Position numbers and translations under genes: made by a program
Part shown: positions 1 through 64,000 of the stretch, in pieces
How the letters are laid out: every line of letters starts with the position of its first letter
Numbering within the stretch: the first letter of the stretch is position 1
The notes under the pieces: model-generated
Database searches by the model: none
What the model was told of the DNA's origin: nothing
Seen by the model: the letters and a program-made list of their open reading frames with translations, nothing else
DNA from: Anaerovorax odorimutans DSM 5092
GTDB taxonomy: Bacteria; Bacillota; Clostridia; Peptostreptococcales; Anaerovoracaceae
Length of the DNA: 64,000 nt
Assembly: GCF_000426305.1 (NCBI RefSeq)
Contig: NZ_AUFC01000002.1
Span: 62,001 to 126,000, forward strand
Direction of reading: 5' to 3'

Positions 1-1
1 A

Positions 2-724
2 ACAATAAAGGCTGTTGATGACATAAGTATGAAAGCCTTTTCAGGGAAAATAACTGCGATTGTAGGAGAAAGTGGCAGCGGAAAATCTGTAACAACACTT
101 TCTATTTTGAGACTTATACAAGGAAATGGAAAGATTATTGGGGGAGAAATACTTCTGAAGGGGGAAGACATGCTTAAAATGACTGAAAAACAGCTTTGTA
201 GCATAAGAGGTAAAGATATTTCCATGATTTTTCAAGATCCGTCTGGAGCATTAAATCCTGTTATTAAAATAAAAAAGCAGCTCATTGAAGCTATAAAGTT
301 ACATAATAAGCAAATTTCAAAAAAAGAATGTATTGAAAAATGTATTAAAATGATTAAAGCGGTTGGCTTAAGAGAACCAGAAAAAATTATGGAAAGCTAT
401 CCATTTGAGCTTAGTGGTGGTATGTGTCAAAGAGCTATGGTTGCTATGGCACTTTTATCGACTCCAAAAGTGTTAATTGCTGATGAACCTACAACTTCAC
501 TTGACTTAACTATACAGGCAGTAATACTTGATGAAATTTATAAACTTAAGGGAAAAAATATGGCAATTATACTTATTACCCATGATTTGAGTGTTGTAGC
601 ACAAATGGCAGACGATGTATATATTATGCATAATGGACATATTGTGGAAAGCGGTACAGTATTTGATGTTTTTGATGTTCCAAAGCACGAATATACAAAA
701 TCGTTGCTTAGATCAATTTCATAA
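2..724 (+). CDS. ABC transporter ATP-binding protein, NikD/DppD-like (5' end outside window)
   Basis: This is one of two ATPases of a peptide/nickel-type ABC importer, acting on the inner face of the membrane. The reading frame is open from base 2, so the start lies upstream; the ATG at 29 is internal, since the nine preceding codons (TIKAVDDIS) match the usual ATPase N-terminus. Walker A (VGESGSGKS), the signature FELSGG, Walker B (LIADEPTTSLD) and the H-loop (ITHD) are all present. It ends shortly after the H-loop region and lacks the Cys-rich oligopeptide C-terminal extension, as in NikD-type proteins. The signature continues as GGMCQR rather than GGQRQR. The next gene starts 21 bases downstream. 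Family assignment is secure; nickel versus peptide specificity is inferred. Confidence 0.93.
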   Translation, partial: TIKAVDDISMKAFSGKITAIVGESGSGKSVTTLSILRLIQGNGKIIGGEILLKGEDMLKMTEKQLCSIRGKDISMIFQDPSGALNPVIKIKKQLIEAIKLHNKQISKKECIEKCIKMIKAVGLREPEKIMESYPFELSGGMCQRAMVAMALLSTPKVLIADEPTTSLDLTIQAVILDEIYKLKGKNMAIILITHDLSVVAQMADDVYIMHNGHIVESGTVFDVFDVPKHEYTKSLLRSIS

Positions 725-745
725 AATGTGGTAATGGAGGTCACA

Positions 746-1687
746 ATGAGTCTTATTGAAGTGAAAAATGCCTATAAATGTTATGGTAAAATAAAAAAAC
801 ATTCAGTTTATGCTTTAACAGATGTAAACCTTACAATAGAGAAAGGAGAAATAGTTGGGCTTGTAGGAGAAAGTGGCTGCGGAAAAAGCACATTGGGGAA
901 AATTTTTCTTAAACTTGAAAAGCTAACAAGCGGAAAAGTGTTTTTTAATGGTCAGGATATAACAAATTTTTCTTTTAACCAAATGTTAAGTATTAGAAAA
1001 AATATGCAGATGATTTTTCAAAATAGTAGTAATGTTTTTAATCCTTACTTTACAGTAAGGCAGGTTTTATCTGAACCATTAAATAATTACTTTAAGTTAT
1101 CCTATGAAGAAAAAGAAAAAAGAATGACGTTGCTTCTTAAAAGAGTAGGGCTTAACAATTCTTATCTTGAAAGATATGGCAACGAGTTAAGTGGTGGTCA
1201 AAGACAAAGGATAGGAATTGCAAGGGCTTTAATACTTAATCCTGAATTTGTTGTTTGCGATGAACCAGTGTCAAGCGTTGATTATGCTATAAGAAATCAG
1301 CTTTTAACGCTCCTTTTAGATTTAAAGCATGATTTTGGACTTACTTATCTTTTTATTTCACATGACCTTTCGGCAGTAAATAAAATATGCACAAAGGTTG
1401 TTATTATGTATCTTGGAAATATCATGGAAATAATACCTAGAATGGATGAGAATGTAGAACACCCGTATTCAAAAGCACTTCTAGCAGCGGCGCTTTCTGC
1501 TGACCCACATAACAGAAGTGAAAAGAAGATTTTATTTAAGGAAACAGATGAGATATTTGTTCCAAAAAAAGGGTGCGCATTTCAAAACAGGTGTCTTTAT
1601 GCAAAGGAAATATGCAAAAATAAAAAACCGATTTTAACACAAATTAAAGATGGTCATTATGTAAGCTGTCATTTGTGTAAAATATAG
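746..1687 (+). CDS. ABC transporter ATP-binding protein, DppF/OppF/NikE-like
   Basis: This is the second ATPase of the same importer. Walker A (VGESGCGKS), signature ELSGGQRQR, Walker B (VVCDEPVSSVD) and the H-loop (FISHD) are intact. Its C-terminus has the Cys-containing oligopeptide/dipeptide extension (GCAFQNRCLYAKEIC), usual in OppF/DppF proteins. The start is placed at ATG 746 because TGGAGG ends five bases before it; a GTG at 728 and an ATG at 734 in the same frame would put the ribosome binding site inside the gene. It is 313 residues, normal for the family. The substrate-binding lipoprotein follows after 20 bases, so the three genes form one operon. Permease genes are presumably upstream of the window. 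Confidence 0.94.
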   Translation: MSLIEVKNAYKCYGKIKKHSVYALTDVNLTIEKGEIVGLVGESGCGKSTLGKIFLKLEKLTSGKVFFNGQDITNFSFNQMLSIRKNMQMIFQNSSNVFNPYFTVRQVLSEPLNNYFKLSYEEKEKRMTLLLKRVGLNNSYLERYGNELSGGQRQRIGIARALILNPEFVVCDEPVSSVDYAIRNQLLTLLLDLKHDFGLTYLFISHDLSAVNKICTKVVIMYLGNIMEIIPRMDENVEHPYSKALLAAALSADPHNRSEKKILFKETDEIFVPKKGCAFQNRCLYAKEICKNKKPILTQIKDGHYVSCHLCKI

Positions 1688-1707
1688 TATTTTTTAGGAG
1701 GAATAAA

Positions 1708-3351
1708 ATGAAAAAAGTGGCTTTAGTATTATTAACGGCAATGATAATGGGTACAATAGCATTATCAGGCTGTGGCAACAGCGGTACAACAACTGGATCC
1801 TCTGCTATTAATGAAGCAGAGGCAAATGGGGAAAAGGAAGTTGTAATAGGTATATACAGGGATGCCCTTATGGATGAAATGGATGCGGCTTCTTATAGAG
1901 GACCACATTTTGTATACAAAATGATTTATGAAGGTCTTGTTGAAGATGGTGGAGAAGAAGGCATAATTCCCCAGCTTGCTACAAGCTGGGATATTGACCC
2001 AGATGGAAAAACATATACATTCCATTTAAAAGAAGGTGTTAAGTTTTCAGATGGTAGTGACTTTAATGCAGACAATGTAGTGTTTAACATGAAACGTTGG
2101 ATTAATAATGATAGACATTCATCATTAACCTCCAACAAAGTGGATAGCGTTGAGGCATTAGATGAATACACTGTTAAAATTGTATTCACAGAAGCAGCAT
2201 ATTCAATTTTAAATGAACTTACATACCCAAGACCAGTAAGATTTTTGAGCGAAAATGCAGTTGAACCGATTAAAGGGGATGCACTCGGAACATTTCTTGG
2301 CAAACCAATAGGAACAGGGCAGTGGATGTTTGAATCATATACAAAAGACGAGGAGTTTACACTCGTGCCTAATCCATACTACTGGGGTGAAAAACCAAAA
2401 GTTGACAGAATAAGATTTAAAGTTATTGTAGATGGACAGGCTAGACTTATGGCATTAAAGAGTGGTGAAATTGACATTATTGGTGGAGATCTTATGGGTA
2501 AAATACCGATGGAAAGTATTGTAGATGTAAGAGATGGCGGAGAATTCGATTTTTATAATAAACCTACAATGTGTTCACACTTTATGTTCTTCAACCAGCA
2601 CAATGAATTATTACAAAATAAAAATATTCGACTTGCATTTAACTATGCTATTGATAAAGAAGATATGGTAACAAATCTTTTTAATGGAGTTGGAGCACCT
2701 GCTGACGACGGATTATATCAGCCTACAGTGCCTTATACAACAGAAAAAAACAACTATTCTTATGATTGCGATAAGGAAAAGGCGAAAGAACTTTTTGAAC
2801 AGGCTGGACTTGCTGATACAGATGGTGATGGCATCCTTGAAAAGGACGGACAGAATATTGAATTAAAACTTACATTATCAGCGGATGAATTTCCGGAATG
2901 GAAGTCTATGGCAGAGTATGTTCAGTATCAGCTTATGGAGGTTGGAATAAAAGTCAATTTAAATATACTTGATGCAAACGGTTATGAAGATGCCCATATG
3001 AATACAAAGGATTATGATTTATGTTTCCTTAGAACATCATCAGATTCATGGGTTCCACACAGCTCAATAAGAGAATTGTTTATGCCATTAAGCTCTCTTA
3101 ATGGAGATTGTCAGGTATGGATGGATGACACATTAATGAGGTATATCCAGAAAACACTTTTAACACTTGATGAAACTAAAAGACAGGCAAGTTATGACAA
3201 GGTATTTAGCTATATTAGTGAAAATGTATTAACTGTGCCTTTATATTACCCAGTAACAGCATTTGCTGTAAACGGTGAAAAAGTTACAAAATTTGAACCT
3301 GGTGTAAATAACTATGCACCAGTAAACTGGACAACATTAGATGTTAAGTAA
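1708..3351 (+). CDS. ABC transporter substrate-binding lipoprotein (SBP_bac_5, NikA/DppA-like)
   Basis: This is the extracellular solute receptor of the importer. It has a lipoprotein signal ending in LSGC (Cys22 would be lipidated), followed by a Ser/Thr/Gly linker and a full-length family 5 binding domain with the typical PQLATSWDIDPDGKTYTF stretch near residue 90. Total length is 547 residues, as expected. A good AGGAGG site precedes the ATG. Position after the two ATPases and sequence style point to nickel, a metal chelate or a peptide as substrate; the sequence alone does not decide. A hairpin terminator lies just downstream at 3371-3418. Confidence 0.92.
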   Translation: MKKVALVLLTAMIMGTIALSGCGNSGTTTGSSAINEAEANGEKEVVIGIYRDALMDEMDAASYRGPHFVYKMIYEGLVEDGGEEGIIPQLATSWDIDPDGKTYTFHLKEGVKFSDGSDFNADNVVFNMKRWINNDRHSSLTSNKVDSVEALDEYTVKIVFTEAAYSILNELTYPRPVRFLSENAVEPIKGDALGTFLGKPIGTGQWMFESYTKDEEFTLVPNPYYWGEKPKVDRIRFKVIVDGQARLMALKSGEIDIIGGDLMGKIPMESIVDVRDGGEFDFYNKPTMCSHFMFFNQHNELLQNKNIRLAFNYAIDKEDMVTNLFNGVGAPADDGLYQPTVPYTTEKNNYSYDCDKEKAKELFEQAGLADTDGDGILEKDGQNIELKLTLSADEFPEWKSMAEYVQYQLMEVGIKVNLNILDANGYEDAHMNTKDYDLCFLRTSSDSWVPHSSIRELFMPLSSLNGDCQVWMDDTLMRYIQKTLLTLDETKRQASYDKVFSYISENVLTVPLYYPVTAFAVNGEKVTKFEPGVNNYAPVNWTTLDVK

Positions 3352-3370
3352 CTAAATTAGAGCAGGTTTT

Positions 3371-3418
3371 AAACGGTGGCATATTTGGGAGTACCTTGTC
3401 TGTATGCTACCGTTTTTT
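3371..3418 (+). terminator. Rho-independent terminator after the binding-protein gene
   Basis: Arms at 3371-3383 (AAACGGTGGCATA) and 3403-3415 pair over 13 bp with a single G-U, and are followed directly by a T run to 3418. It separates the transporter operon from the methyltransferase. Confidence 0.85.
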
Positions 3419-3467
3419 ATAAAAGGTGATTGCTTTATGACTATATAATAAAAGGGAGAAAATATTT

Positions 3468-4211
3468 ATGATAGCTGAAGAAAAATTAAAGAAAAACTGG
3501 ACTGAAGGTGCGTCAAATTACACAAATATTGTTAAAAGAGAATTGGAAGGACCTTTAAAACAGGCATGGCTTGATATTATACAGAAAAATGTATCGCAAA
3601 AAAGTGGTATGCAAGTGCTTGATGTAGGCACAGGACCAGGTTTTTTTGCTATAATTATGGAACTTAGTGGAAATAATGTAACAGCTATTGACTGTACAGA
3701 AGCAATGATTGAGGAAGCCAAAAGAAATACGGCTGAGGTTGGAGTATCACCAAAGTTTTATGTTATGGATAGCCATAAGCTTGATTTTAAAGATGAAAGT
3801 TTTGACCTTATAATAAGCCGAAATGTTGCATGGACTTTGATTGATGCAAAAAAAGCGTATACTGAATGGAAAAGAGTACTTAAGAAAAACGGGAAAATAC
3901 TTATATTTGATGCAAATTGGAATCATAGATTCTATGATGAGGAATATATGTGTAAATATAATGAGGATATGGTAAACTATGAGAAAGCATTTAATAAGTC
4001 TGCACCTTATATTACAAAGGAACAGGAAGATTACAGAAAGAGTATGCCTATGTGTGCCAGAATACGTCCGCAATGGGATATTAATACGCTTTTGGAAATA
4101 GGCCTTAAAACAATTTATTGTGATATTGATGTTACTGAAAGATTATGGAGCGATGAGCAGAAGATAATGAGTCATTCAACACCTATGTTTATGATTGCGG
4201 CAAAAAGATGA
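3468..4211 (+). CDS. Class I SAM-dependent methyltransferase
   Basis: This is a cytoplasmic methyltransferase of the Methyltransf_11/25 type, 247 residues. Motif I is VLDVGTGPGFFA (about residue 51-62), followed by an acidic post-motif (TAIDCTEAM) and a post-II region LIISRNVAWTL. The C-terminal half, with a conserved-looking aromatic and Asn-rich stretch (FDANWNHRFYDEEY), determines the unknown substrate. It has its own ribosome binding site (AGGGAGA) and sits 49 bases after a terminator, so it may be transcribed separately from the importer or by read-through. In metallophore systems a metal-type importer can be accompanied by a biosynthetic or modifying enzyme; any such link here is inference only. 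Confidence 0.85.
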   Translation: MIAEEKLKKNWTEGASNYTNIVKRELEGPLKQAWLDIIQKNVSQKSGMQVLDVGTGPGFFAIIMELSGNNVTAIDCTEAMIEEAKRNTAEVGVSPKFYVMDSHKLDFKDESFDLIISRNVAWTLIDAKKAYTEWKRVLKKNGKILIFDANWNHRFYDEEYMCKYNEDMVNYEKAFNKSAPYITKEQEDYRKSMPMCARIRPQWDINTLLEIGLKTIYCDIDVTERLWSDEQKIMSHSTPMFMIAAKR

Positions 4212-4339
4212 GCTTCATACTGAATTGAGAGCAAAAAACAGAAAAAAATGACGTTTTTTTCCTGGAAAAAGGATAAAAATATAGATGATATATTTCAAAC
4301 TTAAAAAATTTAAGTCAGTTTACAAGACAAAATTGAGTG

Positions 4340-4770
4340 AAAAATTATGAAGCAGAGTCGGCAGGTAAAATTAATAATCTACGGATTCTGTTTTTTTATG
4401 TTAAGGCAAGAATGGAAATATGGTGTATATCCATTTGGTTGATGAAGAGAAGGGATTATACTTTTATCTTGGTTGAGAGGATTGTCATACCAAAGGACAC
4501 GTCTATTTCATTCAAAAATACGATATGCAGGAGGTGTACAAGGCATTAGAATCGGCAGAAATGTTAGTGCTGGCATCTACGATTTATTGCTTTGGGCTCA
4601 GAGGACAATTACAATGTGTCATTCACAGAACGTATGCAATCGGGGAGCCAGAAAAATTAAAGATAATTATGATCATCTTAAGCTCTGGAAGCCATAATGT
4701 GCTGATAGATGGTAAGGAAAAGGAAAATACCAGAAATGTATTTGAAAATCTCGAAGAACGTTTGGGATAA
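4340..4770 (+). pseudogene. Remnant of a flavodoxin-fold NAD(P)H/FMN reductase
   Basis: Two overlapping frames together read like the middle of an NADPH-dependent FMN reductase. Frame 2 gives VIPKDTSISFKNT up to about 4523, and frame 1 continues YDMQEVYKALESAEMLVLAS, then IYCFGLRGQLQCVIHR, matching the family pattern in which an acidic 'DDMQEIY' segment leads to a 'SPIYYFG' flavin loop. The N-terminal FMN-binding start is unrecognisable and the C-terminal third is altered after SSGS. At least one frameshift is needed and no start with a ribosome binding site is present. I read it as a decayed gene; a sequencing error alone would not explain the missing ends. Confidence 0.6.
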
Positions 4771-4967
4771 GAAATTTTGCGTTTAAATAAAAATAGTGTA
4801 AAGCTTATAATGAATTGGAAGATTACCTTAAATCATGACTATTATTAATTATAAAATTTAAAATGTGAAGATTTTACCAATAAATGTGAATACAGTCCAT
4901 GTACTATATTATATTTTTTTCATAAAATGAATATCAAAGGCACCAAGATAAAAGAAAAATTATTATT

Positions 4968-5201
4968 ATGAAAAAATCCATCGTATTTATGATTTTTGTA
5001 CTGTTGGGTATCTTAACGGCTGCGGGCGTAAAAACGATAACAGCAAACTTCAAATCTCGTTAAATGGAGAGAAATATGAATAATGGATATGTTTATTTAA
5101 GGCTTTATAAAGAAGAAATAGAGGAAGGAGAGGGTGCTGATTTTTATTTTTCTATAAGTGTTAGAGGATTTGATTCCCAAAATAATGTTCTTTTGATATA
5201 G
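4968..5201 (+). pseudogene. Remnant of a lipoprotein gene, frameshifted
   Basis: An ATG at 4968 begins a lipoprotein-type signal (MKKSIVFMIFVLLGILTA) that stops after 32 codons. A single-base shift near 5023 restores a lipobox Cys and the sequence GCGRKNDNSKLQISLNGEKYE before a second stop. A further ORF starting at 5076 (MNNGYVYLRLYKEEIEEG, 41 codons) runs to 5201 and overlaps the ribosome binding site of the SLH gene. The pieces may belong to one decayed secreted protein. The signal peptide is convincing; the downstream assignment is weaker. Confidence 0.5.
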
Positions 5202-5212
5202 GAGGTCATCTA

Positions 5213-6211
5213 GTGAAAAAAAGAATTATAATTCTAATGATAGCTATTATATGCTTTAGTTCCTTACCAATTTCGGTCAGTGCGCGAGATTATACGCAAG
5301 CCGAGGTAAGAGCACAGGGACTTAAATATTTAGGTCTGTTTAAAGGCGTTTCAGACACCAATTTTGATCTTGAACGTGCGCCGACACGTACGGAGACACT
5401 AGTATTATTTATAAGAATGATCGGGGAAGAAGCTGCTGCTAAAAACAGCAACTGGGCACACCCGTTTACAGATGTTCCAAAATGGGCAGATGCATATGTT
5501 GGATATGCCTATAATAAGGGCTATACAGTTGGAATTTCTGATACGAAGTTTGGAGCTAATGACATAGCAGAGGGCTATACATATCTTACTTTCATGTTGC
5601 GTGCCTTGAGTTATTCAGATGGAAACGGAGGAGACTTCACATGGAATAATCCATATACGCTTGCTAGCTCGATTGGTTTGATGACAAGCGATGTTGACAC
5701 TAATGATTTTCGCCGTGCTGACGCTGTGTTGGTATCTTGGAATGCATTACCTCTACCGATGAATGGTGGTAATAAGGCGCTTGCGCATCTTCTTATTATG
5801 GGAGGTGTTTTCACCCAGGAACAGCTTGATACTGCAATTGCAATGGTAGAAAATCAAACCGGTCAGGAAACTACAGTTGATGGTGTAAGAATAGGCAAAT
5901 ATGTCTGCGCAACCGATTCATATGGATATTCTTATAATGCGGCAGAATACTGTCCAAGTGTTACCCTCAAAGATGACATGAGCTTTTTAATTTACGCAAA
6001 TACTGGAGAAGGAATGACAACCGGAAGTGGGAATTGGCATACAGGAGCCACCGACACGGGCGAAATTGCCATTTATCTCACTGTAAACGATTCAAACTGG
6101 TTCGAAGATACGAATTATTGCTTTACCACTACAGCCGGCTCTAGCGTTTTATTTGTAGAGGATGGCAGTATTGGTATTACACCTGTGTATTCTGAGTTTG
6201 TGCTGAATTAA
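5213..6211 (+). CDS. S-layer homology (SLH) domain protein, secreted
   Basis: This is a 332-residue exported protein starting with GTG at 5213, set by GGAGGT seven bases upstream. A signal peptide ends near VSA-RD. Three divergent SLH repeats follow (about residues 25-210), with the recognisable FTDVPKWADAYVGYAYNKG core. SLH repeats bind pyruvylated secondary cell-wall polymer, so the protein is probably wall attached. The C-terminal 110 residues (from about 222) have no family I recognise and look beta-rich and Gly/Thr-rich. Codon use is less AT-biased than in neighbouring genes, and eroded fragments lie on both sides, which suggests an acquired or relict cell-surface locus. Function beyond anchoring is unknown. 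Confidence 0.8.
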   Translation: MKKRIIILMIAIICFSSLPISVSARDYTQAEVRAQGLKYLGLFKGVSDTNFDLERAPTRTETLVLFIRMIGEEAAAKNSNWAHPFTDVPKWADAYVGYAYNKGYTVGISDTKFGANDIAEGYTYLTFMLRALSYSDGNGGDFTWNNPYTLASSIGLMTSDVDTNDFRRADAVLVSWNALPLPMNGGNKALAHLLIMGGVFTQEQLDTAIAMVENQTGQETTVDGVRIGKYVCATDSYGYSYNAAEYCPSVTLKDDMSFLIYANTGEGMTTGSGNWHTGATDTGEIAIYLTVNDSNWFEDTNYCFTTTAGSSVLFVEDGSIGITPVYSEFVLN

Positions 6212-6251
6212 TCAACATTGTGGACGGAAATAAACTTCTTCGTAATTTAAA

Positions 6252-6425
6252 ACTGATCCGGTCAAATGGGTTGGAACAAATAAGGATATATTGTCAGGTA
6301 CGTATGTTGATACATTAGCATACACGGAAAACACAACTTATGATGTAAGGGTTATAGTAACAGGTGCAATAAATGTAACGAGTGCTTCAGCTGAAAATCG
6401 TGATATTAATATTATTGCCTTTTAA
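6252..6425 (+). pseudogene. C-terminal fragment of a surface-type protein
   Basis: A frame open from 6252 to a TAA at 6423-6425 encodes 57 residues including GTYVDTLAYTENTTYDVRV and ending RDINIIAF, a Thr/Val/Asn-rich style typical of surface beta-domains. It has no start codon with a ribosome binding site. A short piece in another frame immediately before it (INIVDGNKLLRNLK, from about 6211) may belong to the same broken gene. Probably the tail of a second protein related to, or once fused with, the SLH protein. Confidence 0.45.
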
Positions 6426-6554
6426 TTGTTAGTGTGTATTTCATAAAATAAAGATATGTTGTACTAGTGATTATATTAATTACTAATATAAACTTTTTTC
6501 AATAAAAAGAGTTAGCATTTTCAAATTTATATTAAATGAACTTATACCATTAAT

Positions 6555-6598
6555 GTTATTGAAGAAATTAATTCTAGAATATTAATTCCTTCAATAAC
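6555..6598. repeat. Inverted repeat, 18-bp arms
   Basis: Arms 6555-6572 and 6581-6598 (GTTATTGAAGAAATTAAT and its near complement) differ at one position, with an 8-base spacer. No T run follows, so a terminator role is unclear. Confidence 0.5.
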
Positions 6599-6620
6599 AT
6601 ATAAAGTTTAAAGTGATTTT

Positions 6621-6655
6621 TTTAAGGCTGCCAATTTCATATTGACAGCCTTAAA
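6621..6655. terminator. Hairpin between convergent genes
   Basis: Arms TTTAAGGCTGCCAAT (6621-6635) and its complement at 6641-6655 pair over 15 bp with one G-U and a 5-base loop. It lies between the SLH-side remnants and the convergent gene ending at 6737. The U-run expected of a classical terminator is absent on either strand, so its function is uncertain. A hairpin with a similar AAGGCT stem occurs at 25009-25045. Confidence 0.45.
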
Positions 6656-6736
6656 GTCATAGGTAAAATTATATTAAAGATTATACTTATGTGTTATATT
6701 TTATTATTTACAGACTTTTTTAGTCTCTTTATCTCT

Positions 6737-7105
6737 TTAAACTTTTGACTTTTCCCATTGAAGATATGCATTATACATTTGAAGTGCATGTTTCATATTC
6801 TTATCGGTTACTTTCGATGGATTTTTTAAAATATTTCCCATTTGTATGAGTTGTGATTCTACAAATTTTGGGTTGTTCATTTTGCTTTGAAGATTTACTT
6901 TCTTATTTTTGGCAGAAATAATACTTTCTTTAAACATAAAAAGGAGAAAGCTATGTTTTTTTTGTTTTGGTATTTGTTTGGATGACTCAAAAACTTGTTC
7001 AAACATTTGATACAGCTTTTTTCTTCTGATACGTAAGTAAAATATAAGGCCTATAATAACTAAGATTAAGACTACTATAATTATAATCCATTTTGTTATG
7101 TGCAT
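6737..7105 (-). CDS. Hypothetical membrane-anchored protein
   Basis: This is a 122-residue minus-strand gene preceded by AAGGAG. One N-terminal transmembrane helix (about residues 6-24, Ile/Val/Leu-rich) is followed by an RIRRKK positive patch, so the Lys-rich remainder is predicted to be cytoplasmic. The soluble part is mostly helical, with a mid-section rich in Lys and Gln. I recognise no family. It is alone on its strand between two plus-strand blocks. Confidence 0.7.
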   Translation of the reverse strand: MHITKWIIIIVVLILVIIGLIFYLRIRRKKLYQMFEQVFESSKQIPKQKKHSFLLFMFKESIISAKNKKVNLQSKMNNPKFVESQLIQMGNILKNPSKVTDKNMKHALQMYNAYLQWEKSKV

Positions 7106-7608
7106 ATTTGTATACTCCTTTTATAAATTTCTATATGATGTATTTTATCGCAAATTACAACAAAATACATCACATTTTTAATAAATACTTTATAAATGAT
7201 TAATATTAAGTTATAGTAATACATTTCTTAAGATTTCTAGAATTGGATATACCTTAAATATTTTGATTCATTTTTCCTTTTCAAGGGTAAATATGCGATT
7301 CTGATTAAAGAAAAGGGGTGGCTTACAATTGCAACATTCCTGAATGGATATATATTAGTATGCAAAAACAATTGGTTCCATGAATAATTCCAATTGAATG
7401 TCTTGATACTTTCATTGATAGTTTTTTATCACTCTTAGTAGCCATATAAAAGACACACTGGCAAATATACCAAATTGGATTAAACCGACATTTAGAATGG
7501 TTATGTAAAGTAAAATTATTAATGTGAATAATAATTTTTATAATGCATTTATAAAGAATTAATCGTGTAATATAATTTTTAGAAAGTTATCCAAAAATCA
7601 TTCTCAAA
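7106..7608. other. Intergenic stretch without a supported gene
   Basis: The region is AT-rich. On the minus strand a short hydrophobic frame around 7400-7510 (ITILNVGLIQFGIFASVSFIW) looks like a scrap of a membrane protein but has neither start nor ribosome binding site. Nothing else is supported. Confidence 0.4.
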
Positions 7609-7636
7609 TTGTCTTATAATTCTGTTATGGTATAAT
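7609..7636 (+). promoter_or_regulatory. Sigma-A-type promoter of the Nudix gene
   Basis: TTGTCT (7609-7614), a 16-bp spacer and a consensus TATAAT (7631-7636) lie 42 bases before the start codon at 7679. Confidence 0.6.
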
Positions 7637-7678
7637 ATGGTTATAATTAGATAGACTCAATTTTTAGGAGGAATAAAT

Positions 7679-8080
7679 TTGATAAAAGATGTTACAGCAG
7701 CAGTTATTATTAATGATGATCTAATATTAATAGCTAAAAGAGGAAAAAATGAAAAGCTAGAGGGAAAGTGGGAATTCCCAGGCGGAAAGATAGAAAAAGG
7801 AGAAACGCCACAGCAATGTTTAAAAAGAGAGATACAAGAAGAATTAAACATAGAAATTGAAGTAGGTGATTTTTTAGGTGAAAGCATTTATAAATATTCT
7901 AATGAAGAAATAAGGTTATTGGCATACTTATCAACAATAGTAGAAGGTGAAATTAAATTGTCAGTTCATGATCAGACTAGATGGGTTAATATTAATGAAC
8001 TTGATAGATTTGATTTTGCTCCAGCTGATATACCCTTAATAGAAAAGCTAAAGAAGAGGAAGCAAGAACGTAATTTGTAA
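7679..8080 (+). CDS. Nudix hydrolase, MutT-like (8-oxo-dGTP diphosphatase type)
   Basis: This 133-residue enzyme hydrolyses nucleoside diphosphate derivatives; MutT relatives remove oxidised dGTP. The start is TTG 7679, seven bases after AGGAGG. The Nudix box is complete: GGKIEKGETPQQCLKREIQEEL (positions about 39-60, broken here only by naming its key residues Gly39, Glu45, and the REIQEE core that binds Mg). The preceding WEFPGG is typical of MutT and CTP-pyrophosphohydrolase relatives. It has its own promoter and is followed, 280 bases on, by a nuclease-helicase gene in the same orientation. Nudix genes are sometimes paired with helicase-type genes in accessory regions, so a joint role is possible but not shown. 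Confidence 0.88.
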   Translation: MIKDVTAAVIINDDLILIAKRGKNEKLEGKWEFPGGKIEKGETPQQCLKREIQEELNIEIEVGDFLGESIYKYSNEEIRLLAYLSTIVEGEIKLSVHDQTRWVNINELDRFDFAPADIPLIEKLKKRKQERNL

Positions 8081-8360
8081 AATTAAAAGAAAAGAATTAT
8101 TAATAGCAAGTCATTGTAATCCTTGGTAAAATGAAACGATAACGAACGACTAAATATTATTATGTCCTACACAATGTCTTATTTGATAATTGATTAATAG
8201 ATTTTAATAATTGAAGAAAATTACTATATTTCAAAAATATAAAAGATAAAAATTATGTATTGTTAAATATTAATGAAAACATAAAATTAAATCTGAATAA
8301 AGATCAGATTTCTTATATAAGAGGGCATATGAAAAATGAATATAAGTAGGGTGATAAATA

Positions 8361-10181
8361 ATGAAGTGTTGTTATAAAGGGTTTATAAGTGAGTTTTTAA
8401 TTTTAACAAAAGAAAATTGGCTTAAGGAAATGATTATAAATTATAATCAATTATGTGGTGAGGAACCCGGAAAACTTCAAATAAACGCATGGGATGATTG
8501 TTATGATAAAATTGCATTAAATATGAAAAGTTATAAAGATAAGAATTATTATTTAATATTTGAATATGAATTGCCACACGAAGGTGGTAGAAGACCGGAT
8601 TTAATAATATTAATGAAAGAAAATATTGTTGTGATTGAGTTTAAAGAGAAGAGTGGAATTAGCAGGGCAGATTTAGATCAAGTTGCAGCATATTCGAGAG
8701 ATATAAAGAATTATCATAAATTTTCACATATGAAATCTGTTTCACCTATATTAATTCCTACTAAATCTGTAAGTAAACTTAAATCATTCGGCAAAGTTAC
8801 AGCTTGCTCTCCAGATAGGCTTGGAGAAATTATTTATTCTTTAGATGGAGAAGGGATTGATTATGATCCAGAAGCATGGATTGATTCGGAATATCAACCT
8901 CTACCGACTTTAGTTCAGGCAGCAAAGAAAATATATATAAAAGAACCATTGCCATATATTAGAAAAGCTAATAGTGTTGGTATACCTGAGGCAATAAAAT
9001 TACTGAAGGAATTATCTCTTATGGCAAAAGAAAATGAAGAAAGAATTTTAGCATTAGTAACAGGTGTTCCAGGAGCAGGAAAAACTCTCCTAGGACTTCA
9101 ATTTGTGTATGAGTGTTTTAAAGATGATAATAGCAAACAATCAGTTTTTTTATCAGGAAATGGACCATTAGTTGAAGTATTACAGCATGCATTAAATAGT
9201 AAAGTTTTTGTTCAACCTCTTAGAAACTACATAAAATATTATGGTTTAATGAAAAGAGAAACAACTAAAGAAAATATTGTTGTTTTTGATGAGGCACAAC
9301 GAGCATGGGATCTTAATCATGTTAAGGAAAAACATAGAATTGATGCTTCTGAACCAGATTTAATGATCAATATAGCTGATAAAATACCAACGTGGGCTGT
9401 AGTTTTAGGTCTTATCGGTGAAGGACAAAAAATACATAATGGAGAAGAGACAGGAATAGAGCAATGGAAAGATGCTATTAATAAGAGTAATAATAGATGG
9501 AAGGTTGTATGTCCTAGTAAATTAGCAAACCTATTTAATGATGTAGTAGAAGTTAGAGTAGCAGATGAACTAGATTTAAATGTTACATTAAGATCTCATC
9601 TTGCGGAAGATGTAACTTTATGGGCTGACTCATTATTAAAAGGAGATATTAAAAACGCAAAGATACTATCAAGCAAAATTAATTGTGAAGGTTTTAATAT
9701 GTATGTAACAAGAGATTTAAATAAGGCAAAAAGATATTGTAGTAATAGATATATAAATAATAATGAGAAAAGATATGGACTATTGGCATCGTCAAAAGCA
9801 AAAATATTGCCTAAGTTTAATGTGGATAATTCTTTTAATACGACTAAACAACTAAAGGTAGGACCTTGGTTTAACTATGGAGCAGATAATGAACTATCAT
9901 GTTGTAAAATGAATAGAGTTGCTACAGAGTTTGCGTGTCAAGGCTTGGAGCTTGATATGCCAATTGTGTGCTGGGGTGAGGACTTGATTTGGGAAAAGAC
10001 TAAATGGAAAAAGTTTAAGCAAATAGGAGCTAAAGCAAAAGACCCTAATCAGTTAAGAATAAATAGTTATAGGGTTTTGTTAACTAGAGGAAGAGATGGG
10101 TTTATTATATATATTCCAAATTATCAAGAGTTAGATAATACATACAAAACACTTATTTTAAGCGGAGTTACAGAGTTATAA
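8361..10181 (+). CDS. DUF2075-type helicase with N-terminal PD-(D/E)xK-like nuclease domain
   Basis: This is a 606-residue protein with two recognisable parts. The N-terminal 120 residues contain RRPDLIILMKENIVVIEFKEK (Asp80, Glu93, Lys95), the spacing of a PD-(D/E)xK nuclease core. The remainder is a DUF2075-type P-loop ATPase of helicase superfamily 1: Walker A GVPGAGKT at about residue 235-242, Walker B FDEAQRAW at about 309, a Gln-Gly motif (EFACQGLELD) and a C-terminal arginine-finger motif NSYRVLLTRGRDG. This architecture is seen in proteins associated with mobile or defence regions, so an anti-phage or DNA-processing role is plausible, but no partner effector is present apart from the upstream Nudix gene. 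It begins at ATG 8361 after AGGGTGA. All motifs look intact. Confidence 0.8.
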   Translation: MKCCYKGFISEFLILTKENWLKEMIINYNQLCGEEPGKLQINAWDDCYDKIALNMKSYKDKNYYLIFEYELPHEGGRRPDLIILMKENIVVIEFKEKSGISRADLDQVAAYSRDIKNYHKFSHMKSVSPILIPTKSVSKLKSFGKVTACSPDRLGEIIYSLDGEGIDYDPEAWIDSEYQPLPTLVQAAKKIYIKEPLPYIRKANSVGIPEAIKLLKELSLMAKENEERILALVTGVPGAGKTLLGLQFVYECFKDDNSKQSVFLSGNGPLVEVLQHALNSKVFVQPLRNYIKYYGLMKRETTKENIVVFDEAQRAWDLNHVKEKHRIDASEPDLMINIADKIPTWAVVLGLIGEGQKIHNGEETGIEQWKDAINKSNNRWKVVCPSKLANLFNDVVEVRVADELDLNVTLRSHLAEDVTLWADSLLKGDIKNAKILSSKINCEGFNMYVTRDLNKAKRYCSNRYINNNEKRYGLLASSKAKILPKFNVDNSFNTTKQLKVGPWFNYGADNELSCCKMNRVATEFACQGLELDMPIVCWGEDLIWEKTKWKKFKQIGAKAKDPNQLRINSYRVLLTRGRDGFIIYIPNYQELDNTYKTLILSGVTEL

Positions 10182-10375
10182 ATGGAAAAGCATAATTAAG
10201 TAAAATTTTGATATGTTTAGGGGAAATTAAATTGGATGTAATTATAAAGAGTTTTATTAGTAAATTTTATAAAGTGAGAGCATTTTAAAATAAAGATACC
10301 TGTTCTTGTTAACTATTTCCTATAGAAGTACAATAAGAATAGAAGTAAATAAAGATAATTTTAGAAAAGAAGAGT
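10182..10375. other. AT-rich spacer upstream of the two-component genes
   Basis: No gene is supported. The stretch probably holds the promoter for the LytTR operon; no box pair is convincing enough to name. Confidence 0.3.
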
Positions 10376-10389
10376 ACTATTATAATAGT
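10376..10389. promoter_or_regulatory. Palindrome ACTATTATAATAGT before the LytTR operon
   Basis: This perfect 14-bp palindrome lies 41 bases before the response-regulator start and contains a TATAAT-like box. It could be a -10 element overlapping a repressor site. LytTR proteins usually bind direct repeats, so it need not be an autoregulatory site. Confidence 0.35.
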
Positions 10390-10429
10390 CTAAAAATTAG
10401 ATTATTATTAAGTTATTTAAGGTGATAGG

Positions 10430-11134
10430 ATGAAGATAGCAATTTGTGATGATGAGGTTAATTTTCAAAAGGCTTTACAGGGGAAACTGGAAGAGCATTA
10501 TAGTATGTTAGAAGTTGAAATCGAAGTATTCTCATCTGGAATAGATTTTATGAATAGGTTTAAAAAATATCCTATGGAATTTCAAATGATTTTTATGGAT
10601 ATTGAAATGCAAGGTCTAGATGGAATAGAAACATCCAAACTGATCAGGAAAATCAATCAGTCAATTCCAATTATATTTTTAACAAGTCATACGGAGCTTG
10701 CAATGGAAGGCTATGAAGTAGATGCTTTCCGCTTTCTTGATAAGCCGCTGAAGATGGAAAAATTAGTGAAAACACTGCATGATTTTGATAGCTTAAGGTT
10801 GTTGGATAGTAAAATAGAATTACAGGATGGAGAAAGAACCATACTGGTAAATTGGAGTGAAATCCAATATATACAAAGTGAAAATGTATACATTAATGTG
10901 TTATTAGAAGATACACAATACTTAATTCGAAAAAAATTGAGTAATATGGAAGAACAAATGCCAAAGCAGATGTTTTATAAGCCGCATAGAAGTTATTTGA
11001 TAAATCTAGGATTTGTCAAATTCTTTGATGGAAAGAAAATCATGATGAAAAACGGAAATGAGATACCACTAAGCAGAGGAAAAAGGAATGACTTTAAAAT
11101 ATCCATGAGGAACTATTTACGCGTATTAGGATAA
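10430..11134 (+). CDS. LytTR-family response regulator (AgrA/ComE type)
   Basis: This is a 234-residue cytoplasmic response regulator. The receiver domain has the acidic pair Asp7-Asp8, phosphoacceptor Asp57 (FMDIEM) and the Lys of DKPLK. The C-terminal LytTR DNA-binding domain covers about residues 130-232, with IQYIQSENVYINV and the FYKPHRSYLIN segment characteristic of AgrA/VirR/ComE relatives. The histidine kinase follows after 13 bases, so the two are co-transcribed. In this class the pair usually senses a secreted peptide; no peptide precursor or exporter is evident here. Confidence 0.92.
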   Translation: MKIAICDDEVNFQKALQGKLEEHYSMLEVEIEVFSSGIDFMNRFKKYPMEFQMIFMDIEMQGLDGIETSKLIRKINQSIPIIFLTSHTELAMEGYEVDAFRFLDKPLKMEKLVKTLHDFDSLRLLDSKIELQDGERTILVNWSEIQYIQSENVYINVLLEDTQYLIRKKLSNMEEQMPKQMFYKPHRSYLINLGFVKFFDGKKIMMKNGNEIPLSRGKRNDFKISMRNYLRVLG

Positions 11135-11147
11135 GACAGGTGAAGAT

Positions 11148-12479
11148 ATGTTTGAAAATTTATACATGATAATGGGTAACACAGAACTTTTAATTTTATT
11201 AATATTAATTGGAAAGTACATATATTTTGAGAAGTTTTTTAATAATTTACATACATGGTATTTATTCCTTGGAGCATTTTTCTTTAGTGAATTTATAATT
11301 AGCTTTTTTATTAACGAAGATATAATGAATGTTGCTTTACCATTTATGTTCTTTAGTGTACTGGTTTTTCTTTCAAGGGGAAAAAACAAACTAAGAGGTC
11401 TGTTTCTAGTATTTCCAATTTGCGGTATGATAGTCTCTTTTATAGTTTTGCCCGTTTCTTTTTTGTATTTATTTTCAAAATCCATGCATTCCATTATTAA
11501 TACAGATTTAGCTTGGATGGGGATATTTGATATTATATTCTGGATAAGCTTTATATTGTTTCTATGTAAGGGGAAAAAATGGAGAAGACATTTTGATGAA
11601 ATTATCAATAATAGAACCCTTTCCAAGTTGGAAAGAAATTTAATCAACACAACTGGTGTGTTTCTTTTGATGTTTTCAGTCTTAGTTTTATGTGTTGATG
11701 AGTTTAAAATTGAATCACTCTATGCCAAATGTTTTGTGGGCTTTGGAATTTTAATAGTAGCTTTTTTAGAAACTTCAATAATAATAATGGTGATTCAGGG
11801 AAATGGCAAGACTTATTTTCAACAGACAGCAATCCTTAATGAACATTATTTAAAGGCACAATTGGAGCATTTTAAGACATATCAAGAGACTCAAAGAGAG
11901 ACTAGAAGAGTACACCATGATATGAAAAACCATATTGCCTGCCTATACAATCTAATTTTGGAAGAAAAATATGAAGAGACCAGTAAATACATTCTGGATT
12001 TAAATACACAGATTCAGCAGATAGATAGGGAACTCCACACTGGTAATGATATTGTGGATGCAATAGTAAATGAAAAGTTGACCAATGCTAAAAAAGATCA
12101 GATTTCTATTTCAATAGAAGGTAAACTAGGTTATATGACTGTTGATGCAATTGACCTTTGTACCATATTTTCCAATGCAATAGATAATGCAGTGGAAGCA
12201 TTAAAAGATAGTTGCATTCCAGAGAAGGAAATCCAGATACAGTTTAAACAGCAGAATTCAATTCAGTTCCTTATGTTTTGTAATCCAGTGGAACAAGGAG
12301 AATCAACTCTTACTTTTTTCACAACAAAGAGGGATTATATCAATCATGGATTTGGATTGGGTAATATAAGAATGGCAGTAGAAAAATATAATGGACATAT
12401 GGAGTATTATTTGGAAAATAAAGAGAATCAGAGTTTTTTTATACTAGAAATCATTTTGTTTATGCAATCTGCAACATAA
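11148..12479 (+). CDS. GHKL-type sensor histidine kinase (AgrC-like)
   Basis: This 443-residue membrane kinase has about six hydrophobic segments in residues 5-215, then a cytoplasmic linker and kinase core. The phosphoacceptor region is RRVHHDMKNH at about 252-261, the N-box is SNAIDNAVEAL and the G-box is GFGLGNIRMAVEKY. The HHDxKNH sequence and short catalytic domain (HATPase_c_5) are hallmarks of AgrC-type kinases that pair with LytTR regulators. It is the partner of the preceding regulator. The downstream CPBP-family gene lies 93 bases on and may be part of the regulated unit. Confidence 0.92.
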   Translation: MFENLYMIMGNTELLILLILIGKYIYFEKFFNNLHTWYLFLGAFFFSEFIISFFINEDIMNVALPFMFFSVLVFLSRGKNKLRGLFLVFPICGMIVSFIVLPVSFLYLFSKSMHSIINTDLAWMGIFDIIFWISFILFLCKGKKWRRHFDEIINNRTLSKLERNLINTTGVFLLMFSVLVLCVDEFKIESLYAKCFVGFGILIVAFLETSIIIMVIQGNGKTYFQQTAILNEHYLKAQLEHFKTYQETQRETRRVHHDMKNHIACLYNLILEEKYEETSKYILDLNTQIQQIDRELHTGNDIVDAIVNEKLTNAKKDQISISIEGKLGYMTVDAIDLCTIFSNAIDNAVEALKDSCIPEKEIQIQFKQQNSIQFLMFCNPVEQGESTLTFFTTKRDYINHGFGLGNIRMAVEKYNGHMEYYLENKENQSFFILEIILFMQSAT

Positions 12480-12572
12480 TTGAAGCGTTTCACAACAAAA
12501 ATTACTATAGTGAAATGTCTGTAGCTATAATTGATAAAGAAACATAGAAAAAATATAGCAAAGGAGATTAAA

Positions 12573-13550
12573 ATGTTGGAGAATAATGTCAAAATAAATG
12601 AAAAACAATGGAATAAAAAAGAGTGCAGAAAAAACACAAATAAATTGGCCGGAGGTATACTTATTTATGAATTAATAATGTTATTAATTGTTACTATAGA
12701 TATGATTCGAAGATCTATACCATTTTTTATTGATGATCAGCTTGGTCTTGATTCTGTTCTTGATGAGGCTATGAATAGTGGAACTTCAAGTATTGTTGCG
12801 GTTTTTTTGGGGCTACTCTTTTTAGTTGCTTATTTTCGAAAATGTAATTACCGTAGATTAATTTTTCATATGCAGGATAAAATGACAGGAAGGTCATTTT
12901 TGATATTGCTAACGTTTTTTATGTCTGTTCAGGTTGTTTTTAATTTAACAGGTATGGGAATGGAGGCTTGCCTCAATCAATTTGGATTGAGCATTTTAGG
13001 GGAGATTGAAAGTGCCTCTAGTAATAGTACTACTATATCTATGCTCTTATATGCCTCTTTTATTGGCCCCATTTCGGAGGAAATTATTTTCCGTGGTTTT
13101 GTTATGAGAGGCTTTCAAAAATATGGGGATTATTATGCTATTTTTATGTCCGCAGTGATTTTTGGAGCCTTTCATGGTAATCTGATTCAAAGTATGTTTG
13201 CAGCTATGGTTGGTCTGGTACTTGGGTATGTAGCCATGAAATATTCTATAAAATGGTCTATCATCTTACATGTTATTAATAATTTTGTCTTTGGGGATTT
13301 ACTTCCATATCTGACTTCAAATTTGAATGAATCCATGCAATCCATTTTATTTTATGTAATTGAAGGTATTTTCTGCGCAGGGGCAATTGCTATTATATTG
13401 CTGAAAAGAAATGAGGTTAGGGAATTTATCAAAAGGATAAAAGTGAAAAAAGGTTTATTGGGAGTAACCTTTACTTCTGTATGGATATTAATTTTTTTAA
13501 TTGTTCAAATACTGATGGGAATATCGGGAATCGAAAAGTTGACAGTTTAA
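12573..13550 (+). CDS. CPBP (CAAX/Abi) family intramembrane metalloprotease
   Basis: This is a 325-residue polytopic membrane protein with about eight hydrophobic helices. The three family motifs are present: EEIIFRG (Glu-Glu-x3-Arg), FGAFHGN (Phe-x3-His) and HVINNFVFG (His-x3-Asn). These form the zinc site of Rce1-like glutamyl proteases. In Gram-positive bacteria such proteins often sit with AgrC/LytTR systems and give bacteriocin self-immunity or process peptides. The start ATG 12573 is set by AAAGGAGA; an upstream in-frame TTG lacks a site. All catalytic motifs appear intact. Confidence 0.88.
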   Translation: MLENNVKINEKQWNKKECRKNTNKLAGGILIYELIMLLIVTIDMIRRSIPFFIDDQLGLDSVLDEAMNSGTSSIVAVFLGLLFLVAYFRKCNYRRLIFHMQDKMTGRSFLILLTFFMSVQVVFNLTGMGMEACLNQFGLSILGEIESASSNSTTISMLLYASFIGPISEEIIFRGFVMRGFQKYGDYYAIFMSAVIFGAFHGNLIQSMFAAMVGLVLGYVAMKYSIKWSIILHVINNFVFGDLLPYLTSNLNESMQSILFYVIEGIFCAGAIAIILLKRNEVREFIKRIKVKKGLLGVTFTSVWILIFLIVQILMGISGIEKLTV

Positions 13551-13601
13551 TATTTCTTTTATATCAGAGTCAACCAAGTACAGAAAATATAAAATTATAG
13601 T

Positions 13602-13775
13602 ATGCTGTTAAATATCAGACTTATTGGGTTAGTATTTTTACTATGTATTTCTGCATATCTGTTCCGTATAGAAAAGAGTCTAAAGGATCAAGGTTTTACT
13701 GTAAGGAGAGTAGATCATACGGATATCAAGAGAATTTGGGGATTATATTTTGAACAGAGTCTAACAAGGGAATAG
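13602..13775 (+). CDS. Possible small membrane protein or gene fragment (57 aa)
   Basis: This short frame begins MLLNIRLIGLVFLLCISAYLF, a clear hydrophobic helix, and continues with a charged tail (RIEKSLKDQGFTVRRVDHTD). No ribosome binding site is visible before the ATG, so it may be a scrap of a larger membrane protein rather than a translated gene. The rest of the 13551-13948 spacer shows nothing supportable. Confidence 0.3.
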   Translation: MLLNIRLIGLVFLLCISAYLFRIEKSLKDQGFTVRRVDHTDIKRIWGLYFEQSLTRE

Positions 13776-13948
13776 GAACGAGAATTTTGATGGTGAGAGG
13801 TGGATTGTGTTTAAAGATATGTATTCCTTTAGTTGAATTTAGGTGATTAAAGTTGTAGTATTAAATAAACTTGATAAAAATAATATTTCTGTAAAAGAAG
13901 TATGTTAAATAAGTATTGATTATTTATATAATGTGTGAGGTTAAGAGT

Positions 13949-14206
13949 ATGAGTGAATTACCAAAACTCCCCAATATCAGAAAGATTTTAGAAGAACAAC
14001 TTTTGCAAGTTGGTATTGATACGCCAGAAAAGCTAAAAGAAGTCGGGAGTAAACAGGCTTGGCTTAGCATTAAGACTATTGATCCGTCTGCTTGCTATAA
14101 TCGTCTATGCGCTTTGGAAGGTGCCATTCAAGGTGTACGGTGGCATTTCTTGAGTGATGATGTTAAGCATGAGCTCAAGGAGTTTTATAACAGTTTTAAA
14201 TTATAA
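13949..14206 (+). CDS. TfoX/Sxy C-terminal domain protein
   Basis: This 85-residue protein consists of a helix-hairpin-helix-type TfoX_C domain only: LPNIRKILEEQLLQVGIDTP, then a WLSIKTIDPSACYNRLCALEGAI core and the IQGVRWHFLS ending typical of the family. The N-terminal TfoX domain is absent, as in many Firmicutes. The start is ATG 13949, eight bases after GAGG; an earlier in-frame codon at 13916 has no site. The DUF3795 gene begins 20 bases after its stop. A specific function is unknown; the link to competence in Proteobacteria should not be transferred. Confidence 0.85.
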   Translation: MSELPKLPNIRKILEEQLLQVGIDTPEKLKEVGSKQAWLSIKTIDPSACYNRLCALEGAIQGVRWHFLSDDVKHELKEFYNSFKL

Positions 14207-14226
14207 ATTTGATTGGAGAAATAATA

Positions 14227-14490
14227 ATGTTTGAATCAAGATGTGGTGTACGTTGTAATAATTGTGAGCGTAAAGAGCAAGTCAATTGTAAAGGTTGTAT
14301 CGAAATGGAAATGCCATTTTGGGGTGGTGAATGTAAAGTAAAATGCTGCTGTGAAAAAAAAGGTTTAGATTATTGTGGTAAATGTGGTGACTTTCCATGT
14401 GAAATGCTATCCAATATGGGTAAAGAACAAGGATTTGATCCCACTGTGAAAATCACTCAATGTAGAATATGGCTAGAGGAAGAACATTAA
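14227..14490 (+). CDS. DUF3795 Cys-rich protein
   Basis: This small protein of 87 residues has about twelve cysteines in CxxC-like pairs (CGVRCNNCE, CKGC, CCCEKKGLDYCGKCGDFPCE), the DUF3795 pattern thought to bind metal. The start ATG 14227 has TGGAGA upstream. It is translated from the same message as the TfoX-C gene. No biochemical function is known to me. Confidence 0.8.
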   Translation: MFESRCGVRCNNCERKEQVNCKGCIEMEMPFWGGECKVKCCCEKKGLDYCGKCGDFPCEMLSNMGKEQGFDPTVKITQCRIWLEEEH

Positions 14491-14632
14491 AAATATTTAC
14501 ATTTTAGTTACTGGTTTGATTGTATTTAATATTACATCATTTATTATATTTTTTGTGATTAACTTCTTCATTATAGAAGGCTGGATTGAGGGTAGAGTGA
14601 AATATAAAAATAAAAAACAAATTGCTAATTAA
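14486..14632 (+). CDS. Possible 48-aa membrane protein with ATT start, overlapping the previous stop
   Basis: A frame beginning at ATT 14486 overlaps the TAA stop of the DUF3795 gene and is preceded by AGAGGA at a good distance. It encodes one long hydrophobic helix (ILVTGLIVFNITSFIIFFVI) and a basic tail ending KYKNKKQIAN. The overlap suggests translational coupling. ATT is a rare start codon, so confidence is limited; it could instead be a fragment of a longer membrane protein. Confidence 0.4.
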   Translation: MKNIYILVTGLIVFNITSFIIFFVINFFIIEGWIEGRVKYKNKKQIAN

Positions 14633-14676
14633 ATGAATTGTTAAACTCATAATTATAAAAAATAGGAGTAGTGCCT

Positions 14677-17160
14677 ATGAATAAAGAAAATCAAAAAATA
14701 AATAAACTATTTTATTTACCTCACCGACTTATAAAAAAAATGGAGGGGATGGATCAGTATCCTCTAACGCTTGTAGAAGCGCCATCAGGTTTTGGTAAGA
14801 CAACTGCTGTGCGAGAATACTTGAAAGCATACAAGCCACATGTAGTGCAACATTGGTATACCTGCTTAGGTGAAACTCCAGCAAAAGCATGGAGTGGTAT
14901 TTGTGATATGTTAAGTCTGATTGATGATGGAACCGCTTCGGTTCTCAAGAAGTTAGACCTTCCAACTGTAGATACACTGGCAGACATGGCTCTCAACTTA
15001 CGTTCACTTCGCTGTGAAAGCGAAACCTTTTTAGTGATTGACAATTATCAGCTTGTGGGTAGTAATCTTCCAAGACATATGATAAATGCTTTCTCAACAC
15101 ATGGCAATTCCAACTTACATATCGTTTTCATTACACAGCAATTAAAAGAGAGTTATAGTACTACAGTCCACCATGCAAATATTTATGGAATTGACAACAG
15201 CGACTTGTTGTTTGATAGGAAAACTATATCATCTTATTTTCGAATGGCTGGCATCCGCTTGACCGGTAAAGAACTGAATGCCTTAAACAATAGTACCGAA
15301 GGTTGGATATCGGCAATAAGGTTGCAAATGATTAACTATCAGCAAACAGGAACCTTTGCACGTACTACTGATATTGAATTGCTTGTAAAAACAGCTGTGT
15401 GGAATCTGCTGTCAGATGGCGAAAGGAATTTTTTGCTTTCGATGTCCGTGCTTGATGGATTTACTACCCGACAAGCTCAAATCATGATGGACGAAGTTAC
15501 CTTGCCTGAAAGCATATTGAACTTGTTGGATGAAAATGCGTTTATTCGATATTTACCAGAAAAAGATCAGTATACTTTACACAGTATATTGCAGGATTAT
15601 TTGAAAAGTCGATTTTATAATCATCAGCCTGAGAGGTTTCAGACGCTTATACTGAGAAGGGCGGGGAAATCCTGTGCTTATGTGGGAGATTACTATGCCG
15701 CGGCACGATTTTACTACAAAATACAAGATTATGAAGCCATTCTTTCTCTACCATTCGACGGGGTGTATTTGAACAATCAAAAGGAAAGGGACGTGTTGAA
15801 CTTTATCACTGATTTTGTGAACAGTTGTCCGGAGAAAATACTGTGCAAGTATCCAATGGCAAGCGTGGGATTTGCTTTTCATTTATATATGGGTGGACAG
15901 CAGGAATCTTATATCAAATTGTACAGGTTAGTTACTAGTGTAATTCAAAATTCGGAAAGGATGTCTGAAGCAGAATTTAACCGGATTAAGGGTGAATTTG
16001 CTTTACTGGCATCCTTTGATGATTACAACGATATTCAGAAAATGAGTAAGGGCCACAGAATTGCATTGGCATATTTGGATGGGCCTAGTCTGTTTTTGAT
16101 TCCAGATACCTCGTGGACATTTGGGAACGTTTCTGTTCTAAATATGTTTTGGAGGAAAACAGGAGAGCTTGAAAAAGAACTTGATGATATGGATGAATGT
16201 ATGCCAATCTATTCTAAGCTAGTACAGGGTCATGGAGTAAGTGCAAATATAGTTATGAGGGCAGAGTCTTTGCTCTTACAAGGTGCGGATGCAGAGGCAG
16301 AGGCTTTATGTCACAAGGCACTGTATTTGGGAAGAAGCCAAAACCAGATAGTACTATGTCTTTGTGCCGAGCTTGTGCTTGCTCGGATTGCAATACTACG
16401 GGGGGATGTAGATGCTTTTAGGGTGGCTTTGGACAGCTTAAACAGGTATATTGCGTCCCCAGTTGATCGTTTCATACTGCGCGCTGTCGAGCTTTGCATA
16501 ATGTCATTAAAGTTGGTATTGGGTGAAACAAAAGGGTTAGCAGATTGGATTTATGATCTTGAAAGTATGAAAAAGGTTTTGTACATACAGGCAATACCTT
16601 ACGGTCATTTGCTTTATGGTAAGATTATTTTAATAGATAAACGGTACAATGAACTATACGGTCTGTCCGGGTTAATGATGGGAATGGCAGAGGAGATGAA
16701 CTATTTGTTGCCTAAGGTATATTCATTGATTTATCTTGCTGTTGCCAAGTATAGGCAGGGACAGCGTGTAGAAGCACAAGAACTTTTGGTGAAATCTCTT
16801 CATATTGCTCTGCCAGACAAAGTATATCTACCCTTTGCAGAACATGGCAATGCTATTATGCCTTTATTAGAATTGGTACGTCCAGAGGTTTCTGACTGGG
16901 AAGGCTTAGACGCTGTAGTGGCTCTTTGTAAACGTCAGGAAAAGGGGATGAAAACTATAAGTAAACTTATTTTATCGCAGAAAAATGTTTTAACACCCCG
17001 AGAACGGGAAATCGCATTGCTGGCAAAGGATGGTCTTTCTGTAAAACAGATCGCCGAAGTGCTTTTTATTTCTGTAAATACTGTAAAATCAGCACTGAGG
17101 ATTATTTATAGCAAGCTTGATGTTCACTCTAAAGTTCAGCTCACTAAGGTAAATTTTTAA
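14677..17160 (+). CDS. MalT-like LuxR-family ATP-dependent transcriptional regulator
   Basis: This 827-residue regulator belongs to the LAL/STAND group. A P-loop (APSGFGKTTAV, about residue 32-42) opens a NACHT-like ATPase module, followed by a winged-helix and a helical TPR-like sensor region, and a C-terminal LuxR helix-turn-helix (LTPREREIALLAKDGLSVKQ and on). Such proteins switch on target genes when ATP and an inducer bind. The start ATG 14677 lies eight bases after AGGAG; the GTG at 14671 is too close. No obvious target operon is adjacent; its downstream spacer carries a terminator. The N-terminal P-loop and HTH are intact, so the gene looks functional. Confidence 0.88.
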   Translation: MNKENQKINKLFYLPHRLIKKMEGMDQYPLTLVEAPSGFGKTTAVREYLKAYKPHVVQHWYTCLGETPAKAWSGICDMLSLIDDGTASVLKKLDLPTVDTLADMALNLRSLRCESETFLVIDNYQLVGSNLPRHMINAFSTHGNSNLHIVFITQQLKESYSTTVHHANIYGIDNSDLLFDRKTISSYFRMAGIRLTGKELNALNNSTEGWISAIRLQMINYQQTGTFARTTDIELLVKTAVWNLLSDGERNFLLSMSVLDGFTTRQAQIMMDEVTLPESILNLLDENAFIRYLPEKDQYTLHSILQDYLKSRFYNHQPERFQTLILRRAGKSCAYVGDYYAAARFYYKIQDYEAILSLPFDGVYLNNQKERDVLNFITDFVNSCPEKILCKYPMASVGFAFHLYMGGQQESYIKLYRLVTSVIQNSERMSEAEFNRIKGEFALLASFDDYNDIQKMSKGHRIALAYLDGPSLFLIPDTSWTFGNVSVLNMFWRKTGELEKELDDMDECMPIYSKLVQGHGVSANIVMRAESLLLQGADAEAEALCHKALYLGRSQNQIVLCLCAELVLARIAILRGDVDAFRVALDSLNRYIASPVDRFILRAVELCIMSLKLVLGETKGLADWIYDLESMKKVLYIQAIPYGHLLYGKIILIDKRYNELYGLSGLMMGMAEEMNYLLPKVYSLIYLAVAKYRQGQRVEAQELLVKSLHIALPDKVYLPFAEHGNAIMPLLELVRPEVSDWEGLDAVVALCKRQEKGMKTISKLILSQKNVLTPREREIALLAKDGLSVKQIAEVLFISVNTVKSALRIIYSKLDVHSKVQLTKVNF

Positions 17161-17255
17161 ATAATAAAAAATGTTCATACGTTTAATATGTGGTCTTTTA
17201 TATAAATAAATAAAAATGTTTGTGGTTTTGATGTGACCACAATAAGTTAGACTTT

Positions 17256-17292
17256 ATAGCGAATCAGTTCCGACTGCTTTGCTATTTTTTTA
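17256..17292 (+). terminator. Terminator after the MalT-like gene
   Basis: Arms 17256-17267 (ATAGCGAATCAG) and 17274-17285 pair with one mismatch and one G-U around a 6-base loop, followed by a T run. Confidence 0.75.
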
Positions 17293-17537
17293 TTACGTAT
17301 AAATTAATATGCTAAGAACTAGATTAAAAGAGGTTAAAACCACCCAAATGGGGGGTGCATAAAAAATGGTTTACTGTATCCTATTAATGAGGTGGAATCT
17401 TTAATTCATAGGAAGAAAGCGTTGCTTACATAGGAAAGTGATAGAAAAATAGTTGAGTTGAGAAATAATAGTAGCAAGTCTGTAGAATTTTTATTAAAGT
17501 TTATAAATTTAATTAGAAAATAGGAAAGGTGTTTTTA
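17293..17537. other. Spacer with short G/C-rich hairpin
   Basis: The only structured element is CACCC-AAATG-GGGGTG near 17347-17363, notable in such AT-rich DNA but lacking a T run. No gene is supported; the promoter of the lipoprotein gene is presumably here. Confidence 0.3.
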
Positions 17538-18086
17538 ATGAAAAGAATATTAATTTTAATTATGTTAATATGTTTAAGTTTGGTTATATGTGCATGCAAT
17601 GTTGCGAAACCATCTAAAGATGTATCTGAAAACTATCAATATAAAAATTATTTTGATGAGGAAAATCAACTGATGCTTAGTTATACGGATATATTTGATT
17701 CAGAGGGAGATCCTGATAAAAGTGAAATGGTGAGTTTTACATCTACAAAAGATAATGTTGTTATGAAATATTGGATCACTCCCAATACCTACAATGAAAC
17801 CCCGGAAGAATTTTTGGATCGTATTTTACCGGTTAAAGGAGAGGAATTAGAAGATAATGCGGTAATTGGTATTAATGATGCTATAGATCTGGACACAGGA
17901 GAAAAGACTCCACGTGCATGTTACTGGGTTGTAGATCCCGCTTTTATTGCCAATATCGAAATTTCATGTGAGACATCTGATGAGGCAGAGAAATGGTACA
18001 ATAGACTTCATTCAAGTGCTATATATCTTGAAGGCGCTTCTGGTTCTGATACTATTAAAAAGGATGAGGATACAGCTGGAGTTTAA
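17538..18086 (+). CDS. Lipoprotein of unknown function
   Basis: This 182-residue protein starts at ATG 17538 (AGGAAAGG nine bases upstream; a GTG at 17529 overlaps that site). A lipoprotein signal ends in VICAC. The mature part is acidic, contains a WITPNTYNETPEEF stretch and a CYWVVDP segment, and matches no family I know. It begins a run of exported proteins that extends to 30442. It is followed after 53 bases by a small membrane protein gene. Confidence 0.75.
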   Translation: MKRILILIMLICLSLVICACNVAKPSKDVSENYQYKNYFDEENQLMLSYTDIFDSEGDPDKSEMVSFTSTKDNVVMKYWITPNTYNETPEEFLDRILPVKGEELEDNAVIGINDAIDLDTGEKTPRACYWVVDPAFIANIEISCETSDEAEKWYNRLHSSAIYLEGASGSDTIKKDEDTAGV

Positions 18087-18139
18087 TTTTTCAGTGGTGA
18101 AATAAAAATGAAAGGTCAGTTTTAGGGGGAGCTTTAATT

Positions 18140-18457
18140 ATGTTTATATTCTTTGCAATCATTGGATTGACAATTCTTATCACAGGAATTATCCTCAAAA
18201 GAAAGTTCCAAAAAAAAGTATGGACTATTCTGATATGTATGGGAGTCTTGACTCTTATCGTTGCGGTACTACTATTTATAGGTACATTATTGCTGATAAA
18301 TGGAGATTATAGTGATAATCAACCGATAAGAGAAGGTGGTGATTGGCATACATGGCGTGGATACAGTCCAGACTATGTTTTGTATGCAGAAATTAATGGC
18401 AAAAATTATTTTTATAAAGTAAGCTTACTTTATAAGGAAACATATCAATTTTCATGA
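18140..18457 (+). CDS. Small membrane protein, two transmembrane helices
   Basis: This 105-residue protein has hydrophobic helices at about 3-20 and 28-52 separated by a basic loop (KRKFQKK), then an external Trp/Tyr-rich tail. A strong AGGGGGA site precedes the ATG. I recognise no family. It may be co-transcribed with the upstream lipoprotein. Confidence 0.65.
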   Translation: MFIFFAIIGLTILITGIILKRKFQKKVWTILICMGVLTLIVAVLLFIGTLLLINGDYSDNQPIREGGDWHTWRGYSPDYVLYAEINGKNYFYKVSLLYKETYQFS

Positions 18458-18582
18458 TTATTTAGGAGGAGGTATTGATTAAAAAAAGTTAATAATTATG
18501 GCGGTTATTTATTCTATTAGGTAATTTAGTTTGTACTACTTTTATGTATGTGTAAATTTTGTAATTAAGAAAGAGGGAAGTA

Positions 18583-19389
18583 ATGAAAGAAAATATTATA
18601 AAATACAAAAAATTAACTATATCTATTATAATGATAATGTTGGTAATAGTATTTGGTGGCAGCTCTACTTATGCAGCTAATCAGATTTCAATTTTTATAG
18701 ACGGTGAAGAACTTTATACTGATGTTCCACCGATTATAATTGATAGCAAAACCATGGTGCCGCTGCGTGCAGTGTCAGAGGCTGTCGGATGCAAAGTTGA
18801 TTGGTTTAAAGAAGATAAACGCATTGTTGTATATTCACCAGTTGGCGGTGATCCTTTATTGGTTATGAGCGTAAACGATCCAAAGGTTACAGTCAATCAT
18901 TATAACGGTGATACTGGTGAAGTAACAGGTGAGGTAGTAACTATAGAGGCTCCGCCTGTAATTATAGAGGGAAAAACCATGATACCTTTGAGGTTTATTG
19001 CTGAGACTATAGGCTTTAGGGTAGAATGGGATGGAACTTCAAGAACAGTATTCCTTTTTAGTGCGGCTTATGATGATGATTTAAAAAGTAAAAAAGATAC
19101 AAGAGAAGGTCAGTTTCCTGATGGAATTATATATTCAGAAGAATATTCCATTGAAGGTGATCCTGGTGATGGACTTTCTTCAGGGGAAGCTGCAATGTTG
19201 TTAACTAGAGATAAAATAACCTCTCTTTATGATAATATTAGTACCCAAGAACCAGTTAATATTACACTTGTTGATCTTAAGTTTGTTAATGGAGAGGAAT
19301 GTTATATTTTTGAAGTAAAGAAAGCTCCATATACAAGCTCTCGTTATGCGGTTGGTCTTACTGGAAACATATATGAGGATTTTTTATAA
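18583..19389 (+). CDS. Secreted protein with copper-amine-oxidase-like N-terminal domain
   Basis: This 268-residue exported protein has an N-terminal signal ending near TYA-AN. The copper amine oxidase N1-like (stalk) domain occupies about residues 35-165, with two copies of the typical motif: PPIIIDSKTMVPLRAVSEAV and a second PPVIIEGKTMIPLRFIAETI. This domain is widespread in Clostridia and Paenibacilli as a wall or surface module and implies no oxidase activity. The C-terminal region has a PepSY-like feel (EAAMLLTRDKI), but that is tentative. Three more genes here carry the same domain: 25303, 27109 and 28571. Confidence 0.85.
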   Translation: MKENIIKYKKLTISIIMIMLVIVFGGSSTYAANQISIFIDGEELYTDVPPIIIDSKTMVPLRAVSEAVGCKVDWFKEDKRIVVYSPVGGDPLLVMSVNDPKVTVNHYNGDTGEVTGEVVTIEAPPVIIEGKTMIPLRFIAETIGFRVEWDGTSRTVFLFSAAYDDDLKSKKDTREGQFPDGIIYSEEYSIEGDPGDGLSSGEAAMLLTRDKITSLYDNISTQEPVNITLVDLKFVNGEECYIFEVKKAPYTSSRYAVGLTGNIYEDFL

Positions 19390-19420
19390 AGTTATTAATT
19401 TAGAATTTGGGGGTAATTGA

Positions 19421-20275
19421 ATGAAAATACTTGTAGAAATTTTGGTACTTTGTGTTTTATTATCTGGGTGTGGTAATAACGGGACGATACAGGAAAAGAA
19501 ATCCGCAGCTTCTTCTGATAAGATAGTTTCAGAGCAAACTTCTGACATTAAGACTACATCAAAGAAAAAAACTGCCATACTCTATACTAATATGGAAACA
19601 GGCAGTGAATCCGGCGAGTTTCAAACTCATTCTTTTAAGTATTCAGGTAAGTTAACAGCTAAAACGCTAGCCAAAGGACTTTCACAATTAACTGGTCTTG
19701 ACTTCATCATTACCGTTTCCAATAAGGATGAAAACATATATATTGATTGGGCGCAGGATTCTACCTTGATTGCAAATCTTGATGATCGTGAACAATATGA
19801 AGAATTCTTCTTTTTTGATTGTGATTCTATGCGCTGGTTTATGATGGATAGTTTATGGCGAACGCTGAAAGAAAATTTAGGTGTTGAGAATGTATATTAT
19901 ACTATGAATGGCGGTAAAGATTTAGTTTTTGATGCGCTTTATCCAATAAAAGAATTCCCTGCAGATGTTCCTTATATGGGCAGTGCTTTTTATTCCGCAC
20001 ATGCTAATGTAAAAGGTGATGAACCAATTTGTGAGGAAGATGCTTTTGAATTAGTTCAGCATGCTATTAATTTTCAAGGCGAAAATGTATCTACAATTGT
20101 AAAAACTGGTGACGAAATTATTGAAGGTGAACATGCTTTTACATTCTCAGCAGGAGATGATTCTGCAGATGGGCAAAAATATACTGCGGTATCTCACTAT
20201 GCCGTCAGTGATAGTGGCAGGATTTATTATATGGATGTATTAAAGGGTGCTGATTGGATTTCCCTTGATATTTAA
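19421..20275 (+). CDS. GerMN-like lipoprotein
   Basis: This 284-residue lipoprotein has a lipobox LLSGC at residues 13-17. After a Ser/Lys-rich linker, a GerMN-like fold is suggested by the LTAKTLAKGLSQLTGLDF helix, IYIDWAQDSTL strand and the WFMMDSLWRTLKENLGVENV helix. GerMN domains occur in spore germination and wall-associated proteins. The final third (EEDAFELVQHAINFQGE) resembles the C-terminal section of the preceding gene's product. A terminator follows. The assignment is from pattern only. Confidence 0.65.
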   Translation: MKILVEILVLCVLLSGCGNNGTIQEKKSAASSDKIVSEQTSDIKTTSKKKTAILYTNMETGSESGEFQTHSFKYSGKLTAKTLAKGLSQLTGLDFIITVSNKDENIYIDWAQDSTLIANLDDREQYEEFFFFDCDSMRWFMMDSLWRTLKENLGVENVYYTMNGGKDLVFDALYPIKEFPADVPYMGSAFYSAHANVKGDEPICEEDAFELVQHAINFQGENVSTIVKTGDEIIEGEHAFTFSAGDDSADGQKYTAVSHYAVSDSGRIYYMDVLKGADWISLDI

Positions 20276-20298
20276 ATAAGAAATTCTCATAAATTTAT

Positions 20299-20339
20299 AA
20301 TAAGATTTTCATTTTTATGGAAATCTTATTTTGTTTTTT
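20299..20339 (+). terminator. Terminator after the GerMN-like gene
   Basis: Arms AATAAGATTT (20299-20308) and its complement (20321-20330) enclose a 12-base loop and are followed by a T-rich tail. Confidence 0.8.
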
Positions 20340-20778
20340 GACATTACTAAAAATATTTTTTATTAACAGTTTATTAATTAGAGACAATAATATTTAATTA
20401 AATTACTTTTTTATAATTTGAGATTATGAATTTTTAAATAAATTTTTTTACTCTTTGGGTCTAATAAAATTTTATCTAAATTTATGCAGAATATTTATTA
20501 TTTTAATCTTTTAAGCTATAATTAATTCTTGATAAAGAAAGCCCATTCTTATGATTAAATAGATTTATATATATAAAAATTGGGAAATGTCAGAATTTAG
20601 TTTTGTTTTATGTATATTAATGGAAAAGTCTTGATAAAACATGTATAATTAAAGCAAATAAGTAAGAATCTTGTATATATGAACTAATATATAAATTACA
20701 TTTTATATCATTAATTAAATTTTGCAGAATTTTTCATGCAATTAATGTATTCAGTAATTAAAAGATAAGGAGCTCAAT
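20340..20778. other. AT-rich spacer before the diguanylate cyclase
   Basis: There are no frames of note, no conserved riboswitch elements that I recognise and no clear promoter pair. I see nothing further. Confidence 0.3.
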
Positions 20779-22242
20779 TTGAAAAAACATATATTATTGA
20801 TTAGCAATTTAATCATTATTATTTCTATAGTAGCGGGATTTGTAAGTATCGTAAATAGGGATACTAGGACATATCAGAATCTAGTGGAAGAACATTTAGA
20901 GAAAATTGTAAGACTTGCAGATACTGATATTTCAAAGCATATTGAAAACTCTATGACAAAGCCAGTGATGGTTTCAAAAACAATGGCAAATGATGAATTC
21001 CTTAAAGGTTGGTTTTTGCAAGAGGAAGGAAGTATTGGAGATAATACATATTTTAAACAATTATATAATTACCTAAAAACTTATCAAGAGAAATATAATT
21101 ATACCACTGTGTTTTGTATTTCAGCAAAAACCGGAAATTATTATTATCAAGATGGCTTTAATAAGAAAATTTCAGATAGTGATGAACATGATATTTGGTA
21201 TTATAATTTTATTAAATCTGGTCGTGAGTATGATCTGGAGGTGGATACTAATGAAGCCAATAACGATAATATCACCGTATTTGTTAACTTTCGCATGGAG
21301 GATGATAATGGTAATCTTTTAGGTGTGATTGGTGTTGGACTTCAAGTTTCATCAATAGAGAAAACCATTAGATTATATGAAAATGATTATGATATGTCAG
21401 TCTATATAATCAATGTAGGTGGGGCGAAGACCTCTTTTTCGGGAAATACTGATATTTTTGTGGGAGAGAATGAATTAGCTAAGCGTATTGGAATTAAAGA
21501 AGATATTGTGCTGAATAATTCTGATAAGCCTAAAATACAATGGTTTACTTCTGGTAACGAACGAAAATGCCTTATAACGAAGTATGATGACACTCTTGGT
21601 TGGTATTTAGTTTTGGAAAAAGATACAAATTCAATAAGTAGTATGTTCCAGGAAAGTATGAAGGATAATGTAATATTCATGTTGATTTCCCTTGTGGCAT
21701 GTATTATGGTAACTACAATAGTTTTTATAAATTATAATAAACGTATGGTAGTGATGGAAAATACAGATGAATTGACAGGGCTCTCAAATAGAAAATTGTT
21801 TTATAAGCAATATTTATCATTTATCCGTAATCATCGAGAAAGAAAAAAGACTCTGTTTATGTTTGATATTGATTATTTTAAAGACATTAACGATACATAT
21901 GGTCATGTGTTTGGCAATGCAATTCTTTCCATGGTGGGGGAAGAACTGAAAAAAGTATTAAATGGTTATGGAATAGCAGCTAGATGGGGTGGAGATGAAT
22001 TTATCGGAGTATTAGATCTCAAACTTGAAGAGAGCCAGCAAATCCTAAGTCAGTTTATGAATATATTGAAGTTGAATGAAAACGATAGTTGTTGTAATGT
22101 AACTATCAGTGTAGGGATTACTGAAATTAATGGGAAACTTAGTATAGAAGAAATGGTAAAAAAAGTTGATGAGGCATTGTACTGTTCTAAAGAAGGTGGT
22201 CGTAATCAAATCACTGTTTGCAGGCGGGACGAAAAGTTATAA
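20779..22242 (+). CDS. Diguanylate cyclase with extracellular dCache sensor
   Basis: This 487-residue membrane protein makes the second messenger c-di-GMP. The start is TTG 20779 after AAGGAG. A transmembrane helix (about 5-26) is followed by an extracellular dCache sensor (about 30-290) with paired PAS-like folds, a second helix (about 297-318) and a GGDEF domain (about 328-487). The catalytic motif RWGGDEF is intact, as are the DIDYFKDINDTYGH Mg/GTP residues. An autoinhibitory RxxD site was not seen at the usual position. It is monocistronic and terminates with a hairpin. The signal it senses is unknown. Confidence 0.92.
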   Translation: MKKHILLISNLIIIISIVAGFVSIVNRDTRTYQNLVEEHLEKIVRLADTDISKHIENSMTKPVMVSKTMANDEFLKGWFLQEEGSIGDNTYFKQLYNYLKTYQEKYNYTTVFCISAKTGNYYYQDGFNKKISDSDEHDIWYYNFIKSGREYDLEVDTNEANNDNITVFVNFRMEDDNGNLLGVIGVGLQVSSIEKTIRLYENDYDMSVYIINVGGAKTSFSGNTDIFVGENELAKRIGIKEDIVLNNSDKPKIQWFTSGNERKCLITKYDDTLGWYLVLEKDTNSISSMFQESMKDNVIFMLISLVACIMVTTIVFINYNKRMVVMENTDELTGLSNRKLFYKQYLSFIRNHRERKKTLFMFDIDYFKDINDTYGHVFGNAILSMVGEELKKVLNGYGIAARWGGDEFIGVLDLKLEESQQILSQFMNILKLNENDSCCNVTISVGITEINGKLSIEEMVKKVDEALYCSKEGGRNQITVCRRDEKL

Positions 22243-22324
22243 AAATTTTATGTCAGAAAAGAGCAGTCATAAGAATGTGTTGATAATTATAGCTTCTATT
22301 ATAACTAATATAATTCAAAAATAA

Positions 22325-22370
22325 AAAATGTCGAAATCTTATTTACAATTGAATTTGGTTTTGGCATTTT
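22325..22370 (+). terminator. Probable terminator after the diguanylate cyclase
   Basis: Fourteen-base arms (22325-22338 and 22357-22370) pair fully if three G-U pairs are allowed; the 3' arm ends in TTTT and runs into T-rich sequence. Confidence 0.5.
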
Positions 22371-22786
22371 ATATTTTATAATATTTAAACTTCATTAATT
22401 TTAAAGAATTATTATATAACATTTTGCAAAATTTACAAGACTGAGAAAATTTAATAATTTAATAAAAAAACTGGTGATTTCCTGTAAGATGTCTTACTGT
22501 AGTCTTTATGAATAATATATTTTTAACTCTTCTGTTAATTTAGTTAGTATTTTCTAAAAGTAATTTTGATTTATATCATCTTAAATATCATATTTAATTT
22601 TCAACTCGTAATACTGTAAGATTTTAGAATCTAATTTTTTATAATAAGGTTTTAAGTAAAATTAACACTAAATAATCTAATATGGGTTAGTTTTTTTAAA
22701 TAATTTGAAAAAATTTGTCGGGTTTTTCTATATAACTTTGAATATAATAGATGAGACGTCTTAGTAAAAGAGAGGGAGGTATAGTA
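22371..22786. other. AT-rich spacer before the ECF sigma gene
   Basis: A short perfect hairpin GTAAGA-TG-TCTTAC lies near 22484-22497. A TTGTCG (22715) and a TATAAT (22743) are too far apart for a sigma-A promoter. No gene is supported. Confidence 0.3.
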
Positions 22787-23350
22787 ATGGGGGAGACAGA
22801 TGAAAGTATTTTAGAACTTTTAAATATAGATTCCAGGCAAGGGTATATTGAATTAACAGAAAAGTACTTGGGGTTTGTTTATAAAATTGCATATAGTAAA
22901 CTTTCCCAAACATGCAGTAAAGAAGATATAGAAGAATTTGTAAGTGATATTTTTTATGAATTTTATTGTAATAGGGAAAAGATCAATTTAAAAAAAGGTT
23001 CAATAAAAGCTATTTTATCAGTGTTTACGAAGCAGAGAGCAATAAATTTATTTAATAGAAAAATAAAAGAGCAGCAAGCAATTTCTTTATATAATGATGA
23101 CGTGCAAGATCTATTGATTGACAATGTAAGTGTAGAACAACAAGTTTTGGACGCAGAGAGAAAATCAAAACTAATTAATGAGATTAAAGCTTTGGGATTT
23201 CCAGACAGCGAAATTCTCATAAGAAAGCATTATTTGGGTCAGACATTAAAAGAAATTGGCAACGATATGAATTTGAAGATTAAAACTGTAGAAAAAAGGC
23301 ATGAGAGAGCACTAAAGAAATTAAGGGGTATTGGAGGTATTAAAAAATGA
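22787..23350 (+). CDS. ECF-type RNA polymerase sigma factor
   Basis: This 187-residue sigma-70-family protein has region 2 (about residues 20-90: YIELTEKYLGFVYKIAYSKL) and region 4 with its helix-turn-helix (GQTLKEIGNDMNLKIKTVEK). Region 3 is lacking, as in extracytoplasmic-function sigmas. The ATG at 22787 is seven bases after GGGAGG, so it is preferred to the upstream ATG at 22751. Its stop overlaps the start of the next gene (ATGA), which couples it to a DUF4179 protein, the usual anti-sigma arrangement. Confidence 0.88.
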   Translation: MGETDESILELLNIDSRQGYIELTEKYLGFVYKIAYSKLSQTCSKEDIEEFVSDIFYEFYCNREKINLKKGSIKAILSVFTKQRAINLFNRKIKEQQAISLYNDDVQDLLIDNVSVEQQVLDAERKSKLINEIKALGFPDSEILIRKHYLGQTLKEIGNDMNLKIKTVEKRHERALKKLRGIGGIKK

Positions 23351-24336
23351 ATAATAAAAAAATTAATATGCCAGACAATAGTATGGAATTTTTAAATATT
23401 CTTGATGATCTAGATATAGAAGGAACGGACAAACTTTTATCAGGAATTAATAAAGTAACTATATCTTATGAAACTGAGAAATGTTTGAAATCAAAAGTTT
23501 GTAAAAAATTAGGAGCAGAGTTTTTAATAACACAGGAAGAAGAAAGAAAAACTGTATACAACAAAAATAAAAAATATATTAGAAGGGCAATTGCTTGTAT
23601 TGCTGCAGTTATGATTCTATCTACAGCTGCGTTAGCAGCTACAAATTTGGATATATTACAACTTTATTGGGGGGATGATAAGGAAATTTACAGTGACAGA
23701 TCCTTAGAAACAACCCAAAGTGTTGAAAATGAAAATGTAAAGTTTAATATTGAAGGAGTTGTTTCTGATAAATACCAATGCGTTTTCATATTAAGTATGG
23801 AAGCACTTACTAAAGAAGGACAGAAAATTATTAAAAATGCCAACAAAGATATTTCATTGGCGTTAGAAATAAAGCCTTCATTTAAAGATGATTTAAATCA
23901 TGGTTCAATGGGGATTTTTCAGTATACTGATGATAACAAAAATAAGAACTATAAAGCATATAAATGTGACTTTGAACTTAAAAATGTAGATCTTACAAAG
24001 CCTGTAATAATAGAATTTAATGGACTCTCCATGAATTTTAATATTCCTCAGTATATGCAGGTAATAACTCTTTATCCTGATTCAGCATCAGGATTTAAAA
24101 GTGTTGATTTATCTCCAATTGGATATTATTATGAATCTGAAGAATCTGCAGACAATATAGATCTTATTAATAAAGATGGTACTTTAGACGATGAAATGGG
24201 ATATCATGGCTCTATGTATCAGGAAAATAATGAGAAAGTAATGATAATAGGATCATTTACAAGGCTTATAGATTTAGATGATTATATGGGAATACAAATA
24301 GATGGTATAAAATATACAAAATTAGAAGACCAATAA
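23347..24336 (+). CDS. DUF4179 membrane protein, probable anti-sigma factor
   Basis: This is a 329-residue protein with a cytoplasmic N-terminus, one transmembrane helix (about residues 79-98, after KKYIRR) and a large extracellular DUF4179-like region. The ATGA overlap with the ECF sigma gene and this topology make it the likely membrane anchor that holds the sigma factor inactive until a cell-surface signal arrives. The extracytoplasmic part contains the motif ENVKFNIEGVVSDKYQCVF seen in such proteins. No zinc-binding HxxxCxxC motif is present. Confidence 0.82.
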   Translation: MNNKKINMPDNSMEFLNILDDLDIEGTDKLLSGINKVTISYETEKCLKSKVCKKLGAEFLITQEEERKTVYNKNKKYIRRAIACIAAVMILSTAALAATNLDILQLYWGDDKEIYSDRSLETTQSVENENVKFNIEGVVSDKYQCVFILSMEALTKEGQKIIKNANKDISLALEIKPSFKDDLNHGSMGIFQYTDDNKNKNYKAYKCDFELKNVDLTKPVIIEFNGLSMNFNIPQYMQVITLYPDSASGFKSVDLSPIGYYYESEESADNIDLINKDGTLDDEMGYHGSMYQENNEKVMIIGSFTRLIDLDDYMGIQIDGIKYTKLEDQ

Positions 24337-24587
24337 TAATTTATTTGTTATAATATAGTAAAATAACATTTATAAATAAAAGCGAATTTTTCGGTGATTT
24401 TGTAACTAGAAAGATAGAGAGAAAATTTCATATTTCTTTTATAGTGTGTGAGTATATATTAGTTGTTGTAGAAATGATTAGGATAAAAATGTATAATAGG
24501 AATCTTTTTTTAGATTAAATTAAATAGATTTAATTCTTAAATAAGATAAATAAATTTTTTATTGAATTTTAGAAAGGGATTTTTTTC

Positions 24588-24989
24588 ATGAAATATAAAG
24601 GATCATGTCTTTGCGGAGAAATTACTTTTGAAATTGAAGGAGAATTCGAAAGTTTTTATCTTTGTCATTGTGAAAGATGCCAAAAGGATACAGGTTCAGC
24701 TCACGCAGCTAATTTATTCTCATCTAAAGCTAAATTAAAATGGTTATCGGGAAAAAATAAAGTAAAAACTTTTAATTTTGATGGACATATAAAAAGCTTT
24801 TGTCCTAATTGTGGATCTGCACTTCCAAATTTTCAGTTCGACGGAAAATTACTCGTAGTTCCAGCAGGTTCTCTTGATAGTGATATATATTTAAGACCAC
24901 AGGGTCACATCTATTTTGCAAACAAGGCAAATTGGGATAAAGAATTAGAGAAAGTTCCCCAATTTGATCAATTGCCTAAAGATGAGTAA
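24588..24989 (+). CDS. GFA/CENP-V family zinc-binding protein
   Basis: This 133-residue protein has the Cys pattern of the glutathione-dependent formaldehyde-activating family: CLCGE near the N-terminus, CHCERCQKDTGS and CPNCGS. These bind two zinc ions. The family name derives from a disputed activity, and glutathione is uncommon in Clostridia, so the substrate is unknown. It has its own AAAGGGAT site and a hairpin downstream. Confidence 0.88.
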   Translation: MKYKGSCLCGEITFEIEGEFESFYLCHCERCQKDTGSAHAANLFSSKAKLKWLSGKNKVKTFNFDGHIKSFCPNCGSALPNFQFDGKLLVVPAGSLDSDIYLRPQGHIYFANKANWDKELEKVPQFDQLPKDE

Positions 24990-25008
24990 ATTAAAAAGAT
25001 TCTTTAAT

Positions 25009-25045
25009 TAAGGCTAGGAATGATTTATATTCATTCTTAGCCTTA
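25009..25045. terminator. Hairpin after the GFA-family gene
   Basis: Arms TAAGGCTAGGAATGA (25009-25023) and its complement (25031-25045) pair over 15 bp with one G-U; pairing can extend outward through TTAATT/AATTAA. There is no T run on the plus strand, so termination is likely but not certain. Confidence 0.5.
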
Positions 25046-25214
25046 AAAATTAAAGAAATTAAAGAAATAAAAATATAAAATAATTATTTATAGAATGTAA
25101 TTGCTAGTATATATTAATTATGTTTGTTTTTAAATTATTTATTTTCTTATTTTTAATTCTACAATTAGCAACGATTTAGATATATAATTAATATTTTTGG
25201 AAATTTTATGCATA

Positions 25215-25264
25215 AATACTTGACATATTTATTCTATAAACATAGAATAAATATGTCAAGTATT
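25215..25264. promoter_or_regulatory. Perfect 23-bp inverted repeat containing a symmetric promoter
   Basis: Arms 25215-25237 and 25242-25264 are exact complements around the 4-base loop AAAC. The left arm holds TTGACA (25220-25225) and, exactly 17 bp later, TAGAAT (25243-25248) lies in the right arm. By symmetry the same TTGACA-17-TAGAAT promoter reads on the minus strand. It lies about 40 bases before the gene at 25303. It may be an operator-promoter or a cruciform-forming element. Confidence 0.75.
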
Positions 25265-25302
25265 TTATAATGTTAAAAATTTTGATATAAGGGGTAAGCA
25301 AC

Positions 25303-26157
25303 ATGAAGAAAAATAGGGGGATTATTTTATTCGTTATAACCTTAATTGTTTTTCAAACTATGCCTGTTATCAGCTACGGAGCTGAAAAAATGGTTACTGT
25401 AAATATTCCAACATTTAGAGTACAGATAAATGGTACAGTTGTTGATAGCTCAACTGCTGAATTTCCATTACTTGTATATAAAGATATTACTTACATGCCT
25501 ATGACATATGATTTTTGTAATTTGATAGGATTAAAGAGTAGCTGGACTAAAGAAGAAGGTTTAAACATCTCTATTAGAAATGATGATTCAATTCCAACTG
25601 TTACTGAAACGAAAAATAATAAGAAAAATTCATCAAAAGTAATCGCGTACATAGCAGAAATACCTATTACAGTAAATAACCAAAAAATAGATAACAGCAA
25701 GGAAACATATCCGTTTTTAATATATAAAGATATAACATATTTCCCATTAACCTTTAAATGGACAAAAGAAGCGTTTAATATTTATAATAATTTTAATTAT
25801 GATATTGGTCTTCAAATATATTCAGAAAACAGGTTTTTTTATAAATATTACCCTGATAATAACCAAAAGCAATACACTGATTTCAGAGTAAGTACTATTT
25901 TGTTTGAAATGGCAGCTATTAATATTTCAGATGGCTCTGATAAATACCCATCCAATAATGTAGCTTTATATAAATCTAATAATTGTGGAATACCAAAATA
26001 TCCCGAGTTTGTGGGTACAAAATATTATGGGTATCAGCCTGATGGAAATGGCGGTTTAAAAGTAAATACAGACTCAAAGCTTACACCATTTGAGTTTTAT
26101 ACAACTGCAATATCGGATTTAAAAAATCCTGTTCCTGAAGAAGTTGAGTTATTTTAA
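25303..26157 (+). CDS. Secreted protein with two stalk-type (CuAO-N1-like) repeats
   Basis: This 284-residue protein has a signal peptide ending near SYG-AE. Two repeats resemble the copper-amine-oxidase-like module in variant form: FPLLVYKDITYMPMTYDF (about residue 54) and YPFLIYKDITYFPLTFKW (about 136). The linker between them is Asn/Lys-rich. The C-terminal part is Tyr/Asn-rich without a known family. The gene is driven by the palindromic promoter just upstream and followed by a lipoprotein gene after 36 bases. Confidence 0.75.
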   Translation: MKKNRGIILFVITLIVFQTMPVISYGAEKMVTVNIPTFRVQINGTVVDSSTAEFPLLVYKDITYMPMTYDFCNLIGLKSSWTKEEGLNISIRNDDSIPTVTETKNNKKNSSKVIAYIAEIPITVNNQKIDNSKETYPFLIYKDITYFPLTFKWTKEAFNIYNNFNYDIGLQIYSENRFFYKYYPDNNQKQYTDFRVSTILFEMAAINISDGSDKYPSNNVALYKSNNCGIPKYPEFVGTKYYGYQPDGNGGLKVNTDSKLTPFEFYTTAISDLKNPVPEEVELF

Positions 26158-26193
26158 AATAAATGTATATAAAAAAGAGAAAGGTAAATCAAA

Positions 26194-26982
26194 ATGAAAA
26201 AAATACTAGTTTTATTAGTTATAATAATATTGATGTTTACTTTGTTTGGATGCAGCACTAACAGTTATTTTGGACCGAATATCGATAAATTGGTTTTTGT
26301 TAAGAATTTAATTTATTCAGAAGATATGGATGTCTATTTATATTACATAGCTCCTAAAGACTTTGATAAAGACATTAAAAAAATTCAAATCCCAAATGCT
26401 CCAGAAGGTATTGATTGCGTATTATATCAGGAACAAAAAGTATCTGAAGGTAAATATACAGTAGGCACTGTCCAGATCGGTATTAATTGTGATTATTGGA
26501 ATGAAGAGACAGGTATAGGCAATGATTTAGAGATAAATAACTTACTTATCACATGGGGCGACGAAAGCCAAACTACTGAAAATGTAGGTAGCATTACTGT
26601 TACATCTGATAATATGCAATGTAATAAATATATGCATACTATGAAAGATAATGATGTTATTAAAAAAACTTATACTTTAACTAAAGATACTGAGATTACA
26701 GGATTGGATTTTCCGTATCATGATGAGGTGTTTAATTTTATCAATAATATAACTATTAACGATATACCTTTAGAAAAGGTATCAGAGGATAGTCCAATTA
26801 AATTAAAGAAAAATGAGACATGTGTTGTTGAGTATAATGTAAATGATGAGAATAACTCCAAATATGGAAATGTTATTATTAGGGGTTTCCTAATGGGTAA
26901 AAATAAAGATAAAATTGTGTGTTTTACTTTTAATAAGAGCTTTAAAGATGCAGGTGAATATTTAAAAAATCAGTCACAATAA
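26194..26982 (+). CDS. Lipoprotein of unknown function
   Basis: This 262-residue lipoprotein has a signal ending LFGC (Cys20). The mature protein contains several beta-strand-like stretches and no recognised domain. It lies in the run of exported proteins, likely co-transcribed with the stalk-domain protein before it; AGAGAAAGG precedes the ATG. Confidence 0.7.
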   Translation: MKKILVLLVIIILMFTLFGCSTNSYFGPNIDKLVFVKNLIYSEDMDVYLYYIAPKDFDKDIKKIQIPNAPEGIDCVLYQEQKVSEGKYTVGTVQIGINCDYWNEETGIGNDLEINNLLITWGDESQTTENVGSITVTSDNMQCNKYMHTMKDNDVIKKTYTLTKDTEITGLDFPYHDEVFNFINNITINDIPLEKVSEDSPIKLKKNETCVVEYNVNDENNSKYGNVIIRGFLMGKNKDKIVCFTFNKSFKDAGEYLKNQSQ

Positions 26983-27108
26983 TAATATATAATTAAAGCA
27001 ATATAATTACTTTAGCTACGGAAAGGGATTGTTACTTTAGTGTATTTATTAAGTAAGCGTTATAAATAAAAGAGTTAAGCTTATTATTGAACTTGAAAGG
27101 AGCGGATA

Positions 27109-28452
27109 ATGAAAAAAAGTATTCTTATTTTATGTTTGTTAATGATAATTGGACTTTTTACGCCAGATGCATCTTTTGCAGCTAATACAGAGAGTTCAAT
27201 AACGGATAGGGAAATCAATACCGCAACAAAGCAGTTTTTATATGGAGACTGGAAAATCAAGGAATTTATTGGCTTTCAAAATAATATAGAGGGCAATAAA
27301 GATAATACAGAGGAGTTGTTGGGTAAAATTGTTGATGTTGCTATGAATGTCTTTTCAACAGGAGAATTTGATTCAGAATATAAAAAGTATGCAGAATTTG
27401 TATGGGTTAAACAATACAATGTTATAGATAACCTTACAGGTAAAGAATTTACATCAAAGTATAAAGTCTCAGAGAATGTGACAAAGATAAAAGCTGATGA
27501 CAGTATACAAGTAATACAGCCTGAACCTGAGGAAGATAGTAATGCAAGTGCTGAAATTATAATGATTGATGTAAATAATGAAAGATTACTCATTTGTTTA
27601 AACGGAGAGTATTTTGAACTTGGAAAAAACATTTGGACTGAAAATGATATGAATATAGATATATATGATCCCTATGTCTCTAATGATGGCTTTTATCAAG
27701 TTGAATATCATAATAATGAAGCAGAGAAGGTGTCAGAAGAAGATTCTATCCGATTACTTATGATAAATGGAGGATTTGTGCCGAATCCTGATATTAAGAT
27801 TATAAAAAACAACGCTTTTGTACCAATCGGGGTTGTTTCAGAATTACTTGGTGCAAAAGTTGACTGGGATGAAAATACAAAAATCATTGATATAACGGAC
27901 GGGGCAACAAGAATTAATCTTACTGTAAATAGCAATAAGGTAAGTATAAACAATAATATTAAAATAATTGATACAACACCTATCATACTGGACGGGAAGA
28001 TTTATGTACCGGTACGATTTGTGGCTGAAGCTCTTTCTGCTGACGTTGAATACATTTCTAAGTTTAGTAAGTATGAAGATTGGAAGAAAAAAACTGTAAG
28101 CAATGTTTCTATAGTCACAATTGAGAAAGCTAATAAAAAGGAAAAGATGTATTCTGTAGAGGAAGGACTTATGAAAGTTAAAGACGTTTCTGTAGAAAAT
28201 TACAATGATTTACTTAATTTTTTTAAGGTATGTAATCGCACCTTTGATGACAATTGCCAGGATTATGATCCTCAAGACATTGTTTATACCAATCAGACAG
28301 TTGGAAGATATTATGTTTACAGGCTAAATTCTTTCCCTGATTTTAATATTTACTTTAATAAGTATACAGGAGAAATTTACAGCCAGTGTGATGGCTTGCC
28401 ATTTTTAAGTATTAATAAGGGGTTTATAAATATTTCATGGATGTATCAGTAA
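27109..28452 (+). CDS. Secreted protein with copper-amine-oxidase-like domain
   Basis: This 447-residue exported protein has a signal ending near SFA-AN. Residues about 25-190 are unlike any family I know and acidic. A CuAO-N1-like domain follows at about 215-320, with NAFVPIGVVSELLGAKVDWD and a second motif GKIYVPVRFVAEALSADVEY. The C-terminus is Tyr/Asn-rich. AAAGGAG precedes the start. It is one of four genes with this domain in the region. Confidence 0.8.
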   Translation: MKKSILILCLLMIIGLFTPDASFAANTESSITDREINTATKQFLYGDWKIKEFIGFQNNIEGNKDNTEELLGKIVDVAMNVFSTGEFDSEYKKYAEFVWVKQYNVIDNLTGKEFTSKYKVSENVTKIKADDSIQVIQPEPEEDSNASAEIIMIDVNNERLLICLNGEYFELGKNIWTENDMNIDIYDPYVSNDGFYQVEYHNNEAEKVSEEDSIRLLMINGGFVPNPDIKIIKNNAFVPIGVVSELLGAKVDWDENTKIIDITDGATRINLTVNSNKVSINNNIKIIDTTPIILDGKIYVPVRFVAEALSADVEYISKFSKYEDWKKKTVSNVSIVTIEKANKKEKMYSVEEGLMKVKDVSVENYNDLLNFFKVCNRTFDDNCQDYDPQDIVYTNQTVGRYYVYRLNSFPDFNIYFNKYTGEIYSQCDGLPFLSINKGFINISWMYQ

Positions 28453-28570
28453 AAAAATAACTGATTTAAGAATCTGCGCAATTTAAAAATTTTATTATAT
28501 AGGTATTGAATTATAATTAAATTTAACAGAAACAATAAAACTTATTGAAAAATTGAGAGGGGTTGTTATA

Positions 28571-30442
28571 GTGAAAGGTGAATCAAATATTATAAAAATA
28601 ATCGCTTGCTTTCTTATAGTTGGGATTATTACAAGTATGTCAGCAAGCAATACATATGCTGTTACTCAAGGGCAAAAATTAATTGGTGATATTGGGACAG
28701 ATATTACATGGTATAATTTTCCGGGATGCACAAATTACTATATTAATAGTAATGATGAAACAGGAACTTATTCCTTAACTATGCTTGATAAAAATGATGA
28801 TACAAGTAAGACGGCATTTGTTAACTCAAAAGGAGAGATCGTTTTAGAACCAGAAGACTATGAAAGTATTTTTTCCAGTTATTCAGATGGAATAATAGTA
28901 GCAAAAAAAGGAGGTTCGTATAAATATATAGATTCTACAGGAGTTAAAGAAATAAAGGGAGAGGATTATAGTAAAATAGGAGATTTTAATAATGGATATG
29001 CATCAGTAACATTAAAATCAAATTTAAATAAAGGAATAATTGATAAAAATGGAACGCTGATATTTGAAGATAAGGAGGGGAAATATAAAGATTTTTCTTT
29101 TCTTAATGATGGCATTTTTTCAGCAGAAATAAATGAAGATACGTATGATTTAATAGATTTGAAAGGTAATCATTTAAATGAAAATTCATATAGTTGGATT
29201 TTTGGAGTAAGTGAAGGAACAATTGCAGTAATAAAAGATGAAAAATATGGTTTCCTGGATTTCTCAGGAAAGGAAATCATACCTGCCATATATGACCAGG
29301 CTACTCCTTTTAATGAAGGATTGGCAGGTATATATAAAAATGGAAAATGGGGTTTCATAGATAAATCAGGGAAAGAAGTAATTTCACCAAACTATGATGA
29401 AGTGTATTATTTTAATAATGGATTAGCTACCGTATATCTTGATAAAAAATGGGGACTTATTGATAAAGCAGGTAATATAATTTTTCCTATTGAATGTGAT
29501 TATCCTCCTAGGTATGAAAATGGATTTTTTATTGCTAATAAAGGAAATAAATCCTTTATGCTGGATTCTTCAGGAAAAATTATTGATACTAAAGATTATT
29601 CTTATTATTATAAAGACTCAAATAACCTTATTTATGTAGAAAAAGTTTTAAATGGTGTAACTGTTGGTGCATATTTAGATGAAAATGAAAATATGCTTAC
29701 TGGATTTAAAGAATTTTTTCTTTATTATCTCAGTGATAAACTTTATTTAGGTGAAAAATCAGGAGAATATCCTGAAGGTGTTGTGCCTCCTCATGATTAT
29801 GATCAAAGATTTGCCCTCTTTGATTCAGAGGGTAATAATTTGACTGGCTTTAAGTATGAAAACAGAGGTGATTTTTTCAATAATTTTCAAGTTGTTTATA
29901 AATACTACTATGATGAAGTAGGTCTTGTTAATCAGTACGGGGCAGAAGTACTTCCCACAATATTTGATGATATTTTACTAACAAATGCAGGCTATGCTTT
30001 TGTGACAATAAGAGATCCTAATACAGGTGAAAATTCTCGTGTTGGATATTTTAAAATTCCTGATAGCTTTTCCAATATAAAAAATGTTAACAAGCCAATT
30101 ACAGTATATTTAGATGGAACTGAATTATATTTTGATATTGAACCTACTATAAAAAATCAAAAAACTATGATACCTGTTAGAAAAATTTTTGAATCTTTAG
30201 GTTCAAAGGTTGAATGGAATAGCAGTACAAAAACTGTAACTGCTAGTAAAGATAGTAAGAATTTAAGCTTAACTATAGGAAGTGATATTGCTTATGTAAA
30301 TGGAACAAAAATGCAGTTAGATACAGCTCCTTTTATACAAGATGGAATAACTTTAGTGCCACTTAGATTTGTATCGGAAAATTTAGGAGCTGATGTTAAA
30401 TGGGATGGAAGTTTGCGCAGGATAATTATAACTTCAAAATAA
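28571..30442 (+). CDS. WG-repeat protein with C-terminal copper-amine-oxidase-like domain
   Basis: This 623-residue exported protein starts at GTG 28571, set by AGAGGGG eight bases upstream (the TTG at 28553 would include that site). After the signal peptide come several WG repeats, clearest in about residues 210-330: KYGFLDFSGKEIIPAIYD, KWGFIDKSGKEVISPNYD and KWGLIDKAGNIIFPIE. WG repeats form beta-sheets of unknown binding function. The last 110 residues form a complete CuAO-N1-like module (IKNQKTMIPVRKIFESLGSK and TLVPLRFVSENLGADVKW). The module order suggests a cell-surface or wall-associated binding protein. A hairpin terminator follows at 30548. Confidence 0.88.
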   Translation: MKGESNIIKIIACFLIVGIITSMSASNTYAVTQGQKLIGDIGTDITWYNFPGCTNYYINSNDETGTYSLTMLDKNDDTSKTAFVNSKGEIVLEPEDYESIFSSYSDGIIVAKKGGSYKYIDSTGVKEIKGEDYSKIGDFNNGYASVTLKSNLNKGIIDKNGTLIFEDKEGKYKDFSFLNDGIFSAEINEDTYDLIDLKGNHLNENSYSWIFGVSEGTIAVIKDEKYGFLDFSGKEIIPAIYDQATPFNEGLAGIYKNGKWGFIDKSGKEVISPNYDEVYYFNNGLATVYLDKKWGLIDKAGNIIFPIECDYPPRYENGFFIANKGNKSFMLDSSGKIIDTKDYSYYYKDSNNLIYVEKVLNGVTVGAYLDENENMLTGFKEFFLYYLSDKLYLGEKSGEYPEGVVPPHDYDQRFALFDSEGNNLTGFKYENRGDFFNNFQVVYKYYYDEVGLVNQYGAEVLPTIFDDILLTNAGYAFVTIRDPNTGENSRVGYFKIPDSFSNIKNVNKPITVYLDGTELYFDIEPTIKNQKTMIPVRKIFESLGSKVEWNSSTKTVTASKDSKNLSLTIGSDIAYVNGTKMQLDTAPFIQDGITLVPLRFVSENLGADVKWDGSLRRIIITSK

Positions 30443-30547
30443 AAATTATATTAATATTTTAAAATAATAGTGTCTTAAAAATAGTTTTTCTGTGATAATT
30501 AAAGTAAAAATTGCAAAATATAGTTTTATAAAGGGGTATCTATAAAT

Positions 30548-30592
30548 AATAAAGCATGTGATATTAAATTAAATCACTTGCTTTATTTTTTT
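30548..30592 (+). terminator. Terminator hairpin, 3' arm within a direct repeat
   Basis: Arms 30548-30562 (AATAAAGCATGTGAT) and 30573-30587 pair with one mismatch; a T run follows. The 3' arm and the T run lie inside the 44-bp direct repeat. Confidence 0.75.
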
Positions 30593-30615
30593 AGACCTTT
30601 TACTATTTCATGTAT
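30572..30615. repeat. 44-bp direct repeat, left copy
   Basis: It is identical over all 44 bases to 31855-31898. On the minus strand it encodes the last ten residues of an XRE protein (IHEIVKGLKK, then stop) plus the terminator stem. Here it is a remnant: upstream minus-strand codons (MYFLITKCVIENK) are unrelated to the intact regulator at 31866. Confidence 0.9.
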
Positions 30616-30741
30616 TTTATTTTCAATGACGCATTTAGTAATTAAAAAGTACATAAAAAGATATCCCCAGGGGGAGCTTGTTTCATATTTATATAACTGT
30701 TAACATTATTTAAAAAGACTATAAATAAATAGGAGGTCCTA

Positions 30742-31755
30742 ATGAAAAAAGATTCTAATAAAATGCCGCCGCAGAGTGCAAAGCGTATTTTAGGAGTAAC
30801 TAACCAATTGGTTGAAGCACAGCTAGTTTATATTGCAATTCGTTTAGAGGTATTTTCGCATTTAAGTAATGCAAAGACATCTATACAATTTGCCGAAGAG
30901 ACAGGTTATGACAAAAGGAATTCTGAATTGCTGCTAAATGCATTGACGTCTGCGGATTATTTGATAAAAAAGGACGATAAATATGAAAATGCCTCTGATG
31001 TTGAATTGTATTTAAACAAGAATAGTGAATATTATCTAGGGGAATACATGCTGTTTTGGTATAAAATTAAGGATTTATATAATGTGGAATCCTTTGTTCG
31101 TTTAGGTCCTACTTATTCTTCATTTAATGACTCGCTTGGATCAGATTCTTATGATTTTAGAAAGATGGCTGAAGTAGCCGTTAATCAGTTTTATTCAGGA
31201 AGAGTACAAACATTTTTATCTGCAATAAAAGAAAATACAGATTTTAATAAGAGCACTATTAAAGCTCTTGATTTAGGTGGAGGTTGTGGTGTACTTGGAA
31301 TAGAACTTGCAAAAAATTTTCCATCTGTTAAAGCTATTATTTATGATCAGAAAGAAATTTTAACGGTTGCTGATGATGTGATTGCACAAAATAATATTTT
31401 AAATCAAGTAAAAACACATGCCGGAAACTTTATAACTGATGATATCGGAAGTGGATATGATCTTATAATAGCATCAGGTGTTTTGGATTTTTGCGGTGAT
31501 GTTGAGAAAATGTGCAGAAAAATTTATAATGCTATGAATTCAGGAGGATACTTTTATGTTGATACTCACCAGATAAATGATGATTATACTGCTCCAAGTC
31601 AATGTATCATTGGGTGGCTTGCTTCTCATATGGATGGATTAGACATTTTAAAAAGTGATAATATTATTACAAATGCAATCAAGCATGCAGGATTTTTAGA
31701 ATTAATCAATTCAGAAAATTTAATCAATCCATATTATTTATTTAAAAAGAAATGA
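30742..31755 (+). CDS. SAM-dependent O-methyltransferase (family 2 type)
   Basis: This 337-residue enzyme has an N-terminal winged-helix dimerisation domain (about residues 15-95: VEAQLVYIAIRLEVFSHLSN) and a C-terminal Rossmann methyltransferase with motif I ALDLGGGCGVLGIELA (about 174-189). This layout is shared by natural-product O-methyltransferases such as CrtF and DnrK relatives. A strong AGGAGG site lies before the ATG. It is the only gene between two exact 44-bp repeats, suggesting it arrived as a unit or was trapped by a local duplication. The substrate is unknown. Confidence 0.85.
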   Translation: MKKDSNKMPPQSAKRILGVTNQLVEAQLVYIAIRLEVFSHLSNAKTSIQFAEETGYDKRNSELLLNALTSADYLIKKDDKYENASDVELYLNKNSEYYLGEYMLFWYKIKDLYNVESFVRLGPTYSSFNDSLGSDSYDFRKMAEVAVNQFYSGRVQTFLSAIKENTDFNKSTIKALDLGGGCGVLGIELAKNFPSVKAIIYDQKEILTVADDVIAQNNILNQVKTHAGNFITDDIGSGYDLIIASGVLDFCGDVEKMCRKIYNAMNSGGYFYVDTHQINDDYTAPSQCIIGWLASHMDGLDILKSDNIITNAIKHAGFLELINSENLINPYYLFKKK

Positions 31756-31832
31756 TTTAAATTTTAATAATAGTTTAAAAAACTTTATATTAATTTAAAG
31801 TAAAATAATAAATAAAAATATCCTTATTTATT

Positions 31833-31876
31833 AAAAAAGCAAAGTGGTTATTATAATCACTTGCTTTATTTTTTTA
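31833..31876. terminator. Bidirectional terminator between the methyltransferase and XRE genes
   Basis: AAAAAAGCAAAGTG (31833-31846) pairs with CACTTGCTTTATTTTTT (31858-31874) with a one-base bulge. Poly-A on one side and poly-T on the other serve the convergent genes on both strands. Confidence 0.8.
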
Positions 31877-31898
31877 GACCTTTTACTATTTCATGTAT
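31855..31898. repeat. 44-bp direct repeat, right copy
   Basis: It is identical to 30572-30615. It spans the 3' end of the intact XRE gene and the terminator stem. Confidence 0.9.
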
Positions 31899-32174
31899 AC
31901 TGTTAATCTGCTTTTCATCAAGCGTGTTTAAATCGGCAATTATTTCTTTTATGAGTGCAGGGTTATTTGTGTTATCATCAAAAAATTCTTTTGGAGAAAT
32001 ATTGAAATAATCACATATATAAAAGAACATTTGCATAGAAGGCATTGATTTTCTATTTTCTATATGATTAATATAATTTTCATTTTGACCAATAGATAAA
32101 CTCATATCACGAGCAGAAACATTTTTTATAGTTCTTAATTTCGCAATTCGTTCAGATAAGAAATCTTCATACAT
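31866..32174 (-). CDS. XRE-family transcriptional repressor
   Basis: This 102-residue regulator has an HTH_3 domain in its first 60 residues (IAKLRTIKNVSARDMSLSIG, then ENYINHIENRKSMPSM) and a helical C-terminal tail. GGAGGGG lies seven bases before the start. It is transcribed divergently from the small gene at 32324, and the spacer contains repeated CAATATT elements, so it probably represses both promoters. Its 3' end is duplicated at 30572-30615. Confidence 0.88.
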   Translation of the reverse strand: MYEDFLSERIAKLRTIKNVSARDMSLSIGQNENYINHIENRKSMPSMQMFFYICDYFNISPKEFFDDNTNNPALIKEIIADLNTLDEKQINSIHEIVKGLKK

Positions 32175-32190
32175 ATATTATCCCCTCCTT

Positions 32191-32310
32191 ATTTACAATA
32201 TTGTACATTTTACATATAAGATATTCACAATATTTAAAGTATTATATTCATTGACATACAATATTTAAAATTGTAAAATTATATTAAATATGATTTTAAA
32301 TATTGCAATC
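32191..32310. promoter_or_regulatory. Divergent control region with four CAATATT-type operators and a promoter
   Basis: ACAATATTGT (32195-32204), CACAATATTTAAAGT (near 32226), ACAATATTTAAAATTGT (32258-32274) and AAATATTGCAAT (near 32298) share an AATATT core. A promoter for the plus-strand gene, TTGACA (32251-32256), 17 bp, TAAAAT (32274-32279), has the third palindrome exactly in its spacer. Binding by the adjacent XRE protein is inferred. Confidence 0.65.
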
Positions 32311-32323
32311 GGTGGTGAGTAAA

Positions 32324-32539
32324 ATGAATGTAAATAATATATATCATAAAATTGCTAAAAGATATGGTGTTACAATTGAGGATATAAAAAGAGAAATGCA
32401 GGCTGCTATAAATTATGCGTACAAAAATCCCAATAAATCTACTAATGAAAAGATTAAACAGGAATGTATACCTTGCAAAGATGAAATACCTACATCAGAA
32501 GAATTTATAAAATACATGGCTGTGAAGTTAAAAAAGTAA
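32324..32539 (+). CDS. Small helical protein, possible regulator (71 aa)
   Basis: This short cytoplasmic protein begins MNVNNIYHKIAKRYGVTIED, resembling a helix-turn-helix N-terminus seen in small clostridial proteins related to sporulation-type regulators, followed by REMQAAINYAYKNPNKSTNE. The start ATG 32324 follows GGTGGTGAG. It is divergent from, and probably controlled by, the XRE protein. Function is unknown. Confidence 0.65.
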   Translation: MNVNNIYHKIAKRYGVTIEDIKREMQAAINYAYKNPNKSTNEKIKQECIPCKDEIPTSEEFIKYMAVKLKK

Positions 32540-32564
32540 AATGATACTTGAAAGTTAAGTACAA

Positions 32565-32608
32565 TTGACAAGGGGAAAAATACATGATAATATGACTATT
32601 AGTCATAT
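32565..32608 (+). promoter_or_regulatory. Promoter with overlapping operator for the TetR gene
   Basis: TTGACA (32565-32570), a 17-bp spacer and TAATAT (32588-32593) are followed by a palindrome ATATGACT-ATT-AGTCATAT (32590-32608) overlapping the -10 box. This is a typical site for autorepression by the TetR protein encoded just downstream. Confidence 0.75.
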
Positions 32609-32633
32609 CAAATTGTTAAGAGAAGGTAATAAT

Positions 32634-33233
32634 ATGCCTAAAGATACATTTTTTAATTTACCAGATGAAAAAAGAAATAGGATTCTCGATTCTGCCATTT
32701 TACAATTGTATAAAACACATTATAAAAAGGTTACCATAGATAGTATTGTAAATAATGCAAGAATCCCTAAGGGGAGTTTCTATCAATATTTTGAGAATAA
32801 AGATGATTTATATATATATATATTTTGTCAAATGGGAGATAAAAAAAAGAATATTTTAAAAGAATTTCAGAAATATGTAAATGAAATGGATTTTAAAGAA
32901 TATCTTATAAACTTATTGGAAGAAGCAAATAAGTTTGAAAGTAGTGATTCAAAACTGATAGAAATTAAAAATAAGTTTATTAATGAATGTCCTCAGGAAG
33001 TAAGAAGGATTGTTTTAAAAAATGAAATTCCTAAAAGCTATAGTCTAATTAAAGAATGTATATCATCATATATAAAAAATGGAGAAATACGAAAAGATTT
33101 AGATGTTGGAATTGCAGCATATATATTTACAACTTGTATTGTGGGTATTGAAAATTATGAGTTTAAAGAAGGAGAGAGCATTAATACGGTAATTGCAAAA
33201 ATTATTGACATATTAATTAAAGGATTTATGTAG
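32634..33233 (+). CDS. TetR/AcrR-family transcriptional regulator
   Basis: This 199-residue regulator has a TetR N-terminal domain: RNRILDSAILQLYKTHYKK, then the HTH with PKGSFYQYFENKDDLY. The C-terminal ligand-binding half is diverse, as usual. The start ATG 32634 follows AGAAGGT; the longer frame from 32565 would include the promoter. It is followed by an amidohydrolase gene after 33 bases, which is its likely regulatory target along with itself. Confidence 0.9.
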   Translation: MPKDTFFNLPDEKRNRILDSAILQLYKTHYKKVTIDSIVNNARIPKGSFYQYFENKDDLYIYIFCQMGDKKKNILKEFQKYVNEMDFKEYLINLLEEANKFESSDSKLIEIKNKFINECPQEVRRIVLKNEIPKSYSLIKECISSYIKNGEIRKDLDVGIAAYIFTTCIVGIENYEFKEGESINTVIAKIIDILIKGFM

Positions 33234-33266
33234 ATCTCATAATTTTTAATAAGGAAGGAATTGAAT

Positions 33267-34301
33267 ATGATGACAAAACAGCAACTTGTCAGTAAGGTAA
33301 AATATTTGAAACTTAATAATGATGGAGATTTTATGCTAGATTATGATGGTAAACTTGATATTATTGATTTTCATACACACATGTCAAATGTTTTGCCTTT
33401 GAAGATAGTAGACCCACATATAGTTGGCAAGAAATTAAAGTATAAGACTCTGCCAGATATGGAAAATATGGATCTATCAGTTCCTTACTGGAAAAAAATA
33501 AACCCTAATGAGCAAAAAAGGGGAATATTACCTATAATAAAGTTTTCAATTGAAGGTTATAAGATTTTTAAAGATATGGCTAATGGTGGCACATATGAAA
33601 ATTGTTTTAAATCTCAAAATGAAAATATGATTAAAACAAATGTAGTACTTCCGTTAAGTACTAAAAAATATGATCGTTCTATGGAAGCCTTAAAAATATC
33701 TAAAGATTATCCAAACAAATTTATAGCTTTTTGTTCAGTGCATCCTTATGACAGTGAAATGAAGGAAAAAATTTATAATTATAAAAAACTTGGATTTAAG
33801 GGTCTTAAATTAAAAATAACTGACATTGAGCTAAAAGATGACTTTACTCTTCTAACAAAACTTTTTAAAATTTGCTATGAAGTTGGATTTCCAGTACTTC
33901 TTCACACAGGAGCATTAACTCATATAAAACGTGAAAATACATCAAATTTAATGTGGAAAATTTTAAAATCTACAAGGGTAGAGATTTTTGGAAGATTATT
34001 AAAAGAATTACCAAAAGATTTCAAGTTTATTTTTGGACATGGTGGAATTGCAGAGTATAAACTTGTTGCAGAATATATCAAGGAATTTCCTTCGTGTTAT
34101 GTAGAACTATCTTGTCAAACTGAATCTAGTATTAAATATTTGATTAATGAAGTTGGATATGAAAGATTGTTGTTCGGCTCTGATTGGCCAGCACTTCCGC
34201 AGGCAATAACCCTTTCTAATGTATTACTTGCAACAGAAGCAGATGAGTATGCAAGAAAGCATATTTTATATGAAAATGCCAAAAATCTACTTAACATATA
34301 G
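33267..34301 (+). CDS. Amidohydrolase-family metal-dependent hydrolase (amidohydro_2)
   Basis: This is a 344-residue TIM-barrel hydrolase. The first metal motif DFHTH (about residue 35), then LLHTG (about 212), FGHGG (about 256) and LFGSDWP (about 301) are the canonical metal-binding and catalytic positions of the amidohydrolase 2 family (decarboxylases and lactone hydrolases). The start ATG 33267 lies seven bases after AAGGAAGG. It is adjacent to a TetR gene, so it may act on a xenobiotic or aromatic substrate sensed by that regulator; this is inference. Confidence 0.88.
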   Translation: MMTKQQLVSKVKYLKLNNDGDFMLDYDGKLDIIDFHTHMSNVLPLKIVDPHIVGKKLKYKTLPDMENMDLSVPYWKKINPNEQKRGILPIIKFSIEGYKIFKDMANGGTYENCFKSQNENMIKTNVVLPLSTKKYDRSMEALKISKDYPNKFIAFCSVHPYDSEMKEKIYNYKKLGFKGLKLKITDIELKDDFTLLTKLFKICYEVGFPVLLHTGALTHIKRENTSNLMWKILKSTRVEIFGRLLKELPKDFKFIFGHGGIAEYKLVAEYIKEFPSCYVELSCQTESSIKYLINEVGYERLLFGSDWPALPQAITLSNVLLATEADEYARKHILYENAKNLLNI

Positions 34302-34352
34302 ATGGATTATAATAAATTATAAAACTATTTACAGAAGAGAAAGAGGGGAGAA

Positions 34353-35021
34353 ATGAATTTTATTATAGATAAATGGTTAGATGAATTTGTATTAAAAATA
34401 AAAAATGAATATGGAAATAGGGTTGTTTTTATCGGTTTACAAGGCAGTTATAAACGAAAAGAAGCAAATGAAAGCAGTGATATAGATGTAGTAGTTATTT
34501 TAGATAATTTAACTATAAAAGATTTAAAGAAATATAGAGATATAATTTCACATATGCCTTATAGTGAAAAAGCCTGCGGGTTTATTTCCGGTAAAAATGA
34601 ATTATTAAATTGGGAGAAATCTGAATTATTTCAGTTTTATTATGATACGCAACCAATCTTTGGAAATATAGATTATTTGCTACCGATGATTGATAAAGCT
34701 GATATAAAACGTGCTGTTAAAATAGGGGCTTGCAATATATATCATGCCAGTTGTCATAATTTCTTATATGAAAGAAATTATGATATTTTATCAGGACTAT
34801 ATAAGTCAGCATTTTTCGTTTTGCAAGCTAAGTATTTTGATGAAACTAACAAATATTTAGTAAGTAAATCCGAATTGATAAAATTTTTAGATGGTGTAGA
34901 TAAAGAGATATTAAATATTTGTATAGACAGAAAAAAACTATCAGAAGTGAATGAGGATGATTTCCTTGTGTATTCTGATAAAATTATATGCTGGAGTAGT
35001 AATATTGTAAAATCATATTAA
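34353..35021 (+). CDS. Nucleotidyltransferase-domain protein
   Basis: This 222-residue protein has the minimal nucleotidyltransferase core GSYKRKEANESSDIDVVV (Gly31-Ser32, Asp43, Asp45) and a helical C-terminal half resembling those of aminoglycoside nucleotidyltransferases and MNT/HEPN proteins. Activity could be adenylylation of an antibiotic or a protein. AGAGGGG precedes the ATG. A terminator lies downstream at 35157. Confidence 0.82.
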   Translation: MNFIIDKWLDEFVLKIKNEYGNRVVFIGLQGSYKRKEANESSDIDVVVILDNLTIKDLKKYRDIISHMPYSEKACGFISGKNELLNWEKSELFQFYYDTQPIFGNIDYLLPMIDKADIKRAVKIGACNIYHASCHNFLYERNYDILSGLYKSAFFVLQAKYFDETNKYLVSKSELIKFLDGVDKEILNICIDRKKLSEVNEDDFLVYSDKIICWSSNIVKSY

Positions 35022-35156
35022 AAGTTTTTATTTTATATTATAAATTTAAAAAGAAAAAATAAAAGAAAGTTGTAATATATTAATTTTATATATGGGGAAA
35101 GAACAACTATTATAAAAAGAATTATAATCTAATAATTAAATTATGATGAAATAAAG

Positions 35157-35190
35157 AGAAGTATATAAATTATCATATACTTCTTTTTAT
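35157..35190 (+). terminator. Terminator between the nucleotidyltransferase gene and the AraC remnant
   Basis: AGAAGTATAT (35157-35166) pairs perfectly with 35175-35184 around an 8-base loop; TTTTT follows. Confidence 0.85.
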
Positions 35191-35284
35191 CTAATTGCTA
35201 GATTTATTTATAATTATAATTATGGGTATTTAAATTTATTCCATAGGCAAAGGAAGAATCCAAACTCACATGCAATGCAAGTTG

Positions 35285-35640
35285 TTAATTTAATAAAAGT
35301 TTATATTTCCTAAAGTTGTTAAGGTGAACAGGATTAGAGCGATAATATTCCGGTGTAATTCCAAAAGAATTTTTAAAAAAGTTTCATGATAAGAAAAGAC
35401 ATAATCCAAAGCAATATCAAGAATTCGTTTTTCACTTTTTTGTAATATTTCAGAAGCTTTTGCAAGACGACGTAGCTTTATATATTCATTAACAGGTTTT
35501 TTTACTAAACTTTTAAATAATCTTTGATAATAAAATTGAGACAGTGAAGCAAGTTTAGCCAGATCATCAATTTTAAGATCATCAGGAAGATTTTTTTCAA
35601 TATAGTCTACAGTTATTTGTATTTGTTCCCACGCGTGCAT
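35285..35640 (-). pseudogene. AraC-family regulator, frameshifted in the second helix-turn-helix
   Basis: The minus-strand frame starts well (AGGAGG site, MHAWEQIQITVDYIEKNLPD) and contains the first AraC HTH (KIDDLAKLASLSQFYYQRLF). It then leaves the family after DYVFSYHETF at a T-run. Shifting frame there restores KNSFGITPEYYRSNPVHLNN and on to a stop at 35285-35287, the normal C-terminus of the HTH. Three or so residues of the expected 'ETFLRAFK' are also missing. So the second recognition helix is disrupted. A sequencing error in the homopolymer cannot be excluded, but the missing residues argue for a real lesion. Confidence 0.75.
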
Positions 35641-35822
35641 TTTCTAAGCACCTCCTTATAAACAGGATAACATGTTATAAGGGATTTTGTCTTGATCATA
35701 AATGCTCTTTTAGTTAATTATGGATAGACGTAAATAAAAGTATTATGTTATACTTTTAATATGGAAAATTTTGTAGTGTTTTAGGGATATTTATTAAAAT
35801 ATAATATAAAAAGGGGAATTAA

Positions 35823-36557
35823 ATGTTAAAAAAACATAGGGGGAGTATCGTTTTCTTGACTGTATCTTTGTTAATAGGTTTTGTTTTAGCAGTACAAATT
35901 AATCAATCTAGTAGTTTACGGGGAGGCTTAGTTTCCCTTGCTAAGATAAAGCCTTATGAAGATGAGCTAAATAAGCTTAAAACTAAAAAAGAAAAGGATA
36001 TAAAAGAGCTGACAGAGTTGGAAAATCAATTGAATGATATAGTTAAGTCAAAATCAGAAGAAGATATTATAATTAAAAATCTTTATTCTGATCTAGAACG
36101 ATATAAGATGGAGGCCGGATTTTACGATGTATGTGGACAAGGTATTATAATTACTATTAAAGATCCATCAGTTACAGATGAATTAGTTACGGATGAATAT
36201 ATGGATGAAGAAAGTAATATTAGTTATCATTACGAATTTTTGATTGATATTGTTAATAAATTAAAAGCTGCAGGTGCAGAAGCAATTTCTATTAATGAAC
36301 ATAGGATAGTGGCAATGACGGAAGTTAGCTTCATAGAAAGGGCTGTTATGATAAATGGAATAGAAACCTTTGCACCTTATAAAATAAAAGTAATTGGAAA
36401 TTCAAATACATTAGAATCAAGACTTACAATAAGTAGAGGTATTATAGAAGATATGAAAAAAGAAGGTCTTATTGTTAATATCGAGAAAAAAGAATATATA
36501 GTAATAGGAAGATATAATAGTTCCCTAAAATATAAGTTTGTAAAACCTTCTGATTGA
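35823..36557 (+). CDS. DUF881-family membrane protein
   Basis: This 244-residue protein has an N-terminal transmembrane helix (about 8-25), a coiled coil of about residues 40-85 rich in Lys/Glu/Leu, and a DUF881 domain with GQGIIITIKDPS, AGAEAISINEHRIV and a SRLTISRGI segment. DUF881 genes normally lie in division-associated clusters, often in tandem; this one is alone. Function is unknown, but the protein is likely outside the membrane with a short cytoplasmic tail. Confidence 0.88.
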   Translation: MLKKHRGSIVFLTVSLLIGFVLAVQINQSSSLRGGLVSLAKIKPYEDELNKLKTKKEKDIKELTELENQLNDIVKSKSEEDIIIKNLYSDLERYKMEAGFYDVCGQGIIITIKDPSVTDELVTDEYMDEESNISYHYEFLIDIVNKLKAAGAEAISINEHRIVAMTEVSFIERAVMINGIETFAPYKIKVIGNSNTLESRLTISRGIIEDMKKEGLIVNIEKKEYIVIGRYNSSLKYKFVKPSD

Positions 36558-36695
36558 TTAACAGATTTATTGATGTTTAGTTTAGCTTTTTAAAATTCTT
36601 AAAGCATAATGTGTGAGATTTTTTTCAGATTATGTTTTCTATTTTTAATTATTTGCTTTTTATACTACAAAATTAAGTAAGGAGGATAAAATCTT

Positions 36696-37388
36696 ATGAA
36701 AACAATTGGCTTGATTGGTGGAATGAGTTGGGAGAGTACGGTCACATATTATAAAATTATAAATAATGTTGTTAAAGAAAAGCTTGGTGGTTTACATTCT
36801 GCAAAAATCTTATTGTACAGTGTAGATTTTCAAGAAATTGAAAAATATCAGTCCGCTGGGCAATGGGAAAAAAGCGGAGATCTTTTGGCTGAAGTATCGG
36901 TAAAACTTGAAAAGGCGGGGGCAGATTTTATTGTTATTTGTACAAATACCATGCATAAAGTTGTTCCTCAAATCAGTGAAAAGATTAGCATCCCAATTAT
37001 TCATATTGCAGAAGCAACAGCAGAAAAATTGAAAGAAAATAATATTAAAACGGTAGCATTATTAGGCACAAAATATACAATGAAACAAGATTTTTATAAA
37101 GAAAAGCTTATTTCTGTGGGTATTGATGTATTGATTCCTGATGAAGATGAGATTGAGCTTGTTAATAATGTTATATATAATGAACTTTGTTTAGGAATAA
37201 TTTCAGAAAAATCTAAAGAAGAATATTTAAAGATTATTACTAGATTATCAAATAAAGGTGCACAAGGTATAATACTAGGCTGTACAGAGATAGGGCTGCT
37301 TATTAAACAAGAATATACAGCTATACCTCTTTTTGATACTACTGAAATTCATGCCGAGAAAGCCGCAATGTATTCCATTAACGAATGA
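36696..37388 (+). CDS. Aspartate/glutamate racemase-family protein
   Basis: This 230-residue cytoplasmic enzyme has the cofactor-independent racemase pattern: N-terminal IGLIGGMSWEST, first catalytic Cys82 in CTNTMHK and second Cys196 in GCTEIGLL. These two Cys are the acid/base pair. The YgeA/RacX-like sequence style suggests a broad-specificity amino acid racemase. AAGGAGG precedes the ATG. A 13-bp stem terminator follows. Confidence 0.9.
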   Translation: MKTIGLIGGMSWESTVTYYKIINNVVKEKLGGLHSAKILLYSVDFQEIEKYQSAGQWEKSGDLLAEVSVKLEKAGADFIVICTNTMHKVVPQISEKISIPIIHIAEATAEKLKENNIKTVALLGTKYTMKQDFYKEKLISVGIDVLIPDEDEIELVNNVIYNELCLGIISEKSKEEYLKIITRLSNKGAQGIILGCTEIGLLIKQEYTAIPLFDTTEIHAEKAAMYSINE

Positions 37389-37513
37389 TATTATATAACT
37401 TTAAATCACAATTTGTTGTTATTTATAATAGAGTAGAATAATCTATATCAATGGTAGTAGATGATTTAAGAGAAATAAACGAATTAGATACTTAATAAAA
37501 TTAATAACTTTTT

Positions 37514-37550
37514 AAAAGCTTTTTATGAAAATTTATAAAAAGCTTTTTTA
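37514..37550 (+). terminator. Terminator after the racemase gene
   Basis: Arms AAAAGCTTTTTAT (37514-37526) and its complement (37535-37547) match perfectly over 13 bp; a T run follows. Confidence 0.85.
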
Positions 37551-37861
37551 GTAAGGAGATTTAAAACCACCTTAAAAAAATATATATATGATTTTTTTAT
37601 ATATTTACTATTAGTAAATTTTTTTTCTTTTTACATGATTAGTAACTATTTTTAGCTTAACATACAAAAATAGTTAGCAATTATTTTTGGTATTAATAGA
37701 GAAATAAATGATTTTATAATGACTGATTTGATTTAAACAGTTATATATAATAATCTTAAGATTGTATTTGGTTTAATTGAATATGTCGATATTAAGGAGT
37801 ATAATATTTTATCATATAGAAGTTCAAAGTTATTTTGTTTTTAATAAAAGGGGATGGTAGT
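37551..37861. other. AT-rich spacer with an inverted repeat before the Hint gene
   Basis: An inverted repeat TAACTATTTTT (37643-37653) / AAAAATAGTTA (37666-37676) is perfect with a 12-base loop but has no T run. It may be a regulatory element for the downstream pair. Otherwise nothing is supported. Confidence 0.4.
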
Positions 37862-39460
37862 ATGAAAAAGAATAATTTATTTGAACAAGCTTCAAAAATT
37901 CGTAAAGATGAAGATATGGTAAAGTTAGATTTTACAAATCCTGCACACCGGGAATTTTTTTTGCAGGAATTAGGAGGAGAAGAGAATTTTCAAAGTCAAT
38001 TTCCTAAGCTGTATCAGCATTATTCTGCGGAAGTAAATGGATTGAATAAAAAGGTTACTGTTGGTGAACCAGATGTTTTTCAGGATGCTGTTGATATTAC
38101 ATATGGTTTTTATGATCAGAAAAAGAAAGCAGTTATATGTAAAGGAGTCACATCGATAAAGAGAAATGCGCAGCATATATGTCAGCGTATTCATGTCTAT
38201 GACATGTCAGGAAATATAATAGTTGAAACTGGCCAAGTGGTTCCATCTACACACCATGCGGAGATGATGCTGGATTATCCATGTACTTTGACGGAAAGGC
38301 AGAAAAAAGAAGGAATAGTATTTGACTATTTTTCATTATGGTATGATGAAGAAGAGAAACACTTGAATTCGGCGCTTTACAGCTCTATGGATGAACTTTC
38401 TTGGCAGACAAACAGTTATATAGATAAAGTTACAATAAATAATCCTAAGCATATTAAGACAACTCCAGATTCTATGATTATCGTTTGTTATGATCGCTCA
38501 TCAGCATCAGGAGAAACAGTGGACTATGACTGCTATAAGGAGGCATTTGATGAAAAAACACATCAACAGCTTCTTTATTTGGATGTGGGAGCAGATGTTG
38601 ATTTAAACAGTCAAGCAGGTACTTTCAGCACCATTAATTTAAGTCGCTTTTTACTTAAATTAGATTGTCAGAGCGGGATTGCTGAATATAAAAAAGAAGG
38701 TCGAACTCAAGAAATTATGAACAAATTTAAAGCCACTGAAAAGGGATTTTCCTTTGCATTAGATAATGATTGGCTTGGTACTGTTCCTGCGGCAAGACTT
38801 CCAATGAGAGAGCCTGTGGACTTTTTACTTCGATTAGAATTTTTAACAGATAATTATCAAAAAAAAGGTCGTTTAATAATAGATAGTCATACAAATCCTG
38901 ATACAACAGGAGATTATGTTATTCCTATTTCCAAACTTCAATTGCTTTGGGGCTGTGTTGCTGCTGATACAAAAATTTTAATGGCTGATGGGACAGAACG
39001 ATTAGTTAAGGATATTAAAATTGGTGATGAAATTTTAATGCAGCATAATGATATAGGAGTAATCAAAGACACTCTGATTGGAAGGGAAGAAAAGCCATTG
39101 ATTTGTATTGAGACTGTTTCAGGGAAAAAACTGTCATGCACTGAGGATCATCCTGTTTTAAGCCAGCGTGGCTATGTACAGGCGAAAGGCTTGACGGGAG
39201 AAGATAAAGTCATGGATTATAATAAAGGACTTGTTTCCATAGGGTCAATCTATCCAATTATAAATAATGAAGTATACAGTCTTTTTGTGGAATCTCGCAG
39301 TGAAAATACAGAGTGCAGTGTTATTTGCAATGGTATTGTGACAGGGGATTTTGAAAAGCAAAATGAAATTGTAAGAAGATCCATGAATAAAGAAAAAAAT
39401 AAAAATGCAAATCAGATTAATGGGGAAATAAAAAAATTGAAAGTATTTTTTGAGGGGTAG
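37862..39460 (+). CDS. Protein with C-terminal Hint (hedgehog/intein-like) domain
   Basis: This 532-residue protein has no signal peptide. The start ATG 37862 follows AGGGG. Residues 1-360 are a uniform region I do not recognise, with tryptophan- and aspartate-rich beta-like sequence. At Cys365 a Hint domain begins: CVAADTKILMADGTERLVKD, then GDEILM, the block-B motif CTEDHPVL (His430) and a C-terminal NGIVTGDF (about 490). The Cys and block-B His are the self-cleavage residues of inteins. The usual terminal His-Asn is replaced by Gly-Asp, so protein splicing is unlikely and N-terminal cleavage or thioester transfer is more plausible. The stop is four bases before the next start, indicating co-translation with the LamG protein. 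Confidence 0.75.
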   Translation: MKKNNLFEQASKIRKDEDMVKLDFTNPAHREFFLQELGGEENFQSQFPKLYQHYSAEVNGLNKKVTVGEPDVFQDAVDITYGFYDQKKKAVICKGVTSIKRNAQHICQRIHVYDMSGNIIVETGQVVPSTHHAEMMLDYPCTLTERQKKEGIVFDYFSLWYDEEEKHLNSALYSSMDELSWQTNSYIDKVTINNPKHIKTTPDSMIIVCYDRSSASGETVDYDCYKEAFDEKTHQQLLYLDVGADVDLNSQAGTFSTINLSRFLLKLDCQSGIAEYKKEGRTQEIMNKFKATEKGFSFALDNDWLGTVPAARLPMREPVDFLLRLEFLTDNYQKKGRLIIDSHTNPDTTGDYVIPISKLQLLWGCVAADTKILMADGTERLVKDIKIGDEILMQHNDIGVIKDTLIGREEKPLICIETVSGKKLSCTEDHPVLSQRGYVQAKGLTGEDKVMDYNKGLVSIGSIYPIINNEVYSLFVESRSENTECSVICNGIVTGDFEKQNEIVRRSMNKEKNKNANQINGEIKKLKVFFEG

Positions 39461-39464
39461 TCAA

Positions 39465-42400
39465 ATGAATCATTATGCGTATTATGCTTTGAAAGCTGAA
39501 AGTGGGGATTATGCAAGCACTAAAGCTATTGCAGGTTGTTCCTTTTGCGGAGGAACAAAGCTGACTTTCAGTTTTGATGTATATTGGGATAAAGGTATGC
39601 ATGGTATATTGTTCAAGCAGGAAAATAGTGCAGTATGCCAAATTTCTGATGAAACTTTAAGCTGGAAAGCAGGGACAATATTACTTGCCAATGACCCACT
39701 TTCTTCACCATTAATACTTGGAGGATGGAATCATATAGATATAGCTTATGAAGATAAACAAGTCTGCTTATATTTAAATGCTATTCAAGTTGATAAAATT
39801 GAATTAAAGTCTTCACCGGTTTACAGTGAATCACCATACGAATTCTTAACAGGATATAACGGATATCTAAGGAATGTTCGTTTAGCAGACTATGCACTGA
39901 CACAGGCAGAAATTTGCAATAATCTTTTTAAAAATGTAATTAATAAAGAACATCTATTACTGTATATTCCCTTTGACAAGCAAGAGGTAAAAGATGAGGG
40001 AAAGTTTGAACAGACAGTTATATGCAAAGGGCAATGCTGCTGTATTACATTAATAAAAGCACTTCAATTCAGACAGGGAGGAGTTGCATATTTAGAGGAT
40101 GTATCTGTAAATCCCGGTTGTGAAAATGTACCGAAGTTCACAATAGCTATAAGAATTTTTGCAGAGCCTGTAGGAGAAGATAATACTATTTTGTTTCAAA
40201 ACAAAGGAACGGAAGATTCTTTGGAAGTACATTTAAAGGAAAAACAAACTAAGCTTTCGGTTAAAATAAAAGATGAAGAAATTTTATTTTCTAATACCGC
40301 AATTCCTTATTATGAATGGACAACAATTTTTATAACTGTGGAAGAAACGAATATTAAGTGTTATATAAATGGTGTTAAGTCAGATGAAAAAGTACTAAAA
40401 GAAAAATATGAGAGAACTTCTGCATCTCGGATTATTTTAGGTTCACAAGATGATGAAAATATACATGGCTTTATTGGTGCTGTGGATTATATTGGTCTTT
40501 ATAAAAAAGTTCTCTCTGATGAAGAAATTTTAGATGCTTATAAAGTTGAACCTTACGTATTTGATAATGACATTGCTATGCTGTTTCTTTGTCATGGAGA
40601 AGAATTTAAAAACTATATAGGAAGCGGAAGCCTGCTGCTTGGGAAAAATGCTTCATTGGAAATTTTAGAAGGAACAGTTTATGAATCAGAGATCCCTGAA
40701 TTACAAGTAAGAACAAATAATAAATTTTCGGGTAATGATTTTGAAAAATGGCAGGCAGACTTTTTAAGTGATGTATGCTGTCAATATATGTCTGCTTCAT
40801 CCGGCTTTACATTTTCAGAAGATAATAATGGTTGTGTTAAACAATATTTACTTGATAGCATTGGTGATTCTGCGGCTGCACAAGAATTGATTATTGATTT
40901 TAGCATATTTACAGCTATAGAAATCATTAATTTTATAAAAATAATCGGATTAAAAAAACTGCTGTTGGATGTAATGATAAAAACTATGCTTAAAGGGGCT
41001 ACGGCAAGTGTTATTGCAGCAAATATAGAAAAAATAATAGAGTTTCAAATAGGTCTAGGAATTGCTGCTGCTGCTGTTTTTGTAGCAGATGTTGCTGTTA
41101 AGGCAAAGAGTAAAACAAAAAAGCCTGATAATCCTCCTTGGCAGCCGCCAGACCCTGATCCTAAGCGAGGTTACAGCGTAGAAGTAAAAAACATTCAATT
41201 TTGTAATGGAGATAAGGGATCAATACCACTTCGTATTGATTATAATAATAAACAAACTCTTCCTGAATGGACTAATGCATTAAGTACAGAGAGTGTTTGT
41301 GCATATATTTCCAAAAATCAGCAGCCTAAAATTAAAGTTACTTTTTCGTATATTCCTGCAAAAGATCAAGAGCCTGTAAATTTATCTATTGGGGCAAAAG
41401 GAACGTTACTTGGAGATTTTATTTCTTCTCCTGTTCTATGTAGTGTGAAAAAAGATTATGAAGCTGAAATAATATTGTCAAGTAATAAACTTAATACTGC
41501 TGATGGAGGAAAACATACAGAAAACCTAAGATGGTATTGCAAGAGCTCGGTTAAAGAAAATTTTTTACGAGTTACCAATAACAAAATTCATATAATTTGT
41601 AATACTCCCACGGGAGTATGGTCTTTAACTAATGAAAAAGAGTATCCTATGATTCCTCTTTTGAACATCTTTGCATCTGTAGCTGAGTCTTATAAAGATC
41701 CGATAAAAACAGCTGATCAGGCAATTTGTGCATGTGGGAATTGGCTGAGTACACAAAAAAAATATCATCTTGATAAAGATAACAAATACAGCAGGTTGGA
41801 AATGCACGGATTGGAATTTTGTGCAGAAAAATTTTATGATACACTAAGCAGTAATTCATTGACAGCCGGTTCTCTTGATTTCTCAGTATTTACAGCAAAT
41901 CTTTTAGCTATGGAAGGATTTAACGTTTCTATTTATGAAATACATGGAATGGAAAAAGTAAAAAGGGGAAGTGATAAAAAACTTATTTCGTATTCCACTG
42001 GATTGAAAATGAATTCGGTAACTGCTTTTAATGTTTCTTTTGATGAAATCATGAAAAGACATTATGTATTAGTTATTTCTGATAACAAACAAAAATGGCT
42101 GTATGATGTGGTTTTAAAAAGTAAAAAAGACAGTGTACCTTGGTTCAAATTATCTTGGAATGATTATAGAAACAAGGCTATATTGTATACTTCATATGTT
42201 GAGAGTCCTTTTATTATAAATGCATGGAAAGAGATTGATGAGTTACCCGTCAGCCAGTCAAATTCAGAATTGAGCATCACTTATGATCCAAAAGAAAAAA
42301 TTTTTAGTAAAAGTGAGAGATTGTCTTTTAAAGATTCTATTAAAAATAAATATTCTTTCCCTAAAAATGAAGCCTGCTGTCACAGAATAAGCTATATTGT

Positions 42401-43106
42401 TTTAGAAGATATTTTAATTCAGACTTTTAATTCATTAAAAAATGGTACAATTGAAAAAGAAGTAAAGGATGATATTATAAATTACTTTGCTACTCTTTTT
42501 TATAATGATACTGAGCCGGATCAAGAAACAGAGCCTGATAAATATCAAAATTATGTAGAAATGAAAGAATATATTGGGGAATTGCTAGAGGTTGATAAAA
42601 GTTCCTTTAAAAATAAAGAAATAAACACGGATATTGGTGAATTCTTGGATAATTTATTATGTTGCTTAAACAGTAGTGATTATAATTTACGTAAAGGTTA
42701 TGCTTCCTGGAATTCCTCAATTGGAGATAATTATGATCCGGAAGCATGGAAATTTATAAAAGAAAATGATGGAAAATTCTATTGTGTATTTGATCAAAAC
42801 GGTAAGGTTAATGAGGAAAATCCAAGAGAAGAATATACTGAAGAAGGAGTTTATATTATAAATGAAGTGGATAATAGATCAATTGGTTTTTTGCGTGATT
42901 TAGAGGCTTATCTTAATTGCGACTTTTTTGGCTTTAGCTACGGTTCATATGTACCTCCCGGTTCTGAGGATGAAATTTATCCTATTCTCTATAGCTCTAA
43001 CAATGAATTTTTACTTAAAGATACTGTAGATAGAATTATAGAGGGTATATCATATTTTTGTTATAATTATGTAACAAATAGTTGGGATAATGTGTTTATA
43101 AGTTAA
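39465..43106 (+). CDS. Giant LamG-like multidomain protein (1213 aa)
   Basis: This protein lies in one transcription unit with the Hint protein (GAGGGG at 39452). Two concanavalin A/LamG-type domains are readable: about residues 15-165 (WNHIDIAYEDKQVCLYLNAI) and about 205-370 (EWTTIFITVEETNIKCYING). Residues about 470-550 are hydrophobic/amphipathic (IGLGIAAAAVFVADVAVKA), then a Pro-rich hinge (PPWQPPDPDPKRG). At about 800-885 the sequence GSLDFSVFTANLLAMEGF plus HYVLVISDNKQKWLYDVV resembles a transglutaminase-like fold with Ser in place of the catalytic Cys. The N-terminus has no signal peptide. I know no characterised homologue; glycan or protein binding with membrane insertion is only a guess. 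Confidence 0.7.
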   Translation: MNHYAYYALKAESGDYASTKAIAGCSFCGGTKLTFSFDVYWDKGMHGILFKQENSAVCQISDETLSWKAGTILLANDPLSSPLILGGWNHIDIAYEDKQVCLYLNAIQVDKIELKSSPVYSESPYEFLTGYNGYLRNVRLADYALTQAEICNNLFKNVINKEHLLLYIPFDKQEVKDEGKFEQTVICKGQCCCITLIKALQFRQGGVAYLEDVSVNPGCENVPKFTIAIRIFAEPVGEDNTILFQNKGTEDSLEVHLKEKQTKLSVKIKDEEILFSNTAIPYYEWTTIFITVEETNIKCYINGVKSDEKVLKEKYERTSASRIILGSQDDENIHGFIGAVDYIGLYKKVLSDEEILDAYKVEPYVFDNDIAMLFLCHGEEFKNYIGSGSLLLGKNASLEILEGTVYESEIPELQVRTNNKFSGNDFEKWQADFLSDVCCQYMSASSGFTFSEDNNGCVKQYLLDSIGDSAAAQELIIDFSIFTAIEIINFIKIIGLKKLLLDVMIKTMLKGATASVIAANIEKIIEFQIGLGIAAAAVFVADVAVKAKSKTKKPDNPPWQPPDPDPKRGYSVEVKNIQFCNGDKGSIPLRIDYNNKQTLPEWTNALSTESVCAYISKNQQPKIKVTFSYIPAKDQEPVNLSIGAKGTLLGDFISSPVLCSVKKDYEAEIILSSNKLNTADGGKHTENLRWYCKSSVKENFLRVTNNKIHIICNTPTGVWSLTNEKEYPMIPLLNIFASVAESYKDPIKTADQAICACGNWLSTQKKYHLDKDNKYSRLEMHGLEFCAEKFYDTLSSNSLTAGSLDFSVFTANLLAMEGFNVSIYEIHGMEKVKRGSDKKLISYSTGLKMNSVTAFNVSFDEIMKRHYVLVISDNKQKWLYDVVLKSKKDSVPWFKLSWNDYRNKAILYTSYVESPFIINAWKEIDELPVSQSNSELSITYDPKEKIFSKSERLSFKDSIKNKYSFPKNEACCHRISYIVLEDILIQTFNSLKNGTIEKEVKDDIINYFATLFYNDTEPDQETEPDKYQNYVEMKEYIGELLEVDKSSFKNKEINTDIGEFLDNLLCCLNSSDYNLRKGYASWNSSIGDNYDPEAWKFIKENDGKFYCVFDQNGKVNEENPREEYTEEGVYIINEVDNRSIGFLRDLEAYLNCDFFGFSYGSYVPPGSEDEIYPILYSSNNEFLLKDTVDRIIEGISYFCYNYVTNSWDNVFIS

Positions 43107-43249
43107 TTACTGGGTATATAAAATAATAATGTTTTACAAAATATTCTAATTGTCGAAAAGAGATTATTTTAACAATGAAGTAAACTCTTGATATTTAATG
43201 AAATAAGGGTATTTGTTAAGCAAAATTTGGAAAAGAAAGGACGATAATT

Positions 43250-43675
43250 ATGCTCTGGAAAGACAAATACGAGCTGGGAGTTTTATTAATAGACACACAA
43301 CATAAAGAATTGTTTAAGCGTGTTGAAGCATTTCTTCAAACACTACGCTCCTCGGCTTCTTGGGATGAAAAAGTACAAAAAGTCAATGAAACCCTTGAAT
43401 TTATGAAAAGTTATGTTGTAGAACACTTTCATGATGAAGAGGTATACCAAAAAAGTATCGGTTATCCGAATTATGAAGAACATAAAAAGATACATAAGGA
43501 AATGGTTGACTATGTATTACAAGTTTCAGATGAATATGAACGCAGTGGTTTTAATGAACAATTGATGCAGCAGTTTGCTGGTAAATTACTTGCATGGCTT
43601 ATTAACCATGTTGCTTCAGAAGATCAGCGCATAGCTTCCTATGCCATAGAAAAGGGGGTGGCTGGAGATGAGTAA
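43250..43675 (+). CDS. Bacteriohemerythrin
   Basis: This 141-residue four-helix protein binds O2 with a di-iron site. All seven ligands are in place: His18, His59, Glu63, His78, His82, His120 and Asp125. Such proteins deliver or scavenge oxygen in anaerobes. AAAGGACG precedes the ATG. It overlaps the CheX-like gene by 8 bases, showing translational coupling. Confidence 0.93.
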   Translation: MLWKDKYELGVLLIDTQHKELFKRVEAFLQTLRSSASWDEKVQKVNETLEFMKSYVVEHFHDEEVYQKSIGYPNYEEHKKIHKEMVDYVLQVSDEYERSGFNEQLMQQFAGKLLAWLINHVASEDQRIASYAIEKGVAGDE

Positions 43676-44120
43676 TGAAGGTTTTTATGGTTCCTTTTTA
43701 GAAGCTACTCGTAATGTATTTCAATTAATGCTTGATCTTTCAGATATATCTGACTGTCCGGCAGAATCTTTTTCTTGTGATGAAGAGCTAGACATTTCTA
43801 TAGGTGTAATAGGAGATCTTAAAGGAGAAGTAATTTATAGATTTCCTCATGAGACATCGCTGCATATGGTAAATATTATGAGTGGAATGGAAGTTGATTC
43901 TGTTGATGAGTTTGTAACTTCAGCCATTTCAGAAATTGCAAATATTATAAGTGGAAATGTTCTTACTATTCTTGCCGAAAAGGATTATAAATGCGATATA
44001 TTACCTCCTGTAAAGTATGAAGCTGATGACAGCAAAGAATATGCTATGCGTGAAGCTTATTGTATCTCCACATCTGTGGGAAATGTTTGTTTGGATGTAA
44101 GATTAAATAATGTTTCATAG
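43668..44120 (+). CDS. CheX-like chemotaxis phosphatase-domain protein
   Basis: This 150-residue protein has the CheC/CheX signature ExxN..GN in SAISEIANIISGNVLTIL (about residues 85-102), and a repeating alpha/beta fold of the CheX type. CheX dephosphorylates CheY. It starts inside the hemerythrin gene (8-bp overlap, ATG 43668), so the two are made together. An oxygen-responsive chemotaxis role is a reasonable inference but not proven. Confidence 0.85.
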   Translation: MSNEGFYGSFLEATRNVFQLMLDLSDISDCPAESFSCDEELDISIGVIGDLKGEVIYRFPHETSLHMVNIMSGMEVDSVDEFVTSAISEIANIISGNVLTILAEKDYKCDILPPVKYEADDSKEYAMREAYCISTSVGNVCLDVRLNNVS

Positions 44121-44142
44121 TTACTTAAAAAAAGATTATTAT

Positions 44143-44187
44143 AAAAATAAAAGCATTGAGTTAAAAAATCTCAATGCTTTTATTTTT
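44143..44187. terminator. Bidirectional-looking terminator after the CheX-like gene
   Basis: Arms of 18 bp at 44143-44160 and 44170-44187 (stem AAAAGCATTGAG) pair exactly, with poly-A before and poly-T after. Confidence 0.9.
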
Positions 44188-44415
44188 GTAGATTAAATAA
44201 GAGTAAAATAATTGAGTAAGAATAATTTTTTACTATTTCTAAAAAAATAGTATTGCAAACTAGATATGAAAGGTTTATATTTAAAAAAACTTTAAATTCA
44301 GAATAATTAGTTAAAAAATCAATTGTTTAAAATAAGAAACTTAATTCAAATAGTAAAATTTAGGTAAACATTAATGAAAATATCCTATAGATAGTTATGA
44401 AATGGAGGAACCTTT
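44188..44415. other. Spacer before the sigma-54 activator
   Basis: A short inverted repeat ACTATTT/AAATAGT occurs near 44232-44252. No -24/-12 element or palindrome of the 48904 type was found, so the activator is probably expressed constitutively or by sigma-A. Confidence 0.35.
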
Positions 44416-46383
44416 ATGAATTGCAGCCAAATGGAAATAAAAAAAGAATATATTGTTAATTCACATAGAAGATGTAGTGAATATGAAGTTGAAAAAGAAC
44501 GGATATACAGTAAAAAAATAATTTCTGGTGATGAGCTGTCAAAGAAATTAGAATTAAAAAAGGAACTAATTGATATAGCAGGTCTATATATGAACCGTTT
44601 ATATGATTTTGTAAAAGGATCTAATTTTTTTTGTTTACTAACTGATGAAGAAGGCTGTATTTTAAGTATCATAGGTGATACGGATATATTATTAGAGGCT
44701 TTTTCCTTTAAGATGGTACCTGGTGCTTATATGGATGAACGTAACATTGGAACTAATTCCATGGGAACAGCTTTAGCTGAAGGAAAGCCTGTACAAGTGT
44801 CAGGAGAAGAACATTACATTAAAGCGTATCATCGATGGACATGTTCAGCATCCCCAATAAGAAATTCCAAAGGAGAGATTATCGGAACAATAGATTTAAC
44901 TGGTTACAGTGAATTTGTTAATTTGCATACCCTTGGTATGATTGTAGCAGCTGCTAATGCAATAGAAGAAATGATTGATATTAAAAGGTATAATGAAGAG
45001 TTATCTATGGCTAAAAAGTTTACAGAGACAATTATAGATTCTATTGAATCTGGTATATTGACCTCTGATTTTGAGGGTAATATAAAAACAGTAAATCGTT
45101 ATGTTTCAGATATGTTTGGTTATAAACAAAATGAAATAAAATTAATGAAAGCTTGGGATTTAATTGAAGATTGGGAGAATATAAAAACATCAGTTATAAA
45201 AAAGCAAAGTTTTACAGATGAAGAAGTGTTTGTAAATTCAAAGGGTAAAAAACTTCAATTTAATTTAAGTGTTTATCCCCACCTTGATGATAAACAAAAC
45301 TTAAGGAATATCGTTTTTGTTTTTAAGGAAGTTAAAAAGGTGAGAAAATTGGCTAATAAAATTATGGGGCACCAAGCTTTTTATACTTTTGATAAAATTA
45401 TTGGTCAAAATAAGAATTTTGTACAAATTCTTGAATATGCCAAAAAGATTGCGGATAGTAGATCAAATGTTCTTATTATGGGTGAGAGTGGTACAGGTAA
45501 AGAACTCTATGCACAGGCAATACACAATTACAGCAGTAGGAAAGATGAACCTTTTGTAGCATTAAATTGTGGTGCTATACCAAGGGAACTTATAGAGTCC
45601 GAGCTATTTGGATATGAAGGAGGAGCTTTTACAGGGGCAAAAAGTGCAGGTCAGCCCGGGAAATTTGAAATTGCAGACGGTGGAACGATTTTTTTAGATG
45701 AAATAGGTGAAATGCCTTTAGATATGCAGACTAGATTGCTTAGAGTTATTGAAGAAGGTACAGTGAATAAAGTTGGCAGTATCAAAGAGATTGTTGTAGA
45801 TGTAAGAGTTATTGCGGCTACAAATAAGGACTTGAATGAAGAAGTAGGAAAAGGTAATTTCCGTAAGGATCTATACTATAGGCTTAATGTACTTCCCATA
45901 AGATTGATGCCATTAAGAGAAAGAAAAGATGATATACCACTTTTAAGTCAATATTTTATGAAAAGAATTTCTAAAAAACTTAATAAAAATATGGTAAATA
46001 TCAATGAAGAAACTATGAAATCCCTTATAGAATATGAATGGCCTGGAAATGTAAGAGAATTGGAAAACATAATAGAACTTATGGTAAACACGGAATCTAT
46101 CCCAGATAGATTTATTAAATTAGATAATAATCCTTTTGAAGAAGTTGAATATAACATAAGTATGAAAAATTTAGGGCAAGAATTAGCATATGAATCAATT
46201 GATGAAAATCTCAAATTGGTAGATATTGAAAAAAGACATATACTCAAGGTATTGAATTATTATAGCGGTAATATTACTTTATGTGCTAAAGCATTGGGAA
46301 TTGGAAGAAATACTCTTTATAGAAAAATGGATAATTTTGAAATTAAAAGTTATAATTCTAATAAAGAGGAATCTTTTAATTAA
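44416..46383 (+). CDS. Sigma-54-dependent transcriptional activator (GAF-PAS-AAA+-Fis)
   Basis: This 655-residue enhancer-binding protein is of AcoR/NifA style. A GAF-like domain (about 55-180, ERNIGTNSMGTAL), a PAS domain (about 205-310), an AAA+ domain (about 330-560) with Walker A GESGTGKE, the sigma-54-contacting GAFTGA loop (about 404), Walker B TIFLDEIGEM and the arginine-finger segment, and a C-terminal Fis HTH (LCAKALGIGRNTLYRKM). It activates promoters of the -24/-12 class. Two such promoters, at 46453 and 49034, lie immediately downstream and are the obvious targets. The GAF/PAS region presumably senses a metabolite. Confidence 0.95.
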   Translation: MNCSQMEIKKEYIVNSHRRCSEYEVEKERIYSKKIISGDELSKKLELKKELIDIAGLYMNRLYDFVKGSNFFCLLTDEEGCILSIIGDTDILLEAFSFKMVPGAYMDERNIGTNSMGTALAEGKPVQVSGEEHYIKAYHRWTCSASPIRNSKGEIIGTIDLTGYSEFVNLHTLGMIVAAANAIEEMIDIKRYNEELSMAKKFTETIIDSIESGILTSDFEGNIKTVNRYVSDMFGYKQNEIKLMKAWDLIEDWENIKTSVIKKQSFTDEEVFVNSKGKKLQFNLSVYPHLDDKQNLRNIVFVFKEVKKVRKLANKIMGHQAFYTFDKIIGQNKNFVQILEYAKKIADSRSNVLIMGESGTGKELYAQAIHNYSSRKDEPFVALNCGAIPRELIESELFGYEGGAFTGAKSAGQPGKFEIADGGTIFLDEIGEMPLDMQTRLLRVIEEGTVNKVGSIKEIVVDVRVIAATNKDLNEEVGKGNFRKDLYYRLNVLPIRLMPLRERKDDIPLLSQYFMKRISKKLNKNMVNINEETMKSLIEYEWPGNVRELENIIELMVNTESIPDRFIKLDNNPFEEVEYNISMKNLGQELAYESIDENLKLVDIEKRHILKVLNYYSGNITLCAKALGIGRNTLYRKMDNFEIKSYNSNKEESFN

Positions 46384-46452
46384 TATAGATAATATGTTTT
46401 TTAGGTAACGTTTTAAATATAAAAATTATATTCAAAGTTTTAAAAGGCTCGC

Positions 46453-46469
46453 TGGCATAAATTTTGCTA
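46453..46469 (+). promoter_or_regulatory. Sigma-54 promoter 1 (-24/-12)
   Basis: TGGCATAAATTTTGCTA has GG at 46454-46455 and GC 12 bases later at 46466-46467, as the consensus TGGCACG-N4-TTGC requires. It lies about 70 bases before the gene at 46536. Confidence 0.88.
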
Positions 46470-46535
46470 TTGTATATTAATGAATTAATATTTTTATGAA
46501 TTTACTAAAGATAAGGAGTTGATTTTAAGAAGATT

Positions 46536-46823
46536 ATGGATAAGGAAATGAAAACAGACTTTTTAAAAAATAATAAAATAAACTTAGTTATTTCAAAAGA
46601 AGTTTCGGAAATAATGGAAGAAAGATTTATTCTGCTTGAAGATATAGAGAAAGTAGTAACAAATTCAATTCTAATGGGAGAGAGGTTTTTTAATTCCGAA
46701 GATTCAAGCTATCTGGCAAATTTACGCGTAAAAAATGTAACTTACTGGGTACAATATGTGGAAAATGAGGACGGGATTCATATAATAAACGTGTACAGCC
46801 ATAGGATGGAAATAGTGAGGTAG
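46536..46823 (+). CDS. Stand-alone copy of the C-terminal domain of the dicluster oxidoreductase
   Basis: This 95-residue protein closely matches the last 80 residues of the oxidoreductase at 53673: both contain the ERFFNS..DSSYLANLR block, a KNVTYWV strand and the ending VYSHRMEI, at roughly two thirds identity by eye. The domain has no cysteines, so it is a structural or docking module rather than an Fe-S carrier. It is the first gene behind sigma-54 promoter 1 and is followed by the Cys-rich redox protein after 4 bases. The site before ATG 46536 is weak and ATG 46548 is an alternative start. Confidence 0.8.
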   Translation: MDKEMKTDFLKNNKINLVISKEVSEIMEERFILLEDIEKVVTNSILMGERFFNSEDSSYLANLRVKNVTYWVQYVENEDGIHIINVYSHRMEIVR

Positions 46824-46827
46824 TAAA

Positions 46828-47034
46828 ATGAAAGAAGAAAGCGGACAAGAAGAAAAATGGATATGCGATAAATGTAAGGAAAAATTAGAGCTTCACAAAG
46901 TAAAAGTATCTTACTTGGGAGGAAATTTTGAAGTAGAGTTGCTTAAGTGTCCAAAGTGTAATAATGTATTTATTAGTGAAGATTTAGCATTGGGAAAGAT
47001 GTTGGAGGTAGAAAAAGGACTGGAGGATAAATAA
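46828..47034 (+). CDS. Small Cys-rich redox protein (DVU_1557-like)
   Basis: This 68-residue protein carries two CxxC pairs (CDKC and CPKC), the arrangement of a zinc ribbon or rubredoxin-like site. From memory it resembles the DVU_1557 family, which accompanies Mop-type aldehyde oxidoreductase loci in Desulfovibrio. It is in the operon behind sigma-54 promoter 1 between the stand-alone domain and a methyltransferase. The family name is my recollection and should be checked. Confidence 0.65.
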   Translation: MKEESGQEEKWICDKCKEKLELHKVKVSYLGGNFEVELLKCPKCNNVFISEDLALGKMLEVEKGLEDK

Positions 47035-47035
47035 C

Positions 47036-47755
47036 ATGAAATGCTTTAATGCATATGAAAATGAGGATATGACTAAAATAACAGGTGAAACTCTTAGACC
47101 CGGAGGTTTTAAATTAACAGAAAAAGGCATACAGTTTTGTAAAATCTCATCAAAGGATTATGTCCTTGATCTTGGATGTGGTCAGGGAGCTACTGTAAAC
47201 TATCTTTTTAAAAAACATAATATAAATGCAATAGGTATTGATCCTTCGGTTAAATTAATAAAAATTGCAAAAGAAAAATATGGACATAAGCAATTTTTTA
47301 TAGGAGATGGTAATAACATTCCGTTTCAAAATAATAGCTTTAATTGTGTATTTGCAGAATGTACATTATCTTTAATGGATAATTTGGAGTGTACTTTAAA
47401 ACAAGTATATAGAGTTTTAAAAGATGAAGGTTGGTTTATTATTACAGATGTTTACGCCCAGAATCCTAATGAAGTAAATTTACTATCACAATTTTCTTTT
47501 AACAGTTGTATAAGAAATCTCCATAACCTAGAGAAATTACAAGAAAAGCTGAAAATACTAGGTTTTGACATTATTTTTTCTGAAGACTATAGTATTTTTT
47601 TAAAAGAGCTGTTTGTTAAAATAGGATTTACTTATGGAACTATGGGTATGTTTTGGAATACAACTACTCAAGGATGTATTGATGGTTATGAATTTCAAAA
47701 AGCCTTAAAACCTTGTAAACCGGGATATTTTATGATGGTTGCCAGAAAAAATTAG
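47036..47755 (+). CDS. SAM-dependent methyltransferase of the Mop locus (DVU_1556-like)
   Basis: This 239-residue class I methyltransferase has motif I VLDLGCGQGATVNYLF (about residue 43) and a typical acidic post-motif (AIGIDPSVK). TGGAGG lies ten bases before the ATG and the preceding stop is two bases away, so translation is coupled. In Mop-type loci a methyltransferase of this kind recurs next to the Cys-rich protein; a role in cofactor or substrate modification is likely but unproven. Confidence 0.78.
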   Translation: MKCFNAYENEDMTKITGETLRPGGFKLTEKGIQFCKISSKDYVLDLGCGQGATVNYLFKKHNINAIGIDPSVKLIKIAKEKYGHKQFFIGDGNNIPFQNNSFNCVFAECTLSLMDNLECTLKQVYRVLKDEGWFIITDVYAQNPNEVNLLSQFSFNSCIRNLHNLEKLQEKLKILGFDIIFSEDYSIFLKELFVKIGFTYGTMGMFWNTTTQGCIDGYEFQKALKPCKPGYFMMVARKN

Positions 47756-47802
47756 ATTCATAGAATAGTTATTGATATTACTAAAATGGGAGTAACAAAA
47801 GA

Positions 47803-48894
47803 ATGAGTAATACTGTTTACAATAGCTTAAAATTAGAATTGAATAAAGGGAAAAAAGCAGTAGTAGTTACATTTATAGATGACACAAATAGCATGAGAAA
47901 ATTATTACATAATAAAATTATTATCACAGAAGAGCAGGTACTTGATTCTAAGTCTATATATGATCTTGATGAGATGACTTTTAATAAAGTACAATTTGCT
48001 TTTAATACAGGGAATTTACAATTTTTACGTAGTTCAAATGGTGAAAATATTTTAATTGAACCATATTTCCCTCAGCCACGCCTTATAGTATTAGGAGGCG
48101 GAAATATTGCTAAGCCCTTAGTTGAATTCGGTTATAAGGTGGGTCTGTCAGTAACAATAGTTGATGATAGACCTAAGTTCGCTAATAAGGAAAGATTTCC
48201 AAACGCTGAAAATGTAATTTGTGAGAGTTTTAATAATTGCTTTACTCAATTAAACCTTAATGATTATTCATTCATAGTAATAGTAACTAGGGAACATTGT
48301 AATGATTTAGATTGTTTAAAACATTTATTGAAATATAATACTGCATATATAGGAATGATTGGATCAAATTATAGTGTAAATAGTATAAAAAAACAACTTT
48401 TAGATGAAGGTTATTCAGAAGAATTAATAAATAAGATTAATGCTCCTGTAGGTCTTAAAATAGGAGCTATTACACCTGAAGAGATTGCAATATCCATAAT
48501 TGCGCAGATTATACGTCATAGAAGACTTGAAATGAAATTGTCAGATAATAATGCAGATTCTATATTGATAAATTGGCCTGAAATTGACAATAGTGTATTA
48601 GAAGAATTATGTAAAAATTCTCAGGATTTAAAGGCTTTAATTACAATAATTTCTACAAAAGGTTCAGTCCCCAGAAAAGCAGGAACTAAAATGCTTGTTT
48701 GGTCATATGGAATGACTATGGGGAGTATTGGAGGCGGATACGCTGAAGGAGAAATAATTAATGCTGCTTGGCAAATTATAGGAAGCGGCAGTACAAAAAT
48801 TCATGATATTGATATGACAGGTCATATTGCTGAAGAAGAAGGTATGATATGTGGTGGTATTATGAAAGTATTGATAGAAGACTATAAAGGGTAA
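47803..48894 (+). CDS. XdhC-family molybdenum-hydroxylase maturation protein
   Basis: This 363-residue protein handles molybdenum cofactor for xanthine dehydrogenase/aldehyde oxidase-type enzymes. The Rossmann XdhC domain is readable as RLIVLGGGNIAKPLVEFGYK (about residue 93), and a CoxI/XdhC module follows at about 275-355 (GSVPRKAGTKMLVW, GSIGGGYAEGEI, GMICGGIMKVLIE). The order (Rossmann first, CoxI last) is reversed from the commonest layout. It is the last gene of the first sigma-54 operon and matches the Mop genes of the second. Inserting sulfurated molybdenum cofactor into Mop is the expected role. Confidence 0.88.
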   Translation: MSNTVYNSLKLELNKGKKAVVVTFIDDTNSMRKLLHNKIIITEEQVLDSKSIYDLDEMTFNKVQFAFNTGNLQFLRSSNGENILIEPYFPQPRLIVLGGGNIAKPLVEFGYKVGLSVTIVDDRPKFANKERFPNAENVICESFNNCFTQLNLNDYSFIVIVTREHCNDLDCLKHLLKYNTAYIGMIGSNYSVNSIKKQLLDEGYSEELINKINAPVGLKIGAITPEEIAISIIAQIIRHRRLEMKLSDNNADSILINWPEIDNSVLEELCKNSQDLKALITIISTKGSVPRKAGTKMLVWSYGMTMGSIGGGYAEGEIINAAWQIIGSGSTKIHDIDMTGHIAEEEGMICGGIMKVLIEDYKG

Positions 48895-48903
48895 ATAATT
48901 ATA

Positions 48904-48973
48904 TGTTCTAAAATAGAACAGTGATCCAAAACGTAACAGATAATTCTGACAATTAGTGTTCGATAATAGAACA
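48904..48973 (+). promoter_or_regulatory. Two 17-bp palindromes, probable enhancer sites for the sigma-54 activator
   Basis: TGTTCTA-AAA-TAGAACA (48904-48920) and TGTTCGA-TAA-TAGAACA (48957-48973) are 53 bases apart, an integral number of helical turns. The nearest lies about 60 bases before the -24 box at 49034. Position and symmetry fit binding by the Fis-type activator encoded at 44416. Confidence 0.8.
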
Positions 48974-49033
48974 GTTTATGATTAATTTTTAATTAAGGTT
49001 AAGAATCCTTTGCATTTGCAAAGGTTTTTTTAT

Positions 49034-49050
49034 TGGCATGAATTATGCTT
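49034..49050 (+). promoter_or_regulatory. Sigma-54 promoter 2 (-24/-12)
   Basis: TGGCATGAATTATGCTT has GG at 49035-49036 and GC at 49047-49048, correct spacing; the -12 box is ATGC rather than TTGC. It shares TGGCAT-AATT with promoter 1 and precedes the Mop operon. Confidence 0.82.
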
Positions 49051-49151
49051 AATTTATAATTGTTAATTAAATTTCAGTATAGATGGAATTTGGCAAAGGG
49101 TGTAAATTTTAGAGGCAATTCCAAATCATAATTTTTAAATGGAGGAATGTT

Positions 49152-50339
49152 ATGCTTAAGAAAACTTTATTTATCAACGGAGTTGAAAAGCGTGTTGTAG
49201 TTGATCCTGAAACCACTTTGGCAAGTGTTCTGAGAAACCAAATGTTTTTAACAGGTACTAAAGTTGGATGTGGTAAGGGGGAATGTGGAGCTTGTACAGT
49301 AATTCTTGATGGCAATATAGTGAAATCTTGCATAGTTAAAATGAAGGATGTAGAAGATGATTCTCAAATTATTACAATCGAAGGTATAGGAACAAGTAAA
49401 AAACTTCATCCGTTACAGCTTTCATGGATAATTAATGAAACGGCACAATGCGGATTTTGTACTTCGGGTTTTATTGTATCAGCTAAAGCTCTTTTGGATC
49501 AAAATATCAATCCAACAAGAGATGAAGTAAGAGACTGGTTTAAGGAAAACAACAATGTGTGTAGATGTACAGGCTATGAGCCTGCAGTAAATGCTGTTAT
49601 GGATGCCGCAAAACTTATTAGAGGAGAAGTATCTAAAGAAGAACTTTGGCTGAAATTAAAAGAAGGAACAAGTATATTTGATTTAAGTCTGCTTGATTCT
49701 GCTGATATTGCCAAGGTAACGGGAACTTATAAATATGATGCAGATCTTGGATTAAATCTTCCTCAAGGAACCTTGCATATAAAATTAGTGCAAGCACAGG
49801 TACCTAAAGGAAATATAGTATCAATTGATACATCTGAAGCTGAGAAGATGCCGGGAGTATACAAGGTAATAACTTATAAGGATATACCTGGTACAAACAG
49901 GATTATATTAAAAAAAGGCGAGGAAAAAGAAGTTCCAATAATAAATGATAAAAAGATCTTTAAAGAAGGTGACCCTATAGCTATGGTACTTGCTTTTAAA
50001 CCAAAACTTGCAGAAGAAGCTGCAAAATGTGTAAAAGTAAAAATAGAGGAATTATCAGAGTATAGTGAACCTAAGGCAAAGGATGAGGAATTGCTTCCTT
50101 TTGAACCTAATGTTGGATTTGCATATCTAAATGAAAGAGGCAAATTGATTATTCAAACTAGGAATAAAGATTTGCACCTAAGTTCGCTGGCAGAGGGTAT
50201 AGGAGTACCCCTTGAGAAATTGGCAATAGTGCAAAATAATAGAGAAAGCAGCATAGGATATGAATTTAGTCCTATAAAGGAAGGTTTACTTGGTATTGCA
50301 GCACTGGTAACCAAAAAACCGGTTTACCTTGAGCTTTGA
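49152..50339 (+). CDS. Truncated Mop paralogue: two [2Fe-2S] domains plus partial Mo domain
   Basis: This 395-residue protein corresponds to the first 450 or so residues of the full-length Mop at 50887. Both iron-sulfur domains are intact: the plant-ferredoxin type (GCGKGECGAC) and the C-terminal four-helix type (CGFC...CRC). After that it has a deletion of about 40 residues and stops at VTKKPVYLEL where the full-length protein continues. The molybdopterin loop GGTFGYKF is altered to ESSIGYEF and the catalytic Glu region is absent, so it cannot hydroxylate substrate. The frame is undamaged, has a GGAGG site and is first in the sigma-54 operon, so it may be a working electron-transfer subunit. 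Confidence 0.85.
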   Translation: MLKKTLFINGVEKRVVVDPETTLASVLRNQMFLTGTKVGCGKGECGACTVILDGNIVKSCIVKMKDVEDDSQIITIEGIGTSKKLHPLQLSWIINETAQCGFCTSGFIVSAKALLDQNINPTRDEVRDWFKENNNVCRCTGYEPAVNAVMDAAKLIRGEVSKEELWLKLKEGTSIFDLSLLDSADIAKVTGTYKYDADLGLNLPQGTLHIKLVQAQVPKGNIVSIDTSEAEKMPGVYKVITYKDIPGTNRIILKKGEEKEVPIINDKKIFKEGDPIAMVLAFKPKLAEEAAKCVKVKIEELSEYSEPKAKDEELLPFEPNVGFAYLNERGKLIIQTRNKDLHLSSLAEGIGVPLEKLAIVQNNRESSIGYEFSPIKEGLLGIAALVTKKPVYLEL

Positions 50340-50421
50340 TATGTTATCGGTACAATATAAAAGTTAATAAGTATTTAAAGGAGGTGCAACTGGTATCGCT
50401 GGTGCGGTGACCAAGAATATT

Positions 50422-50865
50422 ATGAAAAAAATTTTAATGATTTCGCCTAAGAAATGCATTAATTGTGGAACATGTGAGTCAGTTTGTACAAATTCTGCAG
50501 TAAATGTATTCAGCTTTGAAGAAGCGGTAATTTCAGTACCTATAATGTGCATGCAATGTGAAGATGCAGCTTGCATGATGGTATGTCCTACAGGTGCTTT
50601 ATCTAGAGATGAAAACGATGCAGTTGTAGTAGATCCAAATAAATGTATTGGATGTAAAATGTGTATTAGTGCTTGCCCTATGGGAAATATTAACTATTCA
50701 ATTAATCTAAAGAAAGTAATGAAATGTAACCTATGCGAGGGCAATCCCGATTGTGTAAAATACTGTCCAACTAGGGCAATTGAATATGTAGATGCAACTT
50801 CATCTAACATAGAAAAGAAAAAAATAGTTGCATCAAAATTTAAAGGATTGTTTGAAGATGAGTAA
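50422..50865 (+). CDS. Four-cluster ferredoxin-like iron-sulfur protein (HycB/CooF type)
   Basis: This protein has 16 cysteines arranged for four [4Fe-4S] clusters: [35 protein letters not shown] and [14 protein letters not shown]. It is probably an electron carrier between Mop and the flavin subunits. The start is uncertain: ATG 50422 has only a weak site; a GTG at 50407 is 22 bases after a strong GGAGG at 50380. Codons 50383-50421 read [13 protein letters not shown], resembling a piece of Mop (GLLGIAALVTKKP), so the upstream region may be a Mop scrap captured by this gene. Confidence 0.88.
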
Positions 50866-50886
50866 TTAGAAAAAGGAGACAATCAG

Positions 50887-53604
50887 ATGATAAAGAAAAC
50901 CTTATTTATTAATGGTGTTGAAAAACATCTAGTAGTGGATCCTGAAGAATCCCTCATAAATGTATTAAGAAATCAACTTTTACTCACAGGAACTAAGTCT
51001 GGCTGCGGCGGTAAAGGGGAATGTGGTGCATGTACTGTTATATGGGACGGCAAGGCTGTAAGAGCTTGTGTTTATAAAATGGAAAGAATACCTGATGATG
51101 CTCATATTATTACAATTGAAGGCGTAGGAACGAAGGAATGTTTACATCCTTTACAGCTTTCATGGATGATTCACGGAGCAGCACAATGCGGTTTTTGTAC
51201 GCCGGGATTTATTGTATCAGCTAAGGCACTTTTAGATCAAAACATCAATCCAACAAGAGAAGAAGTAAGAGAATGGTTTTATAAAAATAGAAATTTATGC
51301 AGATGTACAGGGTATAAACCTCAAGTAGATGCAGTTATGGATGCTGCCAGAATGTTAAGAGGCGAAGTAACTAAGGAGGAATTATGGCCGCAATTAAAAG
51401 AGGGAGCTAGCTTAATGGGATCAAGTATGCCTCGCCCTTCAGCAGTAGCAAAGGTTACAGGTACTTGGGACTTTGGTGCTGATTTGAGGCAAAAGCTTCC
51501 GGAAGATACTTTGCATATAAAATTAGTGCAAGCGAAGGTATCACATGCAAATATATTATCAATTGATACCTCTGAGGCAGAAAGTATTCCAGGAGTTTAT
51601 AAAGTTATAACTTATAAAGACGTTCCCGGAACAAACAGGATTAATGGTTTAGCATTCCCGTCTAATAAAGGCAGTGGGAAAGAAAGACCTATTTTAAATG
51701 ATAAAAAAATATTTCAGTTTGGTGATGCTATAGCTATGGTACTTGCTTATACTCCAGCCATAGCAGAAGAAGCGGCTGAAAAAGTAAAAGTGGAAATAGA
51801 AGAATTACCTGCATACATGAGTGCTCTTACTGCTATGGATGAAGATGCGATTGAAATTCATCCTGGCACACCAAATGTTTATTTTGAGAATCATGCTGTA
51901 AAAGGTGAGGAGGTTGAGCCTCTGTTTGAAGAATTACCTTATGTAGTTGAAGATGATTTTTATGTTGGAAGACAGCCTCATCTTCCTCTTGAACCTGATG
52001 TGGGATTTGCATATCTTGATGAAGAAGGGAAACTAATAATTCATTCTAAGAGTATAGGTATACATGTTCATGCATTAATGGTTGCAGAAGGTATAGGTAT
52101 GCCTCTTGAAAAACTTGTGATTGTTCAAAATAATACAGGAGGAACATTTGGATATAAATTCAGTCCAACAATGGAAGGTCTGCTTGGCGTAGCAGCTTTA
52201 GTGACAAAAAAGCCTGTATATCTTGAATTCAATATGTATCAGCAAATAACTTATACAGGAAAGAGATCTCCATTCTTTATAAACCTGAAAATGGGAGCAG
52301 ATAAAGACGGTAAAATTATTGCTATGGAATCAGATTGGACTGTAGATCATGGTCCTTACTGTGAATTTGGTGATTTACTGACTATGAGAGCTCCACAATT
52401 TATTGGTGCAGGATACTCTATTCCAAATATTAGAGGTAATGGCAGAACAGTTGCTACTAATCATGCTTGGGGATCAGCTTTCAGAGGATATGGCTCTCCA
52501 CAATCTCTGTTTTCATCTGAAGTTCTTGTAGATGAACTTGCTGAAAAAGTGGGCATGGATCCTCTTGAATTCAGATATTTGAATGTATACAGAAAAGGAG
52601 ATACTACGCCTACAGGTTGTGAACCTGATGTTATTGCCTATCCTCAGGCTCTTGATAAATTAAGACCGATTTATCAGCAAGCAAAGGAAAATGCAAAAAT
52701 TAAAAATTCCAAAGGAGGAGAAATCAAATACGGAGTTGGAATATCATTGATGGAATATGGTTGTGGTCTTGATGGTGCAGATTCTTCTGAAGCTTTTGCT
52801 GAAATAACCGAAAACGGTGTTACAATTGGTAATGCCTGGGAAGATCATGGTCAGGGGGCAGATATGGGAACATTGACAATTGCCCATGAAGCGTTAAAAC
52901 CTCTTAATATCAAACCTGAGCAGATAAGACTTATTATGAATGATACGGAAAAGACTCCTAACAGTGGACCGGCAGGCGGCAGCCGTTCAAATGTTATGAC
53001 GGGAAATGCTACTCGAGTTGCCTGTGAAAACCTTATAGAAGCTCTGAAAAAGGATGATGGGTCTTATAGAACTTATGAAGAAATGGTTGCAGAAAATTTA
53101 CCTACAAAATATATGGGAAAATGGACAGCACCTTGTACTGAATGTAGTGTTGAAACAGGTCAGGGTAATCCATTCCCAGTTTATATGTATGGTGTTTTAC
53201 TTGCTGAAGTGGCGGTTGATACAACAAATGGCAATGTAAAAGTTGATAAATATACACTGGTCTCAGATTGTGGTCCGGTAATGAATAAGTTGGTTTTGGA
53301 AGGTCAATTATATGGCGGTCTTGTTCAAGGTATAGGTCTTGCATTATCAGAGGACTTTGAAGATTTAAATAAGCATACTACACTTTTAAGATGTGGGATT
53401 CCTCGTATTAAAGATGTGCCAGATACTATTGATATTATTCATCAGGAGACTAAAAGACCAAATGGACCATTTGGTATGGCAGGTTCGGGAGAAATGCCTC
53501 TTTCATCACCTCATGCAGCAATAATAAATGCAATATATAATGCTTGCGGAGTACGTATAACTAAACTTCCTGCATATCCTGAAAAAATAATGGCTGCTTT
53601 ATAA
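50887..53604 (+). CDS. mop: Mop-type molybdenum aldehyde oxidoreductase (xanthine oxidase family)
   Basis: This 905-residue enzyme oxidises aldehydes (or a related substrate) with a molybdopterin cofactor, and matches D. gigas Mop in length and motifs. Two [2Fe-2S] domains come first, then the Mo domains: GGTFGYKFSPTMEGLLG (about 418), RGYGSPQSLF, GQGADMGTLTIAHEALKP, GGSRSNVMTGNA and the catalytic-Glu motif GSGEMPLSSPHAAIINAI near the C-terminus. No FAD domain is present, so electrons leave via Fe-S partners. The first cluster reads CGGKGECGAC, C-x5-C instead of the usual C-x4-C. AAAAGGAGA precedes the ATG. Confidence 0.93.
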   Translation: MIKKTLFINGVEKHLVVDPEESLINVLRNQLLLTGTKSGCGGKGECGACTVIWDGKAVRACVYKMERIPDDAHIITIEGVGTKECLHPLQLSWMIHGAAQCGFCTPGFIVSAKALLDQNINPTREEVREWFYKNRNLCRCTGYKPQVDAVMDAARMLRGEVTKEELWPQLKEGASLMGSSMPRPSAVAKVTGTWDFGADLRQKLPEDTLHIKLVQAKVSHANILSIDTSEAESIPGVYKVITYKDVPGTNRINGLAFPSNKGSGKERPILNDKKIFQFGDAIAMVLAYTPAIAEEAAEKVKVEIEELPAYMSALTAMDEDAIEIHPGTPNVYFENHAVKGEEVEPLFEELPYVVEDDFYVGRQPHLPLEPDVGFAYLDEEGKLIIHSKSIGIHVHALMVAEGIGMPLEKLVIVQNNTGGTFGYKFSPTMEGLLGVAALVTKKPVYLEFNMYQQITYTGKRSPFFINLKMGADKDGKIIAMESDWTVDHGPYCEFGDLLTMRAPQFIGAGYSIPNIRGNGRTVATNHAWGSAFRGYGSPQSLFSSEVLVDELAEKVGMDPLEFRYLNVYRKGDTTPTGCEPDVIAYPQALDKLRPIYQQAKENAKIKNSKGGEIKYGVGISLMEYGCGLDGADSSEAFAEITENGVTIGNAWEDHGQGADMGTLTIAHEALKPLNIKPEQIRLIMNDTEKTPNSGPAGGSRSNVMTGNATRVACENLIEALKKDDGSYRTYEEMVAENLPTKYMGKWTAPCTECSVETGQGNPFPVYMYGVLLAEVAVDTTNGNVKVDKYTLVSDCGPVMNKLVLEGQLYGGLVQGIGLALSEDFEDLNKHTTLLRCGIPRIKDVPDTIDIIHQETKRPNGPFGMAGSGEMPLSSPHAAIINAIYNACGVRITKLPAYPEKIMAAL

Positions 53605-53672
53605 ATTGAAAATGGTATAGATTTTATGTGGGCAAAACGGGACAGTCTGTATTTGCCCACAGGGAGGTATAT

Positions 53673-55949
53673 ATGGATAAGAACCTTTTTGAAGAATGTG
53701 AAAAATGCATACAAGATGAACCTGCAGCATCTACAGCTTGGTGTCCTGTTCATGTTGATGTGGCATTGCTTAACAGCGAAATAGAAAAGGGCGATTTCAG
53801 GAAAGCATATAGAGTTCTGGAGAAGAAAATTCCTTTTGCTGCAATTATTTGCAGCATATGTGATCATCCATGTGAAAAAGTTTGTGTCAGAAATAAAGTA
53901 GATCAAGCAATAAATATATCTGAATTAGAAAGAGCAGTTGTTCATTATGGTTATAAACCATTTAAAAAAGGTGTTTTACTACCTAAAAAAAATGGAACAG
54001 CAGTTGTTATCGGAGGAGGCATAAGCGGGATTATCACAGCTTTTGAACTTGATAAAAAAGGTTTTCAAGTAACCATATATGAACAATCAGAAAGATTGGG
54101 TGGCAGAATTTGGGATTATAAAGGAATACTGCTTGATGAAGATATAATAAATGAAGAATTACAAATTATTAATAAGCTTGGTATAAAAGTCAATTATAAT
54201 AAAAAAATTACAGAAGATGGATTAGAAGAGCTTATTAAAGAATATGATGCGGTATATCTTGGAACTGGAGAATGGAAAAGAGAGCTGAATATAAACCCCG
54301 AAACCTTTCAGGTTTTAAACCTGCCTATATTTGCAGGAGGCAGACTTTATAACAAAAATGATTCTGTAATATATTCAGTGAGTTCAGGCAAAAGAGCTGC
54401 TGTTTCAATGGAAAGATATATAAAAAAAATATCTTTAACAGCTTCACGTGATAGAGAAGGTTCTTATGAAACTCCCCTTAAATATAATTTAGATGACGTT
54501 AAACCCAATACTAGAATTGAAAAAACTGATAAAATTTACACTGAAGAAGAGGCAATAAAAGAAGCAGGAAGATGTCTTAAATGTCGATGTATTGAATGTT
54601 TTAAAGCATGTAGTCACATGCAAAAATTTAATATTACACCTAAAAGTTATGCAAGACAAATTCAAATTAATGAAAATGTAATTATGGGAACGCGTTATGC
54701 AAATAAGATGATTAATTCGTGTACAATGTGCGGATTATGTAAAGAGCAGTGTTTTCTTGATATTGGAATGAAGGATTTAATTCATCAAACTAGAGAAAAC
54801 ATGGTTGAAAAGAATAAAATGCCTCCATCTGCGCATGATTTTGCACTCTCAGATATGGAATTCAGTAACAGTAAGAGATTTTTTATGGTGAAATCACCTC
54901 CTCCAATAAAAGGTACAAACAAGATAGATTATATTTTTTATCCGGGTTGTCAGCTAGCAGCATCATATCCAGAATATGTGGAAAAATCCTATAAATATTT
55001 GATCTCTCAAATTGAAGGTGTTGGTATTATGCTTGGATGCTGTGGTGCTCCTGCAGATTGGGCAGGCAGAAAAGATCTTATGAATGAAAGTATTGAAAGA
55101 TTTAAAAATATATGGCTTGAGAATGGAAAACCTGTTTTTATCTTTGCTTGTTCCAGCTGCATAGGTATTTTTGAAAAATATCTGCCTGAAATATCTTATA
55201 TCTCTTTGTGGCAAATATTTGAAAAATATGGCTTACCTAAAAAAGTAAATTCAGAATATAATCATGTTTTAAATATACATGATGCTTGCAGTACAAGATA
55301 CAATAAAGAAGTTCAGGAAAGCATAAGAAATATTGTTTTGAATCTGGGATATGAAATAGATGAACTGAAATATAGTAAAGCTAAAACCAAATGCTGCGGT
55401 TATGGAGGTTTAGTCTATTATGCAAATAAAGAACAAGCAAAAGAATTCGCAGAAGACAGAATAAACGAAAGCAAAGAAGATTTACTAGTATATTGTTCAA
55501 TGTGCAAGGATATTTTTGTTGATAAGGGAAAGAGGACATTTCATATATTGGATTTGATTTTTGGAGAGGACATGGAAAAGCTTTCTCTTAAGAAAATGCC
55601 GAACCTTTCTGAGAGACATTCAAATAGGGCAAGTTTAAAAAATAAGCTTCTTAGAGAATTATGGGAAGAAGAACCTGAAACAGATTTACAAAAAAATGAT
55701 ATGGATCTAGTAATTTCAAAAGAAATATGGAATACCATGGAGGACAGGTTTATTCTATTTGAGGATATAGAAAAGGTTATAAGACATTCCCAGATATCTA
55801 AAGAACGCTTCTTTAACAGCTTAGATTCAAGTTACCTAGCTAATTTACGTATTAAAAATGTAACTTACTGGGTTAGATATAAAGAGAAAGAGGACGGTAT
55901 TTATATAGTAAGTGTTTACAGCCATAGAATGGAAATAGCAAAGGAGTAA
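53673..55949 (+). CDS. Flavin-, dicluster- and CCG-domain oxidoreductase
   Basis: This 758-residue protein has four parts: an N-terminal 4Fe-4S dicluster domain (about residues 8-95, with CSICDHPCEKVC), an FAD-binding Rossmann domain (AVVIGGGISGIITAFELDKK at about 110) related to glutamate synthase small subunit, a second 4Fe-4S dicluster (CLKCRCIECFKAC; CTMCGLCKEQC), and two HdrD-like CCG domains (CCGAPADWAG; CCGYGG). The last 80 residues are the module duplicated at 46536. ATG 53673 follows GGGAGGT. Such multi-cofactor proteins suit electron bifurcation. It shares the operon with Mop, with NuoEF-like genes next. Confidence 0.9.
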   Translation: MDKNLFEECEKCIQDEPAASTAWCPVHVDVALLNSEIEKGDFRKAYRVLEKKIPFAAIICSICDHPCEKVCVRNKVDQAINISELERAVVHYGYKPFKKGVLLPKKNGTAVVIGGGISGIITAFELDKKGFQVTIYEQSERLGGRIWDYKGILLDEDIINEELQIINKLGIKVNYNKKITEDGLEELIKEYDAVYLGTGEWKRELNINPETFQVLNLPIFAGGRLYNKNDSVIYSVSSGKRAAVSMERYIKKISLTASRDREGSYETPLKYNLDDVKPNTRIEKTDKIYTEEEAIKEAGRCLKCRCIECFKACSHMQKFNITPKSYARQIQINENVIMGTRYANKMINSCTMCGLCKEQCFLDIGMKDLIHQTRENMVEKNKMPPSAHDFALSDMEFSNSKRFFMVKSPPPIKGTNKIDYIFYPGCQLAASYPEYVEKSYKYLISQIEGVGIMLGCCGAPADWAGRKDLMNESIERFKNIWLENGKPVFIFACSSCIGIFEKYLPEISYISLWQIFEKYGLPKKVNSEYNHVLNIHDACSTRYNKEVQESIRNIVLNLGYEIDELKYSKAKTKCCGYGGLVYYANKEQAKEFAEDRINESKEDLLVYCSMCKDIFVDKGKRTFHILDLIFGEDMEKLSLKKMPNLSERHSNRASLKNKLLRELWEEEPETDLQKNDMDLVISKEIWNTMEDRFILFEDIEKVIRHSQISKERFFNSLDSSYLANLRIKNVTYWVRYKEKEDGIYIVSVYSHRMEIAKE

Positions 55950-55952
55950 AAC

Positions 55953-56042
55953 ATGCAGAACGAAAGTAGACATTGTGAGCTTTTTCTCGTAGATCGCGAG
56001 ATTAAGATTTTTGTGAATAGGGGCGGTAAATATGGAGAATGA
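55953..56042 (+). CDS. Short 29-residue frame overlapping the NuoE-like start
   Basis: An ATG at 55953 with AAGGAG seven bases upstream begins a 29-codon frame (MQNESRHCELFLVDREIKIF) that ends inside the NuoE-like start region at 56042 (11-base overlap). In operon 1 the same position after the shared module holds the DVU_1557-like gene, which also begins Met-x-x-Glu-Ser. It may be a decayed copy of that gene kept as a translational leader. Confidence 0.4.
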   Translation: MQNESRHCELFLVDREIKIFVNRGGKYGE

Positions 56043-56505
56043 GAAAAGGATTGAAGAAATAATATATGGATATCCTGCTGAAAAAAGATTTTCTTTAGCT
56101 ATTATGCAGGATATACAAAGGGAATTTAATTATATTCCAAGGAATGCAATGGAAACCATTTCAGAATATCTGTTGATACCACTTAGCAAGCTTTATGGCA
56201 TGGCAACTTTTTATAAAGCGTTAAGTTTAAATCCAAAAGGTAAATATATTATTAAAGTATGTGATGGTACAGCCTGTCATATTAGATCATCTATGGTAAT
56301 TGTTTCAGAATTAGAAAAAATATTAGGAATAAAAGTTGGAGAAATTACTCCGGATGGATTGTTTTCTATTGAAACTGTTAATTGTGTGGGAGCATGTGCT
56401 CTTGCACCCGTTATGGTTATAAATGGTGAATATCATGGAAAATTGACACCTCAAGATATCGCCGGCATTATTAACATGTATAAGGAAGGTGAAGTCAATG
56501 AGTGA
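56032..56505 (+). CDS. NuoE-like [2Fe-2S] subunit
   Basis: This 157-residue thioredoxin-like subunit has the four Cys of a NuoE-type [2Fe-2S] cluster: CDGTAC and CVGAC. It normally docks with a NuoF-like flavoprotein, which follows with an 8-base overlap. In anaerobes the trio supplies NAD(H) electrons to hydrogenases, formate dehydrogenases or aldehyde enzymes. Confidence 0.92.
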   Translation: MENEKRIEEIIYGYPAEKRFSLAIMQDIQREFNYIPRNAMETISEYLLIPLSKLYGMATFYKALSLNPKGKYIIKVCDGTACHIRSSMVIVSELEKILGIKVGEITPDGLFSIETVNCVGACALAPVMVINGEYHGKLTPQDIAGIINMYKEGEVNE

Positions 56506-58291
56506 CAGAAAAGTGATGGTTTGCTGCGGAACAGGCTGTCTTGCTAATGGCAGTAAAAAGGTACTTGAAGCTTTTAAGGATGAAATAGAAAAACAGAAGC
56601 TGAATATTGAAGTTGTTCCTTATGTTAAATCAACGGGTTGTAACGGGCTTTGCGAAAGAGGACCCATTGTTAAAATTGAGCCTGACGATATTGCTTATTA
56701 TCATGTTAAAACAGAGGATGTAAAAGAAATTGTATCTAAAACTATTGCAAAGGGAGAGGAAATTCAAAGGTTATTATATTTAGATAGTAAAACAAAAAAA
56801 AGAATACGTTCACATAAGGATTCAGATTTCATTAAAAAACAGACTAAAATTGCCCTTAGGAATATTGGTGAAATAGATCCTTGCGATATTAATGACTATT
56901 TGAACGCAGATGGATATAAAGCATTAAAAAAAGCTCTTTTTGAAATGTCAAATGAAGATATAATTAATGAAATTAAAGCTTCTGGACTTAGAGGCAGAGG
57001 CGGCGGTGGATTCCCTACTGGGGTAAAATGGGAAAGCTGCTATAAAATTGACAGACCCCCTAAATATATTATTTGCAATGGTGATGAGGGTGACCCTGGT
57101 GCTTTTATGGATAGAAGCATTATGGAAGGTGATCCGCATACAGTATTAGAAGGAATGATTATAGCATCTATCGCACTTAATTCTCAAAATGGATACATTT
57201 ATATTCGTGATGAATATGGTTTAGCATTAGAAAATATGCATAGAGCCATAAATCAAGCTAAGGATTTAAATTTTTTAGGAGATAATATTTTAGGAAGCAA
57301 TCACAGTTTCGACATAGAAATTGTAAGAGGAGGAGGTGCTTTTGTATGTGGAGAATCTTCGGCATTAATGGCATCGATAGAGGGAAAAGCCGGAGAACCT
57401 AGGGCTAAATATATAAGGTCAGCTGAATTTGGACTTTGGGGACAGCCAACAGTTTTAAATAATGTTGAAACTTGGGCTAATGTACCTGTTATTATTCAAA
57501 AGGGGAGTGAATGGTTTTCAAAAATTGGAAGTCCTAAAAATTCCGGAACAAAAGTATTTTCTCTTGTTGGAAAAGTTAAAAATACAGGTCTGGTTGAAGT
57601 TCCTATGGGTATTACATTACAAGAACTTATTTTTGACATTGGTGGAGGTATCGTAGGAGATAAAGAGTTTAAAGCTGTTCAGACAGGAGGACCTTCAGGA
57701 GGTTGTATACCTAAAGAATTAATGAATTTAGGTGTTGATTTTGATACGTTGAGTGATGCCGGATCAATGATGGGCTCTGGAGGAATAATTGTTACAGATG
57801 AGAGAACTTGTATGGTTGAATTTGCAAGGTATTATGTTGCATTTCTTGCTGAGGAGTCATGCGGAAAATGTGTATCTTGCAGAGAAGGAATACGGCAAAT
57901 GCTTAAGATACTTACCGATATTTGTGAAGGTAAAGGAAAAGAAAGTGATCTTGATCTTTTAACTGAAATAGCTCATATGGTTGAGCAGGCTTCTCTGTGC
58001 GGACTTGGTAAGACAGCACCAAATCCTGTAATGAGTACATTAAAATATTTTAGGGATGAATATTTGGAACACATTATAGATAAAAGATGCAGAGCAGGAG
58101 TTTGTAAGGCATTGACAGAATTTTATATTGATAAAGATAAGTGCATTGGCTGTGGTCTATGTAAACGAGGATGCGCTCCTGAAGCAATTGAAGGAAATGC
58201 AAAAATGCCTCATATTATTGATCAGGATAAATGTATAAAATGCGGTAACTGCATAGATCTGTGCAAGTTTAAAGCTGTGAAAGTGAGGTGA
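56498..58291 (+). CDS. NuoF-like NADH-binding flavoprotein (HndC/HydB type)
   Basis: This 597-residue protein carries an N-terminal thioredoxin-like [2Fe-2S] domain (CCGTGCLANGSK), then a NuoF core with the FMN/NADH motifs GRGGGGFPTGVKWE and CNGDEGDPGAFMDR, the N3 cluster motif ESCGKCVSCREG and a C-terminal double [4Fe-4S] ferredoxin (CIGCGLCKRGC; CIKCGNCIDLC). This is the HydB/HndC layout of electron-bifurcating systems. ATG 56498 overlaps the preceding gene by 8 bases, with AAGGTGA as its site. Confidence 0.93.
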   Translation: MSDRKVMVCCGTGCLANGSKKVLEAFKDEIEKQKLNIEVVPYVKSTGCNGLCERGPIVKIEPDDIAYYHVKTEDVKEIVSKTIAKGEEIQRLLYLDSKTKKRIRSHKDSDFIKKQTKIALRNIGEIDPCDINDYLNADGYKALKKALFEMSNEDIINEIKASGLRGRGGGGFPTGVKWESCYKIDRPPKYIICNGDEGDPGAFMDRSIMEGDPHTVLEGMIIASIALNSQNGYIYIRDEYGLALENMHRAINQAKDLNFLGDNILGSNHSFDIEIVRGGGAFVCGESSALMASIEGKAGEPRAKYIRSAEFGLWGQPTVLNNVETWANVPVIIQKGSEWFSKIGSPKNSGTKVFSLVGKVKNTGLVEVPMGITLQELIFDIGGGIVGDKEFKAVQTGGPSGGCIPKELMNLGVDFDTLSDAGSMMGSGGIIVTDERTCMVEFARYYVAFLAEESCGKCVSCREGIRQMLKILTDICEGKGKESDLDLLTEIAHMVEQASLCGLGKTAPNPVMSTLKYFRDEYLEHIIDKRCRAGVCKALTEFYIDKDKCIGCGLCKRGCAPEAIEGNAKMPHIIDQDKCIKCGNCIDLCKFKAVKVR

Positions 58292-58296
58292 GGTCA

Positions 58297-59055
58297 TTGG
58301 ATAATGTAAAAGTAATTATTAACGGAAAAGAGTGCATTGCAGAAAAAGGCGAATTGTTAATGGATATAGCGAGCCGCAATGGAATTTATATTCCACATTT
58401 ATGTCACCATGAATCACTTAGAGGGCAGGCTACTTGCAGAATTTGCATTGTAGAAGTTATGGAAAATGGAAAAAAGAAGATAGTTACGTCTTGTATTTTC
58501 CCTGTAGTGAGAGACATTGTTGTAGAAACTAATACTGAAGATATAATAAATATGAGAAAAACTTTATTCAGCCTTCTTATGGCAGAAGTTCCCGGTAATG
58601 AGACAATTAGATCAATGGCTGAAGAATATGGGATAAGAGAAAATTTACGTTTTTATAAGAGTAGGGGAAATGAGTGTATTTTATGCGGTTTATGCGTTAA
58701 AGCATGTGAAGAATTAGGATGTAATGCCATCGCCACTGTAAGTAGAGGTACTACAAAAAAAGTGTCAACACCGTATGAAGAACCATCAATAGAGTGTATT
58801 GGCTGCGGGTCATGTGCTTCTGTATGTCCGACAGGATGCATTAAAATAGAAGAAGGTTATGGCAAACGTAAAATTTGGAATAGAGAATTTGAAATGATTA
58901 AATGTAGCGTTTGCGGTAAGTATTTTATAACAAAAGAAGAATATGATTATATAAACGAAAAATGTGAAGTGCTAGAAGCTCCTGTTTGTAAAAGCTGTAA
59001 ACAAAATGAGGTTGCAAAAAAAGTATTAGAATCATTAATGATAGAAGAAAAATAA
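58297..59055 (+). CDS. NuoG-N/HndD-N-like iron-sulfur subunit without hydrogenase domain
   Basis: This 252-residue protein has a [2Fe-2S] ferredoxin domain (HLCHHESLRGQATCRIC), a His-Cys-type segment and two [4Fe-4S] motifs (CILCGLCVKAC; CIGCGSCASVC), then a C-terminal Cys-rich zinc-like tail (CSVCGKY...CKSCK). It equals the N-terminal half of HydA/HndD without the catalytic H-cluster domain, so the electrons are meant for another enzyme, presumably Mop. The start TTG 58297 follows GAGGTGAGG; GTG 58288, overlapping the previous stop, is an alternative. Confidence 0.88.
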   Translation: MDNVKVIINGKECIAEKGELLMDIASRNGIYIPHLCHHESLRGQATCRICIVEVMENGKKKIVTSCIFPVVRDIVVETNTEDIINMRKTLFSLLMAEVPGNETIRSMAEEYGIRENLRFYKSRGNECILCGLCVKACEELGCNAIATVSRGTTKKVSTPYEEPSIECIGCGSCASVCPTGCIKIEEGYGKRKIWNREFEMIKCSVCGKYFITKEEYDYINEKCEVLEAPVCKSCKQNEVAKKVLESLMIEEK

Positions 59056-59427
59056 AGTTTGAAAAGAGCATTTCTTTTGATATACTCTACCTTATAGTGG
59101 ATAGGTTTTTTAAATTGTTTACCATAAGAGAGATATTATAGAGGTGCTTTTTTTAATTTTTTGTATTAATAAAAGCTATAAGATTAAAGTGTGTAAAGTT
59201 ATGTTGTAAAAGTATTAAAATATAATTTAAAAATAAGAAAACCTGCTATTATAGAATTAGTTTGAATTAAGATGTATAATAAATTTACTTTTTTATAATG
59301 AGCTGAAATAAATTTGTTATCCCCCATATTAATGATGAAATAAAAGTTTGACATAATTGAGCTTATAGAATAAACACAAGTCCATTTATAATAAACTGAA
59401 ATTAAATATTCAGTTAAGGAGGAAAAA
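59056..59427. other. Spacer after the redox operon
   Basis: No clean terminator is seen, although T-rich stretches at 59145-59163 follow a possible weak stem. TTGACA at 59348-59353 with TAAACA 17 bases later may be a weak promoter for the GGDEF gene. No gene is supported. Confidence 0.35.
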
Positions 59428-60456
59428 ATGAATCAGGCAGATATTCAACTACGTCTTTATAGAGCAATTTTGCTAGCAGGAGCAAGTCTGTCCATTATTA
59501 GCATTATCGGAAATTATTTTACTCATTTTCCATTTTTAGCAAGTGTGAAATGGATAGTACTTTTTTTTATAACTGTTGTTGCTTTTATACTATCAAACAA
59601 AAAATATTCTAACCATATTATGTTTGGTGTATTTATATTCTTAAATTTCATTTTTTTACCTTTTGCATTTATAAATTCAGGGGGAAGTAATAATAATGCT
59701 ATGGGTTACATTTTTCTTCTTTTAATAGCAATAACTTATCTTTTTAAGGGATGGAGAAGAAATTTTTTGATTATTACACTTATAATTATTTTTATGGTCA
59801 TGCATGCTTTAGAATACTATTATCCGCAACTAATTCTCATTTATACTGGTTGGAATCAGTTTGTTGACCGCATGCTTCAAATTCCATTACTATTATTTGC
59901 AGCTTTTCTTATAATTCTTCAATTTTCTAAAGAATATGAAAGGGTAAATAAAAAGCTTAAAGTTTTTGCAAACTTTGATGAATTAACAGGTCTTTATAAT
60001 AGAAGGATGTTTAATAAAGCAATGGAAGAAGCTGAAGAGAATAACAATAAATTTATTCATCTTGCTCTTATAGACATTGATAATTTTAAAGAAGTAAACG
60101 ATAAACACGGACATTATGTTGGGGATGAAGTTTTAAAAAGATTATCATTTCTTCTACAAAATACATTTGAGCTTGATAAACATATTGTAAGTCGTTGGGG
60201 AGGAGATGAATTTGCTATTATCTATTATGGAGAAAAGGTTGAGTTGATTCAGAAAATGGAAGAAATCAGAGAGTCTTTTAGAGATTATGTTTCTGCATAT
60301 GAGAAAGAGACAAAAGGCATAAGTATGAGTATCGTTTCAGTTAGTGATTATGATAAAGTATCGCAATCATTAATAGAGGCAGATCATCTTTTATATAAAG
60401 AAAAAGAAAAAAAGACATTAGGAGGTAAAGACCAAAAAAATACTATTGAAAAATAA
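59428..60456 (+). CDS. Membrane diguanylate cyclase (GGDEF)
   Basis: This 342-residue protein has about five or six transmembrane segments in residues 12-170 and a C-terminal GGDEF domain (about 180-330) with RWGGDEF and the DIDNFKEVNDKHGH pair. It makes c-di-GMP. AAGGAGG precedes the ATG. The membrane part resembles unclassified 6-helix sensors rather than dCache. It is the second diguanylate cyclase of the window; no c-di-GMP receptor was noticed. Confidence 0.9.
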   Translation: MNQADIQLRLYRAILLAGASLSIISIIGNYFTHFPFLASVKWIVLFFITVVAFILSNKKYSNHIMFGVFIFLNFIFLPFAFINSGGSNNNAMGYIFLLLIAITYLFKGWRRNFLIITLIIIFMVMHALEYYYPQLILIYTGWNQFVDRMLQIPLLLFAAFLIILQFSKEYERVNKKLKVFANFDELTGLYNRRMFNKAMEEAEENNNKFIHLALIDIDNFKEVNDKHGHYVGDEVLKRLSFLLQNTFELDKHIVSRWGGDEFAIIYYGEKVELIQKMEEIRESFRDYVSAYEKETKGISMSIVSVSDYDKVSQSLIEADHLLYKEKEKKTLGGKDQKNTIEK

Positions 60457-60578
60457 CTAATGTTATTGATTAATTTATACTCTATTTTAATACTATAACT
60501 TTAATATGCATTAAAATCATATGGTCTAATGAAGTGATTATAATACCTAAATCATAAATACTATCATTATTAATATTG

Positions 60579-60622
60579 TTGACATCTATTCACTTATAGT
60601 GTAATATTACACTATAAGTGAA
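60579..60622 (+). promoter_or_regulatory. Promoter with -10 box at the centre of a perfect 34-bp palindrome
   Basis: TTGACA (60579-60584) is followed after 17 bp by TAATAT (60602-60607). The segment 60589-60622 is a perfect 34-bp palindrome without spacer, centre between 60605 and 60606, core TAGTGTAATATTACACTA. A repressor bound there would cover the -10 box. The likely targets are the radical SAM genes; the regulator is not adjacent. Confidence 0.85.
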
Positions 60623-60676
60623 CGGCAAATTTGATTAAAACTGTTTGCCTTAAAAATTTATACAAAAGGGGTTAAT

Positions 60677-61579
60677 ATGAAAATAACATCTTTAATAAAA
60701 TTTTCAATTTTTGGGATCAGCAGTATAGTATTTAAAAGAAAAAAGCCTATACTTGGTACTATTATTTTAACAGATAAATGTAATTTAACTTGTAAGCATT
60801 GTTCTGTTAATAATTTAACTGCAATTATATATCCTTATGAACAGATCAAATCAGAAATGAGATTATTATATAAAAGAGGTATCCGTATATTGTTTTTTTG
60901 TGGGGGAGAAACTTTTATGTGGAATGATGGTTCAAAAAACATACGTGATCTAGTTATTGAAGCTAAATCTATGGGATTTTTAATCGTAAATGTAGTGACT
61001 AACGGTACTTTTAAAATTGACCTGCCCGAGGCAGATCTTATTTTACTTAGTCTTGATGGTGACAAAGAAAAGCATAACATTATTAGAGGGGATACATATG
61101 ACATAATAATTAATAATATTAATACTGCCACATCAGGTAATATTTGTTTATATATGGCGATTAATCAAATTAATATAAATACAATTGAAAGTGTATGTAA
61201 TGTAGCAAAAAATATGAAAAATATAAGAGCGGTATCATTTAATTTTCATACTCCTTATCCGGGTACAGCAGAATTATCTTTAACAGCTTCGGAAAAAGAA
61301 AGATGTTGTAAAGTAATTGAGAAAATGATAAAGAGAGGATATCCTATTTTCAATTTAAAAAGTGCTTTTCCTTATTTAATAAATAATACTTTTCCAACTC
61401 CATGCCACCAATGTGTTGTTATGGAAAACGGAAAATTATCTATTTGTGGAAGATGCATTGATATTCCAGGTCTATGTAAAAAATGCGGATATTTTTTCGT
61501 TGCAGAATATTCACTGATTTTCAGAGGAAATCTTCGTGTAATATTTGAAATGTTTAAGACATATTTACGGTATATATAA
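60677..61579 (+). CDS. Radical SAM protein
   Basis: This 300-residue protein has the radical SAM cluster motif CNLTCKHC (about residues 35-42) and the GGE segment FFCGGETFMW. A C-terminal Cys-rich tail (CHQC, CGRC, CKKCGYFF) may hold an auxiliary cluster but does not clearly match SPASM. AAAAGGGG precedes the ATG. It is followed 54 bases on by a HemN/W-like radical SAM gene. Substrate is unknown. Confidence 0.87.
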   Translation: MKITSLIKFSIFGISSIVFKRKKPILGTIILTDKCNLTCKHCSVNNLTAIIYPYEQIKSEMRLLYKRGIRILFFCGGETFMWNDGSKNIRDLVIEAKSMGFLIVNVVTNGTFKIDLPEADLILLSLDGDKEKHNIIRGDTYDIIINNINTATSGNICLYMAINQININTIESVCNVAKNMKNIRAVSFNFHTPYPGTAELSLTASEKERCCKVIEKMIKRGYPIFNLKSAFPYLINNTFPTPCHQCVVMENGKLSICGRCIDIPGLCKKCGYFFVAEYSLIFRGNLRVIFEMFKTYLRYI

Positions 61580-61633
61580 ACGGCATATATAAATAGTATA
61601 AGAAAGGATAGATCCAATTTACATAGTTGGATT

Positions 61634-62896
61634 ATGTATTATAAAATGAGTATAATAACAACCGTTACAAGAATGTGGCTTACAAGATCAACAAAGCCAT
61701 TTTTATTTGTTAATGATTATGATAACAAATTACAATATGTGAAAACAAATAATTTAGGGCTTTATATACATATTCCATTTTGCAAAACTATTTGTAGTTT
61801 TTGTCCCTATTGTAAAGTTGAATACAGAGAAGAGCTTGCTGAAAAATATGTAAATGCTTTAATTAAAGAAATTAACCTTGTTTGCGACTCAAAGGAAAGA
61901 AAAGAAATTACAAGCTTATATTTTGGAGGTGGTACACCTGCGCTATTAATAGATAAATTAGATGAAATTATAACTGTAATTAAAAAATATTTTATTATTA
62001 GTGAAGGTATAGGAATAGAACTTCATCCAAATAATGTTTCAATAGAAACACTAAAAAAACTAAAACAGTTAGGTATTACAAAGATTAGTATTGGTATACA
62101 ATCTTTTCAGGATAAATTTTTACATATTCTAGGAAGAGAAAAAACGGATTATTCAAATATGTTTAAAGCTTTGGAAAGAGTATCCTTTGAAACAGTATCA
62201 ATGGACTTTATATTTGCTTTACCTGGACAGACTTTTGAACTCATAAAAAGAGATATTGATATCGCTTTTCAAAACGGGGCAAATCATATTGCAATTTATC
62301 CTTTTATTGATTTTTCATTTACAGAAAGTACTTTAAAAAAAATGAGTAATAAAGAAAAACGAAAACTTCTTGATGATATTACAAATTATTGCGTAGATAA
62401 AGGATATATCAGAGATTCTATATGGACATTTGCTAAGAACAGCAATAAAAAATATTCCTCAATGACAAGAGATAATTTTTTGGGATTTGGGTGTTCTGCC
62501 ACAACTTTACTGGATAAACAATTTAAAATCAATACTTTTTCAATAGAAGATTATATAAAACGTGTAGATAATAGGAAAATACCAACTTCATTGACATTAA
62601 GATTTACAAAAAATCAACGAATGATATATTACTTATTTTGGACCGCTTATACAACAAGAGTAAATTTAGCAGAATTTGAAAAGTTTTTTAATATAAAGCT
62701 GAAAACCCAATATGGTTTTGAAATATGGCTTATGAAGATTTTAAAACTAATAAAAGAACGTGATGGCTATTTGGAAATGACATTAAAAGGTGCATTTTAT
62801 TATCATTATTATGAGAATTATTATACACTTGCATATATTGATAAAATGTGGAGCGTTATGCGTAAGGAGGCTTTCCCTAAAGAATTAATATTATAA
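61634..62896 (+). CDS. HemN/HemW-like radical SAM protein
   Basis: This 420-residue protein has YIHIPFCKTICSFC with an extra Cys (CxxxCxxCxxC), then LYFGGGTPALL and ISIGIQSFQD, the coproporphyrinogen oxidase-like radical SAM signature. HemW-type relatives bind or insert heme, and others have unknown roles; with no heme genes nearby I would not call it an oxidase. Start choices are ATG 61634 and ATG 61646, neither with a strong site. Confidence 0.82.
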   Translation: MYYKMSIITTVTRMWLTRSTKPFLFVNDYDNKLQYVKTNNLGLYIHIPFCKTICSFCPYCKVEYREELAEKYVNALIKEINLVCDSKERKEITSLYFGGGTPALLIDKLDEIITVIKKYFIISEGIGIELHPNNVSIETLKKLKQLGITKISIGIQSFQDKFLHILGREKTDYSNMFKALERVSFETVSMDFIFALPGQTFELIKRDIDIAFQNGANHIAIYPFIDFSFTESTLKKMSNKEKRKLLDDITNYCVDKGYIRDSIWTFAKNSNKKYSSMTRDNFLGFGCSATTLLDKQFKINTFSIEDYIKRVDNRKIPTSLTLRFTKNQRMIYYLFWTAYTTRVNLAEFEKFFNIKLKTQYGFEIWLMKILKLIKERDGYLEMTLKGAFYYHYYENYYTLAYIDKMWSVMRKEAFPKELIL

Positions 62897-63087
62897 TTCT
62901 TTTCGTAATTAAAAATAAGAAATTAAAAAATAAACAAAAATAACGGATGATGAAATAAGCATAAATTAAAAAATCATAAAGGTAATTTTTCTATATCCTT
63001 ATATATTTCTAAATTTATGGAATAATAGTATAAAAACTATTAAATAAAAAATAATTTTATTTTTAATATAAAATTTAGGAGATTATA

Positions 63088-64000
63088 ATGGATAAAGATG
63101 AAAAAGGTTTATCTGCAGGTCATCTTACTATGATGGCATTAGGTACTGTAATAGGAGGCTCTTTTTTTGTTGGATCATCGGTTGGTATTCGTGCGGCAGG
63201 TCCCTCTATTGTGATATCATATATTTTAGGTGGTATTTTGGTTTATCTAATACTTCTTGCACTATCAGAGATGACTGTTGCAAATCCTGATTCAGGATCT
63301 TTTAGAACTTTTACAGCGCAGTCTTATGGCCCAGGGTCAGGATTTATTGTTGGATGGGTATATTGGACAGGAATGGTATTAGCTATGTCCAGTGAAGCCA
63401 CGGCTGTATCTATTTTAATAAGTAAATGGATTCCTAATATTTCTATTCCTTTTCTTGGTAGTGTAATTATAATTTGTGTTACTATGCTTAACCTTCTTGG
63501 AGCGGATAAGTTAAGTAAGTTAGAAAGTAGTCTCGCTGCGGTAAAATTATTAGCTATAATATCTTTTATAATTATAGCAATTTTGTTAATAGCAGGGTTA
63601 TTTTTTAAGACATCTCCAATTGGAGCAGGGGCATTAGCAAATGAACCATTTATGCCGGGAGGTATAAAAGGAATCGCAGGCAGTATGCTTATAGTTATGT
63701 TTACTTATGCAGGATTTGAAATAATAGGTTTAGCTGCTTCAGAAGCTGACAATCCCAGAGAAACAGTTCCTAAAGCAATTAAATACACTGTTTTAAGTTT
63801 GGTAGGATTATATATAATTTCTATTGTATTGATTTTTCCATTAATTTCTACACAGAGCATAAGTCAGGATGTAAGTCCTATTGTAGCAGCTCTTAATAAT
63901 CAAGGTATCGGATGGGCTAGTATTGCTATTAATTTAGTAATGATTACAGCGATAATTTCCACAATGCTGGCAGCAATGTTTGGAATTGGCAGAATGATGA
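63088..64000 (+). CDS. APC-family amino acid permease (3' end outside window)
   Basis: The frame is open from ATG 63088 (after TAGGAGA) to the window end, giving 304 codons. It has at least eight hydrophobic helices and the APC start MALGTVIGGSFFVGSSVGI, with a further conserved segment FTYAGFEIIGLAASEADNP. It is probably a proton-coupled importer of an amino acid. It could belong to the radical SAM unit, but a 190-base spacer separates them. Confidence 0.9.
   Translation, partial: MDKDEKGLSAGHLTMMALGTVIGGSFFVGSSVGIRAAGPSIVISYILGGILVYLILLALSEMTVANPDSGSFRTFTAQSYGPGSGFIVGWVYWTGMVLAMSSEATAVSILISKWIPNISIPFLGSVIIICVTMLNLLGADKLSKLESSLAAVKLLAIISFIIIAILLIAGLFFKTSPIGAGALANEPFMPGGIKGIAGSMLIVMFTYAGFEIIGLAASEADNPRETVPKAIKYTVLSLVGLYIISIVLIFPLISTQSISQDVSPIVAALNNQGIGWASIAINLVMITAIISTMLAAMFGIGRMM

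Follow-up and report, generated by a model that had tools for sequence, protein, structure and literature searches.

Bifurcating tungsten aldehyde oxidoreductases (WORs) contain a small subunit, WorS, and in the Class IV WORs (WorLS-WorABC, Wor-Bfu; AmWOR1) WorS precedes BfuC-BfuB-BfuA. The Bfu family is described as having a BfuBC core with its cluster ligands, a BfuA homolog and extra subunits for a third substrate (PMC9304861); the terms "xanthine", "molybd" and "Mop" are absent from the main text of that paper. Another complex of this kind is the Bam benzoyl-CoA reductase, which combines BfuABC homologs with Fe-S and Hdr-type parts (PMC9304861) and uses a homolog of WorL for catalysis (PMC13328260). 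Even for WOR1, according to PMC12096430, no endergonic electron transfer step has been demonstrated. The molybdenum aldehyde oxidoreductase Mop is known from Desulfovibrio (1sij, 1dgj) and from canonical DVU_1551-1560-like loci. For the D. gigas enzyme, flavodoxin is discussed as a putative partner (PMC10223205).

Here we describe a gene cluster at positions 44416-59055 of a 64,000-nt stretch of NZ_AUFC01000002.1 from Anaerovorax odorimutans DSM 5092 (the window). To judge from its sequence, it couples a molybdenum (Mo) aldehyde oxidoreductase to the bifurcating module otherwise found with WORs. Because a Mo enzyme is clustered with a module typical of tungsten enzymes, the cluster seems to be a known energy-saving machine with its catalytic part exchanged for an unrelated one. 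We did not find this Mop-Bfu unit described in the literature searched.

Gene content and promoters

The features of the cluster are as follows.

44416..46383, + strand: sigma-54-dependent activator (GAF, PAS, AAA+, Fis-type HTH; Pfam)
46453..46468, + strand: -24/-12 element of operon 1 (matching sites L075:4836, L095:1558)
46536..46823, + strand: 95-aa ORF similar to the DUF4258 region at the C-terminus of the dicluster protein (NF045663 positions 673-758, 93 bits)
47036..47755, + strand: SAM-dependent methyltransferase (PF08241)
47803..48894, + strand: XdhC-type Mo-enzyme maturation factor, XdhC_C before CoxI (Pfam)
48904..48973, + strand: two palindromes TGTTC-N7-GAACA (starts 48904, 48957)
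49007..49024, + strand: terminator-like stem-loop at the end of operon 1
49034..49049, + strand: -24/-12 element of operon 2 (matching sites L075:6883, L095:3644)
49152..50339, + strand: MopN, a truncated Mop paralog with two [2Fe-2S] domains and hammerhead, most Mo-binding domains gone (Pfam)
50407..50865, + strand: WorS-like polyferredoxin, 16 Cys (best PDB match 9mqx_E, 3.7e-40; next 8c0z_C, 6.2e-31)
50887..53604, + strand: Mop, full-length molybdenum aldehyde oxidoreductase (NF045668, 1595 bits)
53628..55949, + strand: FAD/dicluster protein carrying two CCG motifs, its C-terminal part DUF4258-like (NF045663, 1007 bits, cut-off 530)
56032..56505, + strand: BfuC, NuoE-like (best PDB match 9mqx_C, 4.1e-44; PF01257, 165 bits)
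56489..58291, + strand: BfuB, NuoF-like, N-terminal thioredoxin-like, C-terminal 2x[4Fe-4S] (best PDB match 9mqx_B, 5.9e-238)
58288..59055, + strand: BfuA, NuoG-N-like, hydrogenase domain absent (best PDB match 9mqx_A, 3e-53)

The initial annotation had listed an activator, XdhC, Mop, a ferredoxin, a FAD/dicluster/CCG protein and NuoE/F/G-N-like genes, and ORF, Pfam and NCBIfam analysis found all of them open at the coordinates above; the ferredoxin has exactly the 16 cysteines it had counted. In line with its report, we saw no ORF in this stretch for the catalytic part of a hydrogenase or formate dehydrogenase (FDH), nor did we see one for that of a WOR. The truncated Mop (49152-50339), the methyltransferase (47036), the DUF4258 ORF (46536) and the WorS-like nature of the ferredoxin are additions to that list. 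XdhC scores 280 bits against NF045664, below the cut-off of 350, and relatives of the methyltransferase occur in canonical Mop loci.

The two proposed -24/-12 promoters, at 46453 and 49034, have counterparts in two other genomes, at corresponding positions. A generic -24/-12 scan allowing up to two mismatches gave 24 hits against 20.6 expected, which is no more than chance, and the promoter calls therefore rest on cross-genome conservation. Both window elements match TGGCATRAWWTWTGCT exactly, and two hits to this consensus, itself derived from these sites, appeared in 0/100 shuffles. The palindrome starts are spaced 53 bp apart in the window, L075 and L137, and these two palindromes are the only exact matches to TGTTC-N7-GAACA in the genome; both are likely to be activator sites. 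The activator gene is equally placed in two genomes of a second genus, G279 (L075) and G306 (L095/L137). The palindromes and the conserved promoter lie upstream of the seven genes of operon 2, which encode MopN, WorS, Mop, the dicluster/CCG protein, BfuC, BfuB and BfuA.

Subunits encoded by operon 2

Mop exceeds the 1100-bit cut-off of NF045668 (molybdopterin-dependent aldehyde oxidoreductase) and aligns with 1dgj and 1sij along its whole length. Residue 869 is Glu, in agreement with the catalytic Glu869 of the D. gigas enzyme, and residue 626 is Cys, where that enzyme has Leu. Between the two substrate classes first suggested, aldehydes and N-heterocycles, the NCBIfam aldehyde model and the full-length similarity to Desulfovibrio aldehyde oxidoreductase favor an aldehyde, a substrate probably common to the window unit and Class IV WORs. 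The window shares a full-length Mop, the dicluster/CCG protein, XdhC and the methyltransferase with canonical Mop loci, and G279 also has DVU_1555 and DVU_1557 family proteins, as those loci do. In contrast, the canonical loci seen lack both BfuABC and MopN.

MopN retains eight [2Fe-2S] cysteines, and with 521 bits in NF045668 it falls outside that family. Its architecture is the same in G279 and G306, and its dN/dS of 0.12 between them indicates purifying selection. All dN/dS values come from this pair only, because synonymous change is saturated when the window is compared with the second genus. We considered that MopN might be a pseudogene and rejected this explanation: the frame, the eight cysteines, a near-identical internal gap and the same end are kept in three genomes of two genera, in addition to the low dN/dS. 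The Mop tree gave no exact sister for MopN among the Mops. The first structural match of its predicted structure (mean pLDDT 82) is Mop 1sij (TM by query 0.66, rmsd 8.2), which adds little beyond sequence.

As in Class IV WORs, a 16-Cys WorS is found near the BfuABC (WorABC) genes, with the Mop and dicluster genes intervening before BfuC. WorS is under strong constraint (dN/dS 0.017, purifying selection). A 10-residue loop is missing in 3/3 Mop-type WorS versus 0/36 of the other WorS, and the tree gave no firm place for the Mop-type proteins among the others. WorS, BfuA, BfuB and BfuC each match first a subunit of PDB 9mqx, which we take to be AmWOR1, a Class IV WOR.

BfuB has the PF01512, PF10589 and Fer4 domains of the Bfu family above cut-off and PF10531 (SLBB) below it (E 1.7e-5, 25 bits, cut-off 27), assuming that the Pfam entries used correspond to the family's InterPro domains. 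This places it in the family, as does the adjoining NuoE-type BfuC. BfuA belongs there as well, since its match to 9mqx_A spans residues 5-245 and the cysteines align (2Fe-2S + 4Fe-4S type). A Type 2 BfuA would be one without the A3 and A5 clusters; with the cluster names mapped in part, BfuA was seen to lack the H-x3-C-x2-C-x5-C motif that HydA of the same genome has. In the tree, the BfuBs of the unit form a clade (100/99) that joins two Class IV WOR BfuBs of the same bacterial family (100/100); Mop and BfuB have separate ancestries. The third-substrate enzyme here, unlike those of the Bfu family as described in PMC9304861, belongs to the xanthine-oxidase family.

BfuB also retains the B2 cluster ligands (C441, C479, H528, C534, C539), including the histidine reported missing in non-bifurcating homologs. 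This bears on the possibility that the complex is real but non-bifurcating, or that it runs in reverse, with NADH and reduced ferredoxin driving reduction at Mop (confurcation). Bfu reactions are called reversible (PMC9304861), and proof of bifurcation for WOR1 is doubted in PMC12096430. However, the kept ligands argue against a non-bifurcating complex, and the potential of aldehyde oxidation, about -560 mV (PMC9304861), favors the oxidative direction. We consider these alternatives unlikely.

The initial annotation had further included the Hdr-like FAD/CCG protein in bifurcation, a role that found no support. A dicluster/CCG protein lies beside most Mops without Bfu, and it is therefore probably not the bifurcating part; two loci, L120 and L133, have a Mop and no dicluster protein. 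It could nevertheless be a second hub, comparable to the Hdr-type subunits of Bam, that would join Mop, a further acceptor and Bfu in one larger complex. Three observations fit this idea: the window, G279 and G306 all keep the protein within operon 2, the window's copy has two full CCG motifs, and Bam-Bfu links HdrA-type parts with BfuABC (PMC9304861). Given its presence beside Bfu-less Mops and its weaker constraint (dN/dS 0.12) than that of Mop and WorS, we regard a second hub as very improbable.

WorL, the second genus and a proposed electron path

The tungsten subunit WorL (AFOR), which a Class IV WOR includes, had no match in the unit. WorL of a relative matches 9mqx_D; in the unit Mop adjoins WorS instead, and MopN and the dicluster/CCG protein are the other genes without a Class IV counterpart. 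No PF01314 match was detected in four genomes of the second genus, G279, G306, G307 and G309 (completeness of the four: 98, 89, 81 and 66%), whereas the same search returned 5 and 8 in two WOR-bearing relatives. The order activator-XdhC-MopN-WorS-Mop-dicluster/CCG-BfuCBA recurs in G279 and G306 and, in pieces, in G307. The flanks differ, as 0/16 flanking window ORFs match anything in the second-genus loci. All unit genes have low dN/dS between G279 and G306; from one genus to the other, conservation is lower for XdhC, BfuA and the dicluster protein (54-67% identity).

These data can be set against the proposal that WorS-BfuABC serves another catalytic protein, either a WorL elsewhere or an unrecognized one, or is a relic of a lost Class IV WOR, with Mop adjacent by accident. 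The window's genome does contain a single PF01314/WorL, on contig C5. However, this WorL has its own small WorS and resembles a second WorSL that G504 and G363 carry next to full Class IV operons (eight complete Class IV operons were counted). The lack of detectable WorL in the second genus, where three of the four genomes are only 66-89% complete, the low dN/dS across the unit and the order kept despite different flanks also oppose this proposal, and we find it quite unlikely, although less firmly so for the window's own genome with its WorL on another contig.

The suggested link between a Mo-hydroxylase and a bifurcating NuoEF-like module is well supported by comparison: gene order persists in a second genus and another genomic context, no WorL was found in that genus, BfuB groups with the BfuBs of bifurcating WORs, the ligands of the bifurcation site are kept and a single promoter with unique palindromes serves the operon. 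On this basis, the seven-gene operon probably encodes a soluble bifurcating aldehyde oxidoreductase with a Mo catalytic subunit, which arose when WorS-BfuABC was combined with a Mop operon and WorL was left out. We infer a complex in which Mop would oxidize an aldehyde to the acid and electrons would leave through its [2Fe-2S] clusters to WorS, perhaps via MopN. The four [4Fe-4S] clusters of WorS could then pass them to BfuA and on to the core formed by BfuB and BfuC, the site at which NAD+ and ferredoxin would be reduced jointly. WorS-BfuABC may have come from a Class IV WOR, and Mop may have duplicated, one copy being pared down to its Fe-S part, MopN. Chances seem evenly balanced that no bifurcating Mo-hydroxylase came to light before this one, and that it is a Class IV WOR with an unrelated Mo enzyme replacing the tungsten subunit and a catalytically dead MopN acting as [2Fe-2S] adapter to WorS-BfuABC.

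If so, bifurcation would extend to the xanthine-oxidase family, and the Bfu core with its polyferredoxin adapter would be modular enough to accept a new catalytic fold and metal. The swap would have occurred between two enzymes doing the same chemistry by different means, and anaerobes would gain a tungsten-free route from aldehydes to ferredoxin. One bacterial family using the same module with a tungsten or a Mo catalyst would also offer a natural experiment on the demands that the bifurcating core makes of its electron donor.

Occurrence in other genomes

So far the Mop-Bfu unit has been seen in two genera, both belonging to the same family. BfuA matches were found in 41/349 family genomes (1e-20) and, at 1e-35, in 16/391 class and 57/398 phylum genomes, the window's own genome counted in each. 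Neighborhoods were read in 19/40 other family genomes, 15/15 other class genomes and 24/56 other phylum genomes. Among these, Mop lies near Bfu solely in genomes of the second genus, namely G279, G306 and, in fragments, G307, an absence elsewhere that is weak in places because some contigs end near the genes. Among the Mop loci of other genomes (n=19), WorS or Bfu labels occur in L075 only. Among 30 named Mop loci, L137 has the full unit, and L115 has the first half of it before its contig stops; both resemble the contigs of G306 and G307 that were counted above. The remaining 28/30 carry no Bfu label, and several of them end near Mop. Finally, three of these 28, all from Campylobacterota, carry weak WOR-like genes in the stretch retrieved around Mop: L127 (WorL-like, 174 bits; WorS-like, 52), L129 (WorS-like, 55) and L141 (WorL-like, 80).

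Composition of the unit

The sigma-54 activator and two operons of the unit were all present in the window. ORF calls and profile matches bore out the gene list of the initial annotation, from which the truncated Mop paralog, MopN, was absent.

Operon 1: DUF4258 ORF, methyltransferase, XdhC (47803-48894)
49007-49024: terminator-like stem-loop 3' of operon 1
Operon 2: MopN (49152-50339), 16-Cys ferredoxin (50407-50865), Mop, dicluster/CCG protein, then NuoE-, NuoF-, and NuoG-N-like genes (56032-59055)

Successive genes of operon 2 are separated by 67, 21, 23, and 82 bases or, in two cases, overlap. Among the ORFs of the window, no catalytic gene was found for a hydrogenase, a formate dehydrogenase, or a tungsten oxidoreductase (WOR). 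In XdhC (also L075:5579-6742 in a relative) the order of the two domains is the reverse of that in the canonical Mop-locus protein, NF045664, and the dicluster/CCG protein's C-terminal DUF4258-like part occurs a second time, as a free-standing ORF at 46536-46823.

The operon 2 proteins were compared with all PDB sequences. Four had their top match in the same entry, 9mqx: the NuoF-like protein (9mqx_B, 5.9e-238), the NuoG-N-like protein (9mqx_A, 3e-53), the NuoE-like protein (9mqx_C, 4.1e-44), and the ferredoxin (9mqx_E, 3.7e-40; second 8c0z_C, annotated as an aldehyde oxidoreductase subunit). WorL, the WOR catalytic subunit, from the related genome G172 matched 9mqx_D. We take 9mqx to be the AmWOR1 complex, since chain types D and E each comprise three chains and AmWOR1 is described in PMC13328260 as one bifurcating WorABC that carries three WorSL. 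By these matches, the unit has counterparts of WorS, WorA, WorB, and WorC, whereas WorL has no counterpart in it. Mop scores 1595 bits to the aldehyde oxidoreductase model and is full length, aligning end to end with 1dgj and 1sij.

The unit had been proposed as a soluble aldehyde- (or N-heterocycle-) oxidizing complex that could bifurcate or confurcate electrons between NAD(P) and ferredoxin. The core of this proposal, a Mo-hydroxylase tied to a bifurcating NuoEF-like module (BfuCBA), is supported, with the ferredoxin now recognized as WorS-like and MopN added. Leaving aside the Type 2 cluster set, the unit retains, as judged from sequence, the features tested of the bifurcating (Bfu) family. 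It differs from a Class IV WOR (WorLS-WorABC) in missing WorL and so is not one. A Mo-hydroxylase with a Bfu module was not described in the titles and abstract openings of the literature searched; the main text of PMC9304861 contains no 'xanthine', 'molybd', or 'Mop', and the available part of PMC6085437 neither 'xanthine' nor 'aldehyde'.

Conservation in a second genus

The order activator, XdhC, MopN, WorS, Mop, dicluster/CCG protein, BfuC, BfuB, BfuA is common to the window and two genomes of a second genus, G279 (L075) and G306 (L095); the activator is cut in L095 and whole in L137, a named MAG contig as long as L095. Between activator and XdhC, G279 and G306 carry DVU_1557- and DVU_1555-family genes (families identified for G279), whereas the window carries the DUF4258 and methyltransferase genes. 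In G307 the unit is split in two pieces, L096 and apparently L115, and in G309 BfuA alone was observed, at a contig end. None of the 16 window ORFs flanking the unit matched any ORF of L075, L095, or L137; therefore, it is the unit that is conserved, not the region. Directly before the unit stands a hemerythrin and CheX pair (43250-44120), directly after it a GGDEF protein (59428-60456); the second genus has neither of them next to the unit. Further upstream (37835-43106), a protein of 541 aa whose Hint/intein-like matches are weak adjoins a 1218-aa protein with laminin-G-type domains.

The unit was found in these two genera, other genomes being checked as samples. PF01314, the WorL family, had no match in G279 (a single contig), G306, G307, or G309 (98, 89, 81, and 66% complete); the same search returned five matches in G172 and eight in G525. 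Other genera of the family carry the module as a Class IV WOR: of 19 other family genomes read, 8 have calls for the full set of WorS, WorL, BfuC, BfuB, and BfuA (G172, G525, G312, G318, G198, G326, G504, G363), and G445 has all but BfuC. A small ORF between WorL and BfuC in G172 ends in GG, as MoaD-type proteins do, a likeness noted by eye.

Weighing against the proposed Mop-Bfu pairing, the genome of the window has one WorL, on another contig than the unit and with its own small WorS. This pair resembles the second WorSL of G504 and G363, in which that WorSL, of another type, and a Class IV WOR operon lie side by side (L108:10994-14287, L110:5365-10413); the window's genome has the second type only. 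It also has two more full Mops (L007 and L008, contig C5), each with a dicluster/CCG protein and without WorS or Bfu. Around them lie genes for the Mo cofactor and for a TrsS-type radical SAM protein, as well as a fragment of Mop (C5:74296-74673).

Ancestry of the module and of MopN

In a midpoint-rooted tree of 62 BfuB sequences, the four Mop-linked BfuB form one clade (100/99) that joins the WOR-linked BfuB of G172 and G525 (100/100), within a 28-row group (96/95) of further WOR-linked as well as hydrogenase- and Nfn-like rows. Nesting of Mop-linked within WOR-linked BfuB is the likeliest reading; the midpoint root and the mixed group keep it short of proof. The Mops of the unit group among those of canonical loci without Bfu. 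Operon 2 thus looks like a chimera, its BfuB grouping with WOR-linked BfuB and its Mop with canonical Mops.

The Mop-type WorS group together on a long stem (0.54), and the tree does not resolve where this clade belongs among WorS. All three lack a loop of 10 residues that follows the first four cysteines, whereas none of 36 other WorS lacks it. Between G279 and G306, dN/dS was lowest for WorS (0.017) and Mop (0.022), followed by BfuB (0.05), BfuA (0.08), MopN and the dicluster protein (0.12 each), XdhC (0.15), and BfuC (0.18). Change along the WorS stem followed by strong constraint may reflect adaptation to a new partner.

MopN (395 residues) retains the eight [2Fe-2S] cysteines and the hammerhead domain. 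Most of the Mo-binding domains is absent, since the segment corresponding to Mop residues about 320-366 is gone and the protein ends opposite Mop residue 448. The window, G279, and G306 have this internal gap in common, to within a few residues, and their MopN all end in KKPVYLEL. In the Mop tree the three MopN form one clade (SH-aLRT 99). Together with the Mops of the MopN-bearing unit and those of L114 and L116, it makes up an eight-row group (100), within which the exact sister of MopN is not resolved. The simplest reading is one Mop duplication before the two genera separated.

Predicted electron path and regulation

BfuB retains the five B2 ligands (C441, C479, H528, C534, C539); the B2 histidine is missing from non-bifurcating homologs, according to PMC9304861. 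BfuA has no hydrogenase domain, and the His-Cys motif of its own genome's HydA was not found in it. The simplest electron path would run from aldehyde through Mo, the [2Fe-2S] pair, (MopN), WorS, BfuA, and BfuBC to NAD+ and ferredoxin together. The A. mobile WOR-Bfu is reported to require both acceptors simultaneously (PMC9304861); a later review states that no endergonic step has been demonstrated for that enzyme (PMC12096430). The dicluster/CCG protein contains two complete CCG motifs but also adjoins most Mops without Bfu.

Both -24/-12 elements have equivalents at corresponding places in G279 and G306. Two palindromes lie 5' of the second element, and in the window, L075, and L137 alike their starts are 53 bp apart. 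The window copies are exact, and its genome has no other exact match to the pattern. Each of the L075 copies carries one mismatch; in L137 one copy is exact and the other has one mismatch. The linked activator is a natural candidate to bind them. Conservation of these elements 5' of operon 2 points to shared expression of the genes from MopN through BfuA.

Weak WorS- or WorL-like genes lie near Mop in three Campylobacterota loci (L127:6726-9387, L129:2491-3141, L141:21932-22715), which tempers the absence of the unit outside the two genera. In three class-level genomes (L183, L184, L188) BfuCBA stands next to WorS-like ferredoxins and a hydrogenase-like protein of shorter length, 459-474 aa. 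G279 also has a second Bfu unit (L111:6592-13308), made up of a CooF-like ferredoxin, the catalytic subunit of a CO dehydrogenase (TIGR01702, 766 bits), an ATPase that by eye resembles CooC, BfuC, BfuB, and BfuA; it fits the Codh-Bfu predicted in PMC9304861.
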